Positions 1-36,808 of a stretch of DNA of 36,808 nucleotides are shown here, one piece after another (position 1 is the first letter of the stretch; each line of letters opens with the position of its first letter). The stretch lies in contig JARLJB010000330.1 in assembly GCA_031291415.1 (NCBI GenBank), positions 1 to 36,808 on the forward strand, in the 5' to 3' direction. The notes beneath the pieces were generated by a model. It did no database searches. It worked only from the letters and a program-made list of their open reading frames with translations, and was not told where the DNA came from. A program made the translations under genes and the position numbers. This stretch comes from Telmatospirillum sp. (GTDB lineage: Bacteria; Pseudomonadota; Alphaproteobacteria; Rhodospirillales; Magnetospirillaceae).

Positions 1-393
1 CCCGCCGTTGAAGGTGCCGTTGGTGGCGTTGAAGCCGGACTCGACCCGGTAGACCATCGATAGATCCGGCGACAGCACCGAGGTGCCATGCACGCCGAAC
101 ATGCTGGTGCCCCAGTCGTTGCCGGCCGCCTGAACGACGGTTCCTGTCCCCTTCTTGCCGTTGTACTGCGACATATCGACGTCGGTGTCAAAGCGCAGGC
201 CGGCATCGACGCGGAGATAGGCGATGATGCTGGGAACCGCGCCGTCACCCTGATACAGGGTCACGTCCGCCTTTGCCGCCTGCGGTATGATCAACCCCGC
301 CGAGACGGTCCCAAGGGCGCCGAGCAGGCTCCACCAGCCCGGTTTTTTCATCCCCGAAAAGGCGGATGACAATGATCTTTTCTGAACTGACAT
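1..393 (-). CDS. Gram-negative porin, N-terminal part only
   Basis: This is the first 131 codons of an outer-membrane porin; the rest lies beyond the left edge of the window. Reading from the ATG at 393, a hydrophobic segment of about 20 residues (roughly residues 20-42) ends in a signal-peptidase-like PQAAKA site. Then comes DVTLYQGDG and a first beta-strand resembling the start of trimeric porins of the Porin_4 type, with IAYLRVDAGLRF and later VYRVESGFN. GGAGG lies 6-7 bases before the ATG. It follows the aldo/keto reductase by 124 bases on the same strand, so it may be the last gene of the L-fucose operon and supply outer-membrane entry for the sugar, or it may have its own promoter. The family call rests on the N-terminus only; substrate is unknown. 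Confidence 0.75.
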   Translation of the reverse strand, partial: MSVQKRSLSSAFSGMKKPGWWSLLGALGTVSAGLIIPQAAKADVTLYQGDGAVPSIIAYLRVDAGLRFDTDVDMSQYNGKKGTGTVVQAAGNDWGTSMFGVHGTSVLSPDLSMVYRVESGFNATNGTFNGG

Positions 394-517
394 TATATTC
401 CTCCACTGGTGATTTCTTGCCGTGCTCTTCACGAACACGACGTCATCAGACCTGACGGTCCATTTTCGTTGGCCGTCATTTACAACAATCGATTCCACCC
501 CCTTGTCGCTTTGATTT

Positions 518-1567
518 CTAACCAACAATCACCCGATCGCCCTCCGGTGTCGGAGTATCGGCGGCCAGCAGGCCCTCTTCCTTGAATCGAGCCCACAAAC
601 CGGGCGGAATCGTTTCTTGGAACCAGGCCATGTTTTGCCGAACGCTTTTCAGGCGGCTCATGCCGACGACAACGGTCTTGATCGCCGGATGACCAAAGGG
701 AAATTGGACGGCGGCGGCCGGCATCGACACGCCGAATTCGGCGCAGACCTCGGCAATCCGTCCGGCCCGCCGGACGATGTCGGGCGGCGCCTCGCCATAA
801 TCGTAATTGCCGCCGGGAACCGGTCCCTTGACCAGAATGCCGGAGTTGAACACCCCGGCCACCACGACATCGACATGCCGTTTCACGGCCAGCGGCAGGA
901 ACCGGTCAAGCGCCGTCTGTTCGAGCAGGGTGTAACGGCCGGCCAGCATCAGGCAGTCGAGATCGCAGGCACTGATGAGATCGGCCGCCACATCGGCCTC
1001 GTTGATACCGGCGCCAATGGCTTTCACGTCGCCGCTGCAGCGCAATTCGTCGAGCGCCCGATAGGCACCGTCCAGTGCCTGGGCATAAAATCGATCGAAA
1101 TCGGCGCCAAGATTGCGGCGGTCGAGATCATGGATATAGACAATATCGATCGAGGTGACGCCCAATCGGTTCACCGATTGCTCAAGCGCCCGCATCGTTC
1201 CGTCATAGCTATAGTCGAGGACGGGTTTTAGATGGAGCGGCGAAACCCACTGTCCAAGGTCGACCTTTTCGCCCTTCTTCGGAGCGACCAGATAGCGACC
1301 GACCTTGGTCGACAACAGATAGCTTTCCCGGGGCAGCGTGCGCAGGAACCGGCCTACCCGCAATTCGCTGAGGCCGTGGCCGTAAAGCGGCGAGGTGTCG
1401 AAGTAGCGGTAGCCGGCGGCATAGGCGTCTTCCAGAATCGCCTGGGCGACGTCGTCGGGAATGTCCCAGGTCAGCGTACCGAGACCACTGGCGCCGAAGC
1501 CAAGGCGCGCCGACATCGGCTTGGCGGTAAGCGTCGATGGGGCAGGAATGACAGTCATGGCAGTCAT
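518..1567 (-). CDS. Aldo/keto reductase, probable L-fucose (D-threo-aldose) 1-dehydrogenase
   Basis: The product has 349 residues and is a single-domain TIM-barrel NAD(P)-dependent oxidoreductase. The catalytic tetrad is visible as Asp57 (YFDTSPLYG), Tyr62, Lys88 (STKVG) and His146 (VYIHDLD). The opening GFGASGLG and the overall order match the D-threo-aldose/L-fucose dehydrogenase branch, which oxidises L-fucose or L-galactose at C1 to the lactone. The chosen ATG at 1567 overlaps the stop of the upstream lactonase in an ATGA, implying translational coupling; ATG 1558 is an alternative, and the open frame running further upstream lies inside the lactonase gene. Next to a fuconolactonase homologue the predicted reaction is L-fucose to L-fucono-lactone. 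The family is certain; the substrate is inferred from context. Confidence 0.85.
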   Translation of the reverse strand: MTAMTVIPAPSTLTAKPMSARLGFGASGLGTLTWDIPDDVAQAILEDAYAAGYRYFDTSPLYGHGLSELRVGRFLRTLPRESYLLSTKVGRYLVAPKKGEKVDLGQWVSPLHLKPVLDYSYDGTMRALEQSVNRLGVTSIDIVYIHDLDRRNLGADFDRFYAQALDGAYRALDELRCSGDVKAIGAGINEADVAADLISACDLDCLMLAGRYTLLEQTALDRFLPLAVKRHVDVVVAGVFNSGILVKGPVPGGNYDYGEAPPDIVRRAGRIAEVCAEFGVSMPAAAVQFPFGHPAIKTVVVGMSRLKSVRQNMAWFQETIPPGLWARFKEEGLLAADTPTPEGDRVIVG

Positions 1568-2433
1568 GCCGGTATCTCCGTGATTTCGAGGTGATAGAGT
1601 TCGCTGGCCGAGCCAGCGAAAATGCGAGCACGATCGGCCGGCGTCAGGCCGGCAAGGCACTGGTTGAGACCGCCCAGCACGGCTCCATAGCCGCCGGCAA
1701 CCCGGCAAACCGGCCAGTCGGACCCGAATAGGCACCGGTCGGCACCGAAAATGCGAAGAACTTCATCGACATAGGGCGACAGATCGGCCGGCCGCCAGTT
1801 ATCCCAGTTGGCTTCGGTAACCATGCCGGAAAGCTTGCACCAGACATGATCGCGGTGCGCCGCGAATGGCCGCATGAGTGAGGCCCAGGGAACAAAACCG
1901 CCGCCTTTGATGTCCGGTTTGGCGATATGGTCGATGACGAAATGAAGATCCGGAAGGTCGGCGACCGTGGCCAGGGCCGCCGGCAGTTCGCGCGGCCGCA
2001 CCAGCAGGTCGTAAACCAGCCCATGGCTGGCGACCGCCGCCAATCCCCGCCTTACCGCGGGTGACATCAGCCATTGCGCGTCGGGTTCGTCATGCACCTG
2101 ATGGCGGATGCCGACCAGATAGCGGCCTCCCGGTCCGGCCTGCAGATCGGCAAGAACGGCGTCGACATCGGGCGACGTCAGATCGACCCAGCCGACGACG
2201 CCGGCGACGAAATCAACCTGTTCGGCAAGCGCCAGGAAACTCCGGGTTTCCTCAAGGCTCGACCAGGTCTGCACCAGCACGGTCGCCGCCACGCCGGCGG
2301 TGCGGAGTTCGAAGCGCAGATCATCGGGCGCGAAGACCCGTCGGAGCGGCGCGTAACGCCCGCTGAGCCAGCCGTAATCGCCAACCTCAGGATTCCAGAA
2401 GTGCTGGTGCGCGTCGATAATCGTCAAAGGCAT
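1564..2433 (-). CDS. Amidohydrolase-2 family lactonase, probable L-fuconolactonase
   Basis: The product has 289 residues, the usual size for L-fucono-1,5-lactonase and L-rhamnono-lactonase members of the amidohydrolase superfamily. The first beta-strand carries the metal-site motif DAHQHFW (His9, His11). Later segments VIDHIAKPDIKGG and LFGSDWPVC supply the further His and Asp typical of the fold. The ATG at 2433 is preceded by GGGGGGA; an in-frame extension to 2511 would overlap the kinase and has no better ribosome site. It is 29 bases downstream of the kinase gene and overlaps the dehydrogenase start by 4 bases. The expected role is hydrolysis of the sugar lactone made by the downstream dehydrogenase to L-fuconate. 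L-fucose rather than L-rhamnose is chosen because of fucI, fucA and fucU in the same operon. Confidence 0.82.
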   Translation of the reverse strand: MPLTIIDAHQHFWNPEVGDYGWLSGRYAPLRRVFAPDDLRFELRTAGVAATVLVQTWSSLEETRSFLALAEQVDFVAGVVGWVDLTSPDVDAVLADLQAGPGGRYLVGIRHQVHDEPDAQWLMSPAVRRGLAAVASHGLVYDLLVRPRELPAALATVADLPDLHFVIDHIAKPDIKGGGFVPWASLMRPFAAHRDHVWCKLSGMVTEANWDNWRPADLSPYVDEVLRIFGADRCLFGSDWPVCRVAGGYGAVLGGLNQCLAGLTPADRARIFAGSASELYHLEITEIPA

Positions 2434-2462
2434 GGTCCCCCCAATTCCCCGACTGGCTTGTG

Positions 2463-3941
2463 TCAATGAGCTTCCGACGTCCGCGCCACCGCCGCCTGGA
2501 ATCGCCGCCACACCGCCTCAGGCACCGCCGACCCCGGACGAATGTCGGTCACGTCGAACGAATGGCGGACCAGGGCGCGGGCTTCATCGAGCGAACCGAT
2601 GGCCCCCAGAGCCATCATCTGCAGACAGGCGTTACCCAGCGCCGACGTCTCGACCGGCCCGGCACTCACCGGAATCTGGCAGGCGTCGGCGCAAAGCTGG
2701 TTGAGCAGCCCGTTCTGACTGCCGCCGCCGATGATGCGGACCCTTTTCAAGGGCCGGCCGCGTAGCGTTTCGAGTTCCTCTTTCACCCGGCGATAGCCGA
2801 GAGCCAGACTATCGAAGACACAGCGCGCCAAGGCGCCCAAGCCCTCGGGCACCGGTTCACCGTTTTCCGCGGCAATGGCTTTCAGCGTCCCGGTCATCGA
2901 AACGGGATTGAGGAACCGCGGGTCGTCGGGATTGACGATCGTTGTCCAGGCCGGCGCCGCCGCGGCGGCGGCCACCAGATCGGCAAAGGCCGGCGAGCCC
3001 AGTTCCTTGCGGATTCTCTGGATCAGCCACAGGCCCATCATGTTCTTGAGAACGCGGAAGCGACCGCAGGCCCCGCCTTCGTTGCCGAAGTTGAAGCGAT
3101 GGGCGGTGGCATCGGTGTAAGGCGCCTCGCTTTCGATGCCCATCAGCGACCAGGTTCCCGAACTCAGAAACGCGTCGTCGGCACCATCGAGAGGCGCGGC
3201 CGCCACCGCCGAAGCGGTGTCGTGCCCGCCGGGTGCAATGACGCGGATCGCAAGGCCTTCGGGCGTCAGCCGAACCAGCCCGATGTCGGTACCGGCATCG
3301 ACCGGCTTGACCATCAGGCCGGGCGCGGCGCCGGCAATGGCCAGCAGGTCCGCATCCCAGTCGCGGGTCGCGACGTTGAGGAGTTGCGAGGTGGTGGCGA
3401 TGGTGTATTCGTTGCTGACCACGCCGGAAAGACAGAAGTGCAGATAGTCCGGCATCATCAAAAGATGACGGGCACGCCGCAGCCAGTCGGGATGCTCCTT
3501 TGCCGTCGCCGCCAATTGATAAAGCGTGTTGTAGGGTTGGAAGTGAATGCCGGTGCGCCGGTAGATCTCGTCTGGCGCCATCCGGGCGAAGACGGCGTCC
3601 ATCATGCCTTCGGTCCGCCGGTCACGGTAGGAAACCGCCAGGCCGACGCGGCGACGCGCTTCGTCGAGCAGAACGAAATCGACACCCCAAGTGTCACAGC
3701 CGACGCTGTCGAGCGGGGCCAACCGGTCGGCTTTTTCAAGACCGACGCGCATGTTCGCCTCGATCGCATCGACGTCCCAGCACTGATAGCCGGTCGCAGG
3801 GTCCTCGATCAGCGGGGTCTCGAAGCGATGCGCCTCGGTCAGCGACAGCCGCCCCTCGTTCAGTTCGGCCAGAATGACGCGGCCACTGCCGGCGCCCATG
3901 TCGACCGCTGCGGAGCGCGCCGTGGAAATTGGTGATGCCAT
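2463..3941 (-). CDS. rhaB: FGGY sugar kinase, RhaB (rhamnulokinase) type; probable L-fuculose kinase here
   Basis: The product has 492 residues (E. coli RhaB has 489). The phosphate-binding opening AAVDMGAGSGRV, the block GCDTWGVDFVLLDE, the block SYRDRRTEGM, GIHFQPYNTLYQL and SSGTWSLMGIES all follow RhaB closely rather than FucK. The enzyme class phosphorylates ketoses such as L-rhamnulose or L-fuculose at O1 with ATP. Since no rhamnose isomerase or rhamnulose-phosphate aldolase is here, while fucI and fucA are, it most likely supplies L-fuculose 1-phosphate. The start chosen is ATG 3941, with GAGCAAAG upstream; a GTG at 3980 overlaps the fucU stop and would add 13 residues, but has no recognisable ribosome site. 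The kinase family is sure; the physiological ketose is inferred. Confidence 0.82.
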   Translation of the reverse strand: MASPISTARSAAVDMGAGSGRVILAELNEGRLSLTEAHRFETPLIEDPATGYQCWDVDAIEANMRVGLEKADRLAPLDSVGCDTWGVDFVLLDEARRRVGLAVSYRDRRTEGMMDAVFARMAPDEIYRRTGIHFQPYNTLYQLAATAKEHPDWLRRARHLLMMPDYLHFCLSGVVSNEYTIATTSQLLNVATRDWDADLLAIAGAAPGLMVKPVDAGTDIGLVRLTPEGLAIRVIAPGGHDTASAVAAAPLDGADDAFLSSGTWSLMGIESEAPYTDATAHRFNFGNEGGACGRFRVLKNMMGLWLIQRIRKELGSPAFADLVAAAAAAPAWTTIVNPDDPRFLNPVSMTGTLKAIAAENGEPVPEGLGALARCVFDSLALGYRRVKEELETLRGRPLKRVRIIGGGSQNGLLNQLCADACQIPVSAGPVETSALGNACLQMMALGAIGSLDEARALVRHSFDVTDIRPGSAVPEAVWRRFQAAVARTSEAH

Positions 3942-3976
3942 GGGTCTTTGCTCGCTTGCGTCCAAAAAAACAGGGG

Positions 3977-4411
3977 TCACGGAACTGGAATCACGCCTTT
4001 CTTGATCAGGATGTTGCCGTATTTCGCCGTCTCGCCGGTCACCACGACGGCGAAGGCCCGACGCGTACGGTCATAGAAATCGAAACGCGGCAGATAAGCC
4101 GTCGCCGCCGCATCGGGATGGTGGCGTTGAATGGCGGCGCGGTAACGGACGAGCACGTCGGGATCGAGCGTGTCGCCTTCGACCGGGGCCATCATCACCA
4201 CTGGATCGGGGACATAGGCGTCGAGGACCCAAAGCGGCATGATTGCGTCGAGCAGATCGTGGATGTGCAGGCCGTCGGCCCGCAAGACACGACTGTTGAA
4301 GCTTTCGGCCGGGAAATGCGCATCGGACAGGACAAGTTCATCGCCATGGCCCATCCGACTGAGGATGGCCAGCAATTCGGGAGACAGTAACGGAGAGATA
4401 CCGCGCAGCAT
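3977..4411 (-). CDS. fucU: L-fucose mutarotase FucU
   Basis: The product has 144 residues and belongs to the RbsD/FucU family, which interconverts alpha and beta anomers of free L-fucose so that both enter the pathway. The opening [14 protein letters not shown] and [15 protein letters not shown] with catalytic His22, the central [13 protein letters not shown] and the end [12 protein letters not shown] match E. coli FucU (140 residues) nearly throughout, which firmly marks this operon as a fucose system. A very good ribosome site, AAGGAGG, lies 7-8 bases before the ATG. It lies between fucO and the kinase; the kinase ATG is 35 bases beyond its stop. Confidence 0.95.
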
Positions 4412-4438
4412 GATTTTTCCTCCTTTTGGAAAAGGGGA

Positions 4439-4465
4439 CCTCGCGCCGAAACGGCCGGCGCGAGG
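4439..4465 (-). other. Perfect 10-bp hairpin between fucO and fucU
   Basis: CCTCGCGCCG (4439-4448) and CGGCGCGAGG (4456-4465) form a perfect 10-bp stem around a 7-base loop. It sits after the fucO stop and just before the fucU ribosome site on the transcript. There is no following U-run, so it is not a classical terminator; an mRNA-stabilising or processing hairpin is likelier. Confidence 0.6.
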
Positions 4466-4488
4466 CCAGGGGAGAACACCAGGGGAAA

Positions 4489-5640
4489 TTAGAGCGCTTC
4501 GCGGAAGAGCTCCAGGACCTCGGCGTCGGTCATCGACACCGGGTTACCGGGGGCACAGGGATCCTGCTGTGCCTTTTTGACAAAAACGGGCAGATCGGCC
4601 TCGGTGACACCAAGTTCGCCAAACCCTTTGGGGATGCCTACGGTCGCCGACAGGGCCCGGATCGCCGTGATGGCGGCAATCGACGCCGCCTCGTCGGTCA
4701 TGCCGGCAGTGTCGACACCCATCGCCATGGCAATCCGCGCGAAGCGTTTCACGGCGTGCGGCCGGTTAAAATTCTCCACCACCGGCAGCAGGATGGCATT
4801 GCAGACGCCGTGCGGCAGATTCTTGACGGCGCCGGGCTGATGGGCCATCGCATGCACCATGCCGAGTCCGGCGCTATTGAAGGCAAGGCCGGCAATGAAC
4901 TGGCCATAGGCCATCATCTCACGGGCTTCCAGATCGCTGCCGTTGGCGACGGCGCGCGGCAGATAGGTCGAGATCAGCAGGATCGCCTCCAACGCCGAAT
5001 GGTCGGTGAGAACATGCGCCCCTTGGGCGACATAGGCCTCGACGGCGTGGGTCAGTGCGTCCATGCCGGTGGCTGCCGTCGTCGCGGCCGGAATCTTGGT
5101 CATCATCACCGGATCGTTCACCGAGATGTCGGGAATGATCTTGGGATCGATGATCACCATTTTGACCTGATTGTCGGTATCGGTGATGACCGCGTTCGAA
5201 GTGACCTCGGCGGCGGTGCCGGCCGTGGTGTTGACGGCGATCAGATAGACGCCTTCGCGCGCCACCTTGCCGACACCGTTGTAAAGAGTGATCGGCTTCG
5301 GGTTGGCCGACAGAATGCGGACCGCCTTGCCGGTGTCGATCGGGCTGCCGCCGCCGACGGCAATGATCGAATCGCACTTGCCGGCGCGGAACATATCGAA
5401 TGCGCGGTCAACGATGGCCACCGTCGGATTGGGCTCGACGCCGTCGAACACCACCGGGTGGAGGCCGAGAGCCTTCAAGCCGTCGACCAGCGGCTGAACC
5501 AGGCCGACCTTGATAAGAACGGCGTCGGTGACGACCAGTGGCGTCTTGAAACCGCGACGGGACAGCTCGGCCGGAACTTCGGCGAGACAGCCGGCGCCGC
5601 TGATGTTGATCTTGGGAAAGCAAAGACGAAATGTCATCAT
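4489..5640 (-). CDS. fucO: Lactaldehyde reductase / iron-dependent alcohol dehydrogenase FucO
   Basis: The product has 383 residues, the same length as E. coli FucO (382-383). It belongs to the group III iron-dependent alcohol dehydrogenases. The dinucleotide-binding loop [11 protein letters not shown] is at residues 96-106. The metal ligands can be placed as Asp194 and His198 ([11 protein letters not shown]), His263 ([12 protein letters not shown]) and His277 (LPHGVCN). In the fucose pathway it reduces the L-lactaldehyde released by FucA to L-1,2-propanediol, regenerating NAD+. Two adjacent ATG codons open the frame (5640, 5637), with AGGATC upstream. It lies between the sugar-binding protein gene and fucU. 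The family is certain; assignment as FucO rather than another member rests on overall similarity plus context. Confidence 0.9.
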
Positions 5641-5690
5641 CGAGATCCTACGTATAAATTACCTTCGGCAAATGACGAGTTGCCTCCGGT

Positions 5691-5726
5691 CCACCGGCAC
5701 CGTTCGGGGGAAAACGATGCCGGTGG
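5691..5726 (-). other. Hairpin between the sugar-binding protein gene and fucO
   Basis: CCACCGGCA (5691-5699) pairs with TGCCGGTGG (5718-5726), and after one C/A mismatch CGTT (5701-5704) pairs with AACG (5713-5716), leaving an 8-base loop. It begins 8 bases past the binding-protein stop. No U-run follows. Hairpins at this point of ABC sugar operons commonly protect the upstream binding-protein message, which is the suggested role here. Confidence 0.55.
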
Positions 5727-5733
5727 GAATAGA

Positions 5734-6681
5734 TCAGTAGAGAACGTTCTTGGCTTCGGCAGAGTCGATATTGTCCTTGGTCACGAACACGACACCGGTG
5801 TCGATGTTCTTTTCGACTTTCTGACCAGCGATGATTTTCACCAGCGTCTGGACACCCAACTGTCCCATCTGGAACGAGCCCTGAACCGCGATGCCCTGCA
5901 GCGTGCCGTTACGGACGAAGTCCTGGAGTCCCTGGTTGCCGTCAAAGCCGATGGCGGAGATCTGGCCGACCTTGCCGGCCTGGACGAGCGCGCGGCCCAT
6001 GCCTTCGGCCGTCGGCTCGTTGGCACCGAAGATGCCCTTCAGATCGGGGTTGGCAGCCAGAATATCGATTGTCTGGTTGAGCGCCGTCGCCATCAGCGAC
6101 TGGGAATAGAACGGCCCGACGATCTCGATCTTGGAATGTTCCTTGATGTAGCTGGTGAAGCCGCCGACCCGGCCGATTTCCGAGCCGACGCCCGGGACAT
6201 AGGACATGATGGCGACCTTGCCGGTGGTGCCGATCCGCTTGATCAGTTCTTCGGCACAGTTGCGACCGGCCTTGTCGTTATTCGTCGACAGGAAAGCCTG
6301 GTAATATTTGTCGCCGGCCGGAGACATCGCCGAATCGATCAGAACCAGCGGAATTCCGCTCTCCCAGGCCTTCTTGGCCGATGGGATCAGGGCGTCCGGA
6401 TCGGAGGGCGCCAAAACGATGCCGGCGACTTTCCGATTGATGGCGTTATCGACCATGTTGACTTCGTCAGCGACGTTCGATTCCGAAGCCGGGCCTTGGA
6501 AATTCAAAGTATAGTTGGGCTGCTCTTTAATCGCGGCTTCGGCGCCCTTGCGGACGTTCTGCCAGAAGTTTGCGTTGGCCGTCTTGACGATAACCGCGAT
6601 TTCCTTGCTTTCGGCGAAGGCCGAGGGGGCTGTGGCCGCCATAAGGGCCACCACGAGTGCACCAAACATTACTTTTTTCAT
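5734..6681 (-). CDS. Periplasmic sugar-binding protein of an RbsB-type ABC importer
   Basis: The product has 315 residues and is a type I periplasmic-binding protein of the RbsB family. MKKVMFGALVVALMAA followed by APSAFA is a textbook Sec signal peptide, with cleavage before ESKEIAV. The mature start IAVIVKTANANFWQNVRKGAEAA and the later GIFGANEPTAEGMGRAL and IGFDGNQGLQDFVRNG are family hallmarks. It binds the sugar in the periplasm and delivers it to the permease encoded just upstream. ATG 6681 is preserved with GGAGG nine bases before it; an extension to 6720 would place charged residues before the signal peptide. L-fucose is the inferred ligand because the three importer genes lie between fucI and fucO. 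Confidence 0.9.
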   Translation of the reverse strand: MKKVMFGALVVALMAATAPSAFAESKEIAVIVKTANANFWQNVRKGAEAAIKEQPNYTLNFQGPASESNVADEVNMVDNAINRKVAGIVLAPSDPDALIPSAKKAWESGIPLVLIDSAMSPAGDKYYQAFLSTNNDKAGRNCAEELIKRIGTTGKVAIMSYVPGVGSEIGRVGGFTSYIKEHSKIEIVGPFYSQSLMATALNQTIDILAANPDLKGIFGANEPTAEGMGRALVQAGKVGQISAIGFDGNQGLQDFVRNGTLQGIAVQGSFQMGQLGVQTLVKIIAGQKVEKNIDTGVVFVTKDNIDSAEAKNVLY

Positions 6682-6780
6682 TGAACGTTCCTCCAGGTTT
6701 TGCCTCGTTAGACACAGCAAGCCCGTCCGCTGTCGAAATGGGGACTTGCCGGGGCGGCAGGCGCGACGCGCCCGTCCTCC

Positions 6781-7800
6781 CTAGCGCCGGTTGCGCATCT
6801 GGTCGATCCACACGGTGAAGATGATGACGAGACCGATGGTGATCATTTGGATGAAGCTCGATACGCCATTCATGTTCAGGCCGTTGCGGAGAATGCCGAT
6901 GATGAAGGCGCCGATCACCGTGCCGGAAATCGTGCCGATACCGCCGACCAGCGAGGTGCCGCCGATGACGGCGCTGGCAATGGCGTCAAGCTCGTAGGCG
7001 ACGCCTTCGTTCGGCTGGGCGGTAACGAGGCGCGACATCAGCACGCAGCCGCACAAGCCGGCCAGAAGCCCGGACACCACGTAGGCGCCGATCTTGATGC
7101 GCACGACATTGACGCCCGACAGCCGGGCCGCCTCCTCGTTCGAACCGACCGCGTAGAGGTGCCGACCGAAGGTCGTCTTCATCAACACGACGGCCAGCAC
7201 CAGGGCGAGCACGATCATCACGATCACCGGATAGGGAATGCCGGGGAACACGACCTTGGGAAAGCCGTTCGCCCCCTCCTCGACGACGCGCAACAGCGAC
7301 CCGTTGCCGAGCTCGCCGAAAGCATCGCCCAGACCCGACACCGGGCGGGCACCGGTGATCTGCAGCGCAACGCCGCGGGCAACCATCATCATGCCGAGCG
7401 TGGCGATGAAGGGCGGCAGTTTCATCCGCGTGATCACCACGCCATTGATCAGGCCGCAGGCGCCACCGGACACGATGCCGAGCGCCATGGCCAGCGTCAC
7501 CGGCATGCCCTCTTTGACTGCCATGCCGGCGACGACACCGGCCAGCGCCAACACTGAACCGACGCTGAGGTCGATACCGCCGGTGATGATCACGCAGGTT
7601 GCGCCGAAGCCCAGGAACGCGATCGATGTCGTCTGCAGAGCCAGGGTGACGCCGTTACTCGTCGTCAGGAACGAATCGCTCGTCAGTGAAAACACAAATA
7701 CCAGAATAACGAGACCAGCGAGTGCAGCGAACTTCTGGATTAAGTCGTTACGGTTGAGTTTAACCTTACGGTCTGGAACGATGGTGTCAGTGATGGACAT
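6781..7800 (-). CDS. Sugar ABC importer permease, RbsC type
   Basis: The product has 339 residues and belongs to the inner-membrane permease family BPD_transp_2 (RbsC/AraH/XylH). It shows eight to ten hydrophobic segments, beginning at about residues 26-44 after a charged N-terminus. The family blocks CVIITGGIDLSVGSVLAL, LPPFIATLGMMMVARG and SAVIGGTSLVGGIGTISGTV are plain. It probably forms a homodimer with the ATPase encoded upstream. The start ATG at 7800 has AGAGGCG before it and lies 27 bases after the ATPase stop. A 99-base gap follows before the binding-protein gene. Substrate is inferred to be L-fucose. Confidence 0.92.
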   Translation of the reverse strand: MSITDTIVPDRKVKLNRNDLIQKFAALAGLVILVFVFSLTSDSFLTTSNGVTLALQTTSIAFLGFGATCVIITGGIDLSVGSVLALAGVVAGMAVKEGMPVTLAMALGIVSGGACGLINGVVITRMKLPPFIATLGMMMVARGVALQITGARPVSGLGDAFGELGNGSLLRVVEEGANGFPKVVFPGIPYPVIVMIVLALVLAVVLMKTTFGRHLYAVGSNEEAARLSGVNVVRIKIGAYVVSGLLAGLCGCVLMSRLVTAQPNEGVAYELDAIASAVIGGTSLVGGIGTISGTVIGAFIIGILRNGLNMNGVSSFIQMITIGLVIIFTVWIDQMRNRR

Positions 7801-7827
7801 GATACGCCTCTGGAATTTCTATCGGAT

Positions 7828-9402
7828 TCAGCAGGACATGCGCTTGACGCCCGAGGCGTACTGCATGATTTCTTCCTGGGATGTCTTGCGGGTTTCGAGT
7901 ATTCCCGTCACTTCACCCTCGTGGAAGACGACGACCCGGTCGGTCATGCCGAGGATTTCCGGAAGCTCGGAAGTGATCAGGATCACGCCGATGCCATCGC
8001 GCGCCAATTTGTCCAACAGTTGGTAAATTGCGAACTTGGCGCCGACATCGATGCCACGAGTCGGTTCATCGAAGAACAGAACGCGTGAATCGCGGAACAA
8101 CCATTTACCGATGACCACTTTCTGCTGATTGCCACCGGAAAGATTTTTGGCTATCTGGTTAATCGATGGCGTTTTTATATTCAGAATATTGACAAAATGC
8201 TGGGCAGCATCGCGTTCCGCGGAGTTGTTGATCATGCCCCAGCGATTGGACACGGCGTTTATATTGGCCATCGTGATGTTGGCCTTGACCGACATCATCA
8301 CGGCCAGACCGTTCATCTTGCGGTCCTCGGAAAGATAGGCGATGCCAGCCTCGATGGCGTCGACCGGCGAGTGAATCGCCAGTTCGCGCCCACCCAGGGT
8401 CACGGTGCCATGCGATTTGGGATCGGCACCGAAAATGGCGCGGGCCACCTCGGTGCGGCCGGCTCCCATCAGACCGGCAAAGCCCAGAATTTCACCACGC
8501 CGCAAAGTGAATCCGACATTCTCGAAGACACCGTCGCGTCGCAGGTCGTGGACCGCGAAGATCTCTTCGTCGGTCGGTGTCGAGGTGCGTTCGGGAAATT
8601 TATCTTCGAGCGAGCGTCCGACCATGGCGGCGACGATGTCATCAACCGTGATGTCGGAAAGATTGCGGGTGGAGACATAGCGACCATCGCGCATCACCGT
8701 CACGCGATCGACGATGCGCCGCAATTCATCGAGCCGGTGCGAGATATAGATGATGCCGACGCCCTGCGTTTTCAGTTCCTGAATGATTTCGAACAGGCGG
8801 TCGATCTCGGACTCGGTCAGCGACGACGTCGGTTCGTCCATGATCAGGACCTCGGCGTTGAGCGACAGCGCCTTGGCGATTTCGACCATCTGCTGGCGGG
8901 CCACCGACAGCGACAAGACGAGATCGGACGATTTGACGTTGACCTTCAGGCGATCGAGATAGACCTGGGCGTCCGCCTCCATCTTCTTCTTGTCGATGAA
9001 GAAGCCCTTCTTCGGCTCGCGGGCGAGGTAGATGTTTTCGGCGACGGTAAGATGCGGCACCAGATTGAGTTCCTGGTGAATGATGGTGATACCTGCCGCT
9101 TGCGCATCCTGGATCGACTGAAAGTGCCGAACCTCACCTTTGTAAACGACCTCGCCTTCGTCAGCCTGGTAAAGGCCGCTGATGACCTTCATCAAGGTCG
9201 ATTTGCCGGCGCCGTTCTCACCGCACAGGGCATGAACTTCGCCGCGACGAAGATCGAGATGGACATTATCGAGGGCGAGGACCCCCGGGAAACGCTTGGT
9301 GACCCCCTTGGCCGTGAGGATCCACTCATCGTCGGGTTGTTCGGCTGCGCCGGTCTTGGAGAAAGCGGTCTCGTGGACCTGCGCAAAGTTGTTTGTCGGC
9401 AT
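7828..9402 (-). CDS. Sugar ABC importer ATPase with two nucleotide-binding domains, RbsA type
   Basis: The product has 524 residues: a ~25-residue extra N-terminal tail and two fused ATPase domains. Domain 1 has Walker A GENGAGKST (61-69), signature LSVARQQ (165-171) and Walker B LIMDEP (186-191). Domain 2 has the degenerate Walker A GLMGAGRTE (310-318), intact signature LSGGNQQK (421-428) and Walker B LFFDEP (442-447). This asymmetry is normal in RbsA/MglA/XylG proteins, where only one site hydrolyses ATP efficiently. The protein drives the permease encoded 27 bases downstream. The ATG at 9402 has AAGGGG about 10 bases upstream. It is separated from fucI by 115 bases holding a stable hairpin. 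Confidence 0.93.
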   Translation of the reverse strand: MPTNNFAQVHETAFSKTGAAEQPDDEWILTAKGVTKRFPGVLALDNVHLDLRRGEVHALCGENGAGKSTLMKVISGLYQADEGEVVYKGEVRHFQSIQDAQAAGITIIHQELNLVPHLTVAENIYLAREPKKGFFIDKKKMEADAQVYLDRLKVNVKSSDLVLSLSVARQQMVEIAKALSLNAEVLIMDEPTSSLTESEIDRLFEIIQELKTQGVGIIYISHRLDELRRIVDRVTVMRDGRYVSTRNLSDITVDDIVAAMVGRSLEDKFPERTSTPTDEEIFAVHDLRRDGVFENVGFTLRRGEILGFAGLMGAGRTEVARAIFGADPKSHGTVTLGGRELAIHSPVDAIEAGIAYLSEDRKMNGLAVMMSVKANITMANINAVSNRWGMINNSAERDAAQHFVNILNIKTPSINQIAKNLSGGNQQKVVIGKWLFRDSRVLFFDEPTRGIDVGAKFAIYQLLDKLARDGIGVILITSELPEILGMTDRVVVFHEGEVTGILETRKTSQEEIMQYASGVKRMSC

Positions 9403-9476
9403 GATCTGTCACCCCTTGCCTTAAGGCCGGGTTTCGTTGTCGCGGCCCCCTTGTCACCGGGACCGTATTGGGAAAT

Positions 9477-9507
9477 GGAGGCGCCGACTTTGACCGGCGG
9501 CGCCTCC
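9477..9507 (-). other. Perfect 10-bp hairpin between fucI and the ABC ATPase gene
   Basis: GGAGGCGCCG (9477-9486) and CGGCGCCTCC (9498-9507) form a perfect stem with an 11-base loop, starting 10 bases after the fucI stop on the transcript. It lacks a U-run. It may set relative expression of the enzymes and the transporter, either by partial termination or by protecting the fucI 3' end. Confidence 0.6.
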
Positions 9508-9517
9508 GGCGCAGATA

Positions 9518-11296
9518 TCAGCGGTAAAGCGGACCGAAGTTCCCGCAGGCCCGGAAATCGGCACCTTCCTGATCCTGACCGAACATGCCCCAGGCGCTGG
9601 GCCGGAACAGACTGGCCGCGTCGACATTGTGCATCGCCACCGGGATGCGCAGCATCGAAGCCAAGGTGATCAGATCGGCACCGATATGGCCGTAGGAGAT
9701 CGCCCCATGGTTGGCCCCCCAGGACGCCATCACCTGATAGACCGAGGTGAAGGCGCCTTGCCCGGTCAGCCTGGGCGCGAACCATGTGGTCGGCCAGGTC
9801 GGATCCGTCCGCTGGTCGAGAGTGTCGTGAACCTTGTCCGGCAAAGCGGCAGTCTCGCCTTCAGCGATCTGCAGAACCGGCCCCAGGCCCGCGACCAGAT
9901 TGAGCCTGGTCATGGTGACGGGCATGCCGCCGCGGGTCGTGAAATCGGACGAGAACCCGCCGCCCCGGAAATAGCCGAGATTGGCAGCACAGAACTTGGT
10001 GGCGTCGAGGCAGCGTTTCTGGTCTTCCGCAGTGACTTCCCAGAACGGTTTCATGGCGGGACGGCCGTCCACGGTCATCTCGCCGGTCCCGTCGAGGCAG
10101 GTCGCCCCGGAATTGATCAGATGGATCAGCCCGTTGGCTGCGGTTCCCTCGGGCTGCCAGCCACTGACCCGGCGAATGGCGTCGGCACTCCAATAACTGC
10201 GCACGTCCGAGAAGATCTGCGAGCGCGCCGTCAGAAGATAGCCGAACAGCATGCCGACGCCGTTGAGACAATCGTTCTCGGTCGCCATCACCAAGGGCTG
10301 GCGCGCCCCGTTCCAGTCGAACGAGGTGTTGAGCATGGTCTCCATGAAGTCGCCGTTCGGCATGAAATCGGTCCATTGCCGCTGGCCTTGAAAACCGGCG
10401 GCAATGGCGTGATGACCTTCGGCTTCCTCGACCCAGCCGAGTTCGGCCAACCGCGGGTTGCCGACCATCAGGTCACGCCCGATCAACGCCATCTTGACGC
10501 AGATCTCCCAGTCCTGGCGCTTGCGCGCCGCGTCGGAGCGATGCTCCGGCGCGTTGGGATCCTGCCCCTCGCGACAGTTTGCCTCGACCCAGGCCAGGGC
10601 GCGGGCATATTCCTTGGGATCGTAGATCCCCATCTGCAGGCGACGCTGGAATTCGCTCATATCGACGCTCTCGTTACGCATTCCCAGATAGTTCTGGAAA
10701 AACGCCGGATCGACGATAGAACCGCCGATGCCCATCGAGACGCTGCCCATCGCCAGATAAGCCTTGCCGCGCATCGTGGCGACGGCCAGACCGGCGCGGA
10801 CGAACCGCAGAATCTTCACCTTGACGTCGTCGGGGATCGCCCGGTCGTCACGGTCACGGACCTCGCTGCCATAGATGCCAAAGGCCGGCAGTCCCTTTTG
10901 CGTGTGGGCCGCCAGAACCGCGGCGAGATAGACGGCGCCGGGCCGCTCGGTACCATTGAAGCCCCATACCGCCTTCGGCAAGCTGGGATCCATGTCCATG
11001 GTTTCCGCGCCATAACACCAACAAGGTGTCACGGTCAGCGAGACGCCGACATTTTCCCGGCGAAACTTCTCGGCGCAGGCGGCAGCCTCGGTCACGCCAC
11101 CGATCGTCGTGTCGGCGATCACGCATTCGACCGCCTCGCCGTTGGGATGGCGCAACGTGCTGGAGATCAGCGCGGCGACGGCTTGCGCCATGCCCATGGT
11201 CTGTTCTTCCAGGCTTTCCCTGATCCCATTGCGGCGGCCGTCAATGGTCGGCCGGATGCCGATCTTGGGCATATCCTTGGAAAATACGCTGTTCAT
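9518..11296 (-). CDS. fucI: L-fucose isomerase FucI
   Basis: The product has 592 residues (E. coli FucI has 591). It converts the aldose L-fucose to the ketose L-fuculose and needs Mn2+. The metal ligands known from E. coli (Glu337, Asp361, His528) correspond to Glu340 (VMATEND), Asp364 (IFSDVRSYW) and His530 ([16 protein letters not shown]). The N-terminus [20 protein letters not shown], and [14 protein letters not shown] further on, are characteristic. The chosen ATG 11296 has GGGAG eight bases ahead; an upstream extension is AT-rich and lacks coding character. It follows fucA by 68 bases. This is the surest marker that the operon handles L-fucose (the family can also act on D-arabinose). 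Confidence 0.97.
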
Positions 11297-11364
11297 CTTG
11301 GACTCCCTTGCAACTCTTTGAGTCTTATTTTTCGAATTCCATCGATCCTTCGAGCGCACCGCTG

Positions 11365-12072
11365 TCAGTGAAGGCGCGCACCGCCATGAACCGGCGGCTC
11401 AACCCGTTCGGTGATGGAGGGATCGATCTCGTCCGTCTGCTTGCCGTATGTCTTGAAGCGCTGCAGCACGACATCCATCTGCGGATCGCTTAACAGGGCT
11501 CCGCCGCCGAGCATACGGGTGCCGATGTAGATGCGCGCCAGATTTTCGACTTCCGCCAACACGCCGAAGGTGCCGTTCAAGGTCTTGCCGACGGCGATGA
11601 CGCCGTGATTGCCGAGCAGGCAGGCGTTGCGTGGCCCCAGTGCCTCCAGCGCCTCGACCGACAACTCTTGTGTGCCGAACGTGGCGTAACCGGAACATTT
11701 GACGACCGAACCGCCGCTGACGCCCACCATGTAATGGATCGGCGGAATGTCGAGCCGGCAACAGGCGAGAATCGCACAGTGCGTGGCGTGACTATGCAGC
11801 ACGACGTCGACGTCCGGCCGCGCCTTGAATATGTCGTGATGAAACCGCCATTCAGAGGACGGAATGAAGTCGCCGTAATAGCGCCCCTCATTGTCCATCT
11901 CGACAATCTGAGAAGGATCCATTTTATCGTAGGCGATACCGGATGGAGTAATCAGAAATCCGCCATCGATACGAACACTCAGGTTTCCGGCCGATCCGAC
12001 ATTAAGATCTTCCGAATTCATTCTTTGACATGTCGCGATCATTTCTTTGCGGATCGCGGTCTGACTGTCCAT
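11365..12072 (-). CDS. fucA: L-fuculose-1-phosphate aldolase FucA
   Basis: The product has 235 residues and is a class II (zinc) aldolase of the AraD/FucA family. It cleaves L-fuculose 1-phosphate to dihydroxyacetone phosphate and L-lactaldehyde. The zinc ligands His93 and His95 (VLHSHATHC) and His156 (LLGNHGV) and the catalytic acid Glu74 (SSEWRFH) line up with E. coli FucA His92, His94, His155 and Glu73. The phosphate-binding GNLSVR (30-35) is also present. ATG 12072 has AGAGGATAAC before it; a start at 12096 would have no ribosome site. It is the first catabolic gene after the regulator and the small 70-residue gene. Confidence 0.95.
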
Positions 12073-12117
12073 CGTTGTTATCCTCTCAAATGTCACGACT
12101 TCGGCTCTGACGCGACA

Positions 12118-12330
12118 TCAGTCAACGACCAGGTTGCTCGAAGCAAAATGGAATTTGGATTTGACCAGGAAGAGTGGCCGCCCATTGACGCCCCCACAGC
12201 ACGGGTGGCAGGCGACGATCTCTCTGCCGCGGGCAGCCAATGGCAGGCCGCCGCGAAGGACGTCGAGGGTCAGCTGTGCAACGGCGGCGTTATCGCCAGG
12301 GGTCGTACCCCAGATGAACGTCTTTCCCAT
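12118..12330 (-). CDS. Unrecognised 70-residue protein of the fucose operon
   Basis: This small frame starts inside the 3' end of the DeoR regulator gene (41-base overlap) and ends 45 bases before fucA. The start ATG at 12330 has GGAG with a 6-base spacing (GGAGTGGGAG then ATGG), the same arrangement seen before the genes at 24350 and 35009, which supports real translation. Codons favour G or C in the third position as in neighbouring genes. The protein opens MGKTFIWGTTPGDN, has a central Leu-rich stretch, then a Cys cluster ACHPCCGG at about residues 43-50, and ends SSNLVVD. I do not recognise a family and see no signal peptide or membrane segment. The Cys cluster could bind metal, but that is speculation. 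Confidence 0.5.
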   Translation of the reverse strand: MGKTFIWGTTPGDNAAVAQLTLDVLRGGLPLAARGREIVACHPCCGGVNGRPLFLVKSKFHFASSNLVVD

Positions 12331-13189
12331 CTCCCACTCCGTATTTCGGGCCGTTATCGGCCTCGTCGTCTTTACCCTTGGACACGGCAGGTCGTGCGGC
12401 GGCGGAATCGTCGCTGCGGACGTCAGCGACAAGCACGGTCTCGCACGCGTCGGTCAGCATCTTGTGAGCCTTGTCGGAGATGCCGCTGTCGGTGATGAAA
12501 ATATCGACCTCGGCCAGCGGACAGACGATCAGGCTCCGGCTTTTGAGAAATTTCGAACTGTCGGCGAGAACCACCAGGCGTTGGGCCTGTTTGCGCACGG
12601 CGCGAACCCCGCGCAACGGCAACGGGTCATCTTCCATGATGCCGGCCTGCGTTACCGCATGGCAGCCGACGAAGAAGGTACTCGCCGCAATGTGATGGAT
12701 CGGTTCTTCATCGAAGGGGCTGAGCACGATGCCCTGCTGGGCCAGAACTTCGCCGCCGGTCATGAAAACGCGGTTTTCCGTATTGAAAGCCAAGTGGCTG
12801 GTCACCGGGAGAGAATCCGTCAGGACAGTCAATCCCGAGTGCGGCAGGTATTCAGCCAACCGCATCACGGTGGTTCCGCCGAACAGGATCAAGGTATCGG
12901 GCGTTTCCACCAGTTCGAGAGCCCGCCGGGCAATTGCGTCCTTGGCCGCCATGTTGCGCAACTGATGCTCGCGGAAGAAGTAGGACTGCAGCGGCTTGGG
13001 ATCAATCCGCGTCACTTGCGCGACACCGCCCCGGATCTTGCGGATCTTGCCGTTGTCACACAGTTGATCGACATCCCGCCGCAGTGTCGCGCTTGAGGCA
13101 TCGATGACGGACAGCAGCTCCTCGTAGGAGACCGCGTCGCGTCCTTCGACACACTTCAGAATAAGTTTGCAGCGTTCTTCCTTAAGCAT
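12290..13189 (-). CDS. DeoR-family transcriptional regulator of the L-fucose operon
   Basis: The product has 299 residues. Residues about 18-55 form the DeoR winged helix-turn-helix (VSYEELLSVIDASSATLRRD, then IRKIRGGV). The rest is the sugar-phosphate-sensing DeoR sensor domain with ILFGGTTVMRLAEYL, VFMTGGEV, FFVGCHAV and VVLADSSKF. It is longer than usual (about 255) owing to a charged, low-complexity tail after residue ~255. It is the first gene of the operon and its ATG (13189) has AGGATCTC upstream. By context it senses a fucose intermediate such as L-fuculose 1-phosphate and controls the operon; whether it activates, as E. coli FucR does, or represses cannot be told. It is distinct from the second DeoR protein at 23562-24350. 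Confidence 0.88.
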   Translation of the reverse strand: MLKEERCKLILKCVEGRDAVSYEELLSVIDASSATLRRDVDQLCDNGKIRKIRGGVAQVTRIDPKPLQSYFFREHQLRNMAAKDAIARRALELVETPDTLILFGGTTVMRLAEYLPHSGLTVLTDSLPVTSHLAFNTENRVFMTGGEVLAQQGIVLSPFDEEPIHHIAASTFFVGCHAVTQAGIMEDDPLPLRGVRAVRKQAQRLVVLADSSKFLKSRSLIVCPLAEVDIFITDSGISDKAHKMLTDACETVLVADVRSDDSAAARPAVSKGKDDEADNGPKYGVGDGKDVHLGYDPWR

Positions 13190-13235
13190 GATTGAGATCC
13201 TATGTCTGAGATCGGCAGGCAGTCAATCGGAATGG

Positions 13236-13271
13236 TGCAAATTATTGCAAAACGCGTCATCGTTTTTTCAA
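13236..13271 (-). promoter_or_regulatory. Candidate sigma70-type promoter and operators of the fucose operon
   Basis: On the minus strand TTGAAA (13266-13271) and CAATAA (13242-13247) are 18 bases apart, giving a start near 13235 and a leader of about 46 bases to the regulator ATG. Overlapping the -10 is the dyad TGCAA-4-TTGCA (13236-13249), and inside the spacer is AAAACG-6-CGTTTT (13249-13266). Either could be the operator of the DeoR protein. This is judged by eye only. Confidence 0.4.
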
Positions 13272-13294
13272 TTCTGATCACCAAGGACTGATTT

Positions 13295-13327
13295 TGATGC
13301 GCATTTTTCGCAGAAGTCTGCGCATCA
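13295..13327. promoter_or_regulatory. 9-bp inverted repeat upstream of the fucose promoter
   Basis: TGATGCGCA (13295-13303) and TGCGCATCA (13319-13327) are perfect inverted arms separated by 15 bases, about 25 bases upstream of the candidate -35 element. This position fits an activator or a second regulator site. No U-run or gene end nearby suggests a terminator. Confidence 0.4.
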
Positions 13328-13613
13328 GTGCCATTCTGACGTATTTTTCTATGCCATTCGACATATTTTGAAAATTTCTGACAAGACATTCGGCAGGGAT
13401 GTCCATCGAGGATGACAAGATGGCGTTTCCTCCCGGAGAGCGCTATACAATGCCCCGCCGTCTTCATCCTTAAGACTTTTGCGCCGATTGATTTCTGACG
13501 TCCTGACGAACTCTCCCGCCGGGATTTCGCTCCCGTCGTTGCAACAGACGCCGGGACACCGCCGAGGTCAGAAGGCGCGGGTGATAGGACAAACCGGTAC
13601 CTAGCCCTGATCG

Positions 13614-13958
13614 ATGGCAACGCCAACCGCGGCAAAAGGATTTTCAGACGTGACTCCGGTGACGGACAAAGGACGCTTTCTCAGGGCATTGGCCTACGAG
13701 ATCCGCCGCAAACGACCGGCCGACGAAGCCCTCGCCGATTGCATCGACAAGGAAGGGCGCGGTGGCAGACATCGCTCGTTCCGCGAGGCCAGCGCCGCCC
13801 TGGAAAGCGATGGATTCGTTGCCGCCCTGCGGGCGGCCGGGATGGTCGGGGAGGAAGCCTCGGCCGTTTTGCAAATCGTCGTGGAGGCAAATGACCATCG
13901 TTTACTGGCCAGCGCCATCGATACACTGGCCGACTTCCAGGCCAATCAGACAGCCTGA
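13614..13958 (+). CDS. Hypothetical protein, 114 residues
   Basis: This is a probable real gene because its codons have the local third-position G/C bias and the product is a coherent soluble helical protein (RFLRALAYEIRRKRPADEALADCIDKEGRGG, then RHRSFREASAALESDGFVAALRAAGMV). It has no signal peptide or membrane helix. I do not recognise a family. ATG 13614 has no clear ribosome site; a GTG at 13650 preceded by AAGGA would give 102 residues and may be the true start. It is followed after 34 bases by a glutathione S-transferase gene on the same strand, with which it may be co-transcribed. Confidence 0.55.
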   Translation: MATPTAAKGFSDVTPVTDKGRFLRALAYEIRRKRPADEALADCIDKEGRGGRHRSFREASAALESDGFVAALRAAGMVGEEASAVLQIVVEANDHRLLASAIDTLADFQANQTA

Positions 13959-13992
13959 TTCACAAAGGCGGCAGCGGCTTCCAGAGAGGTGC

Positions 13993-14610
13993 ATGATGCG
14001 GTTGATTGGAATGATGGATTCGCCTTATGTGCGGCGGGTCGCCGTGTCACTTAAACTGATGGGCCTCCCTTTCACCATAAAATCGGTGTCGGTCTTTCGC
14101 GACTTCGATGCTTTTGCCCGGATCAACCCCGTCGTGAAGGCGCCGACATTGGTGACCGATGACGGCATTGCACTGATGGATTCCACGTTGATCCTCGACC
14201 ATCTGGAACGACTGGCGCCGCCGGAACGCCGGTTGACGCCGGACGATCTTCACGACCATGCCCGGTCCCAGCGGATCTTAGGCCTTGCTTTGGCGGCCTG
14301 CGAAAAGACTGTGCAGATTGTCTACGAAACCAGTTTGCGGCCGGAGGAAAAGCAACATCAACCTTGGCTGGATCGCGTCTGGAGTCAGGTCCGGGCAGCT
14401 TATCGGCTGCTCGACATCGAGATCGGAACGGGCGACGGCTGGCTGTTTGGCGTACGTCCGTTGCAGGCCGACGTCACCGCGGCGGTGGCTTGGCGCTTTA
14501 CCAAAGCCATGTTGGGCGACGCCATCACGACGGCGGAGCATCCGCATCTGGCCAGACTGTCGGAACGGGCCGAGGCGCTACCCGAATTTCTTGCCCTGCC
14601 ACCCGAATGA
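13993..14610 (+). CDS. Glutathione S-transferase family protein
   Basis: The product has 205 residues with the two-domain GST layout. The N-terminal thioredoxin fold (about 1-78) begins MRLIGMMDSPYVRRV, where the Ser-Pro pair is the usual glutathione-contact position of bacterial GSTs. It continues INPVVKAPTLVTDDG with the cis-Pro and ALMDSTLILDHLE with the Ser that holds the glutathione glutamyl group. The C-terminal domain is all-helical (about 90-205), with the N-cap-like DVTAAVAW segment. GAGAGG precedes the first of two adjacent ATGs (13993, 13996). Bacterial GSTs of this sort act in detoxification or as glutathione-dependent reductases; substrate is not predictable. Confidence 0.85.
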   Translation: MMRLIGMMDSPYVRRVAVSLKLMGLPFTIKSVSVFRDFDAFARINPVVKAPTLVTDDGIALMDSTLILDHLERLAPPERRLTPDDLHDHARSQRILGLALAACEKTVQIVYETSLRPEEKQHQPWLDRVWSQVRAAYRLLDIEIGTGDGWLFGVRPLQADVTAAVAWRFTKAMLGDAITTAEHPHLARLSERAEALPEFLALPPE

Positions 14611-14637
14611 CCACGGATAGTCGAAGCGACGGCAGCG

Positions 14638-15927
14638 TCACTTCGCTGGTTGAGCCCGTTCCGCTTGGGCCATCCGTTCATGACGTCCGGTCGACAAAGC
14701 GGCGACCAGACCACAGACAGCGGCGAAGGAAAGCCAGGCGCCGGGCATCGCCCGGTTGTCGAAGACGTGAATCAAATAGGTGCAGATCGCCGGAGTGAAC
14801 CCGCCGAAAATGGCGGTTGCCAGGCTGTAGGCCAGCGAGAAACCGGAGGTACGGACTTCGATGGGCATGATTTCGGTCAGGAACACCACCATCGCGCCGT
14901 TATAGCTGGCATAGAGGAACGACAACCATAGCTCGACCGTCATCAGACGGGCAAAGGATGGCGCTTCGGCCAACCAGGACATGGCCGGATAGGCGCTCAC
15001 CAGGGCAAGACAGGTAAAGACAATCAGCAAGGGGCGCCGACCGACCTTGTCGGACAGGGCGCCCATGATCGGCAGAAGACAAAAATTCGACAGGCCGACG
15101 CACAAGGTGACGATCAGGTTATCGGTACTGTCCAGATGCAGCGTCTTGCCGAAGGTCGGGGTGTAGGCGGTGATCATATAGAAGGCCACCGTGGTCATCG
15201 TCGCCATCATGACGCCGGTCAGCACGATGCGCCAATTGGCCGCCACCGATCGCATGATCTCGGACGGGCGCGGATGGTGGCGGCGGCTCTGGAATGCCTC
15301 GGTTTCCTTGAGCGAGCTCCGCAACAGAAAGATCAACGGAATGATCATGCAGCCGACCAGCAGGGGAATGCGCCATCCCCAATCAGTCATCTGCTCGGGT
15401 GGCAACCAGGAACTGAGCAGGACGCCTAAGGACGCGGTGAACACCACGGCCAGTTGCTGGCTGCCCGATTGCCAACTGACATAGAACCCCTTGTGGCCGG
15501 GCGTGGCGATTTCCGACAGATAGACCGAGACGCCGCCAAGCTCGACGCCGGCGGAAAAGCCCTGCAGGAGACGGCCGATGACCACGAGAATCGGCGCAAA
15601 GAAGCCGATGGTTTCGTAACCCGGGATGCAGGCGATCGACAAGGTGCCGATCGACATCAAGCCAAGCGTCACCAGCAAACCGGCCCGCCGGCCTTTGTGA
15701 TCGATATAGGAGCCGAGAAAGATCGCCCCCAACGGCCGCATCAGGAAGCCGGCCCCAAAGGTCATCAAGGACAACATCAACGAAGAGAACTCGCTGTTGC
15801 TGGGGAAAAAGGCGCGCGCGATGGCCGAGGCGTAGTAGCCGAAGACCATGAAATCGTACATTTCGAGAAAGTTGCCGCTGGCGACCTGAATCACGGGCAA
15901 TATCTTCGACCGCCTCAATCCTGACAT
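14638..15927 (-). CDS. MHS-family MFS transporter, citrate/tricarballylate:H+ symporter type
   Basis: The product has 429 residues and about 12 membrane helices. The start [20 protein letters not shown], the intracellular loop [14 protein letters not shown] between helices 2 and 3, its counterpart [11 protein letters not shown] between helices 8 and 9, and [20 protein letters not shown] are typical of the metabolite:H+ symporter family, closest in my reading to citrate (CitA/CitH) and tricarballylate (TcuC) symporters. GGGATGGGGA precedes ATG 15927. It converges with the GST gene (28-base gap) and is divergent from the Rrf2 regulator. Proton-coupled import of a tricarboxylate is the family-based prediction; no catabolic partner genes are adjacent. 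Confidence 0.85.
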
Positions 15928-16052
15928 TCCCCATCCCTTCTCAATAGTTCCCGTCCTCTGGGACTCCGGTCATCCGGGGTCATATGGGCATGCCGATCGT
16001 CGATGACCACAGCGGCAAGAGGTCTCCCACACCGCCCATCGGCAGCCCCCCC

Positions 16053-16090
16053 TTGACAGCCCCCTATATCGTAACCACTATTATTACAAA
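16053..16090 (+). promoter_or_regulatory. Promoter and candidate Rrf2 operator of the Rrf2 gene
   Basis: TTGACA (16053-16058) is followed 17-18 bases later by an -10-like ACTATT. The stretch GTAACCACTATTATTACAAA (16071-16090) covers the -10; its reverse complement matches 14 of 20 bases of the site before the flavodoxin gene, all differences being transitions. The start codon lies only about 15 bases beyond the predicted transcription start, which fits the lack of a ribosome site and suggests autoregulation. Confidence 0.45.
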
Positions 16091-16101
16091 TTCACTCTTT
16101 G

Positions 16102-16542
16102 ATGGTTCCAATGGCAAGAAACTGCCGCTTTGCCGTCGCCGTGCATATCATTACCGTGTTGGCGACGCACCGCGATACCCCGGCGACCAGCGATTGGATC
16201 GCCGGTAGTGTCAACACCAATCCGGTGGTGGTCCGCCGCATCCTCTCGGCGCTGGCCAAAGCGGGACTCGTGCAAAGCCAACGCGGCATCGCCGGCGGGT
16301 CCGCCCTGGCAAAGGAGCCAGGGGCGATTTCTCTGCTCGATATCTATCGGGCGGTGGACGAACAGGAAGCACAAGCCATGCACCACCAGCCGCCCAATCC
16401 GAATTGCCCGGTGGGCGCCCACATTGTACCGGTGCTGACGGAAATTCTGAGATGCGCCGAAGACGCGAAGCAGCAGGAGCTTGCCAAGCGTAACGTCGGC
16501 GACGTAGTGGCGGCCATCCGGCATCGGATCGCCGCCGAATAG
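16102..16542 (+). CDS. Rrf2-family transcriptional regulator
   Basis: The product has 146 residues from ATG 16102, or 143 from ATG 16111, which starts MARNCRFAVAVHIITVLA and fits the family better. Residues about 20-55 form the winged helix (TSDWIAGSVNTNPVVVRRILSAL and GLVQSQRGIAGG). The iron-sulphur cysteine triplet of IscR/NsrR is not present in its usual spacing; only NPNCPVG and EILRC remain, so it is of the cluster-less YwnA-like kind or uses other ligands. It likely controls itself and the flavodoxin-like gene 66 bases downstream, since both promoters carry related dyads. Such regulators often respond to electrophiles, quinones or redox state. Confidence 0.85.
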   Translation: MVPMARNCRFAVAVHIITVLATHRDTPATSDWIAGSVNTNPVVVRRILSALAKAGLVQSQRGIAGGSALAKEPGAISLLDIYRAVDEQEAQAMHHQPPNPNCPVGAHIVPVLTEILRCAEDAKQQELAKRNVGDVVAAIRHRIAAE

Positions 16543-16553
16543 AGTAGTTCTGT

Positions 16554-16587
16554 TTGACATTAATTTGTAACAGTAACGACTACTGTT
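16554..16587 (+). promoter_or_regulatory. Promoter and 7-bp dyad operator before the flavodoxin-like gene
   Basis: TTGACA (16554-16559) is followed by the perfect inverted repeat AACAGTA (16569-16575), 5 bases, TACTGTT (16581-16587), which overlaps the expected -10 region. The half-site is partly repeated in the regulator's own promoter at 16071-16090. This is the best candidate for an Rrf2 binding site. Confidence 0.5.
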
Positions 16588-16608
16588 TCAAGACCAAGGA
16601 GATCATAA

Positions 16609-17184
16609 ATGGCAAAAATCGTTGTAGTCTTCCACTCTGGATACGGCCACACCAAGAAACAGGCCGAGGCCGTCGCCGCCGGAGCCGCCGCCGCCAAGGG
16701 CGCCACCGCCGAGTTGCTGGCGGTCAGCGCCGAGGGTGACCTGCCGGATGGCGGCTGGGAGAAACTCGAGGCCGCCGACGCCATCATTTTCGGCGCTCCG
16801 ACCTACATGGGCAGTGTTCCCTGGCAGTTCAAGAAATTCGCCGACGCCACCTCGAAGCCCTGGTTTACGCAGGCCTGGAAAGACAAGATCGCGGCGGGGT
16901 TCACCAATTCGGCCTCGATGAACGGCGACAAGCTGTCGACGTTGCATTACCTGTTCACCCTGTCCATGCAGCACAGCATGATCTGGATCGGCACCGGCCT
17001 GATGCCCTCCAACAAAAAAGACGCGACCCGCAACGACATCAATTATGTCGCGTCCTTCGCCGGCGCCATGGCGCAGTCGCCGTCCGACAGTTCGCCGGAT
17101 GAGGGACCGCTGCCTGGCGATCTGGAAACCGCCAAGCTGTTCGGCCAACGGGTCGCCGACTATGCCGTGAAGACCCGCGGCTAA
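16609..17184 (+). CDS. Flavodoxin-like NAD(P)H:quinone oxidoreductase family protein
   Basis: The product has 191 residues with the flavodoxin fold. The first strand and FMN phosphate loop are IVVVFHSGYGHTKKQAE (residues 4-20), followed by an Ala-rich helix, then the second flavin loop GAPTYMGSVPWQFKKF (about 64-79). A third block, GFTNSASMNGDKLSTL, contacts the isoalloxazine ring in WrbA-like proteins. It probably reduces quinones by two electrons with NAD(P)H, protecting from redox cycling. AAGGAG precedes the ATG by 8 bases. It is governed by its own promoter carrying a dyad operator and by the Rrf2 protein encoded upstream. It is too divergent to call WrbA. Confidence 0.85.
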   Translation: MAKIVVVFHSGYGHTKKQAEAVAAGAAAAKGATAELLAVSAEGDLPDGGWEKLEAADAIIFGAPTYMGSVPWQFKKFADATSKPWFTQAWKDKIAAGFTNSASMNGDKLSTLHYLFTLSMQHSMIWIGTGLMPSNKKDATRNDINYVASFAGAMAQSPSDSSPDEGPLPGDLETAKLFGQRVADYAVKTRG

Positions 17185-17385
17185 CAGCCCCTGCGGCACG
17201 CGGAGCCCCCCTCTTCGCGCGCCGCATCCCCGGCCAACCGGGCGATATCGCAGCGATCGGTGTCTATCCGATCGATATGATCTAAAAAATCATTCAAATA
17301 AGACATTTCTATTGGCCAGGGCGGTGCATCCTGATCGTTGCGCGTCATGGCCCGTTTGCGGCCCCGACGGTTATTTCCGCGACGA

Positions 17386-17422
17386 TTCGCGAAGGAGCCA
17401 GTTTCTCTCACGTTTTCGCGAA
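17386..17422. promoter_or_regulatory. Two TTCGCGAA palindromes
   Basis: The 8-base palindrome TTCGCGAA occurs at 17386-17393 and again at 17415-17422, 29 bases start to start, close to three turns of the helix. They lie 80-120 bases upstream of the ulaC promoter. The spacing suggests a dimer-of-dimers binding site for an unknown regulator. Confidence 0.35.
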
Positions 17423-17503
17423 TTCTGATGGTTTCCAAGGCCCAAGACAGACAATGCGCGGCTGCGGCTTGTCGTCCAGAATCGATGCGATTCATTTTTT
17501 GGC

Positions 17504-17556
17504 TTGCCACGGATCGATCAAAACAGCACAATACGAACAGACAAAAAAATCAAAAA
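17504..17556 (+). promoter_or_regulatory. Promoter of the ulaC operon with candidate UlaR operator
   Basis: TTGCCA (17504-17509) and CACAAT (17527-17532) are 17 bases apart, predicting a start near 17539. CGATCAAAAC (17515-17524) lies between the two elements and matches the motif found before ulaA and ulaG; a partial copy ATCAAAAA is at 17549-17556, 32 bases further. This placement fits repression by the DeoR protein encoded at 23562-24350. Confidence 0.5.
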
Positions 17557-17584
17557 GAACACAACCCGTCGAGAGAGGGGCGTT

Positions 17585-18037
17585 ATGAACCTGATCGAAC
17601 ATCTTCTGACAACGGACGCCATCCGTCTCAAGGCCAAGGCCGATGATTGGAAAGAGGCGGTACGGCTGGGCGTCGATCTCCTGGTCGCCGCCGATTCGGT
17701 CGAACCACGGTATTTCGACGCGATCATCGCAATGACCGAATCGCTCGGTCCCTGGTACCTTCTCGCGCCCGGACTGGCCATGCCGCACGCCCGCCCCGAA
17801 GAGGGTGTCAAGAAAGACGGCTTCGCCCTGGTCACGCTCGATCGTCCGGTCGCCTTCGGAAGTCCCGACAACGACCCGATCGACATCCTCATAACCTTGG
17901 CCGCCACCTCGGCCAAAACGATGAACGAGGAGTCGATCGTGCAGGTCGCCACCTTGTTCGATGACGAAGAACGCGTCGCGCGCATCCGCAACGCCCGCAA
18001 CCACGCCGAAATCGAGAGAATTCTGGGCGACATCTGA
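17585..18037 (+). CDS. ulaC: Ascorbate-specific PTS enzyme IIA, UlaC
   Basis: The product has 150 residues (E. coli UlaC has 154) and is a cytoplasmic IIA component of the fructose/mannitol-like fold. It accepts phosphate from HPr and passes it to the IIB component. The phospho-histidine is His68 in PGLAMPHARPE, exactly the E. coli position. MNLIEHLLTTDAIRLKAKADDWKEAV at the N-terminus also matches UlaC/SgaA. The ATG at 17585 has AGAGGGG ahead; an upstream in-frame start at 17504 would begin inside the promoter. It heads an operon with ulaD, ulaE, ulaF, ptsH and ptsI, so the whole phosphate relay except IIB and IIC is made together. Confidence 0.93.
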   Translation: MNLIEHLLTTDAIRLKAKADDWKEAVRLGVDLLVAADSVEPRYFDAIIAMTESLGPWYLLAPGLAMPHARPEEGVKKDGFALVTLDRPVAFGSPDNDPIDILITLAATSAKTMNEESIVQVATLFDDEERVARIRNARNHAEIERILGDI

Positions 18038-18075
18038 TCGACCGGGCGACCTTTGCTTTTCATTCACAGTCAAAG

Positions 18076-18100
18076 CCGTTCCGCGATCCCGCCGGAACGG
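18076..18100 (+). other. 8-bp hairpin in the ulaC-ulaD gap
   Basis: CCGTTCCG (18076-18083) and CGGAACGG (18093-18100) form a perfect stem with a 9-base loop, ending three bases before the ulaD ribosome site GAGGAG. It has no U-run. It may stabilise the ulaC message or tune ulaD translation. Confidence 0.5.
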
Positions 18101-18116
18101 ACGAGGAGATCTTTGA

Positions 18117-18773
18117 ATGCCTCTCCCATTGCTGCAACTCGCGCTCGACAACCGCTCCCTTCCCGACGCGCTGACCGCGACGCGCCTCCTCGCCACAGAA
18201 GTCGACGTCCTCGAGGCCGGCACCATCCTGATCGGCGCCGAGGGCATGCAGGCGGTCCGTTGTCTGAAGACCCTCTATCCCGATCGCATCGTGCTGGCCG
18301 ACATCAAGGCGGCGGACGCCGGATCGATCCTTGCCGACATGTGCTTCGGCTCCGGTGCCGACTGGATGACCGTCATCTGTTGCGCCCCGATCGCCACCGT
18401 GACCTCGGCCATGGCTGAAGCCAAAAAACGTGGAGCGGGTTACGACGTCCAGGTCGAATTGACCGGTTCCTGGTCCTGGGAGGAAGCGAAAGCCTGGCGG
18501 GCCGCCGGCCTGTCGCAACTGGTCTATCACCGGGGGCGGGATGCCCAGGCCGCCGGGCAGTCGTGGTCGGACGAGGATCTGGCGAAGATCCGGCGGTTGG
18601 CCGACATGGGTTTCGCCTTGTCGATCACCGGCGGCCTGACGATCGACGATCTGCCGCTGTTCGCCGGCCTGCCCGTCAAAGTCTTCATTGCCGGACGCGC
18701 CATTCGCGACGCCGCCGACCCGGCAGCGGCGGCCCGCGCTTTCAAGGCGCGCATCGCCGAGCTGTGGGGCTGA
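18117..18773 (+). CDS. ulaD: 3-keto-L-gulonate-6-phosphate decarboxylase UlaD
   Basis: The product has 218 residues (E. coli UlaD 216) and is a TIM-barrel enzyme of the orotidine-phosphate decarboxylase suprafamily. It uses Mg2+ to convert 3-keto-L-gulonate 6-phosphate to L-xylulose 5-phosphate and CO2. The metal and catalytic residues Glu33, Asp62, Lys64 and Asp67 (LADIKAADAG) sit at the E. coli positions. YHRGRDAQAAGQSW and the phosphate-binding ends SITGGL and FIAGRAIRDA are also conserved. GAGGAG lies 7-8 bases before the ATG. It is followed after 5 bases by ulaE. Confidence 0.96.
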   Translation: MPLPLLQLALDNRSLPDALTATRLLATEVDVLEAGTILIGAEGMQAVRCLKTLYPDRIVLADIKAADAGSILADMCFGSGADWMTVICCAPIATVTSAMAEAKKRGAGYDVQVELTGSWSWEEAKAWRAAGLSQLVYHRGRDAQAAGQSWSDEDLAKIRRLADMGFALSITGGLTIDDLPLFAGLPVKVFIAGRAIRDAADPAAAARAFKARIAELWG

Positions 18774-18778
18774 CAGCG

Positions 18779-19645
18779 ATGTCCGGATGCGCCCTGCCAC
18801 CGATCGGCATTTACGAAAAGGCGCTTCCGCGGCAATTCGACTGGTCGCAGCGGCTGGCCGCCGCCCGGTCGATCGGCTTCGATTTTGTCGAAATGTCGAT
18901 CGATGAGACCGATGGGCGTTTGGCGACCCTCGACTGGTCGCGGGCGGAACGACGCACTTTCCGAAGAGCCGTCGAGGAAAGCGGCATCAACGTGCCATCG
19001 ATTTGCCTGTCGGCCCACCGGCGATTCCCCTTCGGCAGCGCCGACCAGATGGTACGTGAACGGGCTCGAGACATCATGCGCAAGGCCATCGGCCTGGCGA
19101 CCGACACCGGAATACGAACGCTCCAGCTTGCCGGTTACGATGTCTATTACGAGCCGTCGACCGCCGAGAGTCTGAGCCGTTTCGAGGAGGGCTTGGCCTG
19201 GGCGACCGAATTGGCGGGAAAAGCGCAGGTCATGCTCGCCGTTGAAATCATGGATACGCCTCTGATGGGCTCGATCTCCAAATGGCTGCGCTATGCCCGG
19301 CAGATTTCCAGTCCCTGGTTCCAGGTCTATCCGGATCTCGGAAACCTGGCGGCCTGGGGCAACGACGTGCCGGCGGAACTGGCCAAAGGGATCGACCATA
19401 TCGTCGCCGTCCACGTCAAGGACACGCTGGCGGTTCGGCCGGATTTTCCCGGCAAGTTCAAGGAGGTCCCGTTCGGTACCGGCTGTGTCGACTTCGTCGC
19501 GGCCTTTGCCGCCTTGAAACGGCTGGGCTACCACGGCTGTTTTCTTATCGAAATGTGGACCGGCGAAATCGCGGATCCGCTCGCCGAAGTCACGCGGGCC
19601 CGAACCTGGGTGATCGACCGGATGATCGAAGGGGGACTGGCATGA
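18779..19645 (+). CDS. ulaE: L-xylulose-5-phosphate 3-epimerase UlaE
   Basis: The product has 288 residues (E. coli UlaE 284) and is a TIM-barrel sugar-phosphate epimerase that turns L-xylulose 5-phosphate into L-ribulose 5-phosphate. [10 protein letters not shown] at the start and [11 protein letters not shown] are family signatures. The four metal ligands can be assigned as Glu156 (VEIMDT), Asp186 (YPDLGN), His212 (VHVKD) and Glu258 (LIEMWT). The open frame extends upstream into ulaD, but ATG 18779, 5 bases after the ulaD stop with GGGG before it, gives the family length. Its stop overlaps the ulaF start (ATGA at 19642-19645), so the two are translationally coupled. Confidence 0.95.
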
Positions 19646-20337
19646 CGATCCTTGACCTCAAGCGCGACGTACTCGCTGCCAATCTTGAGCTTTCGCGCCG
19701 TGGGTTGGCGCTTTTCACCTGGGGCAACGCCTCCGCCATCGACCGGACGCGAGGACTCGTGGTGATCAAGCCATCCGGCGTTCCCTACGATCAGATGGAG
19801 GCCGACGACATGGTGGTTGTCGCCCTCGACGGCACGGTTGAAGCCGGGCGCTACAAACCATCGTCGGATCTGGCGACGCATCTCGAACTCTACCGCGCCT
19901 TTGGCGAGATCGGCGGCGTCGTTCACACCCATTCCCCGCACGCCACCGCCTGGGCGCAGGCCGGCGTCGATCTGCCGGCCGAAGGCACGACACACGCCGA
20001 CTATTTTTACGGTGCCGTCCCCTGCACCCGCCCCTTGACCGAGATCGAGATCGGTGGTGCTTACGAACGGGAAACCGGCAAAGTGATCGTCGAGACGATG
20101 AACGACAGAAATCTCGCCCCCTTGTCGATGCCCGCCGCTCTCGTTGACGGACATGGCCCTTTCACCTGGGGAGCTTCTGCCGCCGACGCAGTCCACAATG
20201 CCGTCGTTCTTGAAGAGGTGGCGCACATCGCGATCCTGTCGCGGAACGTCGGGACATCGAAGCCCATGTCACGGGCGTTGCTCGACCGCCATTTCTTGCG
20301 CAAGCACGGACCGGCGGCCTATTACGGCCAAAATTAA
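19642..20337 (+). CDS. ulaF: L-ribulose-5-phosphate 4-epimerase UlaF (AraD family)
   Basis: The product has 231 residues, the length of E. coli AraD. It is a zinc-dependent class II aldolase-fold epimerase making D-xylulose 5-phosphate, which enters the pentose phosphate pathway. The zinc ligands His95, His97 (VVHTHSPHA) and His171 (LVDGHGPF), and the catalytic residues Asp76 (SSDLATH) and Asp120 (THADYFYG), coincide with the AraD numbering. The start ATG has GGGGGA just upstream and overlaps the ulaE stop. The ula context, not sequence alone, separates UlaF from AraD and SgbE. A 180-base structured gap follows before ptsH. Confidence 0.95.
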
Positions 20338-20350
20338 GGCCGCTAAGACC

Positions 20351-20482
20351 AAGTCTCGATGAGGATTGCGCATCAAGACTTGACTGGCCCAATGAGGGCC
20401 CGTGAGCCGATGCGAGCGCAGCCAAGGGACGCTGAGGCGTCCCGCCTGGCGCATGAGGGGCGGTGATCGGTTACGATCACCG
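20351..20482 (+). ncRNA. Four consecutive hairpins, possible structured leader of ptsH-ptsI
   Basis: Four stems stand in a row between ulaF and ptsH. First, AAGTCTCGATG (20351-20361) pairs with CATCAAGACTT (20371-20381) with one mismatch. Second, GGCCC-5-GGGCC spans 20386-20400. Third, GGGACGC-TGAG-GCGTCCC spans 20426-20443 with further flanking GCCA/TGGC pairing. Fourth, CGGTGATC (20461-20468) pairs with GATCACCG (20475-20482) around 6 bases. No stem has a U-run. I recognise no known riboswitch class; a 5' leader controlling the general PTS genes, or an mRNA processing region, would fit. Confidence 0.4.
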
Positions 20483-20517
20483 CAACGTAGTATAAGGAAA
20501 CGACCGGGGAGGTCGCG

Positions 20518-20778
20518 ATGTACGCTCAGGAAGTTGAAATCGTCAATCCGACGGGCCTGCACACTCGTCCGGGAAATGCTTTCGTCAAGAAGGCGAAGGA
20601 ATTCACCTCGACGATCAACGTCATCAAGGGAGAGAAGCGGGCCAATGCCAAAAGCCTGCTGACCCTGATGAAAGTTGGTTGTTCGATGGGCGACCATGTG
20701 ACGATCGAGGCCGTCGGTCCAGATGAAGTCGACGCCGTCGATGGATTGGTCGCCTTCGTCGCGACGCTCAAGGACTGA
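20518..20778 (+). CDS. ptsH: Phosphocarrier protein HPr
   Basis: The product has 86 residues, the normal HPr size. The phospho-histidine is His15 in PTGLHTRPG, and Ser46 (NAKSLLTLM) occupies the regulatory serine position. It relays phosphate from enzyme I to UlaC. The ribosome site GGGGAGG lies 5 bases before the ATG, one of the strongest in the window. It is followed after 4 bases by ptsI. Many alphaproteobacteria keep only a nitrogen-type PTS without sugar permeases, so an HPr gene inside a sugar operon suggests a relay dedicated to ascorbate; whether other HPr copies exist in the genome cannot be seen here. Confidence 0.95.
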   Translation: MYAQEVEIVNPTGLHTRPGNAFVKKAKEFTSTINVIKGEKRANAKSLLTLMKVGCSMGDHVTIEAVGPDEVDAVDGLVAFVATLKD

Positions 20779-20782
20779 CGCC

Positions 20783-22555
20783 ATGCACGGCTTCAGAGGA
20801 GTGGGCGCCTCGCCGGGAATCGCGATCGGCAGGGTGTTCGTACATGTCCCACCGTCGCTTGCCGTTTCCGATGCGACAGTGCCGGCCGCTCTGCGTCAGG
20901 CGGAAGTCGAGAGTTTTCTCCAGGGCCGGCAAAAGGCCCTTGTCGGCTTCGAGTCCTTGATCGACAAGGTCCGGGCGGAAAAGGGCGACGACCTCGCCGG
21001 TGTCTTCGAGGGACACGCCGAAATTCTGATGGATGAAGAGCTTGGCGAAGCCATCGTCGGACGGATCCGCGACGACGGCCAGTCGGCGTTGGCCGCCGTC
21101 CGCGACGCCATGGAGGCGCAACGCGCCGAGTTCCTGGCTCTCGACGACGAATATCTGCGCCAGCGCGCCGACGATCTCAGCGACATCGGACGCCGCTTGA
21201 TGCTGGCCATCGCCGGCGTCGAGGAGGTTCGCCTCGAGGACCTTCCCAAGGGAAGCATCGTCGTCGCCCAGGATCTTGGCCCCTCCGATACCGCCAGGCT
21301 CGACCGCGACCGGGTCGCCGGCTTCGTGGTCGCCGCCGGCGGCCGGACCAGCCATGTGGCAATCATGGCAAGGACCCTTGAACTGCCGGCGGTGGTCGGT
21401 TGCGCCGACATCTTCGACGTGGCGACCTCCGGCCAAGTCATTGCGCTCGACGGCGGCGACGGCCGGGTGATGGTTGATCCGGACGCGGAGGCCTTGGCCG
21501 ATTTCGAGTGCCGGCGCGCCGCCCATGCCACGGCGATGGAAGCGATGCGGGCCTTGTCGCCGTTGCCAGCGACGACCGGCGACGGCCACCGCGCGTTCCT
21601 GGGCGTCAACATCGGCACCCCGGCCGATGCCGAGGCGGCCCTTCCCTGGAATCCCGACGGCGTCGGCCTCTATCGGACCGAATTTCTGTTCATGAACCGG
21701 ACCGGTCTGCCCTCCGAAGAGGAGCAATATCGCGCCTATGCCGCGGTCGTCCGCGCCATGAAGGGCCGCCCCGTCGTCATTCGAACGCTCGACGTCGGCG
21801 GCGACAAACCAGTCGACGGACTGGGTTTCACCCGCGAGGACAATCCATTTCTCGGCTGGCGAGGCGCCCGTCTGTTTCTCTATGGCTCCGATGGAGCCAT
21901 CCCCAACCGTGACCCCGAGGTCAAGCAGCAGATGGAGGCGCAGTTGAGCGCGGTGCTGCGCGCCGCCGTCGATGGCAATGTCTGGTTGATGTATCCGATG
22001 ATCTCCTCGGTCGAGGAGGTCGACGTCCTCAGGCAACAACAGGACGATGTCCGTGCCCGTTTGGCCGCGGCCGGCCGGCAGGTCGGGCAGATCCGCACCG
22101 GAATCATGATCGAAACGCCCGGTGCCGCACTGGTCGCCGATAAACTCGCGGAAAAGGTCGACTTCTTCTCGATCGGCTCGAACGACCTCACGCAATACAC
22201 GCTGGCCGCCGACCGTGGAAATGGCCGGATCGCCCCCGTCTACCAACCCTTTCATCCCGGCGTCTGGCGGCTCATCGCCGGCGTCATCAAAGCCGCCCGC
22301 CGCCGCGCTATTCCGGTTGGACTGTGCGGCGAACTGGCCGGCATCGAGGAGGCGGCGCTGCCGTTGCTCGGACTGGGACTTGACGAATATTCGATGGCGG
22401 CGCCGACCCTGCCGCGCATCAAACGGATCATCCGCGCCGCCACCATGCCCGAAGCCGAAGCGATCGCCCGCGCCATCCTCGACGCGCCAACCGCCGCGGC
22501 AGCCTTGGCCATGGCCGGCGACGCCATGCGCGCCGTTCTCGGTCGCGTCCAATGA
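20783..22555 (+). CDS. ptsI: PTS enzyme I (phosphoenolpyruvate-protein phosphotransferase)
   Basis: The product has 590 residues (typical EI about 575). It autophosphorylates with phosphoenolpyruvate and phosphorylates HPr. The HPr-binding and phospho-histidine domain spans roughly 1-225, with His191 in AAGGRTSHVAIMAR. The PEP-binding barrel follows, with GLYRTEFLFMNR, TLDVGGDKP, GIMIETPGAAL, SIGSNDLTQYTLAADR and the catalytic Cys in GLCGELAG. There is no N-terminal GAF domain, so it is a sugar-type EI and not PtsP (EI-Ntr). The start ATG 20783 has AAGGA nine bases upstream and follows ptsH by 4 bases; a longer frame overlapping ptsH is not needed. It is the last gene of the ulaC operon. Confidence 0.95.
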   Translation: MHGFRGVGASPGIAIGRVFVHVPPSLAVSDATVPAALRQAEVESFLQGRQKALVGFESLIDKVRAEKGDDLAGVFEGHAEILMDEELGEAIVGRIRDDGQSALAAVRDAMEAQRAEFLALDDEYLRQRADDLSDIGRRLMLAIAGVEEVRLEDLPKGSIVVAQDLGPSDTARLDRDRVAGFVVAAGGRTSHVAIMARTLELPAVVGCADIFDVATSGQVIALDGGDGRVMVDPDAEALADFECRRAAHATAMEAMRALSPLPATTGDGHRAFLGVNIGTPADAEAALPWNPDGVGLYRTEFLFMNRTGLPSEEEQYRAYAAVVRAMKGRPVVIRTLDVGGDKPVDGLGFTREDNPFLGWRGARLFLYGSDGAIPNRDPEVKQQMEAQLSAVLRAAVDGNVWLMYPMISSVEEVDVLRQQQDDVRARLAAAGRQVGQIRTGIMIETPGAALVADKLAEKVDFFSIGSNDLTQYTLAADRGNGRIAPVYQPFHPGVWRLIAGVIKAARRRAIPVGLCGELAGIEEAALPLLGLGLDEYSMAAPTLPRIKRIIRAATMPEAEAIARAILDAPTAAAALAMAGDAMRAVLGRVQ

Positions 22556-22940
22556 CGACCGGCACCACGGGACAGTAATTTTGACGGTCTGAAGATCTCT
22601 ATCTGTTCGAGCTAAGCGACCGCGATGGGCTGAAAGCGGAATGGCTCCTGTCCGACCGGGAAATGGGGCAACCGGACACTGCCGACGAGCCCTGCTTCGG
22701 CAGTAATTGGCCCAACTACGACAGCCCGGTGACATCGAGGAATGTCCGTTATCTGGAATTGGCGCCAAGCTCTGGAACGACCTTGGTGGGCGCCAAACAG
22801 CAGTGATGGCCGGCTCACACTTTTATCGCCACAATCGCGAGAGACGGTAAGCGCGGTGTTTCGCAACATGACCCTCGCATCCTGGCAGCAGATTTCATTC
22901 TATGCTGCCTCGAGGCGGATCATCACGAAGGAGAAAAGCC
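22556..22940. other. 385-base gap after ptsI without a recognisable gene
   Basis: The gap contains an 8-bp inverted repeat TTGGCGCC (22759-22766) / GGCGCCAA (22789-22796). The frames that cross it (for example 22612-22869 on the minus strand) lack ribosome sites and resemble nothing I know. It may be a decayed remnant. Confidence 0.4.
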
Positions 22941-23378
22941 ATGAAACGCGGCAAATTGACGGACAAGATCGAGGTGGCTGGGCAACCGACCGCGGAGGAG
23001 GTCAAGGGCCTCAAGGCCGAAGGCTTCACCACGGTGGTCAATATGCGGCGCGACGGCGAGGCTGACCAGCCGCTTTCGCCCGCCGAAGAGGGACGGGCGG
23101 CTCAAGCCGCCGGGCTGGACTACCACCATATCCCGGTCGATCCGAACGATCTGCAGCCGGAGCAGGCGGCGGCCCTCAAGAAGGTCTTAGAAGAAGCCAA
23201 AGGCCCTGTCTTCCTTCATTGCGCCGGTGGCCCACGGGCCACGGCAGTGGCTCTCGTGGCATTGGGTGTCAGGGACAAGGAAGCAGCGCTGGCCACCGCA
23301 GCCAAGGCCGGCTTCCCGATCACCAATCCGAATCAAATCGCCTTCATCGAACGCGAAACAGGCAAGGGCAGACAGTAA
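22941..23378 (+). CDS. DUF442 / beta-lactamase-hydrolase-like protein phosphatase domain protein
   Basis: The product has 145 residues, a single domain of the tyrosine-phosphatase-like DUF442 family. It starts with the family pattern KIEVAGQPTAEEVKGLKAEGFTTVVNMRRDGE and carries the active-site loop VFLHCAGGPRATAVAL with Cys and Arg four residues apart, as is usual in this family. Members occur alone or fused to a metallo-beta-lactamase/rhodanese (Blh/BigR operons) in sulphide and biofilm control; the reaction of stand-alone members is uncertain. AAGGAG lies 7 bases before the ATG. The gene stands alone between ptsI and ulaR, with no evident link to ascorbate. Confidence 0.8.
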   Translation: MKRGKLTDKIEVAGQPTAEEVKGLKAEGFTTVVNMRRDGEADQPLSPAEEGRAAQAAGLDYHHIPVDPNDLQPEQAAALKKVLEEAKGPVFLHCAGGPRATAVALVALGVRDKEAALATAAKAGFPITNPNQIAFIERETGKGRQ

Positions 23379-23471
23379 TCGACGGGGGCACTCGACATCG
23401 TCGCCAGCGACTCGGCGATGCAGATGCTCGCTGACCAGCCGCTGGCGCCTGCCTGCGGGATTTTTGTAGTC

Positions 23472-23498
23472 GCCATTCCCGCTTTCGCAGGAATGACG
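23472..23498. repeat. Dispersed palindromic element
   Basis: CATTCC (23474-23479) pairs with GGAATG (23490-23495) around GC-TTTC-GC, the outer bases being gCGCC/GACGG. The sequence resembles the widespread proteobacterial intergenic repeat reading GTCATTCCNGCGAAAGCGGG. It sits downstream of both the DUF442 gene and the convergent ulaR gene and may act as a shared 3'-end structure. Confidence 0.55.
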
Positions 23499-23561
23499 GG
23501 GAAACGTGACTGAAAAACCGTAACTGACGACACGCTCTGACGCATCACGCTCCAGGCGGCG

Positions 23562-24350
23562 TCAGTCCTGGCCGGGCCGGCAGACCACGGTCTCGATGCC
23601 GCTGTTGCGATAGGCCGCCAATTCACCCTGATCGGCATCGTCGTCGGTGACGAGAACACGGACCTGCGACAGAGGCAGACTGACGAAATGCGAGGTCTTG
23701 CCGATTTTCGAGGAATCGGCCACGACAACGACATTGCCTTTGCATTGCGTGGCCATCAGCCGATTGATCGACGCCGCGGCATAGATCGATGACGTCAAAC
23801 CGGTATGCTGGCTCATCGCATTGGTGCCGAGAAAACAGATCGTGCCATAGATTTCGTTCAGCGTCAGATTGGTCAGGTCGCCGTTCAGCGCCCGGGTATC
23901 ACGGTTGTATTCGCCGCCAAGGACGAACAGGGTCGCAGCGGTGTCGTCGGTCATTTCGCCGAGGACCGTCGCATTGTTGGTGATGATCCGGACATCCATC
24001 CGCGAGATCTCGCGGAAAACCGCAAGCGTCGTCGTCCCACCGCTGAGCAGCACGGTGTCGCCCGGCCGGACCAGACGGGCGGCAGCGGCGGCGATCAGCC
24101 GTTTCTTGCCGACCTGACCCGCATCGGTGCCTTCCGCGGCATCGGCCGGCCGATGGGCGATCAGACGGGCGCCGCCGTGAACGCGCTCGATCAGTCCCTG
24201 TTCGGCCAATTCGTCGAGATCGCGCCTGACGGTAATCTCGGAGACCTGAAAGGACTGGGCGAGATCGGCGACCCGGACAATGTCCGTGGCCCCCAATTGA
24301 TCCATCAGTTTCCGGCGCCGTGCCGAGGTCATGCGACCAGAACTCCCCAT
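23562..24350 (-). CDS. ulaR: DeoR-family regulator, probable ula operon repressor UlaR
   Basis: The product has 262 residues. The DNA-binding winged helix covers about residues 22-60 (RVADLAQSFQVSEITVRRDLDEL, then IERVHGGARL). The DeoR sensor domain follows with VLLSGGTTTLAVFREI, IITNNATVLGEM, FVLGGEYN, FLGTNAM and VVVADSSKIG. ATG 24350 has GGAG six bases ahead; ATG 24332 is possible. It is divergent from ulaA and sits amid the ula genes, so it most likely represses them and is released by a ula intermediate (in E. coli, L-ascorbate 6-phosphate). It is not especially close to E. coli UlaR in sequence, so the name rests on position and on the shared operator motif. Confidence 0.8.
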   Translation of the reverse strand: MGSSGRMTSARRRKLMDQLGATDIVRVADLAQSFQVSEITVRRDLDELAEQGLIERVHGGARLIAHRPADAAEGTDAGQVGKKRLIAAAAARLVRPGDTVLLSGGTTTLAVFREISRMDVRIITNNATVLGEMTDDTAATLFVLGGEYNRDTRALNGDLTNLTLNEIYGTICFLGTNAMSQHTGLTSSIYAAASINRLMATQCKGNVVVVADSSKIGKTSHFVSLPLSQVRVLVTDDDADQGELAAYRNSGIETVVCRPGQD

Positions 24351-24691
24351 CTCTCACTCCTGCCTTTCCCGGCCATTGCACCATCGCATCCGACCCAAAC
24401 GTCGGCCATCGCCACGGAGCACACCGCGCCATTTCTTTATACGCTGTGTCCAGGCGACCGCAATATCCGCCGGTTGAAAAATCGTACAATTCATGCAAAA
24501 CGATCAAAACGACCTATTATTTGTGCGATTTCACCTGCCATATAGATTGTTTTGAAGCGAAAACAGTCATAATATCCATATTTAGAGATTGAACTGAATA
24601 CCGCCCGCTCAGCGGCCAGAGAGAGGTGGGCAGTTCGTTCCCGTTCTTTCCATCCGGCCGCGCTGCGTCGACGACGCCAGGAGGAGGTTCA
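24351..24691. other. Divergent control region between ulaR and ulaA
   Basis: These 341 bases separate the two divergent genes. The middle (about 24470-24600) is strongly A/T-rich and holds the operator and promoter listed separately. I see no gene in it. The ulaA leader would be about 110 bases. Confidence 0.6.
24496..24575 (+). promoter_or_regulatory. Candidate UlaR operator and ulaA promoter
   Basis: CAAAACGATCAAAACG (24496-24511) contains a direct repeat CAAAACGA with a 9-base period and matches the sites before ulaC and ulaG. Downstream, TTGTTT (24547-24552) and TAATAT (24570-24575) are 17 bases apart on the plus strand and could drive ulaA. The operator lies between the ulaR start and this promoter, so it could control both directions. 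Confidence 0.5.
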
Positions 24692-26146
24692 ATGGATCCG
24701 ACCATGTTCAATGGGCTGATGGGGATCTGGAAAGGATTTTTCGACAATGTGATGGCCGAACCGGCCATCTTTATCGGCTGCATCTCGCTTGTCGGCTACA
24801 TCCTCCTGCGCAGACCGGCCCACGAGTGTTTCGCCGGCTTCATCAAGACCACTGTCGGATTCTACATTCTGCTTGTCGGATCGGGAGGGTTGGTCAACAA
24901 CTTCCGGCCGATTCTTGCCGGGCTGGCCGAGCGCTTTCATATGAAGGCCGCGGTGATCGATCCCTATTTTGGCTGGAACGCCGTGACCGGCGCTTTTGCC
25001 AAGGCCGGCTGGACCACGTCGCTGATCATGATGGCGCTGTTGATCGCCTTTCTGTGGAACATCCTGCTGGTCGCCTTCCGGCCCTACACCAAGATCAGGA
25101 CGCTTTTCCTCACCGGGCATGTGATGATTCAGCAGGCCAACACCAGCCTATGGATGATCTTCATTGCCATTCCGGCGCTGCAGAACAATGTCTGGGGCAT
25201 CGTCGCCTGCGGCATCATGTTGGGAACCTATTGGGCGGTGTTCTCCAATCTGACGCTGGAGCCGACCCAGGAACTGACCGAGGGCGCCGGCTTTGCCGTC
25301 GGGCATCAGCAGATGGCGGCCATCTGGCTGACGGCCAAGCTCGCCCCGAAGATCGGCGATCGCAAGACATCCGTCGAACATCTGAACCTGCCCGGCTTTC
25401 TCAAGGTCTTCAACGACAACGTCGTCGCCGCCAGCACGCTCATGCTTATCTTTTTCGGCACGATTCTTTACATTCTCGGGCCGGAATATCTGGCTGCGAG
25501 AAAGTTCTACAATCCGGCCAGTGGCGAGTGGTTTTTCAAATACGTCTTCAAAACGACCATTCATTTCGCGGTTTATCTGTTCATCCTGCAATCCGGCGTC
25601 CGCATGTTCGTCGCCGAATTGACCAATTCTTTCCAAGGCATTTCCGAACGGCTGCTCAAAGGGTCGCTGCCGGCGATCGACTGTGCCGCCACCTACGGTT
25701 TCGATAAGGCCGGCGGCAACTCGGTATTGTTCGGTTTCGTTTGCGGCGCTATCGGCCAGTTTGTCGCCATCATGGGGCTGATCGTGTTTCAATCGCCGAT
25801 TATGATCATCACCGGATTCGTGCCGGTGTTCTTCGACAATGCGACGCTCGGCGTCTTTGCCAACCGCTTCGGAGGTCTGCGCGCCCTGGTGATCATTTGT
25901 TGCAGTTGCGGCGTGCTGCAGGTCCTGGGCGGCGCACTGGCGGCCGGGTTGACCGGTCTCTACGAGTTCGGCGGCTACCACGGCAATATCGATTGGGATA
26001 CACTGTGGACCTTCAATGCCTGGATGTTCCAGGTGTTCGGGTTGCCGTCAATCGTCGTCCTGACGCTGCTCATGCTGGCCATTCCCCAGATTCAATACCG
26101 GCGCAACCGGGCGACCTACTTCACCCATGGCGCCGCCTCGGAGTGA
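24692..26146 (+). CDS. ulaA: Ascorbate-specific PTS enzyme IIC, UlaA
   Basis: The product has 484 residues (E. coli UlaA 465), an integral membrane permease of the SgaT/UlaA family with about 11 hydrophobic segments. It carries L-ascorbate across the inner membrane as it is phosphorylated at C6 by UlaB. GYILLRRPAHECFAGFIKTTVGFYILLVGSGGL near the N-terminus, then GHVMIQQANTSLWM, EGAGFAVGHQQMAAIW and the late TGFVPVFFDNATLGVFANRFGG are the family's conserved stretches. ATG 24692 has AGGAGGAGG in front; the frame reading in from 24626 is noncoding leader. It forms an operon with ulaB (97 bases downstream) and the HAD phosphatase. Confidence 0.96.
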   Translation: MDPTMFNGLMGIWKGFFDNVMAEPAIFIGCISLVGYILLRRPAHECFAGFIKTTVGFYILLVGSGGLVNNFRPILAGLAERFHMKAAVIDPYFGWNAVTGAFAKAGWTTSLIMMALLIAFLWNILLVAFRPYTKIRTLFLTGHVMIQQANTSLWMIFIAIPALQNNVWGIVACGIMLGTYWAVFSNLTLEPTQELTEGAGFAVGHQQMAAIWLTAKLAPKIGDRKTSVEHLNLPGFLKVFNDNVVAASTLMLIFFGTILYILGPEYLAARKFYNPASGEWFFKYVFKTTIHFAVYLFILQSGVRMFVAELTNSFQGISERLLKGSLPAIDCAATYGFDKAGGNSVLFGFVCGAIGQFVAIMGLIVFQSPIMIITGFVPVFFDNATLGVFANRFGGLRALVIICCSCGVLQVLGGALAAGLTGLYEFGGYHGNIDWDTLWTFNAWMFQVFGLPSIVVLTLLMLAIPQIQYRRNRATYFTHGAASE

Positions 26147-26243
26147 GCCGGCAAATCCAATCCGATCCCCGAAAGGGAGCGACCCCGGCTCGACCAACGA
26201 AGCGGGGCGCAGTCAAGGGAACGGGGCTACCAGGGAGGAAACA

Positions 26244-26525
26244 ATGTTGAAAGTCATCGCGGCCTGCGGCAACGGCATGGGAACGTCCCAGATCATCAAG
26301 ATGAAGATCGGCAATGTCTTCAAACGACTGAATATCCAAGTTGAAGTCGGCCATATGTCGGTCGGAGAAGCGATCGGACAGGCCGGTAATTACGACGTGG
26401 TCTTCTGTTCCGATTCACTGGCCGGATCCTTCAAGGCCGGAGGCAAGACGAAGATCATCGGCCTCAAGAATCTGCTGTCGGAACAGGAAATCGAAACAAA
26501 ACTCAAGGACGCCGGCCTTGCCTGA
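26244..26525 (+). CDS. ulaB: Ascorbate-specific PTS enzyme IIB, UlaB
   Basis: The product has 93 residues (E. coli UlaB 101). It receives phosphate from UlaC on Cys8 in the loop AACGNGMGTSQIIK and phosphorylates ascorbate bound by UlaA. The rest follows the lactose/cellobiose IIB-like fold, with VEVGHMSVGEAIG and VVFCSDSLAGSF. GGGAGG precedes ATG 26244 by 5 bases; the longer open frame upstream overlaps the ulaA end and lacks coding quality. With UlaA and UlaC all three ascorbate PTS parts are present in the window. Confidence 0.95.
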   Translation: MLKVIAACGNGMGTSQIIKMKIGNVFKRLNIQVEVGHMSVGEAIGQAGNYDVVFCSDSLAGSFKAGGKTKIIGLKNLLSEQEIETKLKDAGLA

Positions 26526-26574
26526 CATCTCGCCGGTTATCCCTTATAGTCCAGTCTCCAATCGATTTTCTCTA

Positions 26575-26611
26575 CGAGCGCCGCCATGGGAGATCGCTCC
26601 GGCGGCGCTCG
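26575..26611 (+). other. 11-bp perfect hairpin between ulaB and the HAD phosphatase gene
   Basis: CGAGCGCCGCC (26575-26585) pairs with GGCGGCGCTCG (26601-26611) around a 15-base loop. It lies 50 bases past the ulaB stop and 30 bases before the next start. No U-run follows, so partial termination or message stabilisation is more likely than a full stop. Confidence 0.55.
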
Positions 26612-26640
26612 CTTGAAGCTCCTTGCCCCGGAAGGTTTCC

Positions 26641-27459
26641 ATGGGATTTCGCATCATTGCCCTTGATCTCGACGGTACCACGCTCGATTCCCACGGCGCC
26701 ATCCGCCCCAGCACCAAGGCGGCAGTCTCGGCCGCTCTCGCCCGCGGCCTCGAGGTCGTCCTGGTCACCGGCCGACATCACGTCGCGACAAGGCCCTACC
26801 ATGTCGAGCTTGGCCTGACGTCGGAGACGATCTGCTGCAACGGCACCTATGTATACGACTTCGCCGCCTCGAAGGTCATCGTCGGCAACGCAATGAGCCG
26901 GGAACAGGCGCGGCGGATGCTGGCGATCTGCCGCCGCCATAACGTCCACTGCTTCCTTTATCTGACCGACGCGATGACCTTCGAAGTGCCCAACGCCCGT
27001 GTCGAGCGGCTCTGTGCCTGGGCCAACAGCTTTCCGCCGGACACCCGTCCCGACATCCGGCAGGTCGACAGTTTCGATCGCGAGATCGACCGGGCCAGTG
27101 GATTTTGGAAGTTTGTCGTTTCCCATGATGATGCCGATGTCCTGGCAGCCTGGCAGGCCGAAGCGAACGAAAGCGGCGAATTCAGTCTCGAATTCTCATG
27201 GACCAATCTCGTCGACGCCGTTCTTGCCGGCAATACCAAAGGCCAAAGACTGCTCGACTGGGCCGCAGCCCGCGGCGTCGCCGCCGATGAAATCATCGCC
27301 TTCGGCGACAACCACAATGATCTCAGCATGATCGGCTCGGTCGGTCTCGGCGTCGCCATGGGCAACGCCGAAGAGGCGCTCAAAGCCGCCGCCGGATGGG
27401 TGACCGGTGACAACGATTCCGACGGTATCGCCGAAACGATCGAGCGATTTGCGCTTTAG
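26641..27459 (+). CDS. Cof-type HAD-IIB sugar-phosphate phosphatase
   Basis: The product has 272 residues. HAD motif I is DLDGTT at residues 9-14 (nucleophile Asp9, acid Asp11), motif II is VTGRH, and the late motif IV is FGDNHNDLSMIG followed by GVAMGNAEEALKAAA, the pattern of the YidA/YbiV/Cof group. These Mg2+ enzymes remove phosphate from diverse sugar phosphates. GGAAGG lies 5 bases before ATG 26641. Its position behind ulaAB suggests relief of sugar-phosphate stress or dephosphorylation of a ula intermediate, but this is inference. E. coli's ula regulon has no such gene. Confidence 0.87.
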   Translation: MGFRIIALDLDGTTLDSHGAIRPSTKAAVSAALARGLEVVLVTGRHHVATRPYHVELGLTSETICCNGTYVYDFAASKVIVGNAMSREQARRMLAICRRHNVHCFLYLTDAMTFEVPNARVERLCAWANSFPPDTRPDIRQVDSFDREIDRASGFWKFVVSHDDADVLAAWQAEANESGEFSLEFSWTNLVDAVLAGNTKGQRLLDWAAARGVAADEIIAFGDNHNDLSMIGSVGLGVAMGNAEEALKAAAGWVTGDNDSDGIAETIERFAL

Positions 27460-27609
27460 TGTTCTGACACAGACGCATGCATCATTGATTCCCCCACCCC
27501 AACCCTCCCCACAAGGGGGAGGGAGCCTGGAATTTTACTCCCCTCCCCTCGATGGGGAGGGGTTGGGGGCGGGGTGGAATCCCGGAATTTTCTGATTGTG
27601 TCAGAACAC
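27459..27609. repeat. 151-base element with 13-bp perfect terminal inverted repeats
   Basis: GTGTTCTGACACA (27459-27471) is exactly mirrored by TGTGTCAGAACAC (27597-27609). Inside, a C-rich stretch (about 27489-27510) faces a G-rich one (about 27553-27582), with GATTCC at 27487 facing GGAATC at 27576, so the whole can fold into one long imperfect hairpin. It begins at the last base of the HAD phosphatase stop codon. It could be a MITE-like insertion or a large 3'-end structure; no target duplication is clear. Confidence 0.55.
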
Positions 27610-27665
27610 CAGGCTCAATGCGATGCCTCCGGTTTCGGCGGATTTAAGCGCCGCCCGGGCGCGTC

Positions 27666-27705
27666 GCATCTTACGATCAGGTGGTTCGACTTGATCGTAA
27701 GATGC
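27666..27705. repeat. 14-bp perfect palindromic element
   Basis: GCATCTTACGATCA (27666-27679) and TGATCGTAAGATGC (27692-27705) are perfect inverted arms around 12 bases containing GTTCGAC. Palindromes of this general look (arm, GGTTCGA-like loop, arm) are common between rhizobial genes, so it is probably a dispersed element. The arms also contain the ACGATCA core of the candidate UlaR motif. Confidence 0.5.
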
Positions 27706-27822
27706 TCTGATTCCCCACTTCGATAAGCGACGTGACCGGCCAGACGTAGAACCATCCGGGATATCCTGGCCAGGCGGCTCTGCACCCCACGGAAAATTGT
27801 TCGTATTGACGGTTATCTAAGG

Positions 27823-27919
27823 TTTTTTGATCGACTTATCGGCAAAAATAGATCATAACGATCATAATTCTCTCACTTTGTCAGATTTATGTTTTATTTT
27901 TGAATATTACGATCAAAAT
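27823..27919 (+). promoter_or_regulatory. Cluster of three candidate UlaR sites and promoter before ulaG
   Basis: The motif occurs as CGATCAAAAAA on the minus strand (27823-27833), as CATAACGATCATAA (27854-27867, a 9-base direct repeat) and as TTACGATCAAAAT (27907-27919). TTGTCA (27878-27883) and GAATAT (27902-27907) are 18 bases apart and may be the promoter, placing the last site at the transcription start and the others upstream. The region is A/T-rich and uninterrupted by coding. Confidence 0.5.
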
Positions 27920-27985
27920 AGTCACTTGATCATCCTCCAAGCCATGTCCTGGCCGATGGATGAATTGCCGAGAAGGATCGATGAC

Positions 27986-29050
27986 ATGAGCCAACTGGAT
28001 GAGATCACACGAGAATCCTGGATCCTCGGGACTTTTCCGCAGTGGGGCACCTGGCTGAACGAGGAAATCGAGGCGGAGGTCGTGAAACCCGGGACCTTCG
28101 CCATGTGGTGGCTCGCCTGCACCGGCGTCTGGATCAAGACCGAGGGCGACGGCAACCTTTGCATCGACCTGTGGTGTGGTACCGGCAAACGGTCGCATGG
28201 CAACGGGCTGATGGCGAAAAACCATCAAATGGCCAGGATGAGCGGCTGTAAGAAACTGCAACCGAATCTGCGCCTCTCACCCTTCGTGATCGATCCCTTC
28301 GCCATCCGCAAGGTCGACGCCATTGTGTCGACTCACACCCACAACGATCATATCGACAAGAATGTCGCGGCGGCGGTGATCAGGAACTGTCCGTCATCGG
28401 TGCCGTTCATCGGTCCGAAAAGCTGCACCGACCTGTGGCAGAGCTGGGGCGTCCCGGCCGAACGCTGCGTCACCATGCGACCGGGGTCCTCGGTGCGGGT
28501 CAAGGACATCGAAATCCTGGCGCTCGAATCTTTCGACCGCACGATGGCCATCACCTTGCCGGCCGATCAGACCGCCGCCGGCAAACTGCCCGCCAACATG
28601 GATGACGTCGCCGTCAACTATCTGGTCAAGACGCCGGGCGGAAACATCTATCACAGCGGCGATTCGCACTATTCGAACTTCTACGCCAAGCACGGCAACG
28701 AACATCGCATCGACGTGGCGCTTGGATCGTTCGGAGAAAATCCGCGCGGTATTTCCGACAAGATGACCGCCTGCGATATTCTGCGCATGGCCGAAGCTTT
28801 GCGGACCCGCGTCATCATTCCATTCCACCACGACATCTGGTCGAACTTCCAGGCGGACACCGCCGAAATCACCGTGCTATGGGAAATGCGGCGCCGGCGG
28901 CTGCGCTCGACCTTCACGCCGTTCATCTGGCAGGTCGGCGGCAAGTTCACCTATCCCGACGACAAGGACGTCGTGCAATACAACTATCCGCGCGGTTTCG
29001 ACGACGCATTCACCGGTGAACCCGACCTGCCTTTTCCATCCTTCCTTTGA
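27986..29050 (+). CDS. ulaG: L-ascorbate-6-phosphate lactonase UlaG
   Basis: The product has 354 residues, exactly the length of E. coli UlaG, and the two agree almost throughout. [23 protein letters not shown] opens the protein, the metallo-beta-lactamase metal motif is THTHNDHID (His117, His119, Asp121, His122), and [13 protein letters not shown] and [12 protein letters not shown] follow. It hydrolyses L-ascorbate 6-phosphate to 3-keto-L-gulonate 6-phosphate, the substrate of UlaD, using a divalent metal. ATG 27986 has AAGGA eight bases ahead; the open frame from 27827 is promoter DNA. It is transcribed alone, behind its own cluster of candidate operators. Confidence 0.97.
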
Positions 29051-29068
29051 CGCCCCAGCCGTAAATTA

Positions 29069-29104
29069 TCCACAGCCGCTCGCCCAACAGCGATTGGCTG
29101 TGGA
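29069..29104. terminator. Hairpin between ulaG and dapF
   Basis: TCCACAGCC (29069-29077) and GGCTGTGGA (29096-29104) form perfect outer arms with a further GCT/AGC inside. It begins 18 bases after the ulaG stop and probably marks the 3' end of its transcript, though no T-run follows. The left arm includes TTATCCACA, a DnaA-box sequence, but there is only one. Confidence 0.45.
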
Positions 29105-29136
29105 CTCTCCCTGTCGGCACGCCATATAAGGCGGAC

Positions 29137-29985
29137 ATGACTATGATTTCGCCGCAGGGCCGCCCCTTTTTGAAAATGCACGGGCTGGGCAACGACTTTG
29201 TCGTGCTCGACGCCCGCACCCGCCCGCTTGCCCTGTCGGGCGACGCCATCCGCGCTGTCGCCGACCGGCGTACCGGCGTCGGTTTCGACCAGATGATCGT
29301 CATCGAACCGGCCCGCAGCAAACTGGCCGACATCTTCATGACCATCTGGAATTCCGATGGATCGGAAGTTGCGGCTTGCGGGAACGCCACGCGATGCGTC
29401 GCCTGGACGCTGATGCGGGCCAGCGGTCACGACCACGCCATCATCGAAACCAAGGCGGGCCTTCTCGATGCCCACGCCGCCGCCGGCGGCCTGATCAGCG
29501 TCGACATGGGACCGGCGCGCCTGGATTGGCGCGACATGCCACTCAGCCAGGCGATCGACACCAATCATCTGCCGCTGTCCCTCGAGACGCTCGCCGATCC
29601 GGTCGGCGTCAACATGGGCAACCCGCATGCCGTCTTTTTCGTCGACAACGCCGAGGCGGTCGATCTGGCCCGTCTCGGGCCAATTCTCGAACATGACCCG
29701 CTGTTTCCCGAACGCTGCAACATCGAGGTGGTCGAGAAGCTTGGGCCCGAGCGGTTGCGCATGCGCGTCTGGGAACGCGGCGCCGGCATTACGCGGGCCT
29801 GTGGCACGGGGGCCTGCGCCAGCCTGGTGGCGGCGGCCCGCCGCGGCATAACCGGCCGTCATGCCGACGTGGTGCTTGATGGCGGGACGCTCACCATCGA
29901 ATGGCTGAGGGACGATCATGTGCTGATGACCGGCCCCGTCGCTCTCAGTTATGCCGGTACCCTCGACAACAGCCTGCTGCCATGA
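29137..29985 (+). CDS. dapF: Diaminopimelate epimerase DapF
   Basis: The product has 282 residues. It interconverts LL- and meso-diaminopimelate for lysine and peptidoglycan synthesis. The fold is two pseudo-repeats, each giving a catalytic cysteine: Cys81 in EVAACGNATRC and Cys222 in TRACGTGACA. The N-terminal FLKMHGLGNDFVVLD and GFDQMIVIEP are diagnostic. ATG 29137 follows AAGGCGG; a second ATG six bases on is possible. Its stop overlaps the mtaB start (ATGA, 29982-29985), and the order dapF-mtaB-ftsY is typical of Rhizobiales and their relatives. Confidence 0.97.
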   Translation: MTMISPQGRPFLKMHGLGNDFVVLDARTRPLALSGDAIRAVADRRTGVGFDQMIVIEPARSKLADIFMTIWNSDGSEVAACGNATRCVAWTLMRASGHDHAIIETKAGLLDAHAAAGGLISVDMGPARLDWRDMPLSQAIDTNHLPLSLETLADPVGVNMGNPHAVFFVDNAEAVDLARLGPILEHDPLFPERCNIEVVEKLGPERLRMRVWERGAGITRACGTGACASLVAAARRGITGRHADVVLDGGTLTIEWLRDDHVLMTGPVALSYAGTLDNSLLP

Positions 29986-31292
29986 CGGCCGTTCCCGAAG
30001 TCCTGCGTCCGACCACGGACGCCGCCGATGGCGCCGGTCCCGACGTCATGACCTTCGGATGCCGACTGAATTCCTATGAATCGGAAGTCATGCGCCAACA
30101 TGCCGAAGCGGCCGGCTGGCAAAACACCGTCATCGTCAACACCTGCGCGGTGACCAAGGAGGCCGAGCGCCAGGCCCGCCAGGCCATCCGCAAGCTGCGC
30201 CGTGAACGGCCGAACGCCAGAATCGTGGTGACCGGCTGCGCCGCCCAGATCGACCCGCAGAAATTCAGCGCCATGGCCGAAGTCGACCAGGTCATCGGCA
30301 ATACCGAGAAGATGCAGGCCGAAAGCTATCTGACCCCCAGCCCCGAACGCATTGTCGTCACCGACATCATGGCCGTGCGTGAGACGGCAGAGCATCTGAT
30401 CTCGGGCTTCGAGGACCGGGCCCGCGCCTTCGTCGAGATCCAGCAAGGCTGCGATCACCGCTGTACCTTCTGTATCATCCCCTTCGGCCGCGGCCCCAAC
30501 CGCAGCGTACCGATGGGCCGCATCACCGACCAGATCCGTCTGCTGGCCGCCGCCGGCTTCGCCGAAGTCGTGCTGACCGGTGTCGACATTACCGCCTATG
30601 GCGCCGACCTGCCGGGACGGCCGCGACTGGGCCAGATGATCCGGCGCCTGCTGGCCCAGGTGCCGGAACTTCCCCGGCTGCGCCTGTCATCGCTCGATCC
30701 CGTCGAAGTCGATGACGATCTGTTGCGGCTGGTCGCCGACGAGCCTCGGCTGATGCCGCATTTCCATCTGTCGATTCAGGCCGGCGACGATCTGATCCTG
30801 AAACGGATGAAGCGCCGCCACCTGCGCGGCGATGTCATCGATCTGGCCGGACGATTGCGCGCCCGGCGGCCCGACCTGGCGCTGGGCGCCGACATCATCG
30901 TCGGCTTTCCGACCGAGAGCGAGGCGATGTTCGAGCAGTCGCTGGCCTTGGTCGAGGAAATCGGCCTTACCCATCTCCACGTTTTTCCCTTTTCGGCACG
31001 CCCAGGGACACCGGCGGCCCGCATGCCCCCGGTGGCCGGCGATGTCATCAAGGAACGCGCCGCCCGTCTGCGCGCCAAAGGCGATGCGGCGATGACAGCC
31101 TTCCTGGCCAGTCGGATCGGCTGTGAGGCGGCCGTCCTCATGGAAAAGAACGGATTCGGTCATTGCGAGCACTATTTGCCGGTCCATCTCGATGGCGATT
31201 GGACGGCCGGCAGCATCGTCCGGACGCGTATCACCGCCGTCGCCGATGGGCGGCTGACCGCCGTCCCGCTGACCGGTCTCTCCGGGTCATGA
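29982..31292 (+). CDS. mtaB: tRNA N6-threonylcarbamoyladenosine(37)-C2 methylthiotransferase MtaB
   Basis: The product has 436 residues and is a radical-SAM methylthiotransferase that adds a methylthio group to t6A37 of tRNAs reading ANN codons. The N-terminal UPF0004 domain has its three cluster cysteines at Cys27 (FGCRLN), Cys55 (NTCAVT) and Cys86 (TGCAAQ). The radical SAM cluster is Cys157, Cys161, Cys164 in QQGCDHRCTFCIIPFGRG. VVLTGVDITAYG and the late HVFPFSARPGTPA are typical of MtaB rather than MiaB. The C-terminal TRAM-like region is short. It overlaps the dapF stop by 4 bases. Confidence 0.95.
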   Translation: MTAVPEVLRPTTDAADGAGPDVMTFGCRLNSYESEVMRQHAEAAGWQNTVIVNTCAVTKEAERQARQAIRKLRRERPNARIVVTGCAAQIDPQKFSAMAEVDQVIGNTEKMQAESYLTPSPERIVVTDIMAVRETAEHLISGFEDRARAFVEIQQGCDHRCTFCIIPFGRGPNRSVPMGRITDQIRLLAAAGFAEVVLTGVDITAYGADLPGRPRLGQMIRRLLAQVPELPRLRLSSLDPVEVDDDLLRLVADEPRLMPHFHLSIQAGDDLILKRMKRRHLRGDVIDLAGRLRARRPDLALGADIIVGFPTESEAMFEQSLALVEEIGLTHLHVFPFSARPGTPAARMPPVAGDVIKERAARLRAKGDAAMTAFLASRIGCEAAVLMEKNGFGHCEHYLPVHLDGDWTAGSIVRTRITAVADGRLTAVPLTGLSGS

Positions 31293-31319
31293 CGTTTTTT
31301 TTCAGGGCAAGGCGATAGC

Positions 31320-32258
31320 ATGAGCGAACAGACCTCGACCAAAACCGGCTGGCTTGGCCGCATCCGTCACGGCCTGAGCCGCTCGTCGACACGCCTGACG
31401 CAGGGCATCGCCGATCTTTTCACCAAGCGGCGTCTCGATGATGCCGCCGTGGAAGAGCTGGAGGAACTGCTGATCAGCGGCGACCTCGGGGTGACGACCG
31501 CCGCCCAGGTAACGGCACAACTGGCCAAGGCCCGCTTCAACCAGGAAATCAGTTCCGAGGAGGTCCGGGAAGCGCTTGCCCTGTCGATCGCCGAAATCCT
31601 GGAACCCGTCGCCCGGCCGCTCGCCCCCAATCCCGCCAACAAGCCGCATGTGGTCCTGATGGTCGGCGTCAACGGCAGCGGCAAGACGACCACCGTCGGC
31701 AAGCTTGCCAAGTTCTACCGCGACCAGGGTCTTTCGGTGACGCTGGTCGCCGCCGACACCTTCCGCGCCGCCGCGGTCGAGCAGTTGAAGGTATGGGGCG
31801 AACGGACCGGCTGTCCGGTGGTCTCGCGCGAACAAGGCGCCGATGCTGCCGGACTGGCCTTTGACGCCTTGCGGGACTCGCGGGCGCGGCGGGACGATCT
31901 GCTGCTGATCGACACCGCCGGTCGGCTGCAGAACAAGACCGATCTGATGGCTGAGTTGCAGAAGATCGTCCGCGTCCTCAGAAAGTACGATCCGGCGGCT
32001 CCGCATGACGTCCTGCTGGTCCTTGATGCGACCGTCGGACAAAACGCCCACAGCCAGGTGGAAATCTTCAAGGACATTACCGACGTCACCGGCCTGGTGG
32101 TCACCAAGCTGGACGGAACGGCGCGCGGCGGCGTCCTGGTCGCCCTGGCGGAAAAATTCAAGCTGCCGGTCCATGCGATCGGCGTCGGCGAAGGCGTCGA
32201 CGATTTGCGGCCCTTCGAAGCGAAGGCCTTCGCCCGCAGCCTGCTGGGACTTGAGTAA
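31320..32258 (+). CDS. ftsY: Signal recognition particle receptor FtsY
   Basis: The product has 312 residues, the compact alphaproteobacterial form without the long acidic A domain of E. coli. The N domain is residues about 10-100 (a membrane-contacting helix WLGRIRHGLSRSSTRLTQGI and a four-helix bundle). The G domain follows, with G1 GVNGSGKTTT (116-125), DTFRAAAVEQL, DTAGR, TKLDGTARGG and the GVGEGVDDLRPF closing loop. It is a membrane-associated GTPase that docks ribosome-SRP complexes at the translocon. AAGG lies about 7 bases before ATG 31320. It belongs to the dapF-mtaB-ftsY unit. Confidence 0.97.
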   Translation: MSEQTSTKTGWLGRIRHGLSRSSTRLTQGIADLFTKRRLDDAAVEELEELLISGDLGVTTAAQVTAQLAKARFNQEISSEEVREALALSIAEILEPVARPLAPNPANKPHVVLMVGVNGSGKTTTVGKLAKFYRDQGLSVTLVAADTFRAAAVEQLKVWGERTGCPVVSREQGADAAGLAFDALRDSRARRDDLLLIDTAGRLQNKTDLMAELQKIVRVLRKYDPAAPHDVLLVLDATVGQNAHSQVEIFKDITDVTGLVVTKLDGTARGGVLVALAEKFKLPVHAIGVGEGVDDLRPFEAKAFARSLLGLE

Positions 32259-32279
32259 GCCAAGAGAGACGGGCCGGCG

Positions 32280-33056
32280 ATGCTGCCCCCGAGGAGCACC
32301 AACAGACTGGATTACGAGCAGGCAGCCCGACCGATCGCCGCCATGCCCAAGGACTATCCCTGCGGCCATGTCGTCGATCTTCATCGGCACAATCGCGGCC
32401 AGATCATCTTTGCCGCCGCCGGGGTCATGGAGATTGAAACCACCGGCGATCTGTGGCTGTTGCCGCCACAGAGGGCGCTTTGGATGCCGGCCGGCATCGA
32501 TCACTTGATGCGCGCCCGAAGCCAGGTATCGCTTCGCACCGTCTACATCCGGACAGACGCCTGTCCGGCCGATTTCCCCAACACGCCAAAAGCTATCCAG
32601 GTTCCCGCGTTGTTACGGGAACTGCTGCTGCGGGCCGCCGCCATGCCGCTCGACTACGACGAAACGGGGCGCGACGGTCGGCTTCTTGCCTTGTTGCTCG
32701 AAGAAATCGCCTGGGCGCCCGAACCGGCGCTGCCACTGCCGACGAGCCGCGACCGGCGCCTCGAACGGATCTGCCAGGCCATTCTGGCCGAGCCCGCCGA
32801 CAACCGCCGACTCGACGAATGGGCCGCTCTCGTCGGCGCCTCGACACGAACGCTGACGCGCCTGTTCCACGCCGAACTCGGGATGTCCTTTGTCGCCTGG
32901 CGGCTGCAAGCCAAGGCCTTCGCGGCGTTACCCCGCCTCGCCGCCGGAGAGCCCGTCACAATCATCGCCGCCGATCTCGGCTACGAAACGCCAGGCGCTT
33001 TTTCCGCCATGTTTCGCCGCCTGATGGGCCAGGCACCCAGCCGCTACTTCGCCTGA
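32280..33056 (+). CDS. AraC-family transcriptional regulator with cupin sensor
   Basis: The product has 258 residues. Residues about 25-85 form a cupin-like sensor domain (CGHVVDLHRHNRGQIIFAAAGVMEIET and LLPPQRALWMPAGIDH), like the NimR/YeaM branch. The C-terminal double helix-turn-helix covers about 165-258, with LDEWAALVGASTRTLTRLFHAELGMSFVAWR, then AADLGYETPGAFSAMFRRLMG and the end PSRYF. ATG 32280 is 21 bases after ftsY, with a poor ribosome site. NimR-type repressors control neighbouring drug-efflux transporters, but no such gene is adjacent, so the target is unknown. Confidence 0.87.
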   Translation: MLPPRSTNRLDYEQAARPIAAMPKDYPCGHVVDLHRHNRGQIIFAAAGVMEIETTGDLWLLPPQRALWMPAGIDHLMRARSQVSLRTVYIRTDACPADFPNTPKAIQVPALLRELLLRAAAMPLDYDETGRDGRLLALLLEEIAWAPEPALPLPTSRDRRLERICQAILAEPADNRRLDEWAALVGASTRTLTRLFHAELGMSFVAWRLQAKAFAALPRLAAGEPVTIIAADLGYETPGAFSAMFRRLMGQAPSRYFA

Positions 33057-33194
33057 TATCGATGGCATCACGTCTTCCCGGCATCGATTTGTCCGATTCG
33101 ACGCAATATCTGGCGGACTGCAGGGTGCACGCCTGACCGGCCTTTCCTATGCTGTCGGAAGTTTCCACCCGCAGCCTGCAAGAAGGACGTCATC

Positions 33195-34169
33195 ATGACC
33201 GCCACCTTTCCGATCGTCCGCCCAAGACGGCTCCGCCGCACGGAAGCCCTGCGTGGCCTGGTCCGCGAGAACGCAATTACCGCCCAGGATCTGATCTACC
33301 CTGTTTTCGTCGAAGAAGAGATTGACGAGCCGCTGGCCATCCCGACCATGCCCGGGGTCTTTCGCATTCCCGAGAGGCGCCTGGCCGCAGAAATCGAAGC
33401 GATTGCCCAAGACGGCGTAACCTCGGTGATTCTTTTCGGGATTTCGCATCACAAGGATGCGAACGGCAGCGACAGCTGGAATACCGACGGATTGATGGCG
33501 CGCATGGTCCGCATCGCCAAGGCCGCGGCACCGGACATGGTCGTCATCACCGACAACTGCTTTTGCGAATACACCGACCACGGGCATTGCGGCGTGATGA
33601 GCGGCAACGACGTCGACAACGATGCGACCCTTGCCAATCTCGGCCGCCAAGCCGTCGTCGCCATCGACGCGGGCGCCGATATCGTCGCACCATCGGCCAT
33701 GATGGATGGCCAGGTGCAGGCGATCCGCGCGGCGCTCGACGCAGCCGGCCACACGGAGGCGCCGATCATGGCCTATTCATCGAAATTCGCCTCGGCTTTC
33801 TACGGCCCCTTCCGCGCCGCCGCCGGCTGCGAGCTCAAAGGCAATCGTCTCAGTTACCAGATGGATCCGATGAATGGCCGCGAAGCGTTACGCGAGTCGC
33901 TGATCGATGAAGCCGAAGGGGCCGATTTTCTCATGGTCAAACCGGCCCTCGCCTATCTCGATGTATTGGCCGAATTACGGTCGCGAACGCTGTTGCCGCT
34001 GGTCGCCTATCAGGTCGGGGGGGAATACGCGATGATCAAATTCGCCGCGGAGGCCGGCGCCATCGACGAAGCCCGCGCGGTTCGCGAAACGCTGGGCGCC
34101 ATGAAACGGGCAGGGGCGGCGCTGATCATCAGCTATTTCGCGCGCGATGTGGTCCGCGACGGAATTTAA
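33195..34169 (+). CDS. hemB: Delta-aminolevulinic acid dehydratase (porphobilinogen synthase) HemB
   Basis: The product has 324 residues. It condenses two 5-aminolevulinate molecules to porphobilinogen for heme and cobalamin synthesis. The two Schiff-base lysines are Lys197 (YSSKFAS) and Lys249 (LMVKPAL). The active-site metal loop reads [14 protein letters not shown] with Cys122, Cys124 and Cys132, the zinc-binding type; Bradyrhizobium-like enzymes replace these with Asp/Ala and use magnesium. The first residues [16 protein letters not shown] are standard. GAAGGA precedes ATG 33195 by 6-7 bases. It has a 138-base gap upstream and ends 5 bases before the convergent NUDIX gene. Confidence 0.96.
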
Positions 34170-34174
34170 GGGAC

Positions 34175-34738
34175 CTATTTGGCGCGCCAGCCGTCCCAGC
34201 CCTGCCAGCCGTCTTCCGGAATTCCCCTGGGGGCGAAACCGACTTGTCCCTCAAGATCGCGATGATGGCGCAACGACCAGGCGACGTTGGGATACGCCAG
34301 GTCGCTCCAGGGAATGTCCGCCCAGGAGAACAGAGCGACCTCCTGCGATTCGATACCGGCGGCATGCTCCGGCGACAGCATGCGGGCCCGGTAGATCAGG
34401 TGAACCTGACTGATGATCGGCAAATTGTAGATGGCCAGCAGCGCATCGATCTCCACTCGGGCTCCGGCCTCCTCCCAGACCTCGCGGATCGCCCCCTGGT
34501 CGGTTCCCTCCGAGAGTTCCAGATAGCCGGCCGGCATGGTCCAGAAGCCCTTGCGAGGTGGGATCGCGCGACGGCACAGCAGATACTGCTCGTCCCAGAC
34601 GCAAACGGCGCCAACGATGACTTTCGGATTTTCATAAAAGATGTGGCCGCATTGGCGACAGACCAACCGCTCGCGATCCTCCCCTTCGGGAATCACGGTG
34701 TCGGTCGGGGGGTAGTTCGGGAATGGCTGCTCGTTCAT
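34175..34738 (-). CDS. NUDIX hydrolase with short N-terminal Cys pair
   Basis: The product has 187 residues. The Nudix box begins at GYLELSEGTDQGAIREVWEEAG and carries the required Gly, Glu, Arg-Glu and Glu-Glu pattern, so divalent-metal-dependent hydrolysis of a nucleoside diphosphate-linked compound is expected. The N-terminus has CRQCGHIFYENPKVIVG, a half zinc-ribbon as in NudC-like or ADP-ribose pyrophosphatase-like family members, but only one Cys pair is present. No specific substrate can be named. ATG 34738 has a weak ribosome site. It is tail-to-tail with hemB and follows the small protein gene by 49 bases. Confidence 0.87.
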   Translation of the reverse strand: MNEQPFPNYPPTDTVIPEGEDRERLVCRQCGHIFYENPKVIVGAVCVWDEQYLLCRRAIPPRKGFWTMPAGYLELSEGTDQGAIREVWEEAGARVEIDALLAIYNLPIISQVHLIYRARMLSPEHAAGIESQEVALFSWADIPWSDLAYPNVAWSLRHHRDLEGQVGFAPRGIPEDGWQGWDGWRAK

Positions 34739-34787
34739 GCTGGATTTCTACAGCCGGCGGAGCATAAGGCGACTCCCCTCCTCGACT

Positions 34788-35009
34788 TCAGACGAGAATA
34801 TTAAGATAAGTGCCGCGCGGCGCGTAGCGGTCAAAACTCTTGCCGTCAATGTTGATCACCTGGCGCTGGCTCGACTGGGACGAGGACGCACGAGCGCGGC
34901 GCGGTTCCGGCCCTGAGGCCGCCGTAGCATTCTGGGCGCTGCCGTTTGTGTTGGGACGCGACACCGAAACGCCGGTCGTCCGCGTGCCCGATACGCTCTC
35001 CGTCGCCAT
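34788..35009 (-). CDS. Small Ser/Thr-rich hypothetical protein, 73 residues
   Basis: This probable gene has a strong, well-spaced ribosome site (GGAG then six bases, ATGG) like those at 12330 and 24350. The product begins MATESVSGTRTTGVSVSRP, is low-complexity and Ser/Thr/Arg-rich to about residue 48, and ends in a more ordered VINIDGKSFDRYAPRGTY segment. There is no signal peptide or membrane helix. I recognise no family. It has its own promoter-like sequence (35062-35090) and is followed by the NUDIX gene on the same strand. Confidence 0.55.
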   Translation of the reverse strand: MATESVSGTRTTGVSVSRPNTNGSAQNATAASGPEPRRARASSSQSSQRQVINIDGKSFDRYAPRGTYLNILV

Positions 35010-35033
35010 CTCCCACTCCCTTTGGCGGCTGCA

Positions 35034-35090
35034 GCTGATCAGATCAGCAGTCAAGCGGATAAATGTACCACTTTCCACAAAAATATGTAA
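35034..35090 (-). promoter_or_regulatory. Promoter of the small protein gene with leader palindrome
   Basis: On the minus strand TTACAT (35085-35090) and TACATT (35062-35067) are 17 bases apart, predicting a start near 35055 and a leader of about 45 bases. Within the leader is the palindrome GCTGATC-A-GATCAGC (35034-35048), a possible operator. Confidence 0.45.
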
Positions 35091-35214
35091 GCGATTGCCC
35101 TACCCGAGCAATCAGGGCGAAGCCCTAGTCTCAATAAAGTCATCGCGCTCTATGGCTCGGGGGTTATGGCTGTGTCTCTCGCCGGGCGGGAAAGACGGCT
35201 GCCTGCCCGACAAA

Positions 35215-35257
35215 AAAACCGGCATCCCTGAGTGAGATGCCGGTTTTCCTTTTTTTT
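35215..35257. terminator. Bidirectional Rho-independent terminator downstream of pgk
   Basis: AAAACCGGCATC (35215-35226) and GATGCCGGTTTT (35236-35247) form a perfect 12-bp stem with a 9-base loop. On the minus strand it is followed by a run of seven T (35212-35218 read in reverse), ending the pgk transcript 30 bases after its stop. On the plus strand eight T follow at 35250-35257, so it would also stop transcription entering from the other side. Confidence 0.9.
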
Positions 35258-35276
35258 CAAACGAAGACGATCGGTG

Positions 35277-36500
35277 TCAGTGGGCGCAACCGCAACCGCA
35301 ACCGCAACCCGACGACTTCGACGACAGGGCGGCCACGCCAGGCAGCTCCTTGCCTTCCAGCCATTCCAGGAAGGCACCGCCAGCGGTCGAGACGTAGGAG
35401 AATTTCCCCTCGACGCCGGCCTTGGCCAGCGCCGAGACCGTGTCGCCACCACCGGCCACGGTCAGCAGCTTGCCTTCCTTGGTCCGTTCCGCGGCAGCCT
35501 TCGCCACGGCATTGGTCGCCGCATCGAAGGGAGCAATCTCGAAGGCACCTAATGGGCCGTTCCACACCAGCGTCTTGCAGCCCCCAAGCCGATCGATGAT
35601 CGCTTCGACGCTGGCCGGACCGGCATCGAGGATCATCCAATCGTCGGGAACCGCATCGACGCTGACCACCTTGGAAGGCGCGTTTTCGGCAAATTCCTTG
35701 GCGATCACCACATCGACCGGCAGGACGATATGGCAGTTGGCGGTCTTCGCCTTGGCGAGGATCGTCCGCGCCGTGTCGGCCAGTTCCTTTTCACAGAGCG
35801 ACTTGCCGACCGCCTTGCCCTGCGCGAACAGGAAGGTATTGGCCATGCCGCCGCCGATGATCAGATAGTCGACCCGGCTAACCAGATTGCCCAGCAAATC
35901 GAGCTTGGTGGACACCTTGGCACCGCCGACCACGGCAGCGACCGGCTTCTCCGGATGCTCCAAGGCCTTGCCCAAAGCTTCAAGCTCAACCTGCATAAGC
36001 CGGCCGGCAAAAGCCGGAATCAAGTGGGCGATGGCTTCGGTCGAAGCATGCGCCCGATGCGCCGTCGAAAAGGCGTCATTGACATAGATATCGCCGAGAT
36101 CCGCCAGTTGCCGGGCGAACACCGGATCGTTCTTCTCTTCTTCCGGATGGAAACGGATGTTTTCGAGCAGCAGGACGTCGCCGTCCTTCAGCTTGCCCAC
36201 CGCCGCCACCGCGTCGGAACCGACGACATCGTCGGCCCAGGCCACCGGGCGCCCAACGGCCTTGGCCAGCGGCTCAAGGAGCAGCTTCTGGCTATATTTC
36301 TCTTCGCGCCCCTTGGGGCGGCCGAAATGGGTGAGGATAATGACACGCGCCCCCTTTTCCGCCAATTCGCGGATGGTGGCGGCGGAACGGTCGATACGTG
36401 TCGTGTCGGTGACCTTGCCGTCCTTGGCCGGGACGTTAAGGTCGGCCCGCACGACCACGCGCTTACCGCGGACCTCGATCTCATCGAGCGTACGAAACAT
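35277..36500 (-). CDS. pgk: Phosphoglycerate kinase with Cys-Gly C-terminal tail
   Basis: The product has 407 residues; the core of about 392 is the normal two-domain glycolytic kinase that transfers phosphate between 1,3-bisphosphoglycerate and ADP. The N-domain has RADLNVP (18-24), [10 protein letters not shown] and [13 protein letters not shown]. The nucleotide domain has [31 protein letters not shown] and the Gly-rich [12 protein letters not shown]. After the usual ending LPGVAAL there are about 15 more residues, [15 protein letters not shown], with four alternating cysteines and a final histidine, not part of the PGK fold. AAGGAGGG precedes the ATG. The following terminator shows it is the last gene of its unit. 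Confidence 0.95.
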
Positions 36501-36534
36501 GGGCTGCGCCCTCCTTACGGCGTCTTAGGACCCG

Positions 36535-36808
36535 TTGGGAACTAACGACGTTGCTTCGCTTCCAGACGGTCCTCAGGGATGTTCAGTGGTGGGGGGGGGG
36601 GGGGGGGGGGGGCCGGGGGGCACCCCCCCCCCCCGCCCCCCCAAGAACCCCACCCCCCGGGGGCGTGTTTTAAATAACATACGCGCGACGTAGGGCAACG
36701 CACGAAAATCCACCGGGTCTGTGCAGACTGGGCGCCCGTTAGGCCGGCGCCGACCACTGAACATCCCTGATGACCGTCTGGAAGCGAAGCAACGTCGTTA
36801 GGTCCCAA
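36535..36808. repeat. 56-base inverted duplication around G/C homopolymers at the window end, probable artefact
   Basis: Positions 36535-36590 and 36753-36808 are reverse complements with two mismatches in 56. Between them lie 22 consecutive G (36591-36612), further G and C runs to about 36660, and 92 ordinary bases. No gene is present: the frames crossing it are glycine/proline homopolymers. This pattern is more typical of a fold-back read or bad contig end than of genomic sequence. Confidence 0.65.

Follow-up and report, generated by a model that had tools for sequence, protein, structure and literature searches.

The block at 17190-29085 of the window (the whole stretch of 36,808 nucleotides analysed here) is best understood, with a probability of about 0.7, as a cassette for L-ascorbate utilisation, acquired horizontally and equipped with its own enzyme I (EI) and HPr. 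Family scans find a full ula set between 17585 and 29050, comprising the IIA, IIB and IIC components of the transporter, a lactonase, a decarboxylase and two epimerases, and the block holds three transcription units plus one DeoR-family gene. The genes of the pathway are the following:

17585..18037, + strand: ulaC, ascorbate-type PTS IIA (NF007694, 188.7 bits, cut-off 187; PF00359)
18117..18773, + strand: ulaD, 3-keto-L-gulonate-6-phosphate decarboxylase (NF009832, 292.9, cut-off 250; full-length alignment to 1kv8)
18779..19645, + strand: ulaE, L-ribulose/xylulose-5-phosphate 3-epimerase (NF009689, 415, cut-off 200)
19642..20337, + strand: ulaF, L-ribulose-5-phosphate 4-epimerase (AraD-type NF006047, 346, cut-off 257, and PF00596; the models used do not separate UlaF from AraD)
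24692..26146, + strand: ulaA, PTS IIC (PF03611; alignment to 5zov and 4rp8)
26244..26525, + strand: ulaB, PTS IIB (PF02302; alignment to 3czc)
27986..29050, + strand: ulaG, L-ascorbate-6-phosphate lactonase (NF008688, 632, cut-off 306; alignment to 2wyl)

An ascorbate-class IIA and IIB with a GAT-type IIC identify the transporter as a ula PTS, the IIC being under the narrow equivalog cut-offs (for example, 367 where the ascorbate IIC model asks for 380), and the lactonase, decarboxylase, 3-epimerase and 4-epimerase place the enzymes in the ula pathway. Alignment to solved homologues shows that the catalytic stretches are kept in EI, HPr, UlaD, UlaG and IIB. Also, UlaA aligns to its solved homologues over most of its length, and the translated ulaC frame carries MPHARPE in the IIA. 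A complete ula set with intact catalytic residues, as claimed in the preliminary description of this DNA, is thus confirmed by both family scans and alignments. The E. coli ula regulon has the same seven functions with a DeoR-family regulator beside them, as in this cassette.

In the mechanism proposed, PEP would phosphorylate EI, and the phosphate would pass from EI to HPr, then to IIA (UlaC) and IIB (UlaB). UlaA would bring ascorbate in as ascorbate-6-phosphate, UlaG would open the lactone, UlaD would then decarboxylate the product, and UlaE and UlaF would epimerise it to D-xylulose-5-phosphate. In this scheme, we infer the substrate, the order of phosphate transfer and the repressor. Import of a different compound, for example a relative of ascorbate or gulonate, is improbable: the sequence does not reveal the substrate, and UlaA and UlaD are under the cut-offs of the ascorbate IIC model and the narrower UlaD model (NF009831, 280.8 against 294), respectively, but UlaG scores 632, far beyond the 306 that the ascorbate-6-phosphate lactonase model requires, and UlaC passes the ascorbate IIA model.

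The relay genes sit behind ulaF, inside the gene cluster of the transporter:

20348..20493, no strand: between ulaF and ptsH, sequence with 82% similarity to contig C235 of this genome
20518..20778, + strand: ptsH, HPr (PF00381; alignment to 1ggr chain B)
20783..22555, + strand: ptsI, EI without GAF (TIGR01417, 528, cut-off 342; three Pfam domains; alignment to 2hwg)

ptsH and ptsI encode separate, unfused proteins of the sugar type. The Pfam scan of the ptsI product gives three PEP-utiliser domains only, with GAF absent, so that a ptsH and a GAF-less ptsI in the ulaC operon, as described earlier, are indeed present. The PtsP model matches this product only from model position 171 onward, and a nitrogen-type EI (PtsP) was rejected as its identity because of the missing N-terminal GAF domain.

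A comparison with three congeners defines the limits of the block:

17190..29085, no strand: inserted block (similarity to the three congeners ends at 17185-17189 and returns at 29086-29120)

In these congeners, the two flanking genes adjoin, being 190-349 bases apart, and the site is empty; the block is an insertion into a locus that they conserve. Nothing in its composition marks it as foreign, no tRNA was found, the two borders do not share a direct repeat of 18 bases, and no integrase or transposase was detected among the ORFs scanned, which included part of the small ones. UlaA matches occur in 152 plasmid records, all below 60% identity (the best at 48%), and plasmid carriage was rejected on these values. 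That contig C159 is a chimera or a contaminant, or that ptsHI is a decaying passenger, is hardly credible, even for a draft assembly of 412 contigs with 3.56% contamination, since both flanks match the three congeners in the same order, stretches inside the block are alike to other contigs of the same genome, and the frames are open with their motifs intact.

Regarding its distribution, UlaA is found in one of 317 genomes of the order, that one being the present genome, and in two of 385 genomes of the class, this genome included. A matching cassette, with ptsHI directly behind ulaF, is present in loci L063 and L064, and the hosts of these are Uliginosibacterium (Betaproteobacteria) and a soil proteobacterium MAG. 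For all nine proteins common to the three cassettes, L063 and L064 are nearer to each other than either is to the window, a parallel divergence of the shared genes. The ula EI forms a clade with the ula-linked EIs of Uliginosibacterium and the soil MAG (support 100/100), and the EI tree has the same shape as the UlaA tree, with similar path lengths from the window to L063/L064 (0.54/0.64 for EI and 0.58/0.60 for UlaA). For the R-type EI found in these genomes, the paths measure 1.57/1.54. This EI may have a higher rate of evolution, however, in which case the argument from path lengths would be weaker; for the fructose-type EI, the values are 0.79/0.83. Trees of PtsI and UlaA had been proposed as a check, and in them EI follows UlaA; together with the empty site, the single occurrence in the order and the two cassettes elsewhere, one in a betaproteobacterium and the other in a soil MAG, this supports the transferable module suggested at the outset.

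This arrangement differs from that of other proteobacterial ula clusters sampled. In all ten strong-match clusters fetched from other sampled Pseudomonadota, ptsH and ptsI are absent, UlaA is 40-44% identical to that of the window, and each genome has a standalone EI of the general type elsewhere (E ≤1.7e-135). A 100% branch (short search, no bootstrap) separates these UlaA proteins from the one in the window, which makes an origin of UlaA in other sampled Pseudomonadota unlikely. The ten standalone EIs, which probably correspond to group T of Comas et al., and the ula EIs fall in separate 100/100 clades, at 42-45% identity; an enteric-type general EI (group T) was thus rejected as the identity of the ula EI. 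A donor in the same class was not found among its sampled members, where the best-scoring EI has 41% identity and others up to 43%. Moreover, the pairing of ptsHI with ula is not general, because 73 of 74 loci outside Pseudomonadota and Spirochaetota are without ptsH, ptsI or both near ula. Spirochaete ula clusters (L109, L113, L119 and L120) do have ptsH-ptsI beside the ula genes, like this cassette, but their EIs fall in a starred clade apart from the proteobacterial ula EIs; one common clade of both is not rejected (p-AU 0.17), and EI may have been recruited separately in the two groups. In the proteobacteria considered here, the pair would travel with ula probably because the hosts are without the general EI/HPr used by other proteobacterial ula systems.

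The preliminary description took the module as self-contained in a host with a regulatory PTS only, a premise that the search of the rest of the genome for HPr, EI and EII does not bear out. Six HPr domains (five besides the ula HPr) and seven EI domains (six besides the ula EI) were found, an eighth PF02896 match, on C92, being left out of the EI count as PPDK-like from its frame length, as well as three other EIICs (PF02378) and two EIIA-man domains. The preliminary description had itself named such a finding as one that would refute it. Therefore, dedication of the pair cannot be argued from the absence of other relays, and phosphate could come from elsewhere. A short HprK-like frame adjoins an EIIA-man and an HPr in this genome, which is consistent with an alphaproteobacterium, at least by comparison with the portion of PMC2937029 on this subject.

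The EIs from C189, C320, C21, C131 and C381 belong to starred groups without ula EIs, and that from C48 to a weak pair. A recent duplication of an EI of the same genome is unsupported, five of the six others being in such starred groups; the AU test forcing all own EIs together with the ula EIs (p 1.3e-54) is not specific in this regard, because the own EIs are themselves not one clade. That ptsHI would be the general sugar EI/HPr of the cell, merely adjoining ula, is very improbable. The proteins are separate, GAF-less and of the sugar type, as such a pair would be, but four other relays (C381, C131, C21 and C320) are fused to their own IIA, the pair lies beside ula in three distant genomes, and the congeners G151 and G152 match the IIA-HPr-EI part of C381, yet have no UlaA and an empty site.

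Dedication of the pair, in the sense that it would serve mainly the ula transporter, is likely in view of the gene order and the separate lineage of its EI. An unlikely alternative is that ptsHI arrived with the cassette but that the ula IIA is also fed by other HPr proteins, and that the ula HPr also feeds, for example, the IIBC transporter of C39. No IIA, HPr or EI is encoded in the stretch that contains this transporter, and its phosphate has to be supplied in trans; therefore, exclusive relays are not the rule in the genome. The other HPr and EI domains, and the crosstalk between PTS relays that occurs in other bacteria, also favor this alternative, whereas the ula HPr is just 28-35% identical to the other five. 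A stronger form of dedication, to which we give somewhat less than even odds, is that the pair is specialised as an orthogonal ascorbate relay, recognising UlaC and being insulated from all its counterparts in the cell, and that in those proteobacterial families that have no general EI, the ascorbate PTS spreads as a relay-carrying cassette. If so, PTS-rich proteobacteria of this kind would have parallel PEP relays and not one common chain.

In the usual picture of the PTS, a single EI/HPr pair feeds all transporters. Own EI/HPr in PTS operons is already published for other sugars, and here the ascorbate class is concerned. The alphaproteobacterium Azospirillum brasilense is one such case. As presented in the relevant part of PMC11837500, its FruB belongs to a PTS with own EI and HPr, like this cassette, but is a fused EIIA-HPr-EI and fructose-specific. 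Likewise, the passages of Comas et al. 2008 (PMC2405797) on such operons describe IIA-HPr-EI proteins, a glucitol-class HPr-EI of M. loti and a plasmid fructose cluster of H. marismortui, where the transporter comes with an EI and HPr of its own; in Haloarcula, the two are unfused as well. However, the operons in those passages are for fructose, glucose-type, glucitol or dihydroxyacetone substrates, whereas this cassette is of the ascorbate class and has a distinct EI clade. The cassette would then represent an unfused EI/HPr pair inherited with one transporter across bacterial classes, in a cell with several other relays. This suggests a rule, open to testing, on the way in which transporters of the PTS settle in hosts without a general EI/HPr, and it offers a natural test set for the origin of EI-HPr-IIA specificity, made practical by a cultured holder of the cassette, Uliginosibacterium gangwonense DSM 18521.

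Finally, the block contains additional genes and candidate regulatory sites:

17515..17523, + strand: candidate operator CGATCAAAA upstream of ulaC
22941..23378, + strand: BLH-type phosphatase-like gene (PF04273)
23562..24350, - strand: DeoR-family regulator, candidate ula repressor (DeoR-family models, every match under cut-off)
24501..24509, + strand: candidate operator CGATCAAAA upstream of ulaA
26641..27459, + strand: HAD-IIB phosphatase (NF007821, over cut-off)
27910..27918, + strand: candidate operator CGATCAAAA upstream of ulaG

No counterpart of the BLH-type gene was found in either related cassette. Rfam gives no match within the window; the promoter scan gives 3 sites (2.8 in shuffled sequences) and the terminator scan 7 (10.8 in shuffled sequences). 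One 9-mer, CGATCAAAA, is common to the upstream regions of ulaC, ulaA and ulaG; in L063, the three upstream regions have no 9-mer in common. The DeoR-family gene is 47-49% alike to deoR of L064 and L063, and its product probably represses the units, so that relay and transporter would be made together.

Family scans assign ulaC, ulaD, ulaE, ulaF, ptsH, ptsI, ulaA, ulaB and ulaG to the block at window 17585-29050, where the preliminary description had placed the seven ula functions together with ptsH and ptsI, and all of them are present. The intact catalytic residues claimed there are borne out by alignment with solved homologues, the catalytic stretches (with the residues that we take to be catalytic) being kept in enzyme I (EI), HPr, UlaD, UlaG and IIB. 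Only 4 bases separate the end of ptsH from the start of ptsI. The gap between ulaF and ptsH is 180 bases, being 58 and 52 bases between matched stretches in two related cassettes, from a soil proteobacterium MAG (L063) and from the betaproteobacterium Uliginosibacterium gangwonense (L064). Further features of the block and its borders are as follows.

up to 17184: left neighbour, read as a flavodoxin-like gene
20348-20493, 27458-27612: two intergenic stretches within the block
22941-23378: BLH-type phosphatase or sulfurtransferase-like gene, between ptsI and the DeoR-family gene
23562-24350 (-): DeoR-family gene, leftward
26641-27459: HAD-IIB phosphatase
from 29137: dapF, right neighbour

For the BLH-type gene, no counterpart was found in the two related cassettes.

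When window 14200-34190 is searched against the family (55 genomes), three congeners (G151, G152 and G153) show the left and right neighbours of the block adjoining. In these, similarity ends at 17185-17189 and restarts at 29086-29120, with 208, 190 and 349 bases between the flanks. The block is an insertion absent from these three congeners; in a fourth (G154, 0.9 Mb), the site is not covered by the matches listed. Moreover, the source genome alone among 317 genomes of the order has UlaA, and among 385 genomes of the class only a 28% match in G409 is added. The GC content of the block (0.608) resembles that of the left (0.608) and right (0.640) flanks, which points to an old entry or else to a donor of similar composition. 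Contamination is spoken against by the two intergenic stretches, which are 82-87% alike to other contigs of the same genome; given these matches, they may be dispersed repeats that entered the cassette after its arrival. Our verdict is that the ascorbate cassette is real, complete and transferred.

The UlaA scan of genome contigs, in which the best 80 of 423 relatives were examined, places L064 (69%) and L063 (67%) at the top, all others among these 80 being at or below 59%. Both loci carry the same gene set with ptsH-ptsI directly 3' of ulaF, except that no ulaD was seen anywhere in L063 (13.5 kb), including 4273-5603 between ulaC and ulaE. Among the best 80, both ptsH and ptsI lie near ula in seven loci (Pseudomonadota 2/2, Spirochaetota 4/4, Bacillota 1/69, Fusobacteriota 0/4, unplaced 0/1), ptsH alone in five and ptsI alone in one, absences that are not final because the loci span only 3.5-21.5 kb. 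Bacillota ula clusters L088, L091, L092, L096 and L072 have a ptsH-like gene with no ptsI nearby, so these clusters bring their own HPr but not their own EI. Within Pseudomonadota, 23 of 398 genomes have UlaA matches, counting the source genome. Ten others exceed 300 bits and were taken, one split match (G958) and eleven weak matches being set aside; none of their 19.9 kb ula stretches contains ptsH or ptsI, and all ten genomes have a standalone EI elsewhere (E <=1.7e-135). The three families involved would be Enterobacteriaceae, Vibrionaceae and Pasteurellaceae.

In the EI tree (43 rows), a 100/100 branch separates the window, L063 and L064 enzymes from the rest. Of the other six EIs of the source genome, five lie in starred groups devoid of ula EIs, and the sixth (contig C48) is paired weakly, on long branches. 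A UlaA tree of 51 rows, from a short search, agrees in shape, with L063 and L064 together and the window outside, and these two loci are mutually closer than to the window in 9/9 proteins common to all three (ulaG of L064 being truncated by the locus end). For the ula EI, path lengths from the window are 0.54 to L063 and 0.64 to L064; for UlaA, they are 0.58 and 0.60. Between the same genomes they reach 1.57/1.54 for the R-type EI and 0.79/0.83 for the fructose-type EI; the ula EI is therefore the closest of the three, a support rather than a proof, since EI lineages may differ in rate. A single clade of spirochaete and proteobacterial ula EIs, as one shared recruitment would give, is not rejected (p-AU 0.17). 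Co-inheritance of this EI/HPr lineage with the transporter is well supported, and the pair may serve that transporter exclusively.

The preliminary description had set its self-contained relay against the mostly regulatory PTS of alphaproteobacteria. For the source genome this premise does not hold, since a search of its own contigs finds other HPr, EI and EIIC genes, the kind of finding which that description had named as refuting its reading. There are six HPr domains (4/6 in fusion with a cognate IIA and EI), three EIIA_2 domains, three PF02378 EIICs and eight PF02896 matches. Seven of the latter are counted as EI, and that in an 899-aa frame of C92 as PPDK-like. The only EIIC-GAT over the cut-off is that of the window, a C131 match being weak and below it. 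The genes on other contigs (L026-L028 being stretches of the same genome) are the following.

C189: HprK-like frame, EIIA-man, HPr and 603-aa EI
C320: EIIA-man-HPr-EI
C131: IIA-HPr-EI with EIICB
C381 (L026:7867-11904): single 1345-aa frame EIIB-EIIC-EIIA-HPr-EI, adjoining a GH1 glucosidase
C21 (L027:4451-7030): fructose-type IIA-HPr-EI, beside a LacI-family gene
C48: PtsP-like EI, under the PtsP model cut-off
C113: EIIA_2
C39 (L028:7024-9544): GlcNAc-type EIIBC adjoining a MurNAc-6-phosphate etherase gene

The C381 frame is a whole PTS in one chain. Over residues 1-1345, its own match is the sole full one among the matches listed for the 317 genomes of the order, the remaining ones starting at residue 490 or beyond. 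In the EI tree, the C381 enzyme clusters with the C131 one. On C21, the PF02378 search gave no EIIC. The C39 EIIBC stretch gave no IIA, HPr or EI match, so this permease must take phosphate from another relay.

PTS operons with their own EI and HPr are already in print for other systems. One study describes IIA-HPr-EI proteins in PTS operons, an HPr-EI of the glucitol class in Mesorhizobium loti and a fructose cluster with unfused EI and HPr on a Haloarcula plasmid (Comas et al. 2008, PMC2405797), and Azospirillum FruB is given as EIIA-HPr-EI (PMC11837500). The statement that alphaproteobacteria are without PTS permeases, made in a Brucella paper (PMC2937029), is too broad. By title and start of abstract, no ascorbate cluster with its own ptsHI was found among the matches listed from the open PMC literature; we do not claim its absence from print.

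Regarding regulation, the 9-mer CGATCAAAA occurs upstream of ulaC, ulaA and ulaG in the window, and first-order Markov shuffles (n=100) have a mean of 0.02 9-mers in common. The shorter motif CGATCA[AT]A has 5/6 of its window copies within these upstream regions, and lies upstream of ulaA once in L063 and twice in L064. It was not found upstream of the other units of these two loci, and no 9-mer is common to all three L063 upstream regions. The shared motif suggests that the ulaC, ulaA and ulaG units could form one regulon.

Elsewhere in the window, 518-13189 holds a deoxy-sugar (rhamnose/fucose-like) cluster with a rhamnulokinase, a fuconolactonase-like gene, a lactaldehyde reductase, a sugar ABC transporter and a DeoR gene, in which 9518-12096 is read as an isomerase and an aldolase.
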